Below, piece after piece: positions 1 through 64,000 of a stretch of DNA of 64,000 bases (its first letter is position 1; the number at the start of each line of letters is the position of its first letter). The position numbers and the translations under genes are program-made. Below the pieces are notes generated by a model. It was not told the origin of the DNA. It ran no database searches and saw nothing but the letters and a program-made list of their open reading frames with translations. Source of the DNA: Chrysophaeum taylorii (lineage: Eukaryota > Sar > Pelagophyceae > Pelagomonadales > Pelagomonadaceae); assembly GCA_029834535.1 (NCBI GenBank), contig JAQMWT010000466.1, positions 124,001 to 188,000 of the forward strand, written 5' to 3'.

Positions 1-2
1 CC

Positions 3-299
3 CTCGCAGCCCGGCGACTCCCCGCGCCCTACGTCCCCGACATCCGCTCGGACCTCGATACCTCCAACTTCGACGACGAGTTCACGCGCGAGACGCCCAG
101 GGACTCGGACCAGAACGACAAACGCCGGCGTCGCCGCAGCCCGAGGGACCAAGCCAATTTCATCGTCGACCTCTTCACCCTCAACTTCAAGAACAAAGAA
201 AACAACCATCCTGAGATCAACATGACGGGGGCCGCCAAGGAGGACGACGACTTCGCCGACTTTTCCTACTACGAGCCCACCCCCTTCGACGACGACTAG
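3..299 (+). CDS. AGC-family protein kinase, C-terminal tail (5' end outside window)
   Basis: The open frame enters from the left edge and stops at 297-299. It encodes the C-terminal extension typical of AGC serine/threonine kinases (PKA, AKT, SGK). A PYVPDIRSDLDTSNFDDEFT segment near the start matches the AGC tail pattern P-F-x-P, D-T-S-x-F-D, E-F-T. About 15 residues before the stop lies a hydrophobic motif FADFSYYEP, the F-x-x-F-S-Y phosphorylation site that docks on the kinase N-lobe. A basic RRRRR stretch and an acidic DDD end are also visible. The catalytic domain lies outside the window, so the subfamily cannot be given. The FSY hydrophobic motif suggests an AKT/SGK/S6K-like rather than PKA-like tail. 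Confidence 0.8.
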   Translation, partial: LAARRLPAPYVPDIRSDLDTSNFDDEFTRETPRDSDQNDKRRRRRSPRDQANFIVDLFTLNFKNKENNHPEINMTGAAKEDDDFADFSYYEPTPFDDD

Positions 300-906
300 T
301 ACTGCCTTCTTTCTCGAAACTATCGACGGGTGGGTGACTCCAGCCGCCGGATGGAACAGGAGGACAGGCGCCTTGACAAAACATGTGCATGAAAGATAAA
401 AAAGAGAAGAATGACGCCGGCCTGGAACAAGTATCCAGCTCACCGCTGACTGACTGACTGACGGACTGACGGACTGACCATGGACCGGCGACCAGCAGGT
501 CCGACACCCCTATACCAGGGCGTCGTCCGAAAGGGATGGTGTTGCTGAGGGTGCGGAAATCTGTTTAGTATATGCCCCCGACGCACATTATTGGCGTTGA
601 ACACCCGAGATTTTATTTTATTGGCAACCGCTCGCGACGTCCTATAATATACAGAAGAACTACAAAAACTCCTCCCGGCGCCGTGTGGAAAAATTCCAAT
701 TATTATTATACCAAAAACATGTTGATAATAAAAATAAATACGTCTGCTTGGCGTCCGTTTTGAATTGTAGTGAGAAGGAGTCTTCCGGAGAAGAAGCACA
801 AAGTAAACAATGTGTTCAAACATAATAAGATACTAGGAGGACAAGCCAAGCAACCGGTGTTGAAGGGGGATTTCTTTCAAAGAGCGGAAGAATAAAGAAC
901 GATGTT
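300..906. other. intergenic region with short tandem repeats
   Basis: No convincing gene. It holds a short ctga/cgga-type tandem repeat around 447-480 and AT-rich patches near 640-760. It separates the end of the kinase gene from a small same-strand reading frame and may hold the 3' UTR of one and the promoter of the other. Confidence 0.5.
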
Positions 907-1335
907 GTGATGTTGAAAGAGATGGGGAGGGCGCTCCTGAACGCGACGGCGCAAGATGGTGATGTCGTCGAAGATGACACGCCTGGGACGCGGTTTATTG
1001 TCGCCGGTGCGATCTTCGTCGTGTCGATGTTTATGCTTGGGTGCGGAATTTCGTTCTTCCAACACCGAACCTCCCTGCGGTTCCCAACCGTCGCCTCGCC
1101 CGCACCCGAAAGGCTCGACGCCGCGACCGCAGCGAGGGATCGACGCGCGGCAGTCGTTCCGGACTCTATCATCGATCTCCCGACGGCAAAGCGGGTCGCG
1201 AGCGACGACGAAGACCTCAAGGAGGCTCTGCCCGCGCGGCTCCTCCCCGTCGCCTCCTCTGCCGTCGTCTCCACCGCGCACGTCGAGGACCTCGGCCGTC
1301 TCGAGCAGGGGATATGTCCCCCAGCCACGCGGTGA
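907..1335 (+). CDS. small single-pass membrane protein, unrecognised
   Basis: 142 codons if the first ATG is used; a second Met follows at once. Residues about 28-48 (FIVAGAIFVVSMFMLGCGI) form a clear hydrophobic segment, preceded by a short acidic region and followed by an Arg/Ala-rich soluble tail of about 90 residues. No family recognised. The frame stops 31 bp before the stop of the convergent glycosyltransferase gene, a normal spacing here. Overlapping frames on both strands reach similar lengths because of the high GC content, so the hydrophobic segment and the position are the main support. Confidence 0.45.
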   Translation: MMLKEMGRALLNATAQDGDVVEDDTPGTRFIVAGAIFVVSMFMLGCGISFFQHRTSLRFPTVASPAPERLDAATAARDRRAAVVPDSIIDLPTAKRVASDDEDLKEALPARLLPVASSAVVSTAHVEDLGRLEQGICPPATR

Positions 1336-1365
1336 AAACCGGAGCTTCTGTCGCGTCCGCCGCCC

Positions 1366-2472
1366 TTACTTGGAGGGCGGGTTGAGGGGTGCCATGTCAT
1401 CGTAGGCGTCACCGTTGAGGTCGCAGCGTACGGCGTATTTCGCGGCGCGGTCGCCGAGGGGTGTAGTCTCCAAGACAGAAAAGGCGAAGGGGTGGTTCGA
1501 GGGGGTCCGCAGGCCGTTGGAATGCCAGGTGTCGGCGTGCTCGTCGCGGAGCTCCCAACGGACTTGGCACTTCCACTCCGGACGCGATTTGAGAAAATCC
1601 AGTTTTTGGTCGAGGTCCATATTTTCGAGATCAGTAATAGTGCCGTCGAGAGGGGCGTCCATCGCAAAATTGGGTCCCCAGACCGTCTTGCAGCGGCGCA
1701 TCATCTCGTCGTCTTCCCCGCCCCAGCCCCAGTAGTTGTTCGGAAAGCCGTTGATGCACTCGAAGTCGAGGGCGTTCCAGCTGGCGATGCCGCCGACGTA
1801 ATCGGCGTTGCGCGTGTAGCGGTCCCATACCCTCGCCAGGTGAATTGGGACCGCGGGTCGCGCCGCGTACCAAGGCGCGATATCCTCCCCGGGCAACAAA
1901 TCGACGTCGTGGAAGACAAAGGCATCGCAGCCGACGTCGCTCGCGACGCGGTACCCGATGTTGAGGAGCTTGCCGCGGTTGAACTTGCGGCCGTCGTCCT
2001 CCTGCTCGACGATGACAATGCGATAGTCGTCGACCACGCGGCCCAAGAGGCTCGTCATGTGCGGGACGAACGCGGCGAGGTGGGCCGCGCGTTCTTGTTC
2101 TTTGTGAAGATCGCGGAACGGAACGATAACCGCGACGCGGCTCGCCTTGGAATGGCGCACGCACATCCGGCCCTCGAGGGCGAGGCCCGGGGGCTCGGGT
2201 TTCTTCCGCTTCCGGAGCGGGGCGATCCACTCCGGGACAGCGGGGCTCTCGTCGACTTCCTTTAGGTTATCGACCTCAACAGGCAAGAACTCGAAGCAGT
2301 TCTCCGCCGATAACCCCATTTTTGGGTCGCGCTCGCTATCCCGCCGTTCGACGGCGACGACAAAGGTCTCGTCGTCGATCGAATACGTCACGACCCCAAC
2401 GCGCCCGCGGAACTTGGCGTTCGAGTCGCCGGGCGGCGGCGTGTCGATTCGGACGGCCTTTCCAATCATCAT
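1366..2472 (-). CDS. beta-1,4-galactosyltransferase-like glycosyltransferase (GT7)
   Basis: 368 aa. The GT7 core is clear: FNRGKLLNIGY, then a metal-binding D-x-D in FHDVDLLP, YVGGIASWNALDF, and the acceptor-site signature INGFPNNYWGWGGEDDEM (compare WGWGGEDDD of animal beta4GalT). Family members move Gal or GalNAc from the UDP-sugar to a GlcNAc, Glc or Xyl acceptor in the Golgi. The N-terminal 100 residues hold a small beta-rich domain (RGRVGVVTYSIDDETFVV) and a basic linker, with no obvious signal anchor, so either an upstream exon is missing or the enzyme is not a classic type II protein. Acceptor specificity cannot be read from the sequence. It converges with the small membrane protein gene and diverges from the methyltransferase gene. 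Confidence 0.85.
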   Translation of the reverse strand: MMIGKAVRIDTPPPGDSNAKFRGRVGVVTYSIDDETFVVAVERRDSERDPKMGLSAENCFEFLPVEVDNLKEVDESPAVPEWIAPLRKRKKPEPPGLALEGRMCVRHSKASRVAVIVPFRDLHKEQERAAHLAAFVPHMTSLLGRVVDDYRIVIVEQEDDGRKFNRGKLLNIGYRVASDVGCDAFVFHDVDLLPGEDIAPWYAARPAVPIHLARVWDRYTRNADYVGGIASWNALDFECINGFPNNYWGWGGEDDEMMRRCKTVWGPNFAMDAPLDGTITDLENMDLDQKLDFLKSRPEWKCQVRWELRDEHADTWHSNGLRTPSNHPFAFSVLETTPLGDRAAKYAVRCDLNGDAYDDMAPLNPPSK

Positions 2473-2671
2473 TAATAATTAATTACCCTTGCCTCTTTAG
2501 CACGCATGCACTCTGGGGCTTGATAGATAGATAGATCCGTAAAAGCTCCCCCCCCCCGCTTCAACTCAACTCAAAGTATCTCTCATCATATAAATAAAGG
2601 GAAGATGTATGTGTGGATAATAAGTGACTTACTTACTTTGTGACAAGTTTCGAACAATTGGTCCACACATA

Positions 2672-3589
2672 ATGAAGGCGGTCTTTGTGGCCACCGTTTT
2701 CGCAGCTGCAGCGCTGGGCGAGGAGGCGTGTGAGGATGGGGTGGTGGAGGCCACGGCCATCGGGGACGAGAAGAACCAAAAGGACTACTACGAAAGGGCG
2801 TCGCACTACGACAAGATCTGGGGGTCGGACAACCTTCATCTCGGATTCTACCCGCACCTCGCGATCGGGGGGAAGAAAACAAAGGTCGAGCTCACGCACA
2901 TGCAGGCAGCCCACGCCCTGACGGAGAGAATGATCGACCTGGCCGGCATCAAGAACGGAAGCCGGATCCTCGACCTCGGCGCGGGTAAAGGTTTAGCCTG
3001 CTACGAGATAGGCGAGGCGACGGGCGCATCATGTCTGGGGATCGACCTCGCCGAGGCCAACGTTCGACGCGGGAACGAGATCGCTTCAGCAAACCCGCAC
3101 CTGAACCTCAAGTTTGAAGTAGGGTCGTTCACCTCCCTGCCGGATTCTGTCGTCGCCGGCGCGCCGTACGACGTCGTCTTCGCGCAGGTCTCCTTCTGTC
3201 ACGTCCATTCCCAACTCGACAAGATTTTCGCCCAAGTGAAACGAGCCCTCGGTGACGACAGCATATTTATCGTCAACGACTACCTCGGCGGAAACGGCGA
3301 ACCTTCTGAAGAGACCAAGGCTCACGTCTACAAACGCCTCCACTTCGAGATGCTCCACGGTCCCAAAGCCTGGCGCCAGATCGCCGACGATGCCGGCCTC
3401 ACCTTGCTCTACTACGAGACCCTCGACGACCACATGCACCAGACCTACCGCGGGATGGCGCAGAGGGCCAAGTACTTCGGCTTGTTCTCCAAGGACGGCG
3501 CGCCCCTCCACGTCAACTACGAGCAAACTGCCGAGGCCATCAAACGCGCCGAAATTGGCATGAACCTCGCCGTCTTCAAGCTGCTCTAG
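2672..3589 (+). CDS. SAM-dependent methyltransferase, sarcosine/dimethylglycine type, with signal peptide
   Basis: About 305 aa from the Met at 2672, chosen because it starts a signal-like leader MKAVFVATVFAAAALG; an in-frame ATG 48 bases upstream would bury it. A class I methyltransferase fold follows: motif I ILDLGAGKG, the acidic end of beta2 in LGIDLAEANV, and a post-motif FAQVSFCHVHSQLDKIFAQVKRAL. The start of the domain (YYERASHYDKIWGSDNLHLGFYPH) resembles sarcosine/dimethylglycine N-methyltransferases of red algae and halophiles, which methylate glycine derivatives toward glycine betaine. The leader suggests entry to the ER, and possibly a secondary plastid. The substrate assignment is an inference from overall resemblance. 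Confidence 0.8.
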   Translation: MKAVFVATVFAAAALGEEACEDGVVEATAIGDEKNQKDYYERASHYDKIWGSDNLHLGFYPHLAIGGKKTKVELTHMQAAHALTERMIDLAGIKNGSRILDLGAGKGLACYEIGEATGASCLGIDLAEANVRRGNEIASANPHLNLKFEVGSFTSLPDSVVAGAPYDVVFAQVSFCHVHSQLDKIFAQVKRALGDDSIFIVNDYLGGNGEPSEETKAHVYKRLHFEMLHGPKAWRQIADDAGLTLLYYETLDDHMHQTYRGMAQRAKYFGLFSKDGAPLHVNYEQTAEAIKRAEIGMNLAVFKLL

Positions 3590-3706
3590 TAGCTTGTCCT
3601 CCTTTCCACATTGAGACTCTCCCTACTACTGCCCGCCTGCTTGCCTGCGAAGGCGTGTCGTCTTTGCGTGCTTTGACAGATTAAGCTTCATCCTATCGCT
3701 TTCTTC

Positions 3707-5234
3707 TCAAGAAAGAGCGGCGTCGTTTTCCTCCTCCACCTCGGCGATCTGGTCGAGGCGGGAGTCATCGACGAGGAGCGTGAGGCGGAAGTCGTGTTTG
3801 TCCGGCTAAGGGAAGCGCGAAGAAAAAGGTGAGAGAGGACGATTGTGATAGGACACGTACCATTTCGTCGGCGTTGGAGGTGTGATGTAGCGCGACCTTG
3901 GCGTCGTTCGCGAGCTGGAGCGCGGCGAGGAAGCGGCGGCAGACCTCGTAGCGCGGGAGCTTGTTTGTGATCGCGGCGAAGGGGACGTGCTTGTGGTCCT
4001 TGATTTTCTTGAGGTCGTCGGTCAGGTCGGTCGCCGAGCGGCGCGCGTCGAAGGGTGCTCTATACTCGCTTAGCTTGAGTTCGACCTGCGCCTGCCAAGC
4101 CGCAACGCGTCGCGTGAGGTCGGCGTACTCGCCCTTGGAGAGCGTCGAGGACGCCGTCGAGACGCGCCTGTCGCGACACTCCTCCTCCTCTTCCTCCTCG
4201 TCGTCCTCGTCGTCGTCGTCGACGGGAGGCATCACAACATCATCGTCGTCGGGCGGCGGCGGGAGGTCGTCGTCGCAGTGGTCCGGAGCTTCGTCCATCG
4301 GCTCTGGATGGTCGTCGGGTTGGTGCCCGTTGACCTCGCGGTGCGCCTCCGCCGCGCGGACGGCGACGCTCAAAAGGTCTCGTCGTTCGTCTTCGGTGGT
4401 AGCTCTCGCAACGGCCGCGCAGGCGATGGCGGCCCTCGCGCCGAGGGACGAGGGTTCGGAGGCCGGGCGGCGGGGCGGCGGGAGTTTCCAATACTTACCG
4501 CGCTTCCGAGGTCGCCGGTCGCCGACGGGGTCGTGCGGATCGAGCTCGGCGTAGGGGTCTTCGAACGCGAGCGGTGCCTTGGCCTCCTTGACAACTGGCG
4601 GCGGATCTTCCGCCATGGGTGGCTCAAGGGGCGGCTCGTCGGGTTGAAGCGGCGGCGGCGGCGGCTCGTCGTCGTCGAAAACGGCCGCCGGCTCGACGAC
4701 GACTTCCTCCGCTTCTTCTCGACGAGGCGCGTCCTCTCGGACGTCCATTAGTTCGAGTAGCACGAGGGCCCCGTCCGCGCCCCACGCACACCCCGCGAAC
4801 GCACCCTCCTCGTCGTCGTAGAGAAGACGGTTTAGTGGAGGCTTCGGGCTCTGCCGGCGAGAGGACCCGAGATCGATGTTCTTGCCAGGTTTAAGGATTG
4901 GATCGTCGTCGCCCAAAGGAACCAACGGCCGAGCTTCGTCGAGCGCCTCCTCTTCATCGTCCTCCGCAGCCGATCGCTCGGGCCGAGACCGCTGCGTCTT
5001 GAGCTTCTCGAGGGTCTTGTAGACGAGGCTATGGAGGTGCTCCACTTTCCGGCCTAATATCAAAGCCGATCCTTGGACCAACAACCCAGCCTCGGCGAAG
5101 TTCACCAAGTTAGACTCGTCGATCGCCCGGACGCACTGCTCGATGTACTCCTCGAGCTCGGCGGATACATCCACCTCAAACGCGAGGGCGGCATCGCGTA
5201 TCGGACGGAGCAGTGCGCCAAACCGCTCGTCCAT
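3707..5234 (-). CDS. NCAPH2: condensin-2 complex subunit H2 (kleisin NCAPH2), two exons
   Basis: The N-terminus DERFGALLRPIRD..FEVDVSAELEEYIEQ...NFAEAGLLVQGSALILGRKVEHLHSLVYKTLE matches the conserved CNDH2 N-terminal domain. The middle is acidic and Pro-rich with DDEE runs, and the C-terminal third holds a conserved ARRSATDLTDDLKKIKDH region. A 55-bp intron (3806-3860, GTACGT...TTAG on the minus strand) joins NADEM to PDKHDFRLTLLVDD; without it the frame runs into nonsense. The last exon ends at 3707. I use the Met at 5234 (MDERF), as in relatives; a Met nine codons upstream is possible. As the kleisin of condensin II it would bridge the SMC2/SMC4 heads with the D3/G2 subunits. Confidence 0.85.
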
Positions 5235-5349
5235 CTTCAAATTTTTAAACCCTCGCTTCAACGGACGGCGGACTCGAGGGGATTCGAAAACACGCCGATA
5301 TCAGATCATCATTTATTATATACCATCATCATCATCATCATCATCAAGG

Positions 5350-6350
5350 ATGTCGATCGACGACGCTTCTAAAAAATATCCACCCGAGTCGGTCGTCCTC
5401 AATTTTCTTTCCAAGTACGCTTACTAACTAACCAACTAGAGGCCAGACCAATGCATGGGGCGTAGGCTAATAATAAATAATCTCAGCGCCGCCGCCGTGG
5501 TGCGCCGTTAGGAAGGTCGACTTGTTACCCCCAAAATAAATAAGAGCCCCGTACTACTTACTTACTGCAAAAAAAAGAAGAACCGGGTTACCATCACCTT
5601 CTCTCTGATCTTGGAGAGAGCCCATGTCGTCAAGCCATCAAAGTCGAAGTCGATAATGCGCAGGTGGCCATGCGGATCACCGAGCGCGACAGCGTCTCCA
5701 TTCACCACCGACGAACGCAGGCCCAGCTAGGCCTGCTATTATATACATTATTGCTGGGAATCGATGTGTCAAACAGCATGTCCATGGGTCGTGGAAGAAG
5801 GCTCGTGGCACTTTCTACTGCACGTCGTGCCACACAACGATGCACCGGCGCGACGCGCTCGCGTCTCGGATCCTGGCGCGGACAGCGCTCGCGACGGGCA
5901 TCCAACGACGACGCGGGTGTCGAACACACAACGGCCTATTATCACCCAAGAAAAGACTGCGCGCCTCTCGACACGACGGCGGCGGCGCTAGAGCCCACGT
6001 CGACGCGACAACCAGCCCCCCCGATTCGAATCGATATAGAGAACAGTAAAATCACAACTGTGTTACCCTTCAGCATCAAGACAAGACGTACTGGGCGCTC
6101 AAAGCCGAAAAAGAGCCCACCCTTCATCTCGAACACGCCGGAATCTTCCTCGAAAAAACCAACATCCAGCCCATCTCCTAACCACCATGATCCCCCATCA
6201 ATGCCCCTCTCGAACACAAACCTTCTTCGCAAAACCCTCATCGCATGCATTACAACCCCCACCAACCAGCATTTGCCCTACGTCACGTCATTCGCAACGC
6301 ACTTATTAAACGGATAGCCCCCATCAACAACAGCCCCAGCGTTAGTTAGT
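5350..6350 (+). pseudogene. fragmented multi-exon or decaying gene, unrecognised
   Basis: Several protein-like segments lie one after another in different frames: MSIDDASKKYPPESVVLNF (5350-5414); a segment with QAIKVEVDNAQVAMRITERD (about 5630-5730); PWVVEEGSWHFLLHVVPHND (about 5780-5950); a QHQDKTYWALKAEKEP segment near 6073-6180; and a QPAFALRHVIRNALIKRIAP segment ending near 6350. A GC-AG intron at 5731-5776 would join QAQL to ACPW in frame. Two perfect 25-nt GT...AG spacers (5415-5439, 5462-5486) could be very small introns. Between the last two segments the frame carries two stops with no AG acceptor, so decay is as likely as splicing. Base composition is lower in GC than the neighbours. 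I do not recognise the family. Confidence 0.4.
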
Positions 6351-6654
6351 TAGCCCTTCTTAATTAAATCAAAAAAGGTGGCAAAGTTAAGCGAATTAAC
6401 CCTACATTAGGGGGTAGTACTAACCCTAATAATTCAGATTTTCTATCTCTACAACAAGAAAATGGGTCGAAAACTTGTTTTCTCGACGTGACTGACGTAA
6501 GAAAGACAGACAGACACGAAACTCCTTACCCTCCAGTCTTGAGATATTTGCGGATTTGTACTTTGCATATATTCAAAAAAAGATTAATTCGAAATTAAAG
6601 AACCGGCGAATCAAAAAAGGGACGACGAGTCGTCGTGTCTGCAAAAATCGAGAT

Positions 6655-8554
6655 ATGGAGGAGGAGGAGGAGACGGGGGATGAATCGGCGTTGGCGCGGG
6701 AAGCCGAGCGCGAGGCGTACCACGCCGTGTGCGAGCAGTTAAAACTGCTGCGACGGAAGTACGACTTGTTGATGAAGGAGCACAACGAGCTGTTGTGGGA
6801 CAAGAACGTGCTGTCGGCCGCGGGGCTGAATTTGCCCGGGGTCGAAGCGTTGGAGGAGTCGTCGAGCCGCGTGTCGAACGGGGAGCTGAACATCGAGCTC
6901 GTGAAGGTGATCGGTCGCGGGGCGTTTTCGTCCGTGTATTTGGGTCGGTGGCCGAACGGCGAGCAGTGCGCGGTGAAGAAGATCTCCAAGTCGGCGGCCA
7001 AGTCGATGGTTGATCTGCGAAACATCGCGACCGAGTACGAGGCGCTGCGGACGTTGTCTCGGGGGCCGTGCGTTCTGGCGTTGCACTGCGCGTTCGCGAG
7101 CGCGTGGAACATATACTTCATAATGGAATTTTTCGGCGAGGAGCTGTACAAGTACCTGCAGAAGAAGAGCCTCCCCAAGGAGTTTGGGACGGCGGTGATC
7201 CACGGGGTCGCGAACGCCCTGACGTTCATGCACGATCTGGGGTACGCGCACCGCGACGTTAAGTCGGAGAACGTGCTGGTCCAGGGAAACGTGGTGAAGC
7301 TGTGCGATCTCGGGCTGTGCGCCAAGCTCGACGGAAATCCTCTGCGCAAGTGCTGCGGGTCGATGGGATTTTTCGCCCCCGACATGCTGGACCCCCGGGG
7401 CTACAGCGGCGCCGCGGTGGACGTCTGGTCGCTCGGGTGTCTGGGGATCGAGGTCGTCGCGGGCAACGATTTCTTCGAAACGTTTTGGTTCGACAAGTAC
7501 ACTACGTTCTTCAAGCGTCGCGGAAAAAGCTCGACCTACGTCGAATTTTTGGACTGGATGAAACCGACCGTCGCCGAGCTCCACGACCTCGTCGAAGCCT
7601 CGCGCGGCGTCGGCGAGACGGCCGCCGACGACGCCTCGATCCGCGCCAAGCTCAAGAACAACAGCCAGGTCCTGAGCGTCGTCGCCTCGTGTTTGAGGCT
7701 CGAGCCCGACCACCGCCCCCGAGCCTTCGAGATCCGCGATATGCTGGCGGCCTGCCAAGCCCCCGACAAGCCGTTGTTGACGCCGGCGCTCAACGACGTC
7801 AGGACGCTCGCGAACATCGACGCCTCCGCGCCGCCGCCGGGGGCTCTTCGCGTCGAAAACGACGACGAAGCCGCGCCGTCGTCGCTCGTCGCGAGGCTCG
7901 CGCAGAATTTGCGCCGGTCCTTTACTCCCACCACGAATCCCGGAGGTAAGGACGAGCACGAGTCTCCCGGTTCTCCAACAACCCGCTCGTCCAAGTTTCG
8001 GCGCCGACGTCGCGTCGCTCCCGATCGCCTCGGAGACGACGACGGCGATTTGATCGCTCGGGCGAGCTCGGATTTTTCCTCGCCGCGCCGCGGCAAGGTG
8101 TTGGTCGTCGACGACTCGAGCGTCGCGCTCCACTGGATATGCAAGGCGATCGAGCGCCAGTTCAACTGCGAGGTCCACACCGCATCCTCCGCGATCGAGG
8201 CGCTCTCCCTCACCGAGCATAACGACTACGACGCCGTCCTCACCGACATGATCATGCCGCACGAAACCAACCCCCGCGTCCTTCTCCTATCTATCGCTTT
8301 AATTCTCGTCGTCGTTCAGGCATGTCGACGGCTTCCAGCTCGTCTCGGCGCTTCGCCAGCGCGAGCAGAAGAAGGCCAACAAAAAGCGCCTCTTCATCTG
8401 CGCGCTCACCCAGCTCGCGGAGGCCTTCGACGTCCAGCGCAACGCCGACGTCGACGTCGTCTCGCGCAAGCCCGTCAACAAGGCCCTCGACCTCGATTTT
8501 CTCCGGGACTGCCTCACTCCTCGACGACTCACGACCGACGGCTGCGCCGCCTAG
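6655..8554 (+). CDS. serine/threonine-type protein kinase fused to a response-regulator receiver domain
   Basis: Starts at MEEEEETGDES (6655), with a short coiled coil (EQLKLLRRKYDLLMKEHNELL) before the kinase. Kinase motifs: Gly-loop GRGAFSSV (about 87), VKK lysine about 108, HRDVKSEN with catalytic Asp about 201, and DLG in place of DFG about 218. After a low-complexity basic linker comes a receiver domain: VLVVDDSS, phospho-acceptor Asp in LTDMIMPH (about 531), and the conserved Lys in VSRKPVN. A 61-bp intron at 8259-8319 uses a GC donor (GCACGA) and CAG acceptor; splicing it restores MIMPHVDGFQLV and the rest of the receiver, ending at 8554. A eukaryotic kinase with a C-terminal receiver suggests phosphorelay input. 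Partner histidine kinases are not in the window. Confidence 0.8.
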
Positions 8555-8782
8555 GAGGGATGGGATGGGATCGGATCGGATCGGATCGGATCGGATCGGA
8601 TCGGATCGGTCCCGCAAAAGAAAAGAAAAGGAAAGGAAAGGAAAGGAAAGGAAAGGAAAGGAAACAATACAAAGCAAAGCAAGCCTCTCTCCGCGCCGCC
8701 GCCGCCGCCGCCGCACAGTCGTCACGTCATATCTAGCAGCTGCACAGATCTCAGATCCGCCTCGGTTGGTTGGTCTGTCGGT
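8555..8782. repeat. GGATC and AAAGG microsatellites
   Basis: Just after the kinase stop lie about nine units of GGATC (near 8566-8610), then about eight units of an AAAGG/AAAAG pentamer (near 8615-8665) and a GCC run near 8693-8713. This is the 3' region between two convergent genes. No gene is seen. Confidence 0.8.
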
Positions 8783-9874
8783 CTAAGACCACATATCGAG
8801 GAGGGGGGCTAGGCAAACGGGCGTGCGCGCGGCCCGGCAGACGAGCGTCGTCGGGGTAAGCGCTCCGGTGTCGGGGTCGACGTCAAAGGCAAAGATCGTG
8901 TCCGAGTCCTGGTTGGCCGCGAGAAGAGTTTTCGGGGTGAGGAGAATAATGTCGCGCGGGGTCCGGCCCCGCGTGCCGACCCAGGTCGTAGGAGCATCGA
9001 GAGGCGCGCCGGTTCGAGGGTCGAGACGCGCGACGCAGATCTGGCCCTCCGCGTCGTCGACGCGTACCGAACAGTAGACCGCATTCCTCGAGACACGGAG
9101 CGCCGCGCACATGGCCTTCCCTCGATCGACGGCGGGCGGCAGCACGTCGACGGTGGCCGCCGGTGTTCTTGACGCGGGACGTCCGCCGTCGTCGACGGCG
9201 AAGACCAAAAGCGTCGCGGAGAGCTCGCACAGCACGAACAAGAACGCGCCATTCGTCGAAGCGGCGCAATGGCGTGGACCCGAGCCCGGCGGGCACTCGC
9301 AGGCCACCGAGGGCTCCCCGATAAGCCCGGAATCGGGGGAATACTCGACCGACCAGACGACGTCCGAGCCGAGGTCGGGGACGAGGACGGCGCCGTCGAC
9401 GGGGAATGCCATGTGTGCGTGGGATGTTTCCTGACGCGCGACGACGGGTCCCGCCGCCTTGGGGAAGCTGATAACCTGTCGGGTCTCGGAAAGCAGGCGG
9501 CCGTCGTCGTGGCGGACGGAAACCACCGACGCCCGCGGACTCGCTCCGGCATAGTTCGCCGCCAAGACGTGCGTTGGGGTCGCCGCCACGAAGCAGGTGC
9601 TCGTGTCCACGCACTCGACGGTACCGCGCGGTTCAAAGTCGCGCGAAAACGAGTGCAGACGGCCGCTGATTTCGTTCCGCTCGTCCACAACGTACAGGGC
9701 GTCGGCGGTCGCGGCGAGGTATGACGGGTTCGCGGCGACGCTCGAAGGGACCACAACCCTCGCCTCGGTCGTCGCGCCATCAAAGTCCTCGGGGAACCGG
9801 ATCGCGTAGACACCCTTCCCCTTCCCCGCGACGAACCCGAGGTCCTGCGAGTATGATCCGACGGCGATCAACAT
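8783..9874 (-). CDS. lactonase, seven-bladed beta-propeller (6-phosphogluconolactonase-like)
   Basis: 363 aa, the usual length for this family. Repeated propeller blades are visible, with family marks SHAHMAFPVDG...VPDLGSDVVW, the GSGPRHCAAS loop, GRTPRDIILL and a closing NQDSDTIFAFDVDPDTGAL. In bacteria this fold (Pgl type) hydrolyses 6-phosphogluconolactone; related eukaryotic enzymes act on muconate-type lactones. No signal peptide is seen, so it is likely cytosolic. The start at 9874 gives MLIAVGSYSQDLG, matching the first blade of relatives. The exact substrate is not shown by the sequence. Confidence 0.8.
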   Translation of the reverse strand: MLIAVGSYSQDLGFVAGKGKGVYAIRFPEDFDGATTEARVVVPSSVAANPSYLAATADALYVVDERNEISGRLHSFSRDFEPRGTVECVDTSTCFVAATPTHVLAANYAGASPRASVVSVRHDDGRLLSETRQVISFPKAAGPVVARQETSHAHMAFPVDGAVLVPDLGSDVVWSVEYSPDSGLIGEPSVACECPPGSGPRHCAASTNGAFLFVLCELSATLLVFAVDDGGRPASRTPAATVDVLPPAVDRGKAMCAALRVSRNAVYCSVRVDDAEGQICVARLDPRTGAPLDAPTTWVGTRGRTPRDIILLTPKTLLAANQDSDTIFAFDVDPDTGALTPTTLVCRAARTPVCLAPLLDMWS

Positions 9875-10002
9875 GCTGGCCAGCCTCCACGAGGTTTTGA
9901 AACTCTTTACTTTGTTTTCAGCGTGAGTAATAAATAAATAAATAAATTTAATTAATTATTACCCTCGTCGTCGGTTTATACGTTCGTTGCGACAAGAATT
10001 TT

Positions 10003-11307
10003 GTGGAATGTACATGCCAGAAAAGCCAGACTTTTCATACATCTACGAAGGGTTCGTATAGAGGCGAGTCATCATCATCACCATCACCATCAACATTCAC
10101 CGTCTCCGCCGACGCCTTGGGTGAGGCGGGGGTGCATCGACGGTCCGTGACAACGACGACGTCACCCGCGGCGCGACGACTTGGGCGCGAGGAGGAGTCG
10201 ATGTGCAGAGGTCGAGACGAAGTCGACGAGGAGAACATGATGATTGGCGGGACGGGCGCCAAGCACCGCGAGAGCCTCGCGCCCGAGAATAACAATGGGA
10301 AGCTGTTGCCCGAGAGCGACGCGACCTCCGGGGTCTCGACGGCGGGCTTGAAGGTGTTGGCGCTGCTGGCGATACAAAACTGCGCGAAAAATTTGGTGAT
10401 GCGCGCTGCCGTGCGAGGCGACGCGCACTTCCTCTACTCGGCGGCGGTCATCGGGACCGAAGGGACCAAGTGTACCCTCTCGACCCTCTACGTGCTCTGT
10501 ACGGGTGGAACGCCCAAGTCCATATCGATCTACCTCTGGAACGAGCGCCGCAAATTTCTGTTGTTGAGCGTACCCGCCGGCATCTACAACTTCCAGCAGA
10601 CTCTAGAGTACGTTGCGCTCAAAAACCTCAACGCCGCCATCTTCAGCGTCATCGTCCAGACGAAATTGCTGACGACGGCCGTGTTTTCGGCGGCTATCAT
10701 GGGCCGCAAACTCCGCAAAGCGCAAGTCATTTCGTTAGCGCTTCTCACGTCTGGCGTCATGCTCGCGCAGCTCCACTCCAAGGGCGGCGCGGGCGAGCTC
10801 GACCCCAGCATGAACAGGATGACGGGCGTCCTCGCGACCCTCGGGATTGCCGCCTCCTCGGGCTTCGCGGCGGTTTACACCGAAAAGGTCATCAAGGCCG
10901 CCGGTCGCGCCTCGGAGGCGACGCAGCAATCCCCGCAAAAATCGTCGGGCCTCGCCTATACGCAGATTCAGCTCGCCCTCACATCCCTCATAATCGAGGG
11001 CGCCTGGGCCGCCGTCAGCGACTACGACAACATCCGCGCCCACGGCCTCTGGTACGGCGTCGACTTCAAGGCGATGCTCTCCATATTGAACTCTGCCGTC
11101 GGCGGCCTCACCGTAGCTGCCGTCCTTAAGTTCGCCGACGCCGTCCTCAAGGGCTACGCGACCGCCATCTCCGTCATGCTCACCGGCGTCTTCTCCTATC
11201 TCATCTTCGGAACTTTACTCTCGATTGAGTACCTCCTCGGCATGGTCAACGTCGTCGCTTCGGTCGTGCTCTATAACGCCAAGAACCTCGAACAGCACGC
11301 CTGGTGA
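10003..11307 (+). CDS. nucleotide-sugar transporter (SLC35A / UDP-galactose-CMP-sialate transporter family)
   Basis: 434 codons from the first ATG; in-frame Mets at 10201 and 10237 are alternatives, and the latter lies close to the conserved core. About ten hydrophobic segments follow, with family marks LALLAIQNCAKNLVMRAA, a YNFQQTLEYVALKNLNAAIFSV stretch, QTKLLTTAVFS and a KFADAVLKGYATAISVML region near the end, all typical of the SLC35A fold. These carriers exchange a nucleotide sugar for the nucleoside monophosphate across the Golgi or ER membrane. A functional link to the GT7 galactosyltransferase 8 kb away is conceivable but only inferred. The substrate cannot be read from the sequence. 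Confidence 0.85.
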   Translation: MECTCQKSQTFHTSTKGSYRGESSSSPSPSTFTVSADALGEAGVHRRSVTTTTSPAARRLGREEESMCRGRDEVDEENMMIGGTGAKHRESLAPENNNGKLLPESDATSGVSTAGLKVLALLAIQNCAKNLVMRAAVRGDAHFLYSAAVIGTEGTKCTLSTLYVLCTGGTPKSISIYLWNERRKFLLLSVPAGIYNFQQTLEYVALKNLNAAIFSVIVQTKLLTTAVFSAAIMGRKLRKAQVISLALLTSGVMLAQLHSKGGAGELDPSMNRMTGVLATLGIAASSGFAAVYTEKVIKAAGRASEATQQSPQKSSGLAYTQIQLALTSLIIEGAWAAVSDYDNIRAHGLWYGVDFKAMLSILNSAVGGLTVAAVLKFADAVLKGYATAISVMLTGVFSYLIFGTLLSIEYLLGMVNVVASVVLYNAKNLEQHAW

Positions 11308-11886
11308 TTCCGCTTTTCACTCACGGACGGACGGACGTACCTTTATTATAGATAAAGTCGTCAAAGCCGTTCGTCCGTTCACGCACGCTCATGTCCTCCT
11401 CCTGCAACAAACAAGCCTCTATTTCCCTACTTGCTTTTTACCCCCCCCCGCGCCGACACGTGACCATCTTTCTCTCGATCGGACTCACCCGCCTGTCTGT
11501 CTCCACCCGTCCCTCTCTTCTAAAGCCCTGCCTCATCCGGGAAACAAGACCGGTGCTAGCTAGGAATCTCTCATTACGACGATTAAAACAACGACGCTAT
11601 CTCGGGCATGAAGCCAATCCCTCGTTACTCCTCTCTGTCGTTCGGTCATTCTACGAATATACTTCGCGCTATTGTAGTAATAGTAGTAGTAGAAGTAGGA
11701 TACGGGCATCATCGTCGTCATCATCATCTTGGCATTCACCACGCAGCAGGAGCTCATAAGACGCGCGTCGCCTCGCGTCGCGTCTCTCGGTCGGTCGGTC
11801 GGTCGGTCGGTCGGTCGGGGTGCGAGGACCATCCAGTTGTGCCTGGCCCGGGGAGCCCAAGCACAAGAACGACAGGCGGGTCGTGG
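11308..11886. other. intergenic region between convergent genes, with simple repeats
   Basis: It holds a short TAG/AGT repeat near 11675-11700, a CAT/ATC run near 11710-11735 and about eight GGTC/CGGT units near 11788-11818. The reading frames crossing it are low-complexity and not convincing. Confidence 0.5.
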
Positions 11887-14810
11887 TTAGTGAGGTGGCG
11901 TCTTATTGTTGTTGTTGTTGTCGTCGTCGGGCAGGAAAAAAGCAGGGGCCCGGGGAAAGCGGCGCGCGGCGGTTGCCCTGAAGGCGTCGACGGTCTCGGG
12001 GTCGGCCCGGATGTCGAGCTTGAGAGCTCGGAGGGCGTTTTCAAAGTGCTTGACACCGAGAGGTTTTCGCGAGGGATGCTCCTCGAGGGCGGCGTCGAGG
12101 ACCCAGGCGGTCGCGTCGGTCGCCGCGGGTTCGAGTCTCGCGAGCGCGGTCGCGGCGGCCACGCGGGACGGGAGGACCGGGGAATCGGCCGCGAAGGCGC
12201 GGATTTTGGCAACGACGAGCTTCCCGAGATCCTCCTCGTCGCCGCCGCCGCCGCAGAGCCGTGCGATCTGCGTCCTCGCGACGCGCGCGACGACTCCGTC
12301 GGCGAGCGCGGCTCGCCCGAAGACGACGACGAAGCGCGAGAGGCGGTCGACGAGGGCGGCCTCGGGAGCATAGAAGCCGTCGAGCTTGTCGTACTTGGCG
12401 GCCACACAGCGCTGGTCGAGGCGCGAGAGCGCGCGCACGGCGAGGAGAATTTTTCCGGTACGCTCGGCGACGTCGAAGGCGAGCGCGTGGGTCTCCGGGC
12501 GGCTCGGGGCAAACTCCGCAAGCTGCGTCGCGAGGTCCGAGGCCTCGACCAAAGGGGGCCGGCTCTCGGCCAGGAGCTTGAGACCTTCGGGGTCGTCGTC
12601 CTCCTGGTGCTGCTGCTTGGGCTTGGAGGCATCGGCGGAGGGAGCGTCGAGATTGTCCCCCTCTCGGGCCGCCCTGGCCTCGCGCGCCCTGGCCTTGCGC
12701 TGGCGCTGCTTGTTCCGCTTGGCGCGGGCCTTGGCGGCGGCGGCGTCGTTCTCCGTTATCTCTGCTTCGGGCTCGACCCTCTCCGCGTCGGCACGAGTCT
12801 CCGAGACCTTGGCGTCGTACAAGCCCAGGTAGACGCGCGCGGCCGCGAGCGCCGAGCGCCTGAAGGCCGCGTGGCCGCGGATGCGGTCCTCAAAACGAAG
12901 CACCGAGACGTAGGCCCGGAGCGTCATCTTGCGGACGCAGTAGGTGTGGAAGTCGAACTGGTCGTCGACAAAGTCCGCGAAGTGCTTGTGCACGGCGACG
13001 AACTTTTTGAGCGCGGGTCCAACGTCGCCGCGAGCGGCGAGAGCTCGCCCGATTTCCAGCTCGTACCAGGTCGCCTGCATCTCCCGGAGGTGCATCTCGG
13101 AGTCCCCCCCCTCGGGTCGCGTGAAGAGCGCGGCCGTGCGCCTCGCGTCGGCGACGCGCCCCGCCCGCAGGAGGTACTTGGTCGCCTTGTTGTTGATGTA
13201 GCGATCGGCGAGGTCGAGCGTTCGAGCCGAGTCCATCGCCTCGGCGGCTTCCGCCGCGTCTCCCGATCGTTTCAGGAGCCGCGCGCGTTTTTCGTAGAGG
13301 TCGACCGCACTCGGGGTGTGGCGTATGCACTCGTCGATCGTCTCGAGCGCCGCCTCCAAGTCGCCGAGCCACTCGAGGCAGTGCGCGCGGAGGTACGAGA
13401 CCCACAGCAGACTCGTCGGCGGCTCGAGGACCGTCCCGCCGCCGTTGGGATCGCCACCGTATCGCCCTTTCTCCCGGAGCGACGCGACGTGCGCGTCGGC
13501 GAGCCGGAGCGTCAGCTCGCACGCCTCGCGGCCCCGCGACCGCCCCGAAACGACCTCCCCCGCCTTGGGCTCCCAGAGCCTTTCGAGCGACGACCCGAGC
13601 GCCGGCGCGCCCCGTTTCGTGAGTCGCCGGATCGTCGAGTCCAGCATCCGCTCGAACGCGGGCCCGCGCGGCGCGTAGGTGAGCGGAATCCACAGGAACG
13701 CTTCGCCGCGCGGAAACCGCGTCGCCAGCGACGCGTACGTCTCGTCGAGCCGCTCGACTTGCTCGAAACTCAACTCGATCGCGTCGGTCGGCAGCTCGCA
13801 CGCCCGCTGCGTCCTCATAATCTCGCGGCACCTCGCCGCCGACACCTCGGGCAGGACCGCGAGCTGGAGCCCGCGGTGGTAAAAGTAGTTGTCGCCGCTC
13901 GCCTCGGTGCTCGACAACAACTCGATCCACGCCGACCTCGCTGCTTCTTCCGACGTCGTCGACGACTCGTCGTCGTCGTCTTCTTCTTCTGATCGCCGCC
14001 GCCGCTGCCGCCGCGTGTACAACAACATCTCGGCGCGGCGCTCGCGCCACGACCGCACGTCCACGATCAAGGGCTTGGTGGCCTCGAGGTGCGCGAGAGC
14101 CTCGTCGTACCGACCCATTTCCTCCAGGATAGTGTTCCGATAAAGCGCGAGCTCAGAATCCTCGTAAGTCGCCGAGCGCTCCTCCTGCGAGTTGCTGTAG
14201 GCGTCGATCACCTGGATCGCCGTCTCCTTCGCGTCGCAGAGATGGTTGGCGAGCGCGTACGCGATCCAGTGCATCTTGTTGTTGGGCTTGAGCCGCAGCA
14301 ACTCCTTGCGAGTCTCGAGAAACCCGTGACGGTCGCGCATCTGCACCTGCAACAGCGACAAATCTCGCAATATCTGGATGTTCTCGCCATCTATCCTCAA
14401 CGCCTGCTTGTACGACTTGATCGCATCCGTGTACCGCCGGTCGCTCCGGTGGAGCAGACCGTAGACGTGCCAGCACACGTGCGACCGCATGTCCGCCTTG
14501 AGCCCGCGCTTCACGTGGTCGTACGCCTCGGCCTTGCGCTCGAGGCAGTTCAGCACCAGACCCCGCATCGCGAGCGTCTCACCGTGGTTCGGGAATTTTC
14601 GCAGCACCGCGTCCGCGGCCTTGAGCCCTACGGTTTTCATTCATTCATTCATTCATTCATTCATCAAAACGTCGTCGTCGTCGCCGCCGTCATTTAGGTC
14701 GTCCACGCACCCTTCTTGTACTGCTTGGTCTCGTAAAACTTGACGATCGATTTGAACAGATCATTCTCCTTGCGCGGCAAAGAGCGCCCCGCACCGTCTG
14801 CCTGGACCAT
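11887..14810 (-). CDS. NAA15: NatA N-terminal acetyltransferase auxiliary subunit NAA15, two exons
   Basis: The 83-bp intron 14628-14710 (GTGCGT...GTAG) joins exon 1, MVQADGAGRSLPRKENDLF...KFYETKQYKK, to GLKAADAVLRKFPNHGETLAMRGLVLNCL, restoring the canonical NAA15 start. The protein is about 945 aa, close to the family norm, and built of TPR repeats: HVCWHVYGLLHRSDRRYTDAIKSYKQAL, then LQVQMRDRHGFLETRKELL and many helical repeats. A KARAKRNKQRQRKARAREAR segment near two-thirds is the usual basic region. NAA15 anchors the catalytic NAA10 subunit to ribosomes for co-translational N-acetylation. The intron contains an ATTC tetranucleotide run just before its 3' splice site. Confidence 0.9.
14641..14665. 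repeat. ATTC tetranucleotide repeat inside the NAA15 intron
   Basis: About six TTCA/ATTC units (read as TGAA on the gene strand) lie immediately upstream of the intron's acceptor sequence AAAACCGTAG. A similar, longer ATTC run occurs at 55458-55514. Confidence 0.85.
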
Positions 14811-14935
14811 CGTCTCACGACGTCTGGCGCAACGAGGGCTCTCCACAAAACATCATCGCTCGCGGCCCGCGCACAATTTATCTATCCGTTGGTCTTGTGT
14901 GCAACATCCCGGGCGGCGGGTCTAGCTCGGCCTCC

Positions 14936-15270
14936 TCACCACATTTGCCAGGCAGACACCTCGACGATGGCGGCAGAGGCGGCGGCCTTGTTTCGGTGGT
15001 GGTGGTGGTGGTGACCCGTGGTCGACCCCCTGCGTCGCATCAAGTCCCCGCCTCCCTGCGCGCGCACTTGCTCGCTAAAGGCGCGCGAAATCACGACGGG
15101 ACGTTGCAATCCTCTGGTCTTGAGCGCCCGCAACACCTTCCGCTGCTTTGCTTCGCACGAAAGCCTCGCGGCTTGTCGCGCGGTCACTGCGTAGCCGATT
15201 CGGCAACGCTGTCCCGTAATTGCGACCTCCGCATGCTGCGGACCCCCAGGAGCAGGCCCATCGCACGAGG

Positions 15271-15306
<36 letters not shown>

Positions 15307-15361
15307 CTAGGTGGCGCAGCCGCTTCAATGTCATGCCACTCTGGGGGCTGCGCCTCATCAA
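14936..15361 (-). CDS. possible small secreted protein with poly-Leu signal core (doubtful)
   Basis: An in-frame Met at about 15334 gives MTLKRLRHLALLLLL followed by more Leu and ASCDG, which reads as a signal peptide whose core is encoded by a CTG/CAG trinucleotide repeat (15272-15305). The rest holds QRCRIGYAVTARQAARLSCEAKQRKVLRALKTRGLQRP and a His run. The same repeat reads as poly-Ala or poly-Gln in other frames, and alternative frames on both strands are open, so the choice rests only on the signal-like leader. No family recognised. Confidence 0.3.
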
Positions 15362-15547
15362 CGACCGCGGGGGCCTGAGCTTCCATGGCGGTGGTGGTGG
15401 TGCTCATCAACGCCGCCACATCGTGACGTCACGTTGAAAGGATGGATTTTTTACCTACTACTACTACGGGGGGTAAGTATTACCCGGGGGGTAAGTATTA
15501 CCTCAGCACACCAAGTAGCAGAAGATTTGAGTCACAGTCCATCATCA

Positions 15548-18500
15548 TCAAAGGCGCTCGAGGAGGAGGCCAAAGGAGCTCGCAAAGACGCAGGACTCGA
15601 ACTCGCGCGCGATGGCGACGGCCTCGGGCTCGGCGCGGCCCGTCGCGCCGGTGCTCCTGAGGTAGTCGATCTCTTCGCGGGCGACGGCGAGCGCGGCGCG
15701 CCTGCGACAGAGACGCACGGTGAGGCCAAGACTCGCGACGCGCCACGTACTCTTCCGAGAGGAGCTGCGTGAGGTGGTGTATGTGACGGCGGGCCTCGGC
15801 ATATTCGTTCTGGAGCTTGTAGCTTTCTTTGTCGATCAAGTAGAGCATGCCGATGTGGCGCTTCTGCAGCGCGGTGATCTCAGCCTCGTGGAGCGCGCGC
15901 TGCGTCTCGAGCTCGGCCTCGACGCGGGCCGCGACGCGCGACTCGATGAGCTGTTGAACTTGGGGATCGAGCAGCTCGTCGAAAGAATTTGGGTCGACGT
16001 CAAACTGAACGCGACGCTGCGGCTGGGGAGACTGCTCGTCGATTCTCGCCTCGTCGAGTTCCTGCTTGAGCTTCTTGGCACTGTCGCGGAGGTCGTCGAT
16101 GAGCGCGACAGGCTGGACGTCGGACAACGAGGCGTCGCGAATCGAAGCCGGCGATAAGTCGTCGTCTCGAGGGGACGACTCGGGCGGCGGCTCGTACCCT
16201 GGCGGCGGCATTGGCTCGTACGGAATCTCCGCGTCGTCGAATGAACTCGGCAAGAATACTCCTTCTTCGACGGATGTCTCGTCGTAGTCGTCGTAGTCTC
16301 CTCGCGGAGGTGGTTGCGAACTCGAGCGGCGAGGGAGACGGGGGGTGAACGCCTTGGCGCGCGGCATCGACGCCGCGAGGAAGCGGCGCGCGTGCGGGCT
16401 AAGAGCGCGCGTGGGAGTCGCGAGGCTCTTGGGTTGGGGCGACCGCATCGGGTTGGCGGTGACTCGCGAGGAGCGCTTCGGCGCGTGCGCGCCCTCTTGA
16501 ACGACGCCTCTTTTCTGAGCCGTCGTTCGCGCGCCGACGGCTTGTTGCTCGTCCTCGTGCTCCTTGAGCAAGCTCGCGACTTTGGCGGCGGCAGCTCCTC
16601 GGGCCGGCCGAGCCGTCGTCTTGGCGGTGGCACTCGAAACGATGTGCGGCCCCGCGAGCGGATTGTCGACGCGGGACGACACGCGCTTCGGCGTGTGCGA
16701 GTGCGATTCGACGACTGGCTGCGACTTTGATCTGACTTTGGGTGTCTTTGCGAAGACGTTGCTGCTCTGGCGTGAAAACCTTCGACCTCCAACAATGACC
16801 TGAGGGCTCACGATCCCGATAGATCCGTTCGGGATCGGCTGCTGCGCAGGAGGCAATCGGGAAGGAGGGTGCTCCGGTGGCTCGTCAATTTGAGCGGTCT
16901 CGTCGAGCGGTTCCTCGATTGGCGGCACTTCTTTTGTTAAGGCGATTGGCGGCACTTCTTTTGTGAAGGCGACTGGCGGCACTTCTTTTGTTAAGGCGAC
17001 TGGCGGCGCTTTTTTTGTTACGGGGGGAACTGGCAGCGCTTGTTCTTCGTCTTCTTTTATGGTCTCGTTGACGACGTCCTTCGTTCTGCCATTCTTGGCG
17101 TCAGAAAGTTTGCCGTTCTTTGGCTTTCGCGCCGCCAGCGGGTTGTGGGTTGTCGACGAGCGGCGCTGCGGCTCGTACTTGCTCGTTGTCACTCGACCGT
17201 TAGCAGTCTTGATCGGGTTTGTCGGCGGCGATCGGGATTGCGACGGCGGCGGCGGCGGCGTCTCTGAATTCTTGACGTCGACGACCGCATCCGGCTGCGG
17301 CTTGGCGGGCGCCGGCAGCGGCTTCGCAGGCGCGAGCGGCGGCTTGGCGGGCTTTGTGGGCGGCTTGGCGGGCTTGGTGGGCGGCGGCGCGGGCTCGGTG
17401 GGCAACGCGCCCCCTGGAGGCGCGCTCGCACTCCGGCGGCCACCACGCCTGCCAGGGCGACCGCCCCTGCCAGGTCCGGCGCGGCCGCGCGCGGGCATCC
17501 TCGCCGGCTTTGACGGCGAAGCGAAGCGCTTCCCCATGGACTTTAGTCGGGCGGCGTCAGCGAAGATGGTCTTGACGGCAACCTTGTCGGTGTCGTACTT
17601 GAAGCCGTCGACGATCGCGGCGCCGTGCTCCGGGTCGGTCGCGCGCGGGCCGAGGCGCTCGACGATAGCGACGCGCGTCTTGATCGAAGGCGTGCGCTCG
17701 ATGAGGGCGTAGATTTGCGCGCACGAGAAGAGGCGACCGGCGGCGAGGTCGTCGACGGCCTTGAGGACGGCCTCGCGGTCGTCTCGGTGCGCGTAGATCT
17801 TATCGGCGAGGGTCGTTTCCGTCTTCTCGTCGCACGTGCTCGCGCTAGCTTCGACGACGACCACGGCCGAGTCGCGGCGCGCCGGCGTCTCGCGGCGGTG
17901 CACGAGGTTTTTCGGCCCGGCGTCGGCGTCGGCGAGCATGTCTTCTTTGGGGGCGCTGGGGGCGTCGTCGACCGCGCGGCACGCGGATTTGCGCGTCGGG
18001 AGGGCCGGGCGGTCGCCGGAACGCGGCGCGAGGCGGGGCGGCAGGTCCCAGAGCCACAGAGGGCCCGAGGGGCGCGGGGCGCGCAAAAAGTCGAGGTCGG
18101 GCGTCGGATCCGAGGTGCTGTTCAATCCTCGGAGCTCTCGCCGCATCTCTTCGTCGTCGCGGTCGATCGAGGCGGCAGGAAGCGCGACGTCGACGGAACG
18201 GAGATCGTCTTCGTCCGCCGCGTGAAAGGCCCCGAGCATCGAGGTCCAGTAGCTCTGGCCGTCCGTGGGGGCCTGGGCCGTCGCGTCGAAGAACCGGCGC
18301 CGGTCGACGGGCCGGAGCGTCGCGAGGCCCGCCGGCGTCCACGCGCGCTTGGTGGCGTCCAAGAGGCACATGGCGCTCGCCCCGATCCAGGACGAGTAGC
18401 GCCGCGCGGCCGGCAGCATCACCTTGACCTCGGCGGGGGTCTGGGCGTCGCCGAAAATGGCGGCCGTCACGGCGGCGTCGACGCGCCGCGCGGCGCGTTC

Positions 18501-19379
18501 GCGGTCGGAACCCAAAGCCGCGTCTACGAGGCTCCCGCTCACGTAGATCTTGGACGCGAGTTCGCGGCGCGCGTCCGTCGGCACGCGGGCGGCGACCTTG
18601 GCGAGCGCAGCGCCGAGCGCGTCGCACCGCTCGTCCTCGCCCGAGGCACTTCCCCAGCTCGCGGCGCCCTCGGCGACCGCGAACCCGTGGCACACCGCGA
18701 GGATGCTCGCGCCGTCGTCGCGCGTCACGTTCACCTCCAGCGAGGTCAGTTGCTTGTGCTCGAACAGCGAGGCGTGGCGCGAGTCGATCAGCACCACGTT
18801 CTGGAAACCGACCTCATCCTTGGCCCACCGGACCCACGTCTCGACGCCCGACAGCACGGGAGCGAGCTGCGCGTCGCTCGCCGTCCGCGGACGCGGCGAC
18901 GACGCGCGGGGCGACGAACTCAGCATGACCTCGCGCAACCTCGTCGCGCCGTCGTGCTGGAGCTGCTCGGCCTCGACCACCACCAGCAAGTTGGGCGCGC
19001 ACGGCTTGTCGGGACCGTACCTCTTGAGGAGGAACTCCCGCATGATCTCGGTCGCCTTGGCGCGGTCGAGCGCCGACTCCCACGCCTCCAGCTCGTCCCA
19101 GGTATCGGGTGCCTGTGCGCCCGCGAGGCCCACTTGCCACTCGTTGCACGTCGCATGCACGACCACCACCTCGTCCTCCTCGTCGTTCTCCTCGTCCGCA
19201 GCGCGCGCGACCCCGATCCGTTCCTTGTACAGCAGGCTCCCGGCCTTGGCGGCGACGCTCAGCGAGGGTCGTCGCTTCGCCTTTGGAGGTGCTGGAGATG
19301 GTGGTGGTGGCTGCTTTTTGCTGGTCGAGGAAAGCCGTCGCATGCGCCCAACGACAAACATAGTCGTCACTTTTGCCAC
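15548..19379 (-). CDS. actin-like fold protein with DUF4476-like domain, Pro/Lys-rich linker and coiled coil, two exons
   Basis: About 1270 aa. The first ~330 residues resemble a divergent actin fold: DEVVVVHATCNEWQVGLAGA (first phosphate-loop region), WESALDRAKATEIMREFLLKRY, FQNVVLIDSRHASLFEHKQ, and the C-terminal actin signature LASKIYVSGSLVDAAL...RRYSSWIGASAMCLL. Near residues 520-610 lies a DUF4476-like helical module (LADKIYAHRDDREAVLKAVDDL...IVDGFKYDTDKVAVKTIFADA). Then come PAKPP repeats, four PPVALTKEV-like repeats near 16900-17020, basic linkers and a coiled coil (ESRVAARVEAELETQRALHEAEITAL). A 49-bp intron (15702-15750, GTACGT...CGCAG) joins LLSEE to RAALAVAREEIDYL and sets the end at 15548. 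The start may instead be the Met six codons downstream. Function unknown; a cytoskeletal role is only inferred. Confidence 0.65.
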
Positions 19380-19483
19380 ACGGCCTTTTATTACTTACTG
19401 GGGGGGGTATTGATGAATTTAATAAAACATTATAATAATAATAATAACTAACCCGTGTTTCGTTGGACGAACGACCGATCTCG

Positions 19484-20593
19484 ATGGGGGGTTTCAAGTT
19501 GCTGTTCTTCGCCGCGGCGGCCCACTCGTTGACGACGCACCCAAACAAAGTTGTTGTTGCCGGGAGGCGGTGCGTCGCGGTGTACGGTGGGCGACCAAAG
19601 CGACCCAAGGAAAGCGCGGTCGCGCGCGAGGAACGGCTGGCGGCCGAGGAGTGGCAGACGCGCGATTCTTCTTCGAGTCGACGACGACGACCCGCAGCGC
19701 CCCCCGAGGTGACGAAGAGCGACGAGAAGAACAACAAGAAGAAGAAGAAGAAACCGTCGCGCGTCCATAAGCATAAGAAAGATGCTGTGTCTCCCCAACA
19801 CCCGTCACCGCGGCTGCGTCGACGTATCAAGTTCGACGCGCTCGAGCCGGCGCGGTTCGCGGGCAGCTTCGACGACGTCGGCGAGCTCCCCGAGTGGCGC
19901 ACCCCTGAGGTGGCATTCCTGGGTCGGTCCAACGTCGGCAAGTCGTCGATGCTCAACGCGCTCGTGGGGGCGCGCAAGCCCGTCGCCGTCGTCGGCCAGC
20001 GACCCGGCAGGACGCGACGCATAAACGTGTTTGAGCTGTCGGACGCCAGGGGCGTCTGCTGTGCTCTGACCGACCTCCCGGGCTATGGGTTCGCAAAAAT
20101 TTCCAAAGGCGAGCAGGCCGCGATCGCCAGGTTCGTCGAGGCCTACCTCGACACGCGCCCCCAGCTCGGATTGGTCGTATTGATCGTCGACGCGAGGCGA
20201 AATCCCGACGACACCGACCGCGACGTCCTCGAGGCCCTCCGCACCCGCGGCGTGCCGGTGGTGGTGGTCGCCACCAAGATCGACAAGTGCGCCGGCGGCC
20301 GCGACCTCATGAACCGGCTCGACGAGCTCAACGCAGCCCTCGCCCTCCCCGAGAACGAGCCCCTCTACTTCTCCGCCGTCACGCGCCAGGGCCGTCCGGA
20401 GCTGTGGCACGCGATCAACGAGGTCCTCCTCACCGGCGAGACACCGACACCACCACCTCCCCTCGAGGACGACAACGAGGGAGCCATTTTTGAGGCTTCG
20501 GCGGCGCTTCGCGACGAGCCAATCGATCCCAAAGCGCTCTTGCCCGACCTCGCCGCCGCCGACGACGACGACGAGCTCCTCGCCTTTCACTAA
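19484..20593 (+). CDS. EngB/YihA-type TRAFAC GTPase, probably organelle-targeted
   Basis: Start placed at MGGFKLLFFAAAAHSLTT, a signal-peptide-like leader, rather than the ATG seven codons upstream. A basic low-complexity segment follows, then an EngB domain with G1 GRSNVGKSS, G2 region PGRTRRINVFEL, G3 DLPGYGFAK, G4 TKIDK and G5 SAV. Bacterial EngB helps assemble the large ribosomal subunit; plant and algal copies act in plastids or mitochondria. A signal-like leader plus a basic stretch fits import into a secondary plastid, but the ASAF-type cleavage motif is not clear. The C-terminus is acidic (DDDDE). Confidence 0.85.
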   Translation: MGGFKLLFFAAAAHSLTTHPNKVVVAGRRCVAVYGGRPKRPKESAVAREERLAAEEWQTRDSSSSRRRRPAAPPEVTKSDEKNNKKKKKKPSRVHKHKKDAVSPQHPSPRLRRRIKFDALEPARFAGSFDDVGELPEWRTPEVAFLGRSNVGKSSMLNALVGARKPVAVVGQRPGRTRRINVFELSDARGVCCALTDLPGYGFAKISKGEQAAIARFVEAYLDTRPQLGLVVLIVDARRNPDDTDRDVLEALRTRGVPVVVVATKIDKCAGGRDLMNRLDELNAALALPENEPLYFSAVTRQGRPELWHAINEVLLTGETPTPPPPLEDDNEGAIFEASAALRDEPIDPKALLPDLAAADDDDELLAFH

Positions 20594-21021
20594 TTGCCGT
20601 ATCTTCTTCTTCTCAAGGAGGAGGAGGCGGCGGCCCAACTCGCCACAGCAGCAGCAGCAGCGAGAACGGCGGCGGCGGCGGCAGCGAGGAAACCCCATAA
20701 TCGCCGCCGCGGGTCGGTCGAAACTCGAGGAGGAGGAGAAGAAGATGAATAAGAAGAAGGAGGGTCCTTCTGTTTGTGGGGAACTTCGAAGGTCGGGCGG
20801 CAGCCGCAGTCGCAGCCGAGGTTTATCCAGCCGCCGCCGAGCTGGTGGAGGAGCTGGCTGCGGACGAGCTGGTGCGATCCCATTCAACTTGAAAAAATTG
20901 AGACTTCTTTTTCTCTTCTCTTCAAGTTCGCGACGACTTTGGTAAGAAAATATAAAAAAACCAAGGCCCAAAACAGACAGACAGACACACTTCGAGCGTT
21001 ATTGACAAACTCCCAAAAAAA
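20594..21021. other. intergenic region, low complexity
   Basis: GGA/CAG-rich and GGC-rich runs near 20620-20690, then an AT-richer stretch before the next start codon. It probably holds the 3' UTR of the GTPase gene and the promoter of the DEP-C2 gene. No gene is supported. Confidence 0.5.
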
Positions 21022-23529
21022 ATGGAGGGCGCCCCGCGCAAGATCTTGCAGGGGTTCGGGGACCTGCGGCCGCACTTCGGTCCCCTCGGGCGGCACAGCA
21101 AGATGCCGACCAAGCTGGGGGCGGGGGTGCAGCTTGTTGTGAACTCGGGGGAGGAGGAGCACGACAGTGCGCGGTTCGTACGGCTCCGGCGCATGGCCCA
21201 GGAACTGAGTGCGGGGCTGCGGTCGAGCGGTCGCGTGACCAAGCACTCGTGGTACCACAAGTTGTACGTCGAGACCTTTGTGGCCGACGACGCCGTGCGG
21301 TGGATCTGCAAGCGCATGCCGGCGAGCGAGCAGTCGCGGAGCGCGCGCGCGGTCCAACTGCTCCAGGAACTCCTGGACAACGGGTTGATCCGTAGGGTGT
21401 CCAAGCGCGAGTCGAGGAGCTCGATCGGATGGGAGGCGACCGAGTACGTGGTGCGGTCGAAGCGGCGCTTCAAGCACACCAAGCACACCCTGTACCGGTT
21501 CGACGACGACTTGAGCGAGGTCCAGCTCCGCGTCGAGGTGCGTCGCGCGCGAGTCGAGCATCTGCTGAGCGCGTGGAAGATCTCGCGGCCAAAGCTCTTT
21601 GTGCGGGTGCGCCTGGGAAACCGCGTGGTCGAGACCCTCGCGATCAAGCGCGACCCCTCGCCGCGCTGGGGCCAGACGTTTGTCTTTGGCCTCGACGCGT
21701 TGTGGTACGAAAATAATAAGTACGCGACTAGCTTGGACGACCACGTGCTGACCGTCGGGATTTACCAGTCGAGGAAGCCCTTCGCCAGCCGCGAGATCGG
21801 GACCGTCGCGCTCCCGGCGGCGACCATGCCGCGCGTGCTCGTCCCGGCGCACGCGGCGCCCAACCTCTCGCAGCTCGCGTCTTACGCGTGGTACGACGTG
21901 TATCCCGCTTCCGACGCCGCCAAGGAGGACTGCGAAAGGTTGAGGGAGGGGCCGCCGTGCGAGGACCACGCGCGCGACGACGCTGGCCGCATCGAGATCG
22001 GCTGCTGCCTCATCAAGGCAACCACCGACGATGCGCTGTTGTCGTCGTCGTCGCGCGACGCTCCCTGGGGGTTTTCTTCTTTCCACCACCGCAATTCCTT
22101 TTTCCATCATCTCGCCGACTCGACGATCGCCGGCAAAACGATCGACGACGACGCCGGGAGGACGACGACGACCCCCGCAACAACAATGAAGCGGCCGTCT
22201 TCGTCTTGCGGCGGCGGCGGTTCTTCTTCGACGGTGGCGCCGCGCGAGGTGGTGAAAGGGGGCGTACGGCGGTGGCGGCTGTGCGCGCTGATCGACTCGT
22301 GCGAGGGCGTCAAGTACGACTTGGCCGAAACGTACGGGCTGCCGTGGGTCATGGAGGTGAAGGTGATCGTCGGGTCGACGGTGGCCGTGACGCGCGAGAG
22401 CGACCGCGACCGGCACGCCAAGGGCGCGACTTGGGGCGAACGGCTGGCCCTCGACGTATACGCGAACCAGCGCGTGGACGACGTCAAGCTCGTCGTGTGC
22501 CAGCGAGCCAAGTACGACCTCATGACGCGGCACGTGGGCGCCGTGGTCGTGCCGCTCGCCCAAGTCCCCGTCGTCGAGCAGGGCCTCCCGGCGCCGGAAC
22601 GGCGCAATCTCCAGCGCATGAAGCACGGCCAGGCGCGACACCAGCTCAACGGCACGATTCGAACCTCGGTGTGGCTCCGCGACATTCGCCCGCTCGAGCC
22701 GGCGCCGATCGGGTTGAAGCACGTCGTCGCCGTCGACATCGCCTTGGTCGCCCTCGTCGCGTTGGCGACGCGCGGCGCCGCGACGACGCTCGCGACCTTG
22801 GTCGCGGTCTTCGCGCCCCTCGTCTACTTGTACCGCGTCGAGCTCCGGCCCGGCCGCGTCGCGGGGGCCGCTTTGACGTTCGCGCTCGAGACGTTCGCGC
22901 CCCTCGGCCTCGAGCTCGCCTTCAAGTCGGTCGACCTTCGAGCCTGGATTCGCGGAAGCCGGCTCCACGTGAGCGCCGACGTAGTCGACTTTACCTTTGG
23001 GAACCCCGGCGCCGACTACGTCCCGCCGTGCTTGCTTCCGCCGCGCTGGCGCCGCGTCCGCCGCGCGTTCTGGCGCCCGGCTCGCAGGCTTGGCCGCCGC
23101 CTCGCGACCTACGCCAAGCGCCGCTGGTGGTGGCGCCGTTCGCGCCACCTCGTCTCGAAATGCGCCGCGCGCGTCGCCGACGCCGTCGCGGCGCGGCTCC
23201 ACTTCCGGTTCTTCCTCCTCGGCGACCGCCGTCATCGTCTGGATCCAGAAGACGAGGAGGAGGAGGAAGAGGAAGAAGAAGAGGCGGGCCCCGCGCATCA
23301 GGTCTCCGAGACGGCGTCGACGGCGACGACCGAGTCCTGGCTCAACAACCACAACCGTACGTTTAACGGCGGGGCGGCGTCGTTTACGTCGTCGACGTCG
23401 TCGTCGCGAAGGAAACGGCGGCGGTGGCACGGAAGCTTCTTGCACGAGAAGAAGAAGAAGCTGTGGACGCACTACTCTTCGGAGCAGGAGGAGGAGGAGG
23501 AGGGGGGGAGGGAGGAGGAGGAGGAGGAG

Positions 23530-23561
<32 letters not shown>

Positions 23562-25290
23562 TTTTTCGCGCGTCGCGCGGATCCTAAGCCCCCACCAGAT
23601 CCACCCGCCGCACTTTCCCCGGCGGCACTTCGTGTCGGCGGGGAAAGTGCGGGTGGAGGTGTCGGCGTGCGCGAGCACGGTGTGGGGTCTCGCGCGGTTC
23701 GCGGGTATGGTGTTCCGCGGCGCGTGGAACGCGTGGCGACCTTGGAGGTCGCACATGGCCGAACTCCGGAAGAACCCAGCTTTCGAGATTCAGTGCCTGG
23801 GGCTGCTGCGCGTCGAGAAGCTGGAGATCGAGGACGCCTCCCTAACTTTCTGCACCTCTCACCGGGGAAAGCGCAAGGGCGAGTTCAACGTGAACGCGGT
23901 CGTTCGACGCATCGCCGACGCCAAGGTCTCCGCAGCCCTCGGTCGCGCGAGACGACTCCGCGCGGATTGGCTCTTGGCTCTCCGGCGCCACGTCGACGCC
24001 CTTCTTTTTTTCTCTTCTAGGGTGGTCCACAAACCATCGAGCCTCGAGGAATGGCCGACCTTGCTGGAGGGCACGTTCTACTCGGCAGATCTCGCGACAA
24101 AAGGCGACGACGGTGGAGCCCCGAGGTTCAAGATCGTCGCGCGTCTCCGCGGGTGTCGGGTAGAGAGCGCGCAGCAGACCTTCCCGCGGTGGGACCGGCG
24201 TTTTTCGTTCGACGTCGACGACGCGTCGGCCGTGCTTCACGTCGGCGTCTACGAAGTTAGACGCCTCGGATCGAGGCTCTGCGGCCAGTGGTGCGTCACG
24301 CTCAAGTATCTCGTCACGAATCCGCGATATTGTCACCACGACGATATCGAGGTGAGACGCGACCGATGGATTTACCTCACGGCGAAGCTCGCCGACGCGC
24401 AGTGGCGCATTATTACCGGCGGATCCCTCAAGCTCCGGCTCCGCTGGCGACGCAAAAAAGGCGACGATTTCGCCTCGTCCCAACGGAACCGTCGCATCAC
24501 CTACGGCTACCCCAAGCCGCTCGACCAGCTCCGGTCCAACTCGGAGGAGACCCGGCTCCGCATGGGAGACACCGAGGCCGTCTGCTACATGCTCGCCTCC
24601 TTCCCCTTCCGGATCGAGATGGTCGCCTTCCACCTCGCGCGCCTCCGCGTCTTCGTGAAGGACTTATTTTTTGGCTCGGAGAGAGAAATGGCCCGCCTCC
24701 AGCGAAAATCGTCGCTCTCGGGGGACCCCTTCTCCCCGACCCAGCATCGCGCCACCGTCGCCCTCAACCAGTACTACACGACGACCGCTGACACGAGGCG
24801 ATCCTCTCCGAGCGCGATTCGTATTCCTAAAATTTCCATCGATTCCGGCCTCCTCGCTCCTACCCACGAAGGCGGCTTTGACCTCTCGGATTTTTTGAGG
24901 ACCTTTGTCACCAAGATAGGCGCCGAGGTCCTGCGCTCCGCCCCCATCATGTCCATCATCTTCCAGGTCGTCCCCGCCCTCGTCGCCAACAATCTCTGGG
25001 GCGGCGGAACTCCCGCGGCCACCCGCGACGCCGTCGCGCCGCTTTCCCCGAGGACCCCCCGCGCGATCGGCCGCTTCTTGACCCGCGCCTCCTCCCCCGT
25101 CAGGAACGACGCGCGCCGCCGCCGCCGCCGCATCTCTAATCCCCGACTCCCCCGGGTCACCACCAGATCCAGTCCCGTCCTCGCCGCCGAAAAGACGACG
25201 GGCGACGACGAACAAGAAGAAGAAGAAGAAGAAGAAGAAGAAGAAGAAGAAGAAGAAGCTGCTGCCGCTATTGCGGCGGGCGCGAAATAG
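21022..25290 (+). CDS. large DEP and multi-C2 membrane protein
   Basis: 1422 aa in a single open frame. Residues about 55-145 match a DEP domain (WYHKLYVETFVADDAVRWICKRM...RAVQLLQELLDNGLIRRV...YVVRSK). C2-like beta sandwiches follow: about 185-260 (LFVRVRLGNRVVETLAIKRDPSPRWGQTFVFGLD), 415-555 and 1000-1110 (FPRWDRRFSFDVDDASAVLHVGVYE). Around 565-615 two hydrophobic segments (VAVDIALVALVALATRGAATTL; LVAVFAPLVYLY) suggest a hairpin in a membrane, as in multi-C2 contact-site proteins. The middle has long Glu/Asp runs encoded by GAG/GAC repeats, and the C-terminus ends in poly-Glu. A DEP-C2-TM-C2 layout suggests lipid-dependent membrane tethering; the exact role is inferred. A pyrimidine-TAG tract near 24005-24020 looks like a splice acceptor, but the frame is open through it. 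Confidence 0.7.
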
Positions 25291-25330
25291 GAAATTTTGT
25301 TCTCGATAGGCTGCGGGGGGGCGCCTTTTA

Positions 25331-26008
25331 CTACTTGTCGTCGTTCTCCTGCTCAACCCAGACGCCGAGCCCGTGGAGCGGCTGCCAGAGGTAAAAGGTG
25401 AGGAGGAGGAAGAGGGGAGAGGTTACGATGCGCGGAACAAGCATCCACCAGCCGTCGCTCGGGAGGTCGGTCAGGGCGTACCAGGCGCCGCCGTCGAGAT
25501 AGTTGGCGTACAAGAAAAAAACAATCATCGGGAGCGTGTCAATCATGTGTCCCTTCTGCATTATGTTCCCCTGACCGTCGGCGCCGCTCGAGAGGACCCA
25601 GTGCGTCAGCGTGTCGCCCTGGAAGGCAAACCCGTACAACGCCAAAGCGTAGACGTCGCCCATGCTGCCCGCCGTCGGGTCGTCCGCGATCGCCTGCGCC
25701 TGCATGAGCGCCCCGAAAAACAAGAAAAAGGCCACGGCAATCGGGGCCGTCGTGTGCGTCGTCGACAGCGCGCCCCAGGTCCCGTCGTACTCGGGGAACA
25801 CGCCCCGCCACCCGTCGAACGAAAAGTAGTTGTTCTGCTCGGTGCCGTTGTACTTGGCGTCGAGCGACGCCTTGCCGCTCTTGATCGTCGGAAAGAGTTG
25901 CGGGCCCAGCGCACCAAACGCGGCGATGCCGGCAGAGGCCGCAGTCCCACCCAAGCTCGGCACCAAGGCGCTCGCGGAGCACACCAGGACTGCGACGGTC
26001 ATCATCAT
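25331..26008 (-). CDS. four-pass membrane protein with signal-like leader, unrecognised
   Basis: Start placed at MMMTVAVLVCSASALVPSLGG, a signal peptide with an SA-L cleavage region reminiscent of stramenopile plastid leaders; the frame stays open upstream, but that part looks like UTR. About 225 aa. Hydrophobic segments: TTAPIAVAFFLFFGALM, VYALALYGFAFQ, LPMIVFFLYANYL and PRIVTSPLFLLLTFYLW. Conserved-looking features are FSFDGWRGVFPEYDGTWG in the first loop and a final LHGLGVWVEQEN. I do not recognise a family. A plastid or thylakoid membrane location is suggested by the leader only. Confidence 0.6.
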   Translation of the reverse strand: MMMTVAVLVCSASALVPSLGGTAASAGIAAFGALGPQLFPTIKSGKASLDAKYNGTEQNNYFSFDGWRGVFPEYDGTWGALSTTHTTAPIAVAFFLFFGALMQAQAIADDPTAGSMGDVYALALYGFAFQGDTLTHWVLSSGADGQGNIMQKGHMIDTLPMIVFFLYANYLDGGAWYALTDLPSDGWWMLVPRIVTSPLFLLLTFYLWQPLHGLGVWVEQENDDK

Positions 26009-26646
26009 CTTGAATCGAAAACGCGCGACAACCACCACCGCCGAAATGAAGGACCCTATTATGATCGGATTTCTTGAAGAGACATCAAGATCCTCGTCGT
26101 CCGTTGGAGGACTTAAGAGAGAGGTTGTCGTCTTGAGCGTACTATGTATGCTGTGCGACAAAAAACAACAACAACCTGAGCGGTCGGTTGTCGTGCGCCG
26201 GAAACACCATGTTGTGAACCTCGGGGTCGTCGGGGGAGGCTGCTCCATTTTGAGATGCTTATCGAGGTACACAGTGAGAATCTACCGAAATCACATACAA
26301 CAACAAGGGGGCGCGGCGTGTGCGCCCTATGGCTGGCTGGCTGGCTGGCTGGCTAAAGTTCGATCGATCGGGCCACCGAGGGGTCAGATTTTCGGGGTGC
26401 TCGGAGGCGTCGGGTCCGCATGGTCGTCGCTGGCTGCATCGGGGTTCACCACCTCCAGGACACTGATGCCATAAGAAGAAAAGGCTCCCTCCCCGGGGAA
26501 CAAGAAGGTGGTGTTTTCGACAACGGCGGATTTGTCTCCTACCTCTCACCTATAGTAATTCGTCTCGAGCTGGCTTGAATATTCAAAAAAAGATCAGAGA
26601 GGACAAAGCGATGTGAATGTATCTGCGGGAAAATAAAAATGACTCA
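26009..26646. other. intergenic region with a GGCT repeat
   Basis: Contains about five GGCT units near 26329-26354 and AT-rich DNA upstream of the membrane protein gene. No convincing gene on either strand. Confidence 0.5.
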
Positions 26647-27222
26647 TCACCATTGCGTGTTGGTGCTGTCGCCTCCGAAAAACTCGTCTGGCTTTTTTTC
26701 CTCTTTGGAGAGCGAGGCTAGGGTAGCGACGCGAGGTTTGGAAGTCGCAGGTGGCTTGGCAGGCGGCTTGGTCGCGGCAGGCGGCATGGGCGCGGCAGCG
26801 TGGCGGAGGGCCTCTTGCATTGCGGCGTCTGCCCTGGCGGGTCCGTCCCCCGTGAATCTGGCCAATCGCGCCTTTCTAGCCTCGTCGATCTCCGAGGGCG
26901 TGAGCTCGCGCTTCGCGGGGGGTTCCGACTGCCGCGGAGTCATCTTTTTCTGCGTGGCCGCGACCAAGGCGTTGCGGTTGACGTACACATAGATTGCCGC
27001 GGCGAGCAGCAGCGTTACGAAGAGATTATTCAACGATGAGCCCCCCGACGAGGGGACCTCGTCGTCGGCGGCGCCGACGCTCGAGAGGTACTCCTTGCTA
27101 AGCGTACGACTGTACGTGCCGTCGGGATTCTTCTTGAGGCCCGGCCCGGGCGTGAATTTGACCTCGGCGGCGGCCGCCGCCGCCGCCGCCGCCGCCGCGA
27201 CGAGGACGAGTGCCGAGCACAT
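26647..27222 (-). CDS. small membrane protein with poly-Ala leader and one internal TM segment, unrecognised
   Basis: Start at MCSALVLVAAAAA (27222), where a GCC repeat encodes the leader. About 191 aa. A second hydrophobic segment LNNLFVTLLLAAAIYVYV lies near residues 68-85. The cytosolic-looking tail has KRELTPSEIDEARKARLARF, a helix pattern (I-x-x-x-R-x-x-R-L-x-R-F) also seen at the N-termini of some ubiquitin-pathway proteins, then Pro/Ala-rich linkers. No family assigned. A 37-bp element shared with another gene lies just upstream (27233-27269). Confidence 0.6.
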   Translation of the reverse strand: MCSALVLVAAAAAAAAAAAEVKFTPGPGLKKNPDGTYSRTLSKEYLSSVGAADDEVPSSGGSSLNNLFVTLLLAAAIYVYVNRNALVAATQKKMTPRQSEPPAKRELTPSEIDEARKARLARFTGDGPARADAAMQEALRHAAAPMPPAATKPPAKPPATSKPRVATLASLSKEEKKPDEFFGGDSTNTQW

Positions 27223-27232
27223 AATATTGAGT

Positions 27233-27269
27233 GAGGGTAATGTTTCGCCTTGAAAACCAACCAACCCTC
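27233..27269. repeat. short element shared with 41535-41575, upstream of a start codon
   Basis: Begins GAGGGTAATGTTT and ends CCAACCAACCCTC on the plus strand; the core TTTCGCCTTGAAAACC is identical in both copies. The ends form a 6-bp inverted repeat (GAGGGT/ACCCTC). The copy at 41535 has four extra bases (GTTT). This copy lies 10 bp upstream of the start of a minus-strand gene; the other lies 30 bp upstream of a plus-strand gene. Confidence 0.75.
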
Positions 27270-27602
27270 TCGAAATCGGGTGTCTAAGAGAGCGAGGGCA
27301 CGCTTAACATCCTCGTTTAATTCGGGTCGAACAAGATTATATGACTCTTGATAGAAAAAAAGTCGTTCGAGATCATAACGTGCATCGACTGATAGTTGAT
27401 GTGTATAATTAACGTGCCAAGTCTTGAGATGTGCAGGCAAGGCATCTTCGTTAGGCAGATGTAATTCGTTAATTTTCTCGGATTTCCATCTTGAAAAGAT
27501 GGCATCTACTTCGTTCGTTATCAGGGATTTAACTTTATTCCGGAGTATTCCGGGTTTTGTTTTTTTTAGGAGAAGTATAGTGGTTTATCAAGGTAGGTTA
27601 GA
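27270..27602 (-). mobile_element. gag-like fragment of a Copia element related to the neighbouring one
   Basis: Fossil. An AT-richer stretch with a protein-like reading of about 85 residues that aligns with part of the Gag region of the adjacent full-length element: shared pattern F-x-x-WK...EL...LP...WH...LRPE-type (here VRPELN, there LRPEIN). It lies next to the full-length element's left end and on the same strand. It is incomplete, and no repeats of its own were identified. The full-length element may have inserted into it. Confidence 0.55.
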
Positions 27603-27607
27603 GGATT
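27603..27607. repeat. target-site duplication GGATT, left copy
   Basis: The five bases GGATT lie immediately left of the left LTR and are repeated exactly at 39668-39672 right of the other LTR, as expected from Copia integration. Confidence 0.9.
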
Positions 27608-27923
27608 TGCAGAGCATTTAGCAAGCAGTGGTAAGTCACTTGGGAAACCATCCCGTCTCATCATGAACGTCTGGAAGTATTTAATTCGGGGAATGAAAGG
27701 GTATGTTCCCTCTGTCCTCAGAACACGACAGGCGGCATCTAGAACTGCACGAGAAAAGGTAAAGTGTATAGTGCTACATACCTCGGGACGCGCTAGACCA
27801 TGATGATGAGCGTAGGCACAAATCAGAGGACTATTTGATTGTGTAGAAAGGAAGAAGAAGGGTAAGGAAGAGATCACGTTCTCAACGGACGGATAAGGGT
27901 AAGAGGCTGCAGATTTCTGTGCA
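27608..27923 (-). repeat. 3' LTR of the Copia element
   Basis: Starts TGCAGAG and ends TCTGTGCA on the plus strand, giving the standard TG...CA ends with short inverted repeats. About 95-96% identical to 39340-39667. Confidence 0.9.
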
Positions 27924-27930
27924 CCCCCTC
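27924..27930 (-). other. polypurine tract candidate
   Basis: On the minus strand GAGGGGG directly abuts the 3' LTR, the position and composition expected of a plus-strand primer. Confidence 0.7.
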
Positions 27931-28079
27931 GAGATGTCTTGAGCGCAAGGTGCGACTATAGAGCATCTCTTGAGAAAGATGATGATGAAGAAAAAAGAAG
28001 GAAAGAAAGGAGCATACAGTCTTGATGGTCGCAGAGGTCACATAAGAAGCATCAAGAGCATAGCAGGGTGTCTTTGGGC

Positions 28080-30077
28080 TTAGGACTTGGACTTGGTGGA
28101 GCTGAGAGTCGACTTGACGCTTTTGAACAGAGCATTACGAAACACAGGTACGACAGACAGTGTGTTAAGGCTATCTGAGGTGGTGGACATCGTTACTGGT
28201 TCGAGATTATCGGTATCGTCTTCGTCAGCTTCTGCTCTCAGGTGGTGAACACCAATAGCAGAATGGTGTGGTACCATACGAAACGTGAGTGCAAGTAAAG
28301 CATTCAGTATGGATGGCACTATTGAGTCAAGTTGTAGGGTGTCCAGTTGGTTTTCCAAGAAGTTGGACTCAGCGAACGGATCCGAGAAGATAGAAGAGTC
28401 TTCCGATTCACATGCGAAGGGAATGCTTTGAATACACGAGAGCAACTTATCACGCAGATGATGGAGGTGATCGTCCGGGGAGAAATGGTTGGCGGCATAT
28501 TGGTCATGAGCTGTAAGAGTTAAGCGAGACAGCAACTCTGTGATCTTGTACAGTGTTATGAGCAACACGTGTGCATTTGATGTAGGAGGAAAGAGCTGGT
28601 TCTCCAGGGAGGTAATTGAAGCAATGGCAGCCTGCAGATCTGTGCGCAGAGATAGGTTCTCAGCGCTGAGGGTGTTGACCTTGCGAATATGTAAGCGAAG
28701 AGTTTCCTGGAGTTGCTAAACTTGTTGATGCAAGGCATCGACATCATCAGGCGAGGCAGAAGGAGCAGGGTGTGTCGATCGCGAAGACATTTCCAGAGTA
28801 GGTTCTGATGTGGAGAGTGAGTAGTTTAACGACGTTTCGGTCAACACATGCTGTGCAAGTAGGGGGTATTTCGCGCTTAGAAAGTGCAGAAAGTCTTGAT
28901 GTTCTGCCGGAGTATAGGTGGGGCCGAACATTACATCCAGGAGTGATGGCGGCTTTGTATCATCTGAGGATGATACGTAGTCGTCAAGATGTTGTGCCCA
29001 CGATTGGGCAACAGTATTAATCACATGGTGGTATTTGGAGGGCTTGAACATAGCCTGAGCTTTACGAGCCTGTGTTCGCACGAGAGTTACAAGAAAGTTA
29101 AGATGCTCCAGGTGCATCGGAGTAATAAGCCGAAGATCCAGTGCGAATGGCAGTTGAGTGGTGGAGTCTGTGGCTGCATCGGTTACCGATAAGACTAAAT
29201 GAGCAAGTGACGGATGTTGCGTTAGACTGCTAGTCAAGAGAGTATGTAGCTCCTTTGGCAAATGATAAGTGCGTATGATGGTTGCGCGTATATGACCAGC
29301 TGAGCACCCATCACAGGAGGATTGGAAGGAAGTAGCATTGCGTGCACATACGATAGGTTGTATAGGCGCCTGATCGGTGTTGTGACAAGCGCAGCAAATG
29401 TTCATGGTGATAGTTGAGATGGGGATGTGACCATTCTTCTTATGGTCGTCTGTGTTGAGGTGACTCAGCACTTCAGTGGGGAGTTCACGAGGTGCTTGTG
29501 ATTTCGAATTATATGTGGCGGAGACAAGGAATGTAGGTTGTCCCAAATCGTTGAGGCATTGCGTACAGTAGGATGGCAGAATGAAACGTTCACGTTTGGG
29601 GCCTCTGTAGCAGCCAATAGAAGCAATAGCAGGAGCAGCTTCCCAAAATGTAGGAATGGGTAGGCACATGGATATGAATGTTGTTAGTTCCACAAACAGT
29701 GAAAAGTCAGTAGACCGATAGATCGAGTTGAGTGCCGTAGAGATTTCCGCTCGCATAAAAGAAGAGAGAAAGGGAGTGGCAGGGATACGGAAGTTCTTAG
29801 AGAGAGAGATTCCTCGTTCAAACAGGGGAAAATCCATGTTGAGGCCATCCTGGAGTGTTAGGGATTGTTGTGAAATATGTTCAGCTGGTGTCGGTGAGAC
29901 AGCAGCAGCCTGGGAGGTAGCAGGAGTAAAGGTGGTTATGGGTTGTCGCTTTTGAGACAACTTGGGAGAAGGCTCGGCCGTGGAAAGCGAGCGTGGAATT
30001 GTCCTTCGAACGACTGGAGAGATGCCACGGCCACGGCCACGGCCACGGGAGTGCCAAGAAAAAGACATGAGCGACAC
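28080..30077 (-). mobile_element. Copia element: extra coding region downstream of RNase H
   Basis: Fossil part. Beyond RNase H, where standard Copia elements end, lies about 2 kb of protein-like sequence. It starts with a basic RGRGRGRG stretch, has a Cys-rich zinc-finger-like middle (CTQCLNDLG; CCACH; CDGC) and a long helical part. No transmembrane segment typical of an envelope was seen. One copy of the SLNY motif lies within it (28822-28842) and another between it and RNase H (30137-30157). Function unknown. Confidence 0.65.
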
Positions 30078-30174
30078 TCACACGACACGTACAAAAAAAA
30101 ATGTGGCAAAAGAAGGTAGGGCCAGGGCTAGTTTGCTAGTTTAACGACGTTGCGGTCACTAGGGTTAGGCATCT

Positions 30175-30759
30175 TCAATCCTGTAAAGGATTGTCGTCAG
30201 AGGCATGATGCATACCGAGTAGAGAGCGAAAGGTGGAGAACTCAGCAGCAAGTGGCTTTGTAAAACCATCCGCCACGTTTAGCTTGCCGGGAACATGATG
30301 GACTCGTATTTTCTGTAGCGAGATGTACTCACGGATTTTAAACCATCTGGTCGACAGTGCCTTGGATCGAGAGGACCCATCTGGGTTATTAGAGGTGTGA
30401 ACAGCGGCAGCATTGTCAGACAAGAGAGGTAGGCTTCTGATGAAGCGCATATCTTCAGCAATTGGGTTGTCATTGTCATCGAAGTCAACAGGGTCAGCGG
30501 TGTTCTCACCATTAGCATTGTTGACGTAGAAGGTGGGGTTGACGACAAAGGAGAGTTCCAACAGCAGCTTGCGTAGCCAAACAGCTTCATCAGCACAAAT
30601 ACTGAGGGCAATCAACTCAGCTTCGTGAGTTGAGCAGGAGACAATCGGTTGAAGTTTGCTTTTCCAACCAATAAGGCAGTTGAAAAGATAGAAGACAAAC
30701 CCGGTGGTAGATTTCCTATCTTCCTGTGCTAAGGAAGGGGCGTTGTCAGCGTCAACCAT
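30175..30759 (-). mobile_element. Copia element: RNase H domain
   Basis: Fossil part. Carries the Copia RNase H signature DRKSTTGFVFYLFNCLIGW...STHEAELIALS, then SDNAAAVH and the closing VPGKLNVADGFTKPL. Confidence 0.9.
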
Positions 30760-30764
30760 GGCAA

Positions 30765-32040
30765 CTAAGGGTCAAACTGTCCAGTAGATACATCCTGCGG
30801 TTGGTAGTCGACCACAGTGGATAGATCAATTCGATTAGCGGAGACAGTGCGAAGGTGAGCTTCAATGGCATTACCTTTAGGATGGAACCAGAGGCGAAGT
30901 GAGCGGTTTTCCGGCTTCTTGAGGTAGCGAAGCAAATGCTCTAGCATTTGGACGTGAACATACGTGGGTGCATGCATACCACGCGAACATCTGCCCAAGG
31001 CTTGCGAGAAGTCAGGTCTGCAGGCAACTTGCATGAACACCAGCTTGCCAAGGAGGGTGGCAAAGTGCGAATTGATGTACAACTCTGTTTCAGAGCTGGG
31101 AGTGCCATCTTTATACTTGAAGGACGATGACATAGGATATTTAAGCGGGGTCAGTTGCTGCAAGACTGGGTGATCAGCGAAGAGTTCATCCAGCTTGGCT
31201 TGCACATCCAGAGAAATGGAACCGTCAGATGTGCGACACACACGCATGCCTAGGAGGGTATGGACAGGTTCAAACTGCTCTACAGCATACCGTTTGTGGA
31301 GGGCATCCTGTAGTTCAGTACGAAGAGGGTCGTCATTGGACACAATAACAATGTCGTCTACAGACAGACTGCATACGACGAACTTAGCATGTGCGGATAC
31401 TCGAGCATATAGGCAAGAGTCCGAATGCAGGCGTTTGTAGCCAAGGCTACGGAAGAAGCCGTCTATCTCTTTGTTCCAAAGAGATGGTGATTGCCGAAGT
31501 CCATAAAGTGACTTCAGCAGTTTCGGTAGACGTCGGCCTTTGTACTTAGCGTCATTGGGGTCGATAAGCTTGATGCCGTCTGGTAACTGAACATAGACGT
31601 TGGCATCAATGTCAGACTGAACGAAGGCGTTCGGGACGTCTGCATGGTAGACAGGCAATTGCTTGTATGGGGCAATAGCTAGTAGTACCCGGATTGCGGT
31701 CATGGTGGCCATGGGGCTGAAGGTGCCAAAGAAATCGGCGCCAAGAGATGCTAGGAAGCCACGTAGCACGAGGCGAGCCTTGTGCTTAACGTATTTGCCT
31801 GCAGAGTCTGTTTTAATCTTCAGCACCATCTTGCTGTCAATAGGACGAGAGACACCGTCGGGTAAGGAAAGTTTGAAGCAGCCAAAGCGGATAATGTCGT
31901 GGAGTTCCTTGGCGATGGCCTTGAGGTAGGCGTGCCTGTTTTCAGGCGACAAACCGTGGAGGCACTTGAGTTTATATTCGTCAATGGAAACGTCCGCTTC
32001 TTGGACCTTATATTCGTCAGGACCAACAATGGCTGGTGAA
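30765..32040 (-). mobile_element. Copia element: reverse transcriptase (RVT_2)
   Basis: Fossil part. Typical Copia RT: KHKARLVLRGF, PVYHADVPNAFVQSDID, VYVQLPDG, KSLYGLRQSPSLWNKEID, catalytic SVDDIVIV (in place of YVDDxxI), then LLGMRV and LLGKLVFMQVACRPDFSQALG. Confidence 0.95.
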
Positions 32041-32059
32041 TTATAGTTTAGCGACATTG

Positions 32060-34200
32060 CGGTCGAGGCAGTGTGCGCAACTTCGGAATAAGCGGAAACA
32101 GCGTCAGTAGGAGTAGTAGAGGCAGATTCCAGTTGAATATGGATAGTAAGGTCGGTGTGTAAGACCTGGGTGATAAACTCTGTAGAGACCAGAAGGTATT
32201 CCTCCAAGTCAGCCAGAGATGCAGAAGTAGCGCCAAACTCGGAGGAGTTGTGATCAATAAAGCTGGTCGGCGCCAGGTACGTAAGTGCATATTGTAAGGA
32301 AGAAGTGCCGAAGGCAGCAGCGTGTTCAGTGAACGCAGATAAAAGGGGCTGAGGAATGGGGCACGCAGGTGAACCATCAGCAGTTAAAAAGGTTGCAGCT
32401 GGGATGCTGGATGCGCACTTGGCGTGGGCGAAGTAACCATCGACGTGCGGGTAGCGGGCAAGTAAGTCAGTGCGCAACGGGAGAAGAAGACGAGCTAACA
32501 ACGCATGTTCCCCCTCTGAGCAGATAGCAGACCAGAGGATACCACCACGGAGATGAAGGGCGGAGAGGGCGGGAGACTTGAACGTAAGAAAGTGGTGGCG
32601 AAGATCCCAGCGGAAATCGGCGAGTTTGCCACCAGCGGCTTTGTAAGCACCAATAGTAGACGCTTGTAACCGGGCTTGGATAGTTTTCATAGAAGTGGCC
32701 TTGCGGGTGTTGGGCTGTTTGGAACCTGGGACAAGAATGAGGTCATCTTGTGCAAAAAGGTCTTTGTAAGAAGGAAGCAAGGGCGGCGGTGACATAGAGC
32801 CAGAATCGTCGGCGAGAGTGTTAGAAGAGGGAGAAGAGGCAGGAGCAGGGGACGAAGAAGGAGCTGAAGGAGGTGGGGAGTGCCCCCTCTGAGGATGAGG
32901 AGTCCGTGTCCCCCTCTGAATGACATGGTCTTGGATAGCGGCGTGGGGTGTGAGCGAGAAAGGCGCGGGAGGAGCGTGAGGCGGAGGAGCAAGTTCAGGA
33001 TCAGGAGTAGGATGCTGAAGCATGTAGAGGAATTGCAGCTTGGACGAAACACGAATTTGTCCGTTTTCAGGGTTGAGGACGACGTCAGCGAGATGGTCGA
33101 CGCGTGGGGAGACGAGCGGGTTTTGCGCGTTGGCGCAACAGAGATATAAATATTTGCGGCGGCACGGTTCCCACTTGTGGTGTTCATGGGGCTCCAATAG
33201 AAGGTAACATTCAGCGCCAAAAATCTTGAGCATGTCATGTTGGGGAGTGTTGAGTTGGTTGTAGAGTAGCTGTTGCGGACTCAGGATAGCATGATGAATG
33301 CGCTCGAGCGTGGCGTTCGGGAGAAGGTTGTAGCTTTGAACGGTGTGTATCACCGCCCACGGAAACATGATGGCTGGTTCCACGATCTTGGCGCCACGAT
33401 AGTGAGCATTAAGGAGAGAACGAAGGCGAGTTGAGGAGGCGGAGGCGATGAAACCGATGGCGGACTCAACTTCAAAGTTAAAGTGGTGCATGTACGGCGG
33501 GAAGGCGATGAGTTGAATGCCCTTATCGACGCGGTACGGGGAGGTAATGTGCTGGCTAAAGTAGGGCTTGAAGGCATCGGAGTAGAGGGTGCGCATGTGC
33601 ACGTTGAGTTGTGTACGACAAAGTCATACACAAAATCCAGAGCTTGAGTGAACTCCGTGGCGTTGGTGGTGCGTGTAAAGTACACCAAGAGAAATTTCGA
33701 AATGAGTTCCTTGAAGACGATGATATGTGTGAAGCCTCCCCATTCGGATGGGATGGTCACATAGCCGCCGTCGCACGCCCAGACTTCGCCGGCTTTGTGA
33801 GTTTGCTCAAAAGAAGGCTTGGTCGCATTGAAATGCTTGTGCGGGTGGCGCTTGTTGTGTGCGATGCAGTCGGTGCATAAGTCGCGATATGGTATGTCAG
33901 AAGCAGAGAATCCAGGGCGAGCAAGTACGTTGGGGGCCTTGGCAGCGACGTTGTCGGGGCAGTGATGCACCCGGTGGAAGCGATTGGCACGTTCTTTGGC
34001 ATTGAGATATTCGGTGGATCCGTGTGCGAGGACTTACGAGGAATGGGATGAGCGGGAATATGCCGTTTGCGCCGAACATCGAACTTGAGTTCGGTGTCTA
34101 AGGCAGGGGAAGGCGGTGCGTCGTCATCCTGGTGCGCAGCAGGGTCACTTGGAGGTGCATCCTCATCATCACGAGTAACGAGAGTATCTTCGTAGGACGA
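32060..34200 (-). mobile_element. Copia element: integrase region
   Basis: Fossil part. A core domain with WACDGGYVTIPSEWGGFTHI and FLLVYFTRTTNATEFTQALDF, then HHFNFEVESAIGFI and the Copia C-terminal features ATLERIHHAILSPQQLLYNQL and FGAECYLLLEPHEHHKW. A Pro/Ser-rich linker follows before the RT. A C-x-x-C feature (LCTDCIAH) just before the core may be the remainder of the zinc-binding N-terminus. Confidence 0.85.
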
Positions 34201-34229
34201 AGATATATAGTTTAACGACATTTCGGTCA

Positions 34230-36750
34230 AGCAGTTGCTGGAAATAGACATCATAAAAGCTTGTGCCAAAGACAAGGTATCTGTGCTGCACGTGGTGGAA
34301 GCTTGATCAACGGTCATGAAATTGGATACATAGGATTTCTTCGTCACGGCAGCAGTATGTTGGAAGGTAGGGTCCAACATAAGGGATTTAATATCGGCAA
34401 CGAGGAGCGAAAGGTGCTTGTACAGAGTGCTGTACGTACCGGCAGGCAGAGCATTGCTGAGCATGTCACAGCAAAGGTCGTGGCGAAGAGACAAGAGGAA
34501 AGATTCCTGTTGTTTGGTGTGGTTGTTAGCACGAATCAACTCCGGTCGAGTGGGGTAGCGTAATTTCCCGTTGCGAGGGTCGAGTAAAATAATATTGGCA
34601 TACCCTCGGACGGTGGGCAATGGAGCAAGCATGGAGTGGATTTTAGAGCCGAGTTTGCGGTCACTTCCACGAAGGTACCCTATATAGCGACTATGAGATA
34701 AGTGGTGATCTTCCAGAGCAAAATGAGAATCCTTGTAGTCGAAAGAGTTGTCGGTGGCCTTGTAGGTAAGGCAGCCAGGCATCACAAGAGAGCATCTGGA
34801 CAAGAGCTTTTGCATGGCGGTGCCATAGGTGGCAGCGGAGCCAACTTGAGGAAAGGCTTGGACTATCCACAAGTAACCCCTAAACGGCTCCAAATATATG
34901 GACCTGTCCCGGTCGCGGGGGATGTCGGAAGCAGTGAACGTATACGTGCTTCCAAACGCGTCAATGGAAGCATGATATTGGGTGGCGGCGTTCTCTATGG
35001 TGAGGTCGCCGTCAGAATGGTGGCCACCAGTTAGGAAGTAGGTATTGTGTGATGTTGATGAGGTTGTAAGTAGTAACCTGTGTGACGGTTGGTTAGTTTC
35101 GAAAACGGTTATGTAATAGGACACAGGAGTGGGTGAGTTAGTGTGTAAGCTGGCAAACAAGTTATAGAGGATTGTAAAACCTTGACGTGTATAGGGTAGG
35201 TTGCATTGGGTAGCGGCTCCATAGAGGAGCGTTTAAAGCACAACTGATGATAAGTACACTCGGATTGAACAGAGTGAGTACGTTGCTCGTGAGCCTGTTG
35301 TGAGTGAAGGCGAAGCAGTAACATATTGAGGGATTCAAGGTCAGCCATAGTAAGCTGAACAGAACCTGTGCGAGTAAGGTGCAAACGTTTTAGGAACGGG
35401 GATATATGGAGGATCGGGGAACACCCGGATCCAGTCTTTGGATACGTGTTTAGGTAGCCAAAGGCGCTTGGGAATAGCTTGTAGATCATCCACGATCTTT
35501 AGGAAGGGGCGTGGATGGAGGATAGGCCACGACAATAGTTTAATTGGTCCAGTAGAATACCTGCGTGCGATGCATATCCATCTTTCTCTAGATTGGTAGT
35601 CGCCACAGAGGTAGGTCGGGAACCTATCAACAACATCGACACAGTAATCAAGTGTAGTATGGATAAGATTGGCCACTGTGATGTGGTCTTGATGACAGTA
35701 CTTATGTGGAGGCGTCATCTCAGCCAGTAGTACCAAGGGCTGGAGTAGCTTGATGACAGACAACATGCTGTCGAAAAGAGAATCGTCCAGCAGGCTGTGT
35801 AAGTCTTCTGTCTTATGCTGTTTTAGTAAATTCCTGTTTGTGCAGGGAGGAGTGATCTCAATTATATCACAATAGAATGTGCGCCTTTCCTCTGGTGAGA
35901 TTAGGTGAAGATGGTTAATAAAGGCGGGGAGAGATTCAAATAATAATACAGTAGGAAACGGTGGCGTAACATACGAACAAGCGTATCATCAGACTCAACA
36001 ACAACTTTTACATTGATATTTAAGCCTAAGTCATTAGTGGCTTGAGACAGGAACGCCGGAGTTGACAAACCAGAACAAAGTAACATGACAGAGGGTTTGC
36101 GGAGATTGGACTCTTGTGAGAGAAACACTGGGCGTGAAAGTAGTCAAGTTAATGGCTGCGTATTTTGCTGAACAAACTTGTTCTGTTTCCGAAGATTGAG
36201 AACCAAAGGGCGAATCCACGGGCGATCTGGTAAAACTCTTTGGAGTAGGTAGTTGTAGTATGCCAGTAGATCCCTGTTTTCATGGTATCGCTTGAGGGGA
36301 AATGCGAGGGAACGAAGTTCGAGTTGCTTGTCGCGAGCGATGTTGTAAGTGAGACAAGGGAGAGCAGGTAAATTAGCTGCTATGTAGTGTATGGGAATAC
36401 GTACATCTTTGTCTATGCGGCTCGTGACAGCGCTGAGCTTTGGCTCAGCTCGATCATTGAACACAGTGGTCAGGTTCGTCTGGTTCCACTCGAGCATGCT
36501 CAGGATAGCGAGATGTCGGTCATGCACTGGCTGAAGACATAAACTGAATAACAATCGGCGCGTATTTGGAGTCCAGTGGAATTATATGATTGGGTATTGC
36601 AAAATCATAAGTGGACATCAATGAGATGGTAGCACAAGAGTCAAAATATAGAAAAGAGCAATGTGGAGGGACACTGTTTACCTTCATATAGTTGGTGAGG
36701 AAGGCGTTTTCCGAATGTGGGCAAGTAGTGGAGAGGCTGGCTGTGAAGAA
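34230..36750 (-). mobile_element. Copia element: protease and protease-integrase connecting region
   Basis: Fossil part. An aspartic protease-like active site FDSCATISLM is visible near 36600-36650 (D-S-C-A in place of the usual D-S/T-G-A). Between it and the integrase are about 2 kb of AT-richer protein-like sequence without recognised domains, unusual for Copia, where protease and integrase are adjacent. Confidence 0.6.
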
Positions 36751-36759
36751 GTTCTCCAG

Positions 36760-38760
36760 CAATAACAGATTCGTTGGAATAATAATCGGTTGAACAGGTG
36801 GTGATGGTTCGTCAGCCTCATCAGCCATGCCGTGCTTTTCATCAAATGACGATAGCGAAGTATGATCGGCATCCCTTTTGGTTTCGGCTTGTGATGGTAG
36901 GTTGAGGGCAGATTGGACCTGTGAAGATAGCGAGGACAATAACGCTGGTGGTAAAGCCGAGATGGCGGAAGCGGTAAAGAGGTTAGGCACGGTATTGGAA
37001 GGATTACCCTGTGTGTTTGTAGTAGGAGGAGTTGCCTTTGGGGTGGGAGCAGTAACAACAGTATGGTGTTGTGGCTCCACGTAGTTTAACGACTTTTCGG
37101 TCGAGGATAGATGAACGTCTACATCATAAATGATGTCTTCTGCAAACATGAGCTGTTCGTTTAGACGAAGTAAACTACTGTTGTCCTCAGTAGATGTCGT
37201 TGACAGAATGTCAGCTGATTGTAATAGAGTCTCAAATAACTTGTTGATATTCTGTTGTAGCTGAGCCGTGGTATCATTATCTGTCACATGCTTCGTAAGT
37301 TCACTACACTGTTCTCGCAGGGTGTTTAAGGTGTGGTTTGTTCGATCTAATAATTTCATGTTAGACCGAGAGGACCTGTCAAAAGTGCGGGGGTAAATTG
37401 GACGGTCATGGGACTGTCCAGCAGTTTTCTTGGTGACGTAAGAATCACCAGAACGATAATACGATAAATCGCTGCGAGAGAAAGGCTGGCGAGCATCATT
37501 AGAGTTACGCAAGCGTCTAGCATTAAACGTGGAAGATGTACCAGGTTGGGACGAAGTGATGAAGGCGAGTGTGTTAGCAGTTTGAGTCAGACTTTTGTCT
37601 GCTGAATCCAGAGTGTTTGTAAGTAGTAACTTTGGCTTTGGTTGAGATGATAAACCTTCGACATAGGGTTGCCAAGAAACAGGGCGTTCTAAGCGTCTTT
37701 TGTTCGACCCATTTGATACTACATTGTATAAGTCTAATGCGTATTCTAAAATGTAGCTAGGGTTGGTAGGGTGACACAATCGTTCAGCTTCTGGCACAGG
37801 CCGAGATGAAGATCGGGTTTCATACATATAACACCAATCTACCCAACCACGATCGTAACGATTGTTGCTGGTATTATCGGCATAATGCCGATGTATCTCT
37901 TCATAGATTTTTCTACAAAGAGTGCCAAAGTCGAATTGAAGGTCAGTCTCTTCCTGGTTAAGTTGGTAAGAGATTTGCCTAAATGCTAGGACAGCTTCGA
38001 TAAATACATGGACATACCAGTTAGGATTATAAACAACAGAGTTAAATTGCTGTTTCAAATAGGACACATCAGTAGTCGTAACAGACTCGTAGTGACTAAA
38101 GGCGATGAGCATAATGGCTCGAGCCTTGTTGGGTAAATAACTTTTGTTATATACCTCATTGATGGCGGGCCAGGCCGCAAGTGCTGGTTTTCCAACACTT
38201 TCAAGATTGAAGTAAGTATGCAAGAATGTAGCATACGTGTTCTGATAAGCGTGCCAGTCAGCAGCAGTTAACGAAAACATGGTAACAGGGGCACGAACAC
38301 GGGTGTCGAAAGCTAATGCCTTCGGGTGCGCGCGATTTAAGATTCGTTCCTCTTCTAAGAAACGGGCATTGATTTCAGGACGTAATGCCTTGACTTCATA
38401 GTCGTAACAGACAGTAGCTAGCTGAGCTACTTCTGCATCAGGTAAGTGGGGGAAAGCTTCGTTGGTGAAATGCCATTCCTGATACTCAGGGGGCAATTCA
38501 TCAACAGCTAAACGGAGATCAACAGCCCTATCGGTCTTCCATTCCAGAAAAACGCGATCGAGAATTTGATTCCGGAGGATCTCATAGTCCTTGCATGACC
38601 GAGTATATGCTTCGTACGAGTCGTACTCGAGGAAGGCATCGGCATGACTGGACCGTAACAATTGCTTAATGTGCTTGATTTGCAAGGATACCTTGCGAGT
38701 CTGAAGCTGAAATCGATTTCCATCGTTAAGAAACTCAACTACAGGAGCTTCGAGCTTCAA
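36760..38760 (-). mobile_element. Copia element: Gag-like region
   Basis: Fossil part. A helical Gag-like protein (RNQILDRVFLEWKTDRAVDL, WHFTNEAFPHLPDAEVAQL, WVDWCYMYETRSSSRPVP) followed by basic and Ser-rich linkers. No CCHC knuckle was found. It resembles the gag-like fragment at 27270-27602. Confidence 0.7.
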
Positions 38761-39325
38761 TATATATCCGCACCCGTGATCGCCTTGGGTGCGGCTCGTG
38801 CTGCGTGTTCTGCCATAGCAGTTGACGGGGAACCTGTGGGTTCAGTCACGCAGTTGACACTGTCTAGACATTCTAAGGGGGGTCTGTCTATCGGTGTCTA
38901 TGTACACTCATCGTTTTCGATGAAAAAAAATGTCTATTTGACGACTGTGCAAGCTGTGAGTCCAGAGTAGTGTCGCTAAGCGTAGTCACTCAGGCAGCTG
39001 GTTAGTTTTGGTGCTCTCAAGGAGCTTGTTAAGTGCATTGCCATGGAATGTACGAGTGGACGTACCCAAATATTCCATAACGCGTGTGCAAGAGTACAGG
39101 GTAGCCAATTACACACACATCAACATTGACATGACAATACGATACTATGACCAGGTGCACACAAGGTTGCACGATCACGTGTGCAAAAAAGTATTATATA
39201 CAGCCCAATAGCAATGGCGTTGTATTTACAAGTGTGTTTACGTATCGAGGTTGAGCCGGCGCGGTAACGGCCCAATACCCATAGGTTACGTGCGCGTTTT
39301 AACACATGGTTTCTCAGGGACCCGC

Positions 39326-39339
39326 CTGGGCCCATAACC
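39326..39339 (-). other. primer binding site matching an internal part of initiator-Met tRNA
   Basis: Directly next to the 5' LTR. On the plus strand it reads CTGGGCCCATAACC, the anticodon-arm sequence of eukaryotic initiator tRNA-Met (anticodon CAT), so the element's strand is complementary to it. Priming from an internal tRNA fragment is known for Drosophila copia. Confidence 0.75.
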
Positions 39340-39667
39340 TGCTGAGCATTTAGCAAGCAGTGGTAAGTCGCCTGGGAAACCTTCCCGTCTCATCATGAAC
39401 GTCTGGAAGTATTTAATTCGGGGAATGAAAGGGTATGTTCCCTATATCATCAGAAGACGACAGGCGGCATCTAGAACTACACGAGAAAAGGCAAAGTGTA
39501 TAGTGCTACATACCTCGGGACGCGCTAGACCATGATGATGATCGTAGGCACAAATCAGAGGACTATTTCAAGTAGTATTTGATTGTGTAGAAAGGAAGAA
39601 GAAGGGTAAGGAAGAGATCACATTCTCAACGGACGGATAAGGGTAAGAGGCAGCAGATTTCTCTGCA
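39340..39667 (-). repeat. 5' LTR of the Copia element
   Basis: Starts TGCTGAG and ends CTCTGCA on the plus strand; 12 bp longer than the other LTR because of one short insertion or duplication in an ACTATTT context. Confidence 0.9.
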
Positions 39668-39672
39668 GGATT
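39668..39672. repeat. target-site duplication GGATT, right copy
   Basis: Exact repeat of 27603-27607. Confidence 0.9.
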
Positions 39673-40602
39673 GATAGACAGGATGACACATAAGAATGAA
39701 GGGTTTCTTGAGTGCGGGTCATACGTACAGTACGCTATTTTAAGCGTGGGCTTTTTTATTTACAAGACCAAACAATTCAACATGCTATTGACACATGATG
39801 ACTTGAGACTGAAGAATGGATTAATTCTCGAGCAGTCAGTCTTTTGTTGGGGAATGGAAGGGAAAACCCACGCACGTTTCCGCGGCTTGTGTAGGAAAAT
39901 TTTAATTTTATTCGTTATGCGAGTGCACATGACCAGTGACTGGCCCAACTCGGTCACAAACCAACTTCTTAACTCGTGGGCATGCACCGTCACAAAACAT
40001 ATATATACAGTAGACCACCGCCAAACACATTGTCGCACTTTCACTCCAATCTCTTCGCAGCTTGGCGCGGCGCGGGCCTTGTTGCTCTCAACAATCCATT
40101 TCACAGGCGCCTGCTCCTCCTTCGGCGTGAGCGACATCCGGTCCGAGCTAGCGTGCTTCGCGGCTGTTTCATCAAACAAAACACGCTCCTTCAGTCCTTA
40201 TCGTCGAGCTGTCTCCAGGTGATGAGCTCAATCCACTCTGGGTGGTCAGTCATGCACTTCTCGGCCCCTAGTCCTTCCTTCTCGCAATACGCTAAGGCCT
40301 CCGCGAAGGCTTTCTGCTGCTGGCGTTTCGTTTCTTTTCCGCGTCCAAAATAGCCGTTATCTTGTTGAAAACTCGCTTCAGAGCCGTTTTTTCTCGATGC
40401 CGCTTCTCCCGGGCTGTCTCATAGGGGCTCGCCCAGGCTCCTTCCGTGCCTTGGGGCGCTTCGCCACCTTCGGCTTGGCACTAGTGGGCTTCCTAAGTGC
40501 GGAAGCTGAGTTTTTTTCGAAAGAGCGGGTAATTTTTAGTGTCGGGTGATTTTTTAGTGTCGACCCACCCTTATTATTATTTCTGCGGCGGGTTTTAGGA
40601 TT
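39673..40602 (-). pseudogene. protein-like scraps of a host gene beside the retroelement
   Basis: Minus-strand segments read as protein but in different frames: SPYETAREKRHREKTALKRV with NKITAILDAEKK (about 40330-40440); KAFAEALAYCEKEGLGAEKC continuing to EWIELITWRQLDDKD and a stop near 40196; and MFDETAAKHASSDRMSLTPK followed by EEQAPVKWIVESN (about 40030-40179). The first two overlap at a KK/RQQQ point with a one-base frame change and no clear intron, so this is either a frameshifted host gene or a gene with a missed small intron. The remainder of the stretch, toward the retroelement, is AT-rich without a supported gene. No family recognised. Confidence 0.3.
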
Positions 40603-41316
40603 ATGCTCTGGTACCAGAGCGTCATCGCGGATACAATCGCCGGGACCGCCGGTGGCGTGGCCAAGACGATATGCGTCTACCCGCTCGACATCGCCGCGAC
40701 GCGCGCCGAGGTCGGCGCTTCGGACACTGTTGGCGTCGTCGTCGACTGGCGAGAAACACACTTCCGCGGCCTCGGAATCGCGGTTGCGGCTGCGCCGCTC
40801 TACGCCCTCCTCTTTCACACGGCGTACGTCCTGAGCGGCACATCGACCCTCGGCTCCCTCGTCGCCTCGTGCGTCGGCGTCCCCGCCGAGTGCGCCAAGC
40901 ACCGCGTACAACTCGGCGCGTCTGTCCGCGACGCGATCCGCGGCGGCCGAAGCCTCTACGACGGCTATATCGCGACGCTTGCCCGCAACGTCCCCTACAA
41001 CGCCGTCAACTTCACCGCCTTCTTCGCGCTCAACAGTATTCTTCCCGCGCCACTTGCTGGACTGCTGGCGGGCCTTCTGACGGCGCTCGCGACGCATCCC
41101 CTCGACCTCGTCACCGCCCGTGTTCAGACGGCCAGGCTTTCCTCAGCGCAGCCGCCGCCGACCAACATGCTGCGAACCCTCGACGACGCGCGCACCACCA
41201 ACATCCTATTCAGGGGACTCACCTACAGACTCTTCGCCTTCCCGCCCGCCTCGGCCCTCTTCTTTGCCATTTTCCACCCCACCAGAACGGCCGTCCTCGG
41301 CGCATTTCCCCAATAA
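40603..41316 (+). CDS. mitochondrial carrier family (SLC25) protein
   Basis: 237 aa, somewhat shorter than the usual ~300. Three repeats are recognisable by their P-x-D/E-x-x-K/R motifs: YPLDIAATRAEV, VPAECAKHRVQL and HPLDLVTARVQT, each in a hydrophobic helix, with a following glycine-rich turn weakly kept (YDGYIATLARNVPYNAVNFTAFF and FRGLTYRLFAFPPASALFFAIF). The first repeat is compressed. The start MLWYQSVIADTIAGTAGGVAKTICVYPLD matches the usual first helix. Related to S-adenosylmethionine-type and other small-molecule carriers; the substrate is not assigned. Confidence 0.85.
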   Translation: MLWYQSVIADTIAGTAGGVAKTICVYPLDIAATRAEVGASDTVGVVVDWRETHFRGLGIAVAAAPLYALLFHTAYVLSGTSTLGSLVASCVGVPAECAKHRVQLGASVRDAIRGGRSLYDGYIATLARNVPYNAVNFTAFFALNSILPAPLAGLLAGLLTALATHPLDLVTARVQTARLSSAQPPPTNMLRTLDDARTTNILFRGLTYRLFAFPPASALFFAIFHPTRTAVLGAFPQ

Positions 41317-41534
41317 AAGATGAACGCGACACACGACGGGCTCACTTTCTTTCTGCGGGGAGGGAGGGAGGGGTCTTTTATTTACCAGAAATTGTTATTT
41401 CCTGCTCGTTTTTCGCGCGCGCCTGTTTTTTTATCCAGCAACGACGATGATATTGGTCATGAATAAATATCGGCCCGGCTCAACGACAACAGCAACAACG
41501 CCAACAACAACTACTCCCAGAGGAGAGCACCGAT

Positions 41535-41575
41535 GAGGGTAATGTTTGTTTCGCCTTGAAAACCAACCAACCCTC
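41535..41575. repeat. second copy of the short shared upstream element
   Basis: Same sequence as 27233-27269 with a four-base GTTT insertion; 30 bp upstream of the start of the methyltransferase-dioxygenase gene. Read through, it could add a few codons (FRLENQPTLFF) to the gene, but it is more likely 5' UTR or promoter. Confidence 0.75.
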
Positions 41576-41605
41576 TTCTTCGACGCGTCACAAGAAGGGT
41601 CTTCA

Positions 41606-43867
41606 ATGGTCACCACCACCACCATTTCCGGTGTCGACCTCGAGCTCCGCAGCGACTGGAGCGTCGGCATCGGGGGGTCGACCTGGACGTGCGGGGAGCG
41701 GCTGTGCGAGTACGTCGCCAGGCACCCCGACGAGTTCCGGTGTCGGAGGATCCTGGAGCTGGGGAGCGGGACCGGACTGGTGGGTCTGTTTATCGCCAAG
41801 GTGGTGCCCGAGGCGAGCGTGATGGTGACCGATCTGCCCGACCACGTCGGTTTGCTCGAGGAGAACGTAAAACGCAACGGGGGTGCGGTCACCGCGCGGG
41901 CGCTGGACTGGGAAAGGGACGACGAGATTCCGGGAGCGTTCGACATCGTTGTCGCGACCGAATGCGCGTACCATCCGCGACTTCACGCGCCGCTCGTCGG
42001 GGCGCTCGCCCGCGCGTGCGGACCGGGCGTGCGATGCTTTGTCGGCATCACCAAAAGCGACACGACGCTGGACTTTTTTGACAGAGTGATTTCTGCGGGG
42101 CTCGAGTATCGTTTGCTCGAGGGGGACTCCTATTTTGGCCTCTTGGAGATTCGGAGACAGGTGGACTTTTACCGCGAACCGCGGACCGAGGTGGTGCGCT
42201 TGTGGACGCAATGCTGGGAAAATCGCGGCGAGGCAGTCGTGTGCACGCAGTGCGGGGAGGACCTCCTTAGGCCCGAGGACTGGGTGGAGGCGGCGGCCGC
42301 GACGATCGAGGCGTCGACGGGCAGCCGAGACGACGTCGTCGCGTGCGCGTGCGGTGCCTTGTTTTGCAGCGAGGCGTGCCGGAAGGGCGCCGACATGCAC
42401 CGGCTCTTGTGCGTTGGGCATCGCGACGCCGACGATCCCTTGGTTCGGTTCAAGACGAGACTGGCGGACGACGACGTCGTCGAAGACGCGGATACTCTGA
42501 TTTTGGCGGCCGCGTGGCTCGCGACGGGCGCCCCCTGGCCTCGCCACCACGAGAACGGTGGTGTTGTTGTTGTTTCGGCGTGGGTGTCCGAGTTGTGGAA
42601 GCTGTTGGGCGAGCTCCCGGGGACCGCACACAGAACGGCGACGGATTTTGGCGAGCTCCTGAGTTTCGTGAGATCGCGGGCGGTTCACCTCGAGAGACCG
42701 CACCCGTTGTGTCGCGTCTGTCGCGACGCGTACCTCCACGGCGAGATTCTGCCGGAATCGCTTCGTGAAGGGCTTGTGCGAAAGTACAAGCCGGACCCCG
42801 ACATGACCGACGACCACGCCTTGAGCTGGATTCTCGCCGCGCCCGACGAATTTTTCGAACCCGTTCGCTTAGTCGCGCTCTGCTTTCTCGACGTCCGACG
42901 CGCGGCCACCCCGACCTGCGCGGTTGCCTGGGCCCCTGCGGAGGGTCGCTTTGTCGTCGCGCGTCTCGACGACCGGTGCGTGGGCGGCGGCGGCGGCGGC
43001 GGCAACGAGACGGTCGGCCGAATAGAGGAGGAGGAGGAGGAGGAGAAAGACGTCGAGTTGTTGCTCGCGCGCGCGCGCCTCGAGGATCGCTGGGACGATA
43101 TCGAGGAGCTCCTCGCTGGCCAGGAGTCTCCGGCGGCTCTCTACGAGCTGTCGCGCGTCGCCGGGTGGCGCGGCGATTGGAATCTCGCGCTCGAGCGACT
43201 GAGAGATGCGGTCGAACGCGCGCCCGAGGACCCGACGATCGCCGCGGCCTGGAAATCCGCGACGAGCTTCTTCCCGTACGTTCTTCGCGAAGACGACGTG
43301 AAGATACCTTTCGTTCCGTCGTTGGAGCGGTACCTTGATGGACGAATCGCCGTGGCGAAGAACGCCCTGGACGCCGAGGCGTGCGGCCGCATGGTCGCCC
43401 TCGTAGAAGCGCGCGCGAGGGCGGTCGGGTGGTCGACGTCGCGTCACTACTCGGTGCCGACGACCGACGTGCCGGTCGGCGACGTCCCCGAGCTCCTCGA
43501 TTGGTTCAACACGCAGCTCGCGACGCGGCTCTTCCCGCTCCTCGAGGCGACCTTTCAGGTCCCGGCGGCGTCGCTCCGCGTCATCGACGCCTTTTTCGTC
43601 AAATACTCCCCCGACGCGCAGCGCGACCTCCCTTTGCACGAGGACCAGGCCCAGTACTCCCTCACGATCGCGATGAACCCTGCTGTCGACTACGAGGGCG
43701 GCGGTACCTACTTTCCCCACCTCGGACGACCCGAGCCCCTCAACGTCGACGTCGGAGGGGTCATCGCCTTCGACGGCGCGCTCCTTCACGGCGGCTACCC
43801 GACGAGAAGAGGAACGCGCTACATCCTGGCAGTGTTTACGCACAGTTGTATAGAAGAAGAGTGTTGA
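41606..43867 (+). CDS. three-part fusion: protein-lysine methyltransferase-like, MYND-like zinc region, 2OG-Fe(II) dioxygenase
   Basis: 753 aa from MVTTTTISGVDLELRSDW. Part 1 (about 1-205) is a METTL21/EEF2KMT-type methyltransferase: WTCGERLCEYV, motif I ILELGSGTGLVGLF, VTDLPDHVGLLEENV and DIVVATECAYHP. Part 2 (about 213-270) has CTQCGEDLL...CACGALFCSEACRKGADMHRLLC, a C2...C2...H-C spacing like a MYND finger. Part 3 (about 580-753) is a prolyl-hydroxylase-type 2OG oxygenase: iron ligands H678-x-D in HEDQAQYSLTIAMN, distal His about 728 in LLHGGYP, and a 2OG-binding Arg in RYILAVFTH. A Glu run links parts 2 and 3. The single open frame argues for a true fusion. Substrates unknown. Confidence 0.8.
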   Translation: MVTTTTISGVDLELRSDWSVGIGGSTWTCGERLCEYVARHPDEFRCRRILELGSGTGLVGLFIAKVVPEASVMVTDLPDHVGLLEENVKRNGGAVTARALDWERDDEIPGAFDIVVATECAYHPRLHAPLVGALARACGPGVRCFVGITKSDTTLDFFDRVISAGLEYRLLEGDSYFGLLEIRRQVDFYREPRTEVVRLWTQCWENRGEAVVCTQCGEDLLRPEDWVEAAAATIEASTGSRDDVVACACGALFCSEACRKGADMHRLLCVGHRDADDPLVRFKTRLADDDVVEDADTLILAAAWLATGAPWPRHHENGGVVVVSAWVSELWKLLGELPGTAHRTATDFGELLSFVRSRAVHLERPHPLCRVCRDAYLHGEILPESLREGLVRKYKPDPDMTDDHALSWILAAPDEFFEPVRLVALCFLDVRRAATPTCAVAWAPAEGRFVVARLDDRCVGGGGGGGNETVGRIEEEEEEEKDVELLLARARLEDRWDDIEELLAGQESPAALYELSRVAGWRGDWNLALERLRDAVERAPEDPTIAAAWKSATSFFPYVLREDDVKIPFVPSLERYLDGRIAVAKNALDAEACGRMVALVEARARAVGWSTSRHYSVPTTDVPVGDVPELLDWFNTQLATRLFPLLEATFQVPAASLRVIDAFFVKYSPDAQRDLPLHEDQAQYSLTIAMNPAVDYEGGGTYFPHLGRPEPLNVDVGGVIAFDGALLHGGYPTRRGTRYILAVFTHSCIEEEC

Positions 43868-43873
43868 TCAGCA

Positions 43874-46800
43874 TCATTTCCAGGTGGTGCACCGTTCGCC
43901 GCAGTATATACAGTGCGTGGCGCTTTGCGGGACCTCGTGGGAGCACTTGGTGCAGACGATGGGTTTTCCGCGCGACGGCCGCGCGGCTAGGTTGGCGATG
44001 AGATCACGCTTGTGCTGTTGGTCGGCGTCGGCCTGGAGCTGGGCTTTGGCGAGGAGGTCGAGGACGCGGTGGAGAAGGGCGCTCGCCTGGACGAGCTCCG
44101 GGGTGTCCTCGAAGGCACCCTTCGTCCAGAGCTCCCTGGCCCTCGAGACGGCCGCGCTCGTGTCGCGAACGGTCCGCTCGGCCGCCGCGACGCGCTTCAG
44201 GAGGGCGCGGCGCTTCGGGCTGACCTCGACCCGCACGACCTTTTTTTTGCCGCTCTCGTCGTCGTCGTCGTCGTCGAGCAGGGAATCCCACTCGAAAAGG
44301 AGCGCCGCAGCGAGGTAGGCGCCGTACCTGATTTGGTCGAGACACGCCGCCTTGGCGGCTTTTTGCTCTGGGGAGTCGTCGTCCGCGCGGAAGCGCGGGT
44401 CCTCGTAGACGCGCTCGCCCGTCTCGCCGTGCTCGAAGCAAAAGTTGCCGCGTTCGTCGCGAGACTCCATCCAAAACGGTGCCGCGTCCTCGTCGACGAC
44501 CTTGACGAGGCCGGTAAGCGAGTTGAACCACCGAGTCTCGTCGACCTTCTCCCAGCGTTTGGACTCGTCCTCGAGCTCCTTGGCTCTGCGCGCGAGGTTC
44601 TTGAGGTCGGCACGTCGGGCGCGGCGGAGTTCGAGCTGCGGGCGGTACGCCTGGTCGAGCATCGCCCACTCTCCGCGCGCGTCGTACAGTTGCACGCGGT
44701 CGGCGTTGGCCTCGAGATCGAGCCACTCGTAGTCTCCCGAGCCGTCGTGGTACTCGACGCGATACCTCTTCCGGCGACGGTGGAACTTGGCGAGCGTCCC
44801 TTCGTACCACTGGTCCATCGACGGCCAGTAGACGCGAACGCTGCAGCCGACGAGCTCCGCGTCGACGGGATCAACCAACGGATTCTCCGAGACCTCTTCG
44901 CCCGTACGCGCGTTGAGCCACGTCGTCGCGCGCGACGCGGGGTCGATTCGCTCGACCCACGCGCTGTCGGGGCTGGCGTCGTCCTCGTCGTCCCCGCTGC
45001 TGCTGCTGCACGAGTCGCGGTCGAGCGCGGCGACGAAATCCTGGTAACGCCGGGTCGCGCTTTCGGCGCTCCGAAGGACTTCGAATCGCTGTCGGTTCAA
45101 GACGCACGCGGCCGTCTCGTTGAGGCGAACGTGCCGCCACGCGAGGATGCGGCTCCCGCGGAACGCGCGCTGGATGTCGACGGCGGCGCGCACGCGGCGG
45201 GCACCCGCGGCGCGACGACGTCGCGCGTCCTGGCGGCCGAACAACCCGCGCGTACAACGTTGAACGACGCGCGCCGCGCCGTCTCGCGCGGCCGCGAGGC
45301 GCTCGGCGGCGCGCCTGAGGCGCGTTGCCTCGTTGCGGCACGCGACGACGCGGAATAATCCGACGATGCGCCGCGCCGCCCACGCCTCGAGCTCGTCGCG
45401 ACGCCGCTTTTCGAGGCGGCGCCTCGTCATTTCGCGGTACGCGAGCCTCTCTCGCACAACGCGCTGCGCGTTGTGCGCGGCGACGTCGGCGTCCTCGAGG
45501 AGCCGCGCCCGGAGCTGCGCGTAGACTTTGGCGTGCCGCCGCGCGAGGACGGCTCGCACGACCGCCGCGAGCCGCGTTGCCGCGGCGATGCTGCGGCGGG
45601 CGCGGCGAACGTCGCGGATCCGTTCGATCGCCGGCGCGGCGACGTCGTCGGCGCGCCGGCACGCGTAGCCGCGAAAAAGCGCCTGGAACAACGCGATCTC
45701 CCGGAGTTTGGAGCTTCGCAGATCGCGCTCGCGCGCGAGGGCGTGCGCGAACCGGCGGCCTTTGACCGCGCGCCAGCTCCGCTGAAGAACCCGGGCGCTC
45801 TCGGCGGCGCGGTCGGCCGCGCGATCGCGATTGGCCCGGGCTCGTCGCGAAAACCTGAGCGCGCACCGCGCGAGCACGAGCGACGCCTTGTCCTGCTTGA
45901 TAAACCACACAATCTCTCGCGCGATGCGGCGCCACCTGTAGAACCGGAAGAGCGTACAGATGAGCCGGGCCGATCGGTGCTCGAGCTCGCGCTGCCGAGC
46001 CTCGAGCGCGCGAGACGCGTGGTCTTCGATTGGCGCGAACCCGAAAAACGTCGTCGCTTCGCGCACGAGCCCGACGCCGGCGATGAGGGAGCGGAGCGAC
46101 CGCACGGTGACTTGTTCGCACCCCGTCACGTTGAGCGTGCGCAACGCGCGGCACCGCGTTGCGAGGGTGCCGAGGGCCCCCTCCGAGACGAGCTCGGCGC
46201 CGGCGATATCGAGCGTCGCGAGCCGCGGGCACCCGGCCGCGAGCGCGGCGAGGCCCGAGTTCCTGATGGGTCCGGCGCGCGGCGCGAGAAGCGCGCGGAG
46301 CTCGCCGCACCATCGCCCGACAGCGCGGACCGACCGGTCCCCAATCCCTCGGCATTCCCCGACGGCGAGGACCTCGAGGCGCCGACAACTCCTCGCGACG
46401 GCGACGACGCCCGCGTCCGAGAGACGCGCGTTTCCGGTGACCGCCAAGAATCGCAGCCGTCGGCACCCTGCCGCGACGGCCCTCAACGCGTCGTCGGTCA
46501 TCTTGGAGCACCGCGAGATGTCGAGGGACTCGAGCCCTCGACACCCGAGCCGCGCGCACCCGAGCGAGCCGGCGACCCAGCCGCACGCCTCGGCCGTTAG
46601 GCGCTCGCACCGAGCCAGGTCCAGCCTCGTCAGGGTGCGGTGACAGCAGGAGACCACGGCCTTAATCCCGAGGTTCGAGATGTTCTCGCACCCGGCGAGC
46701 CGCAGCACCCTGAGCTCGAACGTCCGCGCCGCGAACGCCTCGACGTCCTCGTCGGACGTCGCCGTCTGCGACAGGTCGACCGCCGTCAGCGACTCGCCGA

Positions 46801-47272
46801 GCGCGAGCGACAGCGAGCGCATTTTCTTGAGGAGAGGGCCCACCGTCCACGCCGAGGAGGACGACAGGTTCAACGTCTTGCCGCGCGCGACGGGGAACGA
46901 GGCGTCGTCGTCGTCGTCGCCGCCCGCGAGGAGTCGTTCGCACCACTCGACGACCGTGGTGGTGGTGGTGGTGGTGGTGGTCTTGGTGGCGGTGTGTCGT
47001 CGCTTTTCGTCGTCGTCGGCAAGAGCGCAGGCCCCCTCCCACAGTTGGGCATCGGTCAGCGCGACGCCTCGGAGGTCGAGGTTGCGCACCGAGGGAGGAA
47101 ACTGCGCCAAGAGCTGTCGCGTCGAGACATGCGGAAACGACGCCGCCGCCGCCTTGTTCTGCTGCTGCTTCTTCCCCCTCGCCTCGTCGATCGCCATGCG
47201 TATTCCAATGTTTTTGCCGTGCCAATAGAGCGGCCCCCGACGAAGGTCGAGGTCCGCCCGGGCGAGGTCCAT
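43874..47272 (-). CDS. LRR - IQ - WW-like - Tudor-like - zinc-ribbon protein
   Basis: 1132 aa. Residues about 130-400 are Cys-containing leucine-rich repeats of the AMN1/F-box type (LRVLRLAGCENISNLGIKAV, LDISRCSKMTDDALRAVAAGC and others). Residues about 420-740 are Arg-rich with IQ-like helices (ARVLQRSWRAVKGRRFA, ALFQALFRGYACRR, AAVDIQRAFRGSRIL). A degenerate WW (AWVERIDPASRATTWLN) is followed near 805-860 by a Tudor-like barrel (VGCSVRVYWPSMDQWYEGTL...YRVEYHDGSGDYEWLDL), and a second WW-like part (RWEKVDETRWFNSLTG). The C-terminus is a zinc ribbon, CTKCSHEVPQSATHCIYCGERC. Calmodulin binding and methyl-ligand reading are inferences. It is divergent from the next gene with about 120 bp between starts, and only 6 bp separates its end from the stop of the fusion gene. 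Confidence 0.75.
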   Translation of the reverse strand: MDLARADLDLRRGPLYWHGKNIGIRMAIDEARGKKQQQNKAAAASFPHVSTRQLLAQFPPSVRNLDLRGVALTDAQLWEGACALADDDEKRRHTATKTTTTTTTTTVVEWCERLLAGGDDDDDASFPVARGKTLNLSSSSAWTVGPLLKKMRSLSLALGESLTAVDLSQTATSDEDVEAFAARTFELRVLRLAGCENISNLGIKAVVSCCHRTLTRLDLARCERLTAEACGWVAGSLGCARLGCRGLESLDISRCSKMTDDALRAVAAGCRRLRFLAVTGNARLSDAGVVAVARSCRRLEVLAVGECRGIGDRSVRAVGRWCGELRALLAPRAGPIRNSGLAALAAGCPRLATLDIAGAELVSEGALGTLATRCRALRTLNVTGCEQVTVRSLRSLIAGVGLVREATTFFGFAPIEDHASRALEARQRELEHRSARLICTLFRFYRWRRIAREIVWFIKQDKASLVLARCALRFSRRARANRDRAADRAAESARVLQRSWRAVKGRRFAHALARERDLRSSKLREIALFQALFRGYACRRADDVAAPAIERIRDVRRARRSIAAATRLAAVVRAVLARRHAKVYAQLRARLLEDADVAAHNAQRVVRERLAYREMTRRRLEKRRRDELEAWAARRIVGLFRVVACRNEATRLRRAAERLAAARDGAARVVQRCTRGLFGRQDARRRRAAGARRVRAAVDIQRAFRGSRILAWRHVRLNETAACVLNRQRFEVLRSAESATRRYQDFVAALDRDSCSSSSGDDEDDASPDSAWVERIDPASRATTWLNARTGEEVSENPLVDPVDAELVGCSVRVYWPSMDQWYEGTLAKFHRRRKRYRVEYHDGSGDYEWLDLEANADRVQLYDARGEWAMLDQAYRPQLELRRARRADLKNLARRAKELEDESKRWEKVDETRWFNSLTGLVKVVDEDAAPFWMESRDERGNFCFEHGETGERVYEDPRFRADDDSPEQKAAKAACLDQIRYGAYLAAALLFEWDSLLDDDDDDESGKKKVVRVEVSPKRRALLKRVAAAERTVRDTSAAVSRARELWTKGAFEDTPELVQASALLHRVLDLLAKAQLQADADQQHKRDLIANLAARPSRGKPIVCTKCSHEVPQSATHCIYCGERCTTWK

Positions 47273-47392
47273 AGGATTTCCGAAGGATACGATTTAGTGA
47301 CATCACCTTACGAAAATTACAAAATTTTGCTTCGACGGGTAAGAATTCATACATACCCAAGTTGTGAGGACCAAGGGCAGGTTCGGAAGAGC

Positions 47393-48118
47393 ATGGTGGT
47401 GGGGGTGTCGCGAAGCGTGCTCGACGAGCTGCCCGACGACATGTTGGCGTCGATCGTTCACTGGGCCCTCGACGAAAGGCTGGAATTTTGCCTCGCGTCG
47501 CAACGAATCTACCGGACCGCGCGGACCCTCGACATCGATACCCTCCTCTTCGCGCCGCTCGTCGAGAGGGAGCACCCGGGGCTGCGCGAGGCGCTCAGGA
47601 CGTTCTCGCCAACGCACCGGCACGACCTGTTTGACCTCGCGGCGACCTGGTTCGCGTGTTCTCGGAGCGCGCGGGAGCTCCTCGCGAAATGTCGGAGCGC
47701 GTCGCGTCGATGGGCGACGCTCCAACGACGCGGGCTGCCGCTGTGGGCGCGCGGGATGCCGCACAGCGTCTTGTTGCGCAAGGTAGTCTGGGATATTTTG
47801 GTGTGCGACCGCGACCCGCGGGACGCCTACGGCACTTTTGACGATGCGCTGGATCATTACGCGCGCTTCGTAAAAACCAGCGTGCGCGGCGCCTGGCGGG
47901 CCAACCTCCTCGAGAGTTTGTGTGACACCGCCCACTTCCCCACCAACGAGCGCACGGCCACCTTTCTCCTCGGCGCCGTCAGGCTAGTCGACTCCTTTCC
48001 GGCCTACAAACTCCTCCTCGGGCCTCTCCGCGTCTACCTCATGCCCGACCAAGTCGCCGCCCTCCTCGAAGAGGCCGAAGCGACCTTTGACTACATGCGT
48101 GCGGGGCCCTACCACTAA
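47393..48118 (+). CDS. F-box-like helical protein, unrecognised
   Basis: 241 aa from MVVGVSRSVLDELPDDML, chosen because the LDELPDDMLASIVHWALDERLEFCLASQRIY start resembles an F-box; the frame is open far upstream but only as antisense of the LRR gene. The remainder is helical with no repeats seen (LFDLAATWFACSRSARELLAKC, YKLLLGPLRVYLMPDQVAALLEE). F-box proteins recruit SCF ubiquitin ligase substrates; the match is weak. Confidence 0.6.
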   Translation: MVVGVSRSVLDELPDDMLASIVHWALDERLEFCLASQRIYRTARTLDIDTLLFAPLVEREHPGLREALRTFSPTHRHDLFDLAATWFACSRSARELLAKCRSASRRWATLQRRGLPLWARGMPHSVLLRKVVWDILVCDRDPRDAYGTFDDALDHYARFVKTSVRGAWRANLLESLCDTAHFPTNERTATFLLGAVRLVDSFPAYKLLLGPLRVYLMPDQVAALLEEAEATFDYMRAGPYH

Positions 48119-48583
48119 TCCATTAACAAATCCATCCGTCCACCCCTCCGTCGGTCGGGAGCACCACCTCGAGGTAGGTAGGTAGGTAAGGTAGGTAGGT
48201 AGGTAGGTAGGTAGGTAGGTAGACCCTATGAAGCGCGAGCACCATTCATTCCCGAATCGGACCTGAAGAGCCCGCCCGCGCCGAACCCGGTCCACCGCGA
48301 TCGAAAACACCGCGACAAACCCCACGATCACGCCGTCGAAGTGGGCATCCCAAAAATCTCGCGTCGCGAGGTCCCGCCATCCCAGGAGCGCTTGGCGCCA
48401 AAACGATCTCACGATCGGGAGCGGCAACACGCGACGGCTGGCTGCGCTCTTCTACTACACGGGTATTATTTATCTCTAGGAAGAAGACGTGATTCTCTGA
48501 TAAAGAAGAACAACACGAGCAGGGTAGGGTGTCACAGGAGGGGCGCGCACACACACACCAAAGGTGGTGGTGGCGGCGATGGA
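48119..48583 (-). CDS. possible small membrane protein within an intergenic stretch (doubtful)
   Basis: A minus-strand reading from about 48430, MLPLPIVRSFWRQALLGWRD then FDGVIVGFVAVFSIAVDRV, looks like a one-TM protein of about 70 residues before it runs into a GGTA tetranucleotide repeat (48175-48221) that encodes a TYLP pattern. The reading then continues antisense to the F-box gene, so a splice or a real end in this area is likely. No family recognised. Confidence 0.3.
48175..48221. repeat. GGTA/GTAG tetranucleotide repeat
   Basis: About eleven units of GTAG with one interruption; the same unit recurs at 57104-57121. Confidence 0.9.
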
Positions 48584-48829
48584 TCACTTGGCGGGTTTGG
48601 GTGGCGGCGGTGCGGGAGCCTTTGGTTTGGGCCGTTCAGCCGCGACCGCCTCCTCCCAATCCTCGGGTGGAAGGACCACGCAGCCCGATGCGACGAGGCA
48701 GGCGATGCTCTGAGTGAGCGTCCAGCTCTCGTCGCCGTCACCGTTGCAACTCACGCAAGCCGCGGAACACATGTCGGTGGTGGTCTTGTCCTTGTCGGCG
48801 TAGATCTCCACGGGCTCTTCATCCCCCAT
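48584..48829 (-). CDS. small acidic/Cys-containing protein, unrecognised
   Basis: About 81 aa from MGDEEPVEIYADKDK (a Met four codons upstream is also in frame). Contains DMCSAACVSCNGDGDESWTL and a hydrophobic SIACLVASGCVVL, then a Pro/Lys/Ala-rich tail. It is divergent from the RING gene with about 85 bp between starts. No family assigned. Confidence 0.5.
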   Translation of the reverse strand: MGDEEPVEIYADKDKTTTDMCSAACVSCNGDGDESWTLTQSIACLVASGCVVLPPEDWEEAVAAERPKPKAPAPPPPKPAK

Positions 48830-48914
48830 GCTTATCTGCATGTGGCTGTTGCTGGGGGTCGTTGAAGGGACGTTGAGGGGCTTTCAAGTCGTGCGGAGTC
48901 AGTCACCCTAACCC

Positions 48915-49442
48915 ATGATACGTCTTGTGGTGGTGGTGGCGACGGCGGTCGCGGCGGCGCAGGACTGCTGCGCAGACGACGACGACGACGAAGGAATCCG
49001 GAGGCTCGAGCTGAAGGGGCCCTCCGTGTCGCGCCAAGGTCACGGCACCCGCCGGGACGACGACTGCCCGTGCGCGACCCGGCAACAATCGAAGAAGAAC
49101 GTGAGCCGTACCTTGGTGTACAGCGCCGTCGTGGTTTGCATCGTGGCCATTGCAACGACGGCCGTGGTGCTGGCGCGCGCGACCTTGCAGTACCGGAGAC
49201 GCGGCGATCCCATCAGCGAGAACCCCGACGTCGAGATGGCAAAGGGATCGCTGGTGAGCGAGCGTCCCGACGCCGCGGACGCCGTCTGCGCGATCTGCCT
49301 CGATGTGCTCTCGGGACAAGTCACGCGTCCTCCCAACTGTCGCCACCTCTTCCACGCCAAGTGCATCAAGCGCTGGCTCGAGACGGACGCTACGCGTGCC
49401 TTGACCTGCCCGACCTGCGCCGCGTCGATGCTCCCCGCATGA
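48915..49442 (+). CDS. membrane RING-H2 finger protein (probable E3 ubiquitin ligase)
   Basis: 175 aa. N-terminal signal peptide MIRLVVVVATAVAAAQ, a short acidic/Cys luminal part, one TM segment TLVYSAVVVCIVAIATTAVVL (about 66-86) and a C-terminal RING-H2: CAICLDVL...NCRHLFHAKCIKRWL...CPTC, with all eight zinc ligands in order. This is the plant ATL-like layout (TM then RING-H2). It would ubiquitinate membrane or nearby cytosolic targets; targets unknown. Confidence 0.85.
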   Translation: MIRLVVVVATAVAAAQDCCADDDDDEGIRRLELKGPSVSRQGHGTRRDDDCPCATRQQSKKNVSRTLVYSAVVVCIVAIATTAVVLARATLQYRRRGDPISENPDVEMAKGSLVSERPDAADAVCAICLDVLSGQVTRPPNCRHLFHAKCIKRWLETDATRALTCPTCAASMLPA

Positions 49443-49916
49443 CTCGCCCGCGGCACGCATCTTGAGGGAATACGCAGAGTCCCACCGCTCTCATTTTTTC
49501 TTCATGTTTCGTGCGCTTCCGGGTGTTGTGTTCTGTCGTGGGTCTTGTTTATATATCATCATCATCATCATCATCATCTCGAGCTCGGCGTTTTATGTTT
49601 ATTGTGCATCATCTGTATCATCATCATCATCATCATCATCATCCCGAGCCCGACGTAGCGCGAAAAAGGTAGTCACAGATCGTCGTCGTCGTCGTCGTCG
49701 TCGTTAAGACGACCGACCCAGCCTCTCGCGCGAGACGGAAGGTGTAGCGATGCAGGCGGCAGACACGAGTGCCAACACCGTGGTGGCGGCGTCGCTGCTG
49801 CCAAAAAAAAAGCACAAATTATCTGAACAACAGGGGATGACGACTAATAACGCGCAGCGCCACCCCACCATTATTATTGTTTCCGTAGTAGTTTTTTGAC
49901 GCCACGCGATAACATC
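49443..49916. other. intergenic region with ATC/CATC repeats
   Basis: Two ATC runs (about 49556-49577 and 49616-49642) and a GTC run (49680-49704). No gene. Confidence 0.6.
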
Positions 49917-51875
49917 TCAGTACACGAGTTCGCAGCCGCTCTTGGGTTCGCCACCCCAAGGGACGATGACGTCGCCAGCCTTGTAGAAGGCGTGGTTGGC
50001 GTCGACCGAGGAGCGGGAAATGTGGTTGAGGGGCTGGTAAAATGCGCGGGAGAAGTGACGCTTAGCCTTGTCCTCGAGGTCGCGGCGGATATGGCGGTAG
50101 TGCGGATGGTCGGCGAGATTGTTTTGCTCGAGGGGGTCCTCGGTGAGGTTGAAGAGAAAGTCCGTGAAGTCGCACCTCGCCTCCTGCGTGGAGTAGAGTT
50201 CGCGGTTCATCATGCAGAACATGGCCGTGCAGTTGGGGAGGTAACCTCGATCTGGTCTGTAGTAGGCGTCGTCGTCGGTGTGGCGCTTGAGGAGCTTGAG
50301 GTGTTTGTAGCGGTAGGCGATGATCGCGTCGGCGTAGGGGAGACGAAGGTCCTTCGGGGCGGAATCGGTGCCGTAGGAGAGATTGTAAGCAGCCGTCGAG
50401 ATGTCGAAGACGATCTCGTCGCGAGGGCCGACGGCGTCGAGGGGGGCGGCGAGCAGCGGCGAATCATCTTCGACTCGAACGGATTTTATCCAAGCCCAGT
50501 GGTCGACGCCGTCGATGCCGAGGTCGTCGGCGTCTGTTTTCGAAACGTCGCCGCCCGCGATGCCGGCGACGATGGTCGGGAGCCAGTCAACGTGGTGCAT
50601 CAGTCCGCGGTAAACCCCGGTCGTCGGAAGAATCTCCGGAGCGTACACGAAGGCCGGGACCCTCACGCCGCCCTCGAAGTACTGGAATTTGCCGGAGCGA
50701 AGAGGGTAGTTCGAGCCCGGGACGTCGGCGGTGGGGCCGCCGTAGGTGCACGGCATGGCGCCGTTGTCGCTGTGGACGATGACGATTCCCAATCGGTTCG
50801 CGTCGCGAGCCGCTTCGACGACCAAGCCGACGCCGTAGTCGACGACGTACATCGCTTCGGCGAATTTTATGCGGCCGTCGGTCGCGTTTGCGAGGCCGCG
50901 TCGCAGCTCGGCGAGGCCGCGAGAGCCCGGCTCGATCTCGTTGTCCGTTATGTTTTTTGAATCGTCGTTGTCGGCGTGAACGCCGTGGAACGCGAGCCAC
51001 GCGAACAGAGGTCCGTCTGCCGTCGATATCGCCGCCGCAGCCTTTTTCGCGTACAACAGCGAGTCGTAAGTCTCGTCGAAGACATCCTCCGGCTTGCGCC
51101 ACTCCCCCGTCGATGCCCAGCCCTCGAGCTGGTCGTATAACGGCCGATCCACGCCGCCGTGCGTGTAGTTTCGTCCGGTCGCGCGCGTCCGATAGTCTAT
51201 CGCCGCCGTGAAGTAACCCAAGAAGTAGTCGAAACCGCGGTTCCACGGCAGCATGGCCTCGGCGCAGTGGCCGATGTTCCACTTGCCCCACCCAACCGTC
51301 GCGTACCCGAGCTTTTTGAGGCGCTCGGCGATCGTCGCGTACCTCAGCGGCGTCGAAAAATTTGAGTACGCCGACACTTCCGAGTCCTGAAACCCAAGCC
51401 GATGCACCCACACCCCCGTCATCAGCGCGGCCCGCGACGGCGAGCACGACGGCTGCCCGTAATACTGACTCAGTCGCACGCCCTGCGAAGAGTACCTGTC
51501 GATGTTCGGCGTCGCCGAATACGCGGAAGGATTCTGGTACCCGACGTCGTTGAACCCAGCGTCGTCGATCGTGATAAGCACGACGTCTGGTCGAGGCGTC
51601 GGGGCCGCCGGATGCGTGCCGAGAGCCTCCGCACCTTGGTCGTACCGCTGCCCTACCATGCCCACTACTACCACCCACAAGCATGCTAACGACCACGCAA
51701 CCAACACCCGTCGCCTCGACATCCGCGTTTCCTCGGACCTTCTCCTCGACAAGTCCTCATCGAAAAACGTCAGACCCGATTGATCATGATGTTGATGATG
51801 ATCCGACGACGACGACGACGACGACGACTTGGTCGCGCCATACGCCGCCATCACACCTACGTGTACGTACCCCAA
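49917..51875 (-). CDS. membrane-anchored type I sulfatase (arylsulfatase B-like)
   Basis: 652 aa. A signal anchor VLVAWSLACLWVVVVGMV near residues 55-75 places the catalytic domain in the lumen or outside. Sulfatase core: DVVLITIDDAGFNDVGYQ (metal-binding Asp pair), the formylglycine signature CSPSRAALMTG with Cys about 144, GKWNIGHC, WLAFHGVHADN and HSDNGAMPCTYGG. The family needs a formylglycine-generating enzyme to convert that Cys. Likely substrates are sulfated polysaccharides or glycans, as in many algae and animals; the specificity is not shown. The start may be the Met just before the RRRVLV anchor. Confidence 0.9.
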   Translation of the reverse strand: MGYVHVGVMAAYGATKSSSSSSSSDHHQHHDQSGLTFFDEDLSRRRSEETRMSRRRVLVAWSLACLWVVVVGMVGQRYDQGAEALGTHPAAPTPRPDVVLITIDDAGFNDVGYQNPSAYSATPNIDRYSSQGVRLSQYYGQPSCSPSRAALMTGVWVHRLGFQDSEVSAYSNFSTPLRYATIAERLKKLGYATVGWGKWNIGHCAEAMLPWNRGFDYFLGYFTAAIDYRTRATGRNYTHGGVDRPLYDQLEGWASTGEWRKPEDVFDETYDSLLYAKKAAAAISTADGPLFAWLAFHGVHADNDDSKNITDNEIEPGSRGLAELRRGLANATDGRIKFAEAMYVVDYGVGLVVEAARDANRLGIVIVHSDNGAMPCTYGGPTADVPGSNYPLRSGKFQYFEGGVRVPAFVYAPEILPTTGVYRGLMHHVDWLPTIVAGIAGGDVSKTDADDLGIDGVDHWAWIKSVRVEDDSPLLAAPLDAVGPRDEIVFDISTAAYNLSYGTDSAPKDLRLPYADAIIAYRYKHLKLLKRHTDDDAYYRPDRGYLPNCTAMFCMMNRELYSTQEARCDFTDFLFNLTEDPLEQNNLADHPHYRHIRRDLEDKAKRHFSRAFYQPLNHISRSSVDANHAFYKAGDVIVPWGGEPKSGCELVY

Positions 51876-52088
51876 ATCCTACTCTCTCCTCTTCCTGCCA
51901 CAAAAAACAACGTTGGGGGGTTCACTAACCCGCCTACGTTGATCGGGGGGATGCGGACGTGTTGCCACATACATGTGACCGACGGCGCAGCTTTCGTATA
52001 CTTGTCGCGTGGTGCACCATCCAGTTGTGTTAGTTCCAAGGGCCATCTTCGAACCATCAGTGTGCTGGCGCGCGCCAAACCCTCGTCC

Positions 52089-52885
52089 CTACTTTGTTGA
52101 GGGGCAACAGGCGGCGATGAAGTCGGAGATGACCCGGAACTCCTCGAGCGAGGCGGAGTGGGCGAGGCCGGGGAACATGCGGAAGGTCGCCGTTACTCCG
52201 AGGTCCGAGACGAGCTTGTCGTGGGTCGCTTTCCCGTAGTCTGGGTCGACGACAGGGTCCGCGTCCCCATGGCACACGAGAAAGGGGACCTCGGGATTGG
52301 GGAGCGGCGGGGCATAGGTCCCAGCGAGAGGGAGGTAGGTGGAGGCGGCGACGACGCCGACGAGGTTTGGGAGGGCGTGCCGGAGAGCGGCGCTCAGCGC
52401 GACGGCGCCGCCCTGCGAGAACCCGCCCAGCACGACGGGGGTGGATTCGCGCGCGACGAGAGCGACAACGCGTTCCACCGAACGCTTGATGCCCTCCTCG
52501 TCGCAGCTCGAGTCGCGGTCCAGGCCTCGGATGTCGTACCACGACGGCATTACCATCCCCCCGTTAATAGTCACCGGCGATGACGGCGCCGTCGGTAGCA
52601 CGACTCTCGACGGGCCCGGAAGGGTGATGCACCCGCTCTCGACGAAGGCCGACGCCCAACCATAAGCCGAATCCCCTAGCCCGTGACACCTGGATTCCCA
52701 TCCACATCCAACGAACGGGAGACGCCACACCAAATAACGGTCAGCGCCGCCGGCTCGCCGTTCACGTTCAGCTGGAGACCCTCGCCGCCTGACCCGTCCC
52801 CGGCGGCCGCGGCGGCGCTGACGGCGCGCTGGGCAACTCCGCTTCGCCGCGCAACCAACCGCATCGCGGCAAACGCCAAAAACAT
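52089..52885 (-). CDS. acyl-protein thioesterase / lysophospholipase-like alpha/beta hydrolase, two exons
   Basis: Exon 1 starts at MFLAFAAMRLVARRSGVAQRA, an Arg-rich leader suggesting mitochondrial or plastid import. A 41-bp intron (52690-52730, GTGTGG...TCCAG) joins LTVIW to CHGLGDSAYGWASAF, restoring the family's oxyanion-hole HGLGD motif. Catalytic triad: nucleophile Ser in GGFSQGGAVAL, Asp in CHGDADPVVD, His in PGLAHSA. Family members remove palmitate from proteins or hydrolyse lysophospholipids. The total length, about 250 aa, is near the family norm plus a leader. Confidence 0.85.
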
Positions 52886-53631
52886 CCTTCCTTCCTTCCT
52901 TCCTTCCTTACCCGCGAGGGAGGGGTTTCTCTCGTCACGACACTCGCAAAACAACACCACAAAAGTTTCTCGGACTTCTCGGCTCCGTTGGTCCCAGCGG
53001 TTTCGGCGGCAACTGGCTGGTGACCATTGCCGGGCCATTCGACGACGCACGATTTACTACTACTAACCTCGTTCATTCGTGTCTCACCCACCCCTAGAAA
53101 CTTAAACACATAGGCGCCGCCAACCAAGCCAGGCGTGTCTGTGCGGGCGGTCGTCAATTTTGTTGCGCGGGCTCTCTCCATCCAGACCCCTTCCGACGAA
53201 CGACCGACCTTGGTTGGTGGGAGATTTTTTTTTTTGTTCGGTTCGGTTCAAAAAGTTATTATTTTAAGTTTCGGTTTCCGTTGCAAGCAAGGTACCACCA
53301 ACTGCCACTTGTTGGTTTATTTATTTTCGGTGCGTTCCGAGGTGACGTATGCCGTCAGTATCTGACGTTTGCGCGTGGAGTGTCGACGTTAATGAGCGTA
53401 AAAACGCATACTGAGGTTTCCTTGCAGTTTCACGTGTTCCCGACCTACAACTCGAGTACAGTTTAAAATGGTGCGTAGCTGCTACGTCAGTGGGCATAGA
53501 TTTCAGTCCCGTTCACGGTCCGTTTAAAGTACTCTCTCCAGTAGTTGCGGCCAGCTGTTTGTTGGGACGTGTGCAAGGTCGCCCGCGAAGAGTTGTTGCG
53601 TTTCGTGGGGGAAGGCGCATAGACCTGCGCA
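52886..53631. other. intergenic region
   Basis: A TTCC run (about 52886-52909), then AT-richer DNA near 53220-53470. No supported gene; likely the promoter regions of the thioesterase and ankyrin genes. Confidence 0.5.
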
Positions 53632-55026
53632 ATGGCAATACTTTCGCGCGAAGAGGTGGCTCGGAGCTCTGCCGAAAGGCAGCAGGTCCAGCACCATCAA
53701 CAGAATCAGGAATACGCTGCTGGAAAACCGTGCGACGAAGACGACGAAGTAACCGTGGTCGACGAGCACCGCGAAGCTTCGACGTCGTGGTCGCGGCTGT
53801 GCCATGGCGTCCTCAACAACGACTTCGTGATCGCCCACGTCCTCACGCACCTGCGGCTCGCGGAGATGCTGAGGGCGGCGTCGATTCGCAGATGCTTTCT
53901 CGAGGCTTTGTGCCGGGTCGAAGAGGTCAAGATGACGTGCCGGTGCCTCTGCATGCCGTCGCTCATGTCGCGGTTCCGCGGGGCGCGGTGTCTGACGTTG
54001 GAGGGCGGGATCGACCTCTTTAACGCGATGGGTCTCCTCGCGTGGCCCCTCCAGACGTCGCTCGGGCAGGTGTGCCAACTGAATTTCGAGATTTCGGGTG
54101 ACGAGATCGGCGACGACGCGCGAGGCTTCCACGCTTGGGAGCGCGGGCTCACGACCCTAGCGCGCTCGGGCGCGCTCCGGGACATGAGTTACCTCACCTT
54201 TTCGTTTCGCGGGCGTCTCAAGGGCGTCGCGCACTACTTGACTCACGCCGCGTTCGAGGCAGTTTTTCTCGTCGAGAGACCTCGGCGCCTCCTGTCGCTC
54301 GAGTGCGCCTTGCTCGTCGCCGCGGGACACCCCGAGATCGACGCGACGATCGCGGTCGAACTCTTGCGACGACACGCCGACCCGAACGCACTCACGCCGC
54401 GCGGCACGCCCGCGCTCCTGCTCGCCGCCGAGTCCAACAATCGCGACGTCGTTCGCGCGCTCCTCGGCGCCGGCGCCGACGCGACCTCGCGATCCGCCGT
54501 CCTCGGCAACAAGTCAGCCCTCCACTGCGCCGTCGCCAACACCTATTGGTACTCGTTCCGGGACGACCGAGACGACGCGCGCATCGTCGTTTATTCGACG
54601 CCCCTTCTCGAGAAAAGAAAGCGGCCCGCCGCCGTGCGCTTCGAACGCGCGGCCATCGTCGACCTCCTCGTCGTCGCGGGCGTCGACGTCAACGCGCGAG
54701 ACGAACTCGGCAACACGCCCCTCATCACTGCCGTCGCCAGCTGCGGCGGCGACCTCGACTGGGACGCCAAGTCGGTTATTTGTACCGTCCACGCCCTCCT
54801 CTCTGCCGGCGCCGACGTCACTCTCAAAAACAAGGCCGGCTACACGGCGTTGGACTCGGCGGTCGAGCTCGACAAGCCCATCGAGCTCCTCAGCACCCTC
54901 GCCGAGGCCGAGGTTGCAGCCTGCGCGAGGGGATCCGGCTCCGGAGCCGCCTCGCCGAGCCTGCTGCTGCCGCCAGACCTCAAACGCGCGCGCTTCGCTC
55001 GTGATACTTCTCACTTCTTTTCCTGA
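53632..55026 (+). CDS. ankyrin-repeat protein
   Basis: 464 aa. The N-terminal ~200 residues are helical with an F-box-like patch (NNDFVIAHVLTHLRLAEMLRAASIRRCF). From about residue 225 ankyrin repeats follow: LLVAAGHPEIDATIAVELLRRHADPNALTPRGTPALLLAAESNNRDVVRALLGAGADA, ALHCAVAN, VDLLVVAGVDVNARDELGNTPLITAVA and ALLSAGADVTLKNKAGYTALDSAV. F-box plus ankyrin proteins are usual substrate adaptors, but the F-box match is weak. The C-terminus is low complexity. Confidence 0.8.
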   Translation: MAILSREEVARSSAERQQVQHHQQNQEYAAGKPCDEDDEVTVVDEHREASTSWSRLCHGVLNNDFVIAHVLTHLRLAEMLRAASIRRCFLEALCRVEEVKMTCRCLCMPSLMSRFRGARCLTLEGGIDLFNAMGLLAWPLQTSLGQVCQLNFEISGDEIGDDARGFHAWERGLTTLARSGALRDMSYLTFSFRGRLKGVAHYLTHAAFEAVFLVERPRRLLSLECALLVAAGHPEIDATIAVELLRRHADPNALTPRGTPALLLAAESNNRDVVRALLGAGADATSRSAVLGNKSALHCAVANTYWYSFRDDRDDARIVVYSTPLLEKRKRPAAVRFERAAIVDLLVVAGVDVNARDELGNTPLITAVASCGGDLDWDAKSVICTVHALLSAGADVTLKNKAGYTALDSAVELDKPIELLSTLAEAEVAACARGSGSGAASPSLLLPPDLKRARFARDTSHFFS

Positions 55027-55978
55027 CACCACCCCCCCCCCTTTCCCGTAGCCACGCCTTCCTCCTTCCCGCTGTGTGTGTACCCTTTCTCCTCCCCCCT
55101 CGTCGTCGCCCCCGTCGTATTCTCGTGTCTACTCCTCTACTGCGCATTCAATTTCGTTTTCATTTTTTCTCTCGGCTATAATACTGCACGCGGCGGGTGA
55201 CTCGCGGGTAGTGTGGTCGCCCGTGTGCTCAAAGAAAATTTTGGAACAAAAGCCGACAGTCGAGACTATCATTATACTGGAGGGTGTGGCGGGCACGCTG
55301 TGCGAAGAAGAAGAGCGAGCCAGAAGGCCGCGACGACAAGACAACAACGTCGGGCAGGCTCACGGAATGGGGAGGAAGAAGAAGAAGAAGAAGAAAGGGG
55401 CGCGACCTCCGTGACAAGGGGTGTTGGCTCCGTACATACTTTGTTGTTGATTTTTTTTTTCATTCATTCATTCATTCATTCATTCATTCATTCATTCATT
55501 CATTCATTCATTCAGAGGGACGCGCACCAGTGTTGTCGTCTTGCCGTCGGATCTGTCGCGCCGTTCGGTTCACCTAGTCCATCATTTCCTACGTCCAGAA
55601 CATACATAATATCGGCAACGTGGCGTGCAGAAGATGTGTCGAGAGTAGGAGAGCCGCCAGACTTTCGTATATCGTTTGGTTCGTTTTTCCGCACGTGGAA
55701 TAATTGTCGTCGCGCTTTCCGTCTTTGTCGTGACAACGACAAAGGTATCAAGGGCACATCCATCGCGGATCTCTATCCGGTCCCCACATTCGAGTTCTAG
55801 AATGCAACGGTACGGGCCGTTGTGATTAATGAATTGAACCGTTGGATATCATCTCCTGGGACCCACCTTCGTACGTCACCCCTCGTCACTGATGAGGTCG
55901 GGTTCAAGTTCAACGGTTCATAAAGTTGAACGGCACTCGACGGAAACTTCTTTGTCGGCGCGATAGTCTACAGAATAT
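55027..55978. other. intergenic region with an ATTC microsatellite
   Basis: About fourteen ATTC units (55458-55514) and a GAA-rich tract (55373-55397). Weak reading frames on both strands cross the repeat; none is convincing. Confidence 0.5.
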
Positions 55979-56815
55979 ATGGAGAACCACTCGATGATCG
56001 TTGAGCAGCTTGCCGTCCGAGCGAAGAAGATCGCGGGCAAGCGGCCGGTCACGCTCGACGACGCTGCTCGCGTCGTGTCTTGCCCACGGTTGGCGTTCTG
56101 TCCCGCGACTGTTCTGAGCAGGCTGTCGATCCCAGAGAAACTCCGCGACGCGGTCGCAGCGGAGGCACGCATGCCCCGGCAGCCTGGCGGCGGCTGCAAG
56201 GCGCCGACGCCCGAGGTCGTCGAAAAAGTTCGCGCCTGGCTCGAGAGGTACGACGAGCTTCGGAAAGCGACGACGGCACGGGCGGCTTTGGCCGTGGTCG
56301 AACACGTGTGCTGGCTGCCGACTCGCACGACAGCGACGCCGGCAGAGGTTTTTGCGGCCGCGGACCACGTGGCGATCCCGTACCGCCGACCGCCGGTCGC
56401 CCGCGCGACGCTGCCGCGCGGCTTGGCCGGCCGACTCATCGGTATCGGCGGCCGTCGTATCCGACTCCTCGTGCCCAAAGGCCACCGCGTCGTGGTCGGC
56501 CCCGCCCTTGTCACGGCGACCGGGCCCCGCGCCGGGGACGTCGTCGCGGCATTCGCGCGACGCGCCAACGTCATCGAACAAAAGAGGATCGCGCGCGACC
56601 GGCGTCTCCTCGCGGACCGAAAACGTCGTCCCCTCGCGGCACCACTACTCGAACCCCACGAACTCCTTCGACTCGCGCGTGCCAGGAAGCGCGACCGGGA
56701 CCGCCGCTTTGGTACTTCCTCGTCCAAAAAGTGCCGCGCGAAGCGTGCTCGCCGCTCCGACCGCAAACTCGCCGCCAACCGACGCGCTCTCCCGGACTGG
56801 GCCTTGTGTTGAGTC
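55979..56815 (+). CDS. KH-like small basic protein (tentative)
   Basis: 277 aa. Near residues 140-195, LPRGLAGRLIGIGGRRIRLL...VVVGPALVTATGPRAGDVVAAF resembles a KH fold (I-G-x-G-G-x-x-I core), which would bind single-stranded RNA or DNA. Flanks are helical, and the C-terminal 80 residues are strongly basic (ARKRDRDRRF, KKCRAKRARR). The antisense strand is also open, as often at this GC content, but the KH-like core supports this strand. Confidence 0.5.
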
Positions 56816-57652
56816 GTAGTCTGCGTTGCACAACGAAAGCTCTGGCCGTTTATTCTTTCCTGCTTGGTGGACGACGGGTGCTTTGCGCCGCGGAGGGAGC
56901 TCGGCCTGCCTTGTGTATATGGCCTCTGGGTTCCAGCACCCCCTCCTACCCCCCTCATCTTTCGTTGCGCCCGTCGCTTGCAGGCACGTCCTTCAACGGG
57001 GTTCTCCTCCTCCTCCACCATTGTCCAGCGCGCGTAGAACCTCTTCTCCCGCTTCTGCGCGCCCGCGCGCCGAAGGAGACGAGGGCAGCAGCTCCAGTGC
57101 ATTGGTAGGTAGGTAGGTAGGTGCGTGGGGACCACCCACCGCACTAAGACGTATTACCCTCTTACCCTCTTACCACTAAGACGTATTATTACCCTTAGCC
57201 TGATGGCCGACCGCATGGTTGCGATGGATGACGGTGCCTCATGAATCCTGAGCCTTGCGAGGGCATCCGCCCTCCCGGCGTAGGTTGGCACCTATTCGCC
57301 TCCCGGGCGGGCCGGTTGGCAGCCGGAACGTTCGCAGTGGGACGGGGTATGGCCGGGGGGCGCAGACGGAAGGTTATCGACTAGTTGGTTGTCAGTCAAA
57401 TCGCCGTCTCCTCGTCGCATGGCGACGAGCTTGATGATCACTCTCCGCCGACCCACCTTTCGGCGCCCCTCGTCTACAGGCCCGTGATTCCGGACTGGCT
57501 CCTGTCGGTCTGGCCTGGCTCCCATGCTCGGGAGAGGTCTGAAGTTAGTTAGTTAGTTAGTTAGTTAGTTAGGCAGTCAGTCAGTCATTCAGACGAGGCG
57601 GGCGCGGGACCCCCTTCATCTAATAGGGCGGTGGCCGCGTGACTCCCCCCCT
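56816..57652. other. intergenic region with an anonymous ~350-bp island and TTAG/GTAG repeats
   Basis: GTAG repeat at 57104-57121, a duplicated ACTAAGACGTATTA motif at 57143-57190, a non-repetitive island at about 57195-57540 unlike either flank, and TTAG units at 57543-57570. No gene supported. Confidence 0.45.
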
Positions 57653-60600
57653 CTACTTGCCGCGAGAGAGAGGCGTGACTAGGGCCACGGGCTCTCGCAT
57701 GAGCGAGGCGATGCGGTCGGGCGAGAGCGGGCCGCAGACCGCAAAGGAGAAAGAGGAGTCGGTGAGCTCGGGAGGCGCGGGGTAGAGCGCGATTTCGTCG
57801 GCGTGGAAGAGGCGGGCGCACGCGGACGACAAGCGCGCCTTGAGTTCGCGGGTCTCGACACCCTGCCCCGATGATGATCGCACTAGCGCGACCGCGGCCT
57901 CCGGTGGGAACGGCGCCGCGCGCGAGAGGATGTCCAGGATGCGCGCGTCTCGTGGCCAACTCGGCGTCATCAAGTCGGCGATCTCGCGGAAGGCCGCCCT
58001 CACGCGCCAAGCGCGGGCGGCGACGCGGCCAATCTTGCCGGGCGGAGGGACCGAACCGTCGGCGACGGCGCTGGAGAACGCCGCCGCGAGGGCCCCGGGC
58101 GTGGCGCGCTCTCCGAATGAATCGAGCGCGCTCGAGAGCTCGTGCGTGCGCATCGCGTGCAGCCACGGTGCGCCGCCGATGCCGCGCGCGCGCAGAGCTA
58201 TGTCCAGAGCGTCCAAAGCGCACACCGAGTCGACGTCCTCGGCGACAGGGCGCGCGCTTTCTTCGCCGACGAGCGCGACGCTCACGTCGACCTCGACGCC
58301 CGCGCGTGTTGTCAAAGAGAGCACGGGGCGGCGCGGGGAGCGGCCGAGGTACGCGCTGCCCTCGTCTCGGAGAAGCGTCGCGAGACGTTCGAGAAGCGCG
58401 AGGGCATCGCGACTCGACGCGCACGACGAGCCAACGCAGACGAGGTCTACGTCGGAGCGCCGCCCTCGCGGCCACGACCCCACAGCCTCGCATCGCCCTG
58501 TCGCCACGATTTGCTTGTAGCGCGCGTCGACGAGCGCGATCGCGTCGCGGCCAGCGGCAGTCTCGCTCTCGGGTCGACGGCCACGCCCGAAGCACGCGAG
58601 CCACTGCTGGAGAGGGGGGGCATCCGAGTGGAGGGTCCGCGGGTCCACGGATCTGAACGCGACGTCCTCGCACACAATCGCGACCGTCGCGGCGACGGCC
58701 TCGCGCGAGGCGGCGTCGTCGTCGTAGTGGCAGAGATCGGCGAGTCGAGGGAGCGTTGCCACGATCTTCTCGACCGTGCGCGCCTTAAAGTCGGCCGTGC
58801 TGCCAGCGTCAGGCTTGAAACAGAAAGCGTCGAAGAGCGCGTCGGCGCGATAACGCCGCAGCAACCGTCGAACCGCCGACGCGCACGCCGCTACGCGGCC
58901 GGTCAAGAGCACGTGAACAGCGCTCGAGTCTCGCCGGGCGAGATCGTGGAGACGCGCGAGGGCCAGCAGCGGCGCGCACGGCCGGTCGGGGGCGAGGGAT
59001 GTGGGGTCGTCGGGGCTCGGGAGCGACGCCCCGCCGCAAGGTGCCGTCTCGAGCAGCGTGCCGTCAAAGTCCCACACGTACGCGTTTGTCGCCGACTTCC
59101 ACTCGCGAGACCGCGGCGCCGCGAAGTCGACGACGACCCGAGCGGGCGTCGTCTTCTTGTTCGGCTTGCTGCTGCTCAGCAGAGCGTATTCGATGAGAGC
59201 GGTGGAGGTCGTGATGACTTCGCCCGACACGAGTTGGACGCCGAGACGGCCTCGGACTGTTGTCGTTACTCCTTTCTCGCGCGGTGCCGTCTCGAACGAC
59301 GAAAAGTCGAGCGCGCGCGAGTCCGCCGGGCGAAAGTTCGTCGCGTGCGCGATCGTGATGTGCCCGCGCCACCCGTCGTGCGGAAACGACGACTCGGACG
59401 CGAGCGCGACGCACGACACGGCGTGTGCGTTCGCGTCGGCGCTCGCGGGCCCGACGGCGAGCGAGACGCCTCGCCCCAGATTTTGTGCCGTCGCGCGCGC
59501 CTGCGCCGACCCCGCTGCTGGCCGGAACGCTACTGTCGCGTGGTGCGCTCGCACAACGGCTGACCGCGGAGGGTAGGCGCGCACGAGCTGCTGGCGCGAT
59601 GCCTCGGACAGCACGACGCCAGCATATGCGATTTGGCGCCGCGACGCGAGGGCGTCTAGCGCCGCTGCCGCTTGATCTCGCGCCCCATCGACGACGACGA
59701 CGACGACGCGCGTGGCGTCGGTCGTTGTTGCCGGAAGCGCCTCCCAGCGGCACCAAGCCGAGTCGGCGTTGACGCCGTGCTCGCCGCGACTCGCGAGTCT
59801 CCGAGCGTCTTCGAGCGACGCGCACGCGAACTCGACGACGCCCAACGACGCCCCGTGCTTCGCGGCGAGATCAACGTACGGCGCCATCTCCCGCAGACCG
59901 CAATTGGTGTTGTCGATGACGACAATCCCGACACGCGCCTGTATCGCTTTGGCAGCCGCGCCCCGGCACGCGCCGTGGGCTGTGTCGAGTTTTGCCGCCG
60001 AGAAGCCGCCGTTCTTGGCGCCGAAATAGGCGTCGGCCGAGCACGCCTCGCACGAGACGCTCGCCTCGGCGGCCAACGCGCCCAACTTTCTGGCCATCGT
60101 CGTCTTGCCGGAGCCCGGCACGCCGCGTAGGATAACAACAAAGCTCGTACTCTTCGCGTCGTCGAGGGCGCCCGTGCTCACCACGTCGTCGATGAGCGCC
60201 CGCGCAGCGTCGTCGATCGCGTCGAACGTCGCGACTTGGTTTTTCAACGTCGTCGTCATCTCCGCCAACGCGGGGTAATACGTCGCCAAAGTTCTGTAAA
60301 AGCCGCTCGGCGCGGCGCCACCGTTGAGGCCGGCGACGCAGAGGTGCACGCCGTCGACTTCCTGGACGCCGAAGATCGTATCCGGGCCGAAGCCGCTGCG
60401 TCGCCACGCCGTCTCGTCAAAGTACCCCAGCGAGCGCGCGAGCTGTCTCGGAAGTTTTGCGACGGTCACGTGCGCGCGCGTGGTGGCGCGACGACCGGCC
60501 GTGTTGAAGCCCGCCTGCTCGAGCGAGTCGTAGAGGTCGTTCGAGAGCGCGTTCAGTCGACCTCGCTCTTTCGGCGCAACGTACACGACTTGTCCGCGCA

Positions 60601-62740
60601 CGCTGAACGAGTGAACGCCCTCGAGCGACAAGACGACCGGTCGGTTCCCCGCGAACATGTGGCGACCGAGCAACGCGGGGACCTCGTCGCGCAGGACTTG
60701 ATCAAGGCGACGACGTTCGAGTTCGCCGTCGACGCGCGCCGTCGCGAGCGTGACGTGCAGCGAGGACGTCGGTTGGAGCGCCGAGTCGAGCCTCGGCTCG
60801 AAGTGAACGAGCGCATCCTGCAGCGCGCGGACCCGCGACACGATCGCCGGAGCGTCGACCTTGATGGCGAGGAACAAGTTGGGTCTTCGTGGGTCTTTGA
60901 TGTCTTTCTTGTAGACGACGGTTTTGTTCCGAGATGATGAGTCAGATTCTCCACGGGGGGCGACAACAACAGTGGGTTCTCTCCCCTCTTGGTGCGACGA
61001 CGGCGACGATGATGCCAGGTCCCGCGCGACAGGGTTCTCGAGGTGGTCGAGCCGCGTTTGCGAGTCAACGTCGCATACCTCGTCGACGCGGGTATCCTCC
61101 GCGGATGCCAGGTACCGCGCGACGAGGTTCTCGAGGTCGAGCCGCGTTTGCGAGTCAACGTCGCAGACTTCGTCGCGGATATCCTCCGTGGACATTCCGT
61201 TTTCGTGCGCGAGCGTAGCCAGCGCCTTGGGCAAGAAGGCCTCGACGCGAGCGGCGTCGCGCGAGACGAGCAGCGGGGGAAAGGCTTGGTCGTAGTCGTC
61301 GTCGTCGGTCTCCAGCAGGCTCGATAGTTCGAAGAAGCCGCGGTTGACTGTTCGGTCGCGGGCGCCGTGCGCTGCAAGGTAGGCACGACTCTTGATCTTG
61401 ATCCTTCGTCCTCGCGCGTCGCGCGCGACAAAACCTTCGCGGTACGCTGGCAATCGTCGCGTGAACTGGAGCAGCCGCGCCAGGCGCGTGGTTCCCGGCA
61501 TCACGGCGTAGGCGTTCGGCGACAGGACGCGTGCCCGGGCGACGACGTCGCCGTCGAGGTCCTCCTCGACCTCCTCGCCGCCAGGGAGAGCGCGCGTGAG
61601 GAGGTGGACGAGGCGCGGCGCGACGTGGGGCGCGATGACACGCGCACGAGGGTGGAGGAGCTCGAACGCGTAGCACCGGTCCTGCCTCAGCGCCTCGCAC
61701 AGCTTGTCGAAGCCGCCGCTCGTTGCGTTGGCCGCCTCGACGAAGAGGCTCCCGACCGAGACGCAATCGGCGTCGTCGTCGTCGATCTCGTCGCCCCACC
61801 GAAACCGTGCGTCGAAAGCGTCGATGCAGCCGTTCGAGGCGACGCGCCAGCGGCCGTCCACAAAGTAGACCTTGGTCAGCAGCCCGTCGCACTTCTCGGT
61901 GACTACGGCGTCGTCGTCGACGGCGACGTCGGCCGCGCGATGATCTTCAACTTCCCAAAATTTGTCAAAGGCCGCGCACAGGAGCCGGTTCGTGTCCTGC
62001 TCGTACACGCAGCCGCGACAATGGTCGAGCGCGAGGTGAGCGAGGTCTGCCGTCGTCGTCGTCGTCTGCGGGGCGAACTGCGTAGCGTCCGCGTACATCG
62101 CCGAGTAGGCCTTAACTTTGCCGAGCGTCTTCGTAGCGACCTTGCACCGCAAGCCCAGGAGCACCGGGCGCACGTCGGAGAAGGCCTCGACGCCGCGCTC
62201 GCGAAGGTAGCGCTGCAACGGCGTCCCGACCTCTCCGAGGGTCGTCGGCCTGCCGATTGTGTTCCCGCAGCCCGAGAGATCGCATCGCTCGAAGGGCGGC
62301 GTAGACCCGAAGACGCGATCGAGCCTCGTCCGCTTGTCCCAGACCACCGCGTCGTCGAATTTGAAGTAGACGATGCGGTGCTGCGGCACCGCGAGCGCGT
62401 CCATCGCCGCCTGCTCGATGCGGCCCCAGCTCGAGAAAGCCGACAACGGCTTCTCCACGATGGTGTTGAGAATGCGGTCGCGGTACCCCACGACGCACCG
62501 GCCCGCCTCGACCTCTGGGTCCCACAGAAACCGATTTATCACGTCGAGCGCCACCCGCATGATGCTTCCGCCCCAACCGCCGTTTGGTCGCCGACACAAT
62601 TCTTTCGGATGATCGCTCGGGAGTGTTCTCCGAGCGTTTCTGCGAGCCGTTGCCACCTCACTCCAGAGCATTCGGCGTAGACTGGAAACTGGACTAAACT
62701 TCTGGGAGGAAGAAAAAAAAAACGACCACCGTGTTTTCAC
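57653..62740 (-). CDS. multidomain RNA-repair protein: MJ1316, RNA ligase, 2H, polynucleotide kinase, 2H-like, HAD phosphatase, nucleotidyltransferase
   Basis: 1695 aa in one open frame; later Mets at residues 24 and 61 are possible starts. About 65-150: MJ1316 (former DUF504) end-recognition domain, VINRFLWDPE...VVGYRDRI...HRIVYFKFDDAVVWD. About 180-450: RNA ligase with nucleotidyl-Lys283 in EKCDGLLTKVYF and motif IV E435-GFVARD, then RIKIKSR. About 520-580: two copies of a ~30-residue repeat. About 630-850: 2H phosphoesterase, HVTLA (H662) and HVTVAK (H757). About 870-1000: kinase P-loop GVPGSGKTT (K879), DNTNCG. About 1040-1140: second 2H-like, H1067ATVAF and H1127-containing HITIAH. About 1220-1390: HAD phosphatase, DFDGTL (D1224) and LLTGR. 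About 1420-1500: nucleotidyltransferase GSWPRGRRSDVDL (D1430, D1432). Together these steps could heal and seal cleaved RNA; target unknown. Confidence 0.85.
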   Translation of the reverse strand: MKTRWSFFFSSSQKFSPVSSLRRMLWSEVATARRNARRTLPSDHPKELCRRPNGGWGGSIMRVALDVINRFLWDPEVEAGRCVVGYRDRILNTIVEKPLSAFSSWGRIEQAAMDALAVPQHRIVYFKFDDAVVWDKRTRLDRVFGSTPPFERCDLSGCGNTIGRPTTLGEVGTPLQRYLRERGVEAFSDVRPVLLGLRCKVATKTLGKVKAYSAMYADATQFAPQTTTTTADLAHLALDHCRGCVYEQDTNRLLCAAFDKFWEVEDHRAADVAVDDDAVVTEKCDGLLTKVYFVDGRWRVASNGCIDAFDARFRWGDEIDDDDADCVSVGSLFVEAANATSGGFDKLCEALRQDRCYAFELLHPRARVIAPHVAPRLVHLLTRALPGGEEVEEDLDGDVVARARVLSPNAYAVMPGTTRLARLLQFTRRLPAYREGFVARDARGRRIKIKSRAYLAAHGARDRTVNRGFFELSSLLETDDDDYDQAFPPLLVSRDAARVEAFLPKALATLAHENGMSTEDIRDEVCDVDSQTRLDLENLVARYLASAEDTRVDEVCDVDSQTRLDHLENPVARDLASSSPSSHQEGREPTVVVAPRGESDSSSRNKTVVYKKDIKDPRRPNLFLAIKVDAPAIVSRVRALQDALVHFEPRLDSALQPTSSLHVTLATARVDGELERRRLDQVLRDEVPALLGRHMFAGNRPVVLSLEGVHSFSVRGQVVYVAPKERGRLNALSNDLYDSLEQAGFNTAGRRATTRAHVTVAKLPRQLARSLGYFDETAWRRSGFGPDTIFGVQEVDGVHLCVAGLNGGAAPSGFYRTLATYYPALAEMTTTLKNQVATFDAIDDAARALIDDVVSTGALDDAKSTSFVVILRGVPGSGKTTMARKLGALAAEASVSCEACSADAYFGAKNGGFSAAKLDTAHGACRGAAAKAIQARVGIVVIDNTNCGLREMAPYVDLAAKHGASLGVVEFACASLEDARRLASRGEHGVNADSAWCRWEALPATTTDATRVVVVVVDGARDQAAAALDALASRRQIAYAGVVLSEASRQQLVRAYPPRSAVVRAHHATVAFRPAAGSAQARATAQNLGRGVSLAVGPASADANAHAVSCVALASESSFPHDGWRGHITIAHATNFRPADSRALDFSSFETAPREKGVTTTVRGRLGVQLVSGEVITTSTALIEYALLSSSKPNKKTTPARVVVDFAAPRSREWKSATNAYVWDFDGTLLETAPCGGASLPSPDDPTSLAPDRPCAPLLALARLHDLARRDSSAVHVLLTGRVAACASAVRRLLRRYRADALFDAFCFKPDAGSTADFKARTVEKIVATLPRLADLCHYDDDAASREAVAATVAIVCEDVAFRSVDPRTLHSDAPPLQQWLACFGRGRRPESETAAGRDAIALVDARYKQIVATGRCEAVGSWPRGRRSDVDLVCVGSSCASSRDALALLERLATLLRDEGSAYLGRSPRRPVLSLTTRAGVEVDVSVALVGEESARPVAEDVDSVCALDALDIALRARGIGGAPWLHAMRTHELSSALDSFGERATPGALAAAFSSAVADGSVPPPGKIGRVAARAWRVRAAFREIADLMTPSWPRDARILDILSRAAPFPPEAAVALVRSSSGQGVETRELKARLSSACARLFHADEIALYPAPPELTDSSFSFAVCGPLSPDRIASLMREPVALVTPLSRGK
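61010..61180 (-). repeat. tandem ~81-bp duplication inside the RNA-repair gene
   Basis: Two adjacent copies encode DEVCDVDSQTRLD...LENLVARYLAS-type units between the ligase and the first 2H domain, nearly identical at DNA level, so probably recent. Confidence 0.8.
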
Positions 62741-63737
62741 AGAGGAGCGCCGTAGCTGCGCGGACGCGCGAAAAGTCGAAAGGGCAACCGAGCTCGAGCT
62801 GCTGGGGAAAAGAGAAAGTAGCCTCTCTCCTTCGTTGGTCGTCCTTGATTGTTTGGTGTCACCACCGTCGGGGTCGTCGTCGCCTCAATGGCTGGCTGGC
62901 TGCTTGCCGCCTCCCTCGAGCCGCCTCGGCCTCCCGATGGTTTTTGCTCGGGTCCAGTCTGCGCGGTTCCTAACATCACGGCCAAGCATTGGCATGGAAT
63001 GTACTTGTCGCTCACTACCCAGAGCATGCCGCATTCTTTACTCAGATTTCTCTCAATATGACTGTGGCATCTCGTAATTGCGCACGCCTCGGCGCACAAA
63101 TGCCATTCTCGACGCGGTTTTTTATGGTGGTCGGGGAGCTAATTGTCCCATCTACCGCTTCCTTGCGTGCGCGTCTCCTCCGAGCGCCGTTGTGGTCGGA
63201 GCTCGGTGCTTCTATTCTACCAATGGGTGCACCTTTGCTTCAGCTGCTACCTCTTCTTCATATTAAATGAATAATAACGACCCCGCTTTTGGAGCCATGG
63301 TTTTGTCATCATACATCATAGCCTTTCTCACAGTCACATCTTGATAATACCCCCCACTATCGTACGCCAGTATGCGAAGGGGCCTTTCCAGGCCTGATGC
63401 AGGCCCACCGCACCGCGCTTCTCAACGCCAACGGTTCACTGAATTTACGAGTAGTGGTCACATAATTGTAGGTTATGGCGGAGATCCTCGCAATATCTAT
63501 AGCCCTTTGTTAAAATGTCCATCGCATCATGAATAACTGTGGTTTTTAAGACATCAGAGCGGGACCAAAACAGGGGTGCACCACACCACTGGAGTTTGTG
63601 CACTCCCTCGTCTCACAGAAACTTGCACGGCATTAATAAACTTCTCGAACGACCGTGTTGCTGCTGCCAGTGTGCACGAACACTTCTGCTCGAGACTCGA
63701 ACGATGAGCCTCGACGAGGCGCCGCGCGCGTTCACAG
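62741..63737. other. gene-poor stretch with a possible small secreted protein
   Basis: A plus-strand reading from 62888 (MAGWLLAASLEPPRPPDGFC, then GPVCAVPNITAKHWHG) and another near 63080-63266 (NAILDAVFYGGRGANCPIYR) look protein-like and Cys-containing but do not connect by a clear intron. The rest, especially 63270-63540, is AT-richer and unassigned. Confidence 0.3.
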
Positions 63738-63999
63738 CTACCCCCTGCCAACGCGGAGGTCTCTGTGGAATTGGCGGTGGCTCGCCGTCCAGTGCGTGCG
63801 CTGGCCTGCGGTCGCGACGTGAGTGCGAGCCAACACAACACACTGTCGGGCGGACTCGGCGTATTTGTTACATTCGAGGCTGCAGTAGCGAGCCCGGTCA
63901 TCAAGGGAAACGCGGTGCTCCGAGCACATCGAGCAGAGTGGGAGCCCGGGGTACTCCAGGCCGCACGCGACGCACGTATCGAGTTTAATATCGGTGCGC
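63738..63999 (-). CDS. zinc-finger-like C-terminus, gene continues beyond window
   Basis: The open frame enters from the right edge and ends at 63738. TDIKLDTCVACGLEYPGLPLC, then SMCSEHRVSLDDRARYCSLECNKYAESARQCV has a C-x2-C, C-x2-C, C-x3-C...C pattern like a MYND or treble-clef finger. The remaining ~40 residues have no motif. The opposite strand is also partly open; the Cys spacing is the support. Confidence 0.45.
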   Translation of the reverse strand, partial: RTDIKLDTCVACGLEYPGLPLCSMCSEHRVSLDDRARYCSLECNKYAESARQCVVLARTHVATAGQRTHWTASHRQFHRDLRVGRG

Positions 64000-64000
64000 C

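Follow-up and report, generated by a model that had tools for sequence, protein, structure and literature searches.

A predicted single-chain RNA repair enzyme with seven modules in the pelagophyte alga Chrysophaeum taylorii

A long open reading frame in a stretch of 64,000 nucleotides of Chrysophaeum taylorii DNA (the window, taken at its full length) was described in a first-pass annotation as one protein in which seven modules are joined for the repair of RNA. This locus raises the question of whether the frame is a single gene and, if so, what a protein of such composition would do in the cell.

One gene and its homologues

The frame of 1,695 codons was borne out at 57653-62740 as a single reading, and lies on the minus strand, a point that the annotation had left unsaid. 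A plus-strand reading of 57653-62740 was rejected, as it contains many stops in that register. The longest stop-free run in positions 56001-64000 is 1,743 codons, compared with a maximum of 454 in 200 single-base shuffles, so the length of the frame is not a product of chance. GC fractions at codon positions 1, 2 and 3 are 0.69, 0.52 and 0.82. A search of the organism's own genome (70.8 Mb, 697 contigs; 4 candidates scored) returned one match, covering residues 1-1635 with no internal stop, which implies that the gene consists of one exon.

The protein database entry for the window product (P0002) has 1,635 aa, and its first residue is residue 61 of the frame. The ATG of that residue is probably the true start, since the MJ1316 domain begins with it; residues are numbered below as in P0002, that is, frame residue minus 60 (K283 of the frame is K223 of P0002). 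Homologues have 0 to 73 residues ahead of the start Met of P0002. Upstream of MJ1316 the frame runs through an Arg-rich sequence that has an ATG at frame residue 24; this would suit an organelle enzyme, acting on fragmented rRNA or tRNA of the plastid or mitochondrion and not in the cytosol. The N-termini of the homologues, however, vary in length and sequence, and those of P0007 and P0008 start exactly at MJ1316; we hold an organelle location to be improbable.

Six homologues were found. P0003 (source label lgn) is 49% identical across 99% of the 1,641-residue query and the protein of Aureoumbra lagunensis 42% identical over 91% of it, and the Triparma laevis homologue (P0005) matches with E 5e-123, its best local stretch being 39% over 24%. 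The remaining three are an MMETSP transcript (P0006), a JGI protein and a protein of Tetraparma gracilis (P0008). Aureoumbra belongs to the Pelagophyceae, and Triparma and Tetraparma to the Bolidophyceae. The alignment shows an unchanged module order in all six homologues, among them those of Aureoumbra, Triparma and Tetraparma. The first two homologue searches scored the roughly 8,000 candidates with the most shared words, and the second of them, with the alignment as query, gave no additional homologues; a third was queried with Triparma residues 1-420 only. No relatives were confirmed among viral sequences (IMG/VR, 49 pattern stretches) or prokaryote genomes (39 stretches), in searches with two short peptide patterns that reach close relatives only.

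From the aligned sequences, the core of the family is the predicted series MJ1316-ligase-kinase-2H-HAD, common to all seven proteins, though Tetraparma has the 2H and the HAD only in part. Two modules are optional, the AKAP7-type 2H (five of seven) and the nucleotidyltransferase (four of seven), and the shorter proteins may reflect true losses or incomplete gene models; the Aureoumbra protein ends inside the C-terminal region. MJ1316 and the ligase are among the best conserved parts. P0006, labelled a 'complete' MMETSP transcript, has six modules in a single frame: profiles recognise four of them, and the second 2H and the HAD are identified from the alignment and their motifs. This supports indirectly a single message for the window gene.

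Read-through of separate genes was ruled out by the co-linear homologues. More generally, an artefact of the frame, whether by reading through neighbouring genes or by an assembly join, may be suspected in GC-rich, stop-poor DNA such as this, in which three further frames exceed 1,000 aa (two with Pfam matches). The near full-length alignments of P0003 and Aureoumbra, and the six modules on one MMETSP transcript, speak against it, and an artefact is hardly credible.

Other features of the region were also recorded. In the linker that follows the ligase, about 90 bp are duplicated in tandem (61011-61192) without breaking the frame; P0003 has the corresponding sequence once. At 30765-33602 on the minus strand there is a copia-like RVT_2 reverse transcriptase frame, and the surrounding positions 26000-40000 are GC-poor (0.45-0.53) with an elevated GC skew (0.10-0.31); this stretch is probably a retroelement insertion. 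Nearby frames at 53632-55026 (plus), 43874-47272 (minus) and 21022-25290 (plus) encode ankyrin-repeat, leucine-rich-repeat and C2/DEP proteins, respectively.

Table 1. Features of the repair gene, in the direction of its transcription (residues of P0002)
Feature	Window positions	Strand	Residues and landmarks
Most likely CDS	57653..62560	-	ATG (residue 61 of frame) to stop; 1,635 aa; no interruption
MJ1316 domain, predicted RNA cyclic-end recognition	62333..62560	-	1-76; Pfam PF04457
T4 Rnl1-type RNA ligase	61301..62248	-	region 105-420; Pfam stretch 181-392
Variable linker/helical region 3' of ligase	60884..61300	-	421-559
First 2H module, AKAP7/LigT-like	60281..60883	-	560-760; HVT 602-604, HVT 697-699
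P-loop polynucleotide kinase	59774..60139	-	Pfam stretch 808-929
Second 2H-like module	59186..59638	-	975-1125; HAT 1007-1009, HIT 1067-1069
HAD phosphatase	58631..59083	-	1160-1310; DFDGT 1164-1168, LLTGR, K1259, D1280-D1281
Polymerase-beta-type nucleotidyltransferase, Cid1/GLD-2-like	57971..58621	-	fold range 1314-1530; GS...SDVD 1361-1372, third Asp 1425

The seven modules and their residues

From the N-terminus, the modules are MJ1316, a T4 Rnl1-type ligase, an AKAP7-type 2H, a Pnkp-type kinase, a second 2H, a HAD phosphatase of Pnkp/SAK type and a Cid1/GLD-2-like nucleotidyltransferase. The first-pass annotation had proposed the same seven in the same order in one chain, which Pfam, folds, motifs and the six co-linear homologues support, and the landmarks that it named (K283-C-D-G, DFDGT and GS...SDVD) are all correct. 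In Pfam, curated cut-offs are reached by five of the seven: MJ1316, AKAP7_NLS, AAA_33, HAD_SAK_1 and, only as an isolated domain, the ligase. Computation shows these modules (with weaker matches in two cases), their active-site residues and their co-linearity across species; the residues are retained in every protein with the full module.

MJ1316 (PF04457) scores 68 bits against a cut-off of 26.3 and lies over the cut-off in all seven proteins. The same genome has another, short MJ1316 frame (197 aa; L005:1150-1743, minus strand; G000:C390), which scores 24.7 bits as a protein and 26.4 in the genome scan, against the same cut-off.

The isolated ligase domain matches PF09511 (RNA_lig_T4_1) with 35.7 bits (cut-off 28.3), and at E up to 10 the isolated domains of all seven proteins match this family, the best at 5e-13. 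The ligase is absent from the whole-protein Pfam scan of the window product at E up to 1, and in that of P0003 it reaches 28.1 bits, slightly under the cut-off. In the PDB, a profile built from the seven ligase sequences picked up three sequences of T4 RNA ligase 1, the best with E 1.3e-10, and at E up to 10 no ligase of another kind; the PHROG T4 ligase family phrog_562 was matched with E 1.3e-21. With 17.5 bits against 242.25, the ligase misses the NCBIfam RNA_lig_T4_1 equivalog cut-off. By its sequence it is a relative and not the phage equivalog. Residues K223, D225, G226, F299, E300, E375, G376, K388 and K390, which we take to be nucleotidyl-transfer motifs I, III, IV and V, are kept in all seven proteins. 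Phage Rnl1-type ligases appear as distant matches in 585 records, with E 2e-9 as the best value among the best 20 of the 585. The matched RNA ligase of phage StarPlatinum is encoded about 750 bases ahead of a gene annotated as polynucleotide kinase, so that this phage keeps two functions of the algal chain in separate genes. A genome-wide search with PF09511 was silent in all controls and missed the present gene too; its silence elsewhere carries no weight.

The kinase scores 51.4 bits against Pfam AAA_33, over the curated cut-off, and its residues are kept in all seven proteins (T or S at position 820). Folds of kinase and 3'-phosphatase of the Pnkp type are both present, and both modules resemble Pnkp. 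HAD_SAK_1 (cut-off 25.6) gives 30.7 bits for the window and 34.0 for Aureoumbra, values below the cut-off for P0003 (18.9) and P0005 (17.0), and no match at E 0.1 in P0006-P0008; the HAD residues are complete in six of the seven, Tetraparma having the last part alone. The Triparma kinase (P0005, residues 731-848) also matches, with E 9e-10, the N-terminal end of phrog_8238, a phage family of 737 positions labelled RNA ligase, and this match perhaps points to a phage kinase-ligase fusion. Other AKAP7-like and PNK3P matches occur separately in the genome, at L008 (G000:C40) and L010 (G000:C544).

The first 2H module reaches 68.5 bits against AKAP7_NLS, over the curated cut-off, and misses the NCBIfam 2_5_ligase equivalog cut-off (25.5 vs 65.7). 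It is carried by five of the seven proteins, with both HxT motifs complete in each. The second 2H-like module named in the annotation is recognised by its motifs, predicted strands and weak profile matches. Both HxT pairs fall on predicted strands and are complete in six of the seven proteins (Tetraparma has the first motif only). Eight columns are invariant in the alignment of six proteins, whose members are 19-45% identical to the window (P0008 was omitted as truncated), and four of the eight are the two HxT pairs. Two of the six isolated pieces match LigT_PEase (best E 0.0017) and two of six tRNA_lig_CPD (PF08302; best E 0.067); two unrelated families also match, in one member each (E 0.033 and 0.037). 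The window's own piece matches neither of these 2H families, and only DUF6764, of unknown function, at 0.39; PF08302 is missing from whole-protein scans of the seven proteins at E 0.1. PDB sequence searches with the module returned nothing relevant, and fold matches barely cover it. With moderate confidence we take it as a divergent 2H, the weakest of the seven modules.

The terminal polymerase-beta-type nucleotidyltransferase of the annotation is recognised by fold, motifs and a weak profile match. It has the fold and the three carboxylates of the Cid1/GLD-2/TUT group; among the fold matches listed are Cid1, GLD-2, TUT, TRAMP and DNA polymerases lambda and mu, and the catalytic triad is found in four of the seven proteins. 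Isolated pieces match NTP_transf_2 in two of four cases (best 0.11) and DNA_pol_B_palm in one of four (0.092); the window's own piece has no Pfam match. Profiles do not support identity with RlaP, as whole-protein and isolated-piece scans gave no PF10127 match; a search of the genome for PF10127 likewise found none (controls detected in 3 of 14).

The first 2H has viral 2',5'-oligoadenylate and phage anti-CBASS phosphodiesterases (4z5v, 4rpt, 7t27) among its fold neighbours. They raise the idea that the protein serves small-nucleotide signalling, as in 2-5A or cyclic-nucleotide immunity, where the polymerase-beta-type module would make 2',5' or cyclic oligonucleotides, the AKAP7-like 2H would cut them, and RNA repair would lie downstream. 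Yet neither OAS nor CD-NTase is among the nucleotidyltransferase fold matches listed (50 in one listing), and the strong conservation of MJ1316 and ligase points to RNA ends. A signalling role is very improbable, and the modules are discussed below as parts of an RNA repair enzyme.

Comparison with known repair systems

The algal protein shares with T4 Pnkp and Rnl1 an Rnl1-type ligase, a T4-like kinase and a DxDxT phosphatase. To our knowledge, the T4 pair is without MJ1316, 2H and nucleotidyltransferase. As outlined in an excerpt of PMC3400036, T4 heals with kinase and DxDxT phosphatase to give a cis-diol, the sealing is performed by Rnl1, and tRNA cut by PrrC is repaired in this way. In the same excerpt the T4 ligase and kinase/phosphatase are on separate chains, whereas in the algal protein they share one chain and a 2H sits between kinase and phosphatase. 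Together, the Rnl1-type ligase and the Pnkp-like kinase and phosphatase look like a T4-style heal-and-seal set to which 2H modules have been added. The top Foldseek match of the C-terminal half is 4xrp_A, a kinase-phosphatase chain of the bacterial Pnkp1/Rnl/Hen1 complex. This complex, as far as we know, includes the methylase Hen1 and is without 2H. It is described in PMC4411300 as three proteins that repair ribotoxin-cut RNA.

Fungal Trl1, to which the annotation had compared the protein, is by itself an incomplete comparison, since the ligase is of T4 Rnl1 type and the kinase and phosphatase are Pnkp-like. The protein might be an algal analogue of Trl1 with extra domains, a ligase for tRNA splicing or for unconventional mRNA splicing. 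Ligase, kinase and 2H do follow one another as in Trl1/RNL, with the AKAP7-type 2H inserted in five of the seven; the second 2H weakly resembles the Trl1/RNL CPD in two of six proteins, and the source name of the Triparma homologue begins '2',3'-cyclic-nucleotide 3...'. A kinase-2H tandem is also found in the PNK/CPDase (CNPase) of lancelet and vertebrates (excerpt of PMC5434554). PMC3400036 sets two 5'-3' repair routes against each other, and in the second of them, that of yeast and plants, the ligases rely on a 2H phosphodiesterase and leave a 2'-phosphate, for which Tpt1 is required. A HAD phosphatase, absent from that scheme and present here, could strip the 2'-phosphate needed for such sealing, as may be reasoned from the excerpt of PMC3400036. 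Among PDB ligases, moreover, the ligase profile meets T4 Rnl1 only. The genome already has both RtcB and Archease, and Tpt1 was not detected in it, in a search that detected controls in 3 of 14 cases and that an intron-split gene could escape. A Trl1 analogue is accordingly unlikely. RtcB and Archease together with an undetected Tpt1 make the protein look like an additional repair enzyme instead of the tRNA-splicing ligase, and the undetected Tpt1 suits a clean 3' end made by a phosphatase better than a 2'-phosphate route.

Phage RlaP nucleotidyltransferases, encoded beside RNA ligases, have been proposed to restore bases lost at a break (excerpt of PMC7824862). The algal module is likewise of polymerase-beta type and associated with a ligase, a likeness of role only: unlike RlaP, it is fused to the ligase chain, and its family and listed fold matches are those given above.

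The protein is like 'Swiss Army Knife' proteins, a known class that already has its name in Pfam, in having HAD_SAK_1 over the cut-off and several RNA-repair modules in one chain. Burroughs and Aravind reportedly surveyed such proteins in 2016; the likeness is drawn here from HAD_SAK_1 and the fusion. In a search of titles, abstract beginnings and term counts, no description of this set of modules was present among the matches listed. What appears unusual is that one chain joins both healing chemistries (DxDxT phosphatase and 2H) to a ligase of phage type and a module resembling terminal transferases, whose counterparts elsewhere mostly sit on different proteins or serve different repair routes. 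Eukaryotic fusions of MJ1316 to RNA-repair domains have already been published (excerpt of PMC6514570).

Predicted function

The reading as a one-chain RNA repair enzyme, made in the annotation, is supported as a prediction from the modules, and we consider it likely that the protein heals and seals RNA by itself and belongs with the 'Swiss Army Knife' proteins. From the modules we infer its activities, the order of steps and the substrate. MJ1316 and the 2H modules would handle RNA ends bearing a 2',3'-cyclic phosphate, which metal-independent RNases produce. One 2H would open the cyclic phosphate, and the HAD phosphatase would then remove the phosphate to give a free 3' end; the kinase would phosphorylate the 5'-OH end, and the T4 Rnl1-type ligase would adenylate itself on K223 and join the ends. 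By analogy, the C-terminal terminal-transferase-like module may replace nucleotides lost at the break. Probable substrates would be tRNAs or other structured RNAs with loops cut by toxin or stress RNases.

A fuller scheme, heal-restore-seal, is proposed only tentatively, with the odds somewhat against it: both healing chemistries, the phage-type ligase and a terminal transferase that refills lost nucleotides before sealing would work in one chain. If it is true, breaks with loss of bases could also be mended. An enzyme with both module sets and a terminal transferase could serve as a single-protein reagent for broken RNA.

Cleavage of tRNA driven by toxins or viruses is best known from bacteria and phages. 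The present protein could offer a way to ask whether such cleavage also occurs in marine algae. From the modules that vary between pelagophytes and bolidophytes one could, in turn, predict the kinds of ends that each enzyme is able to repair.
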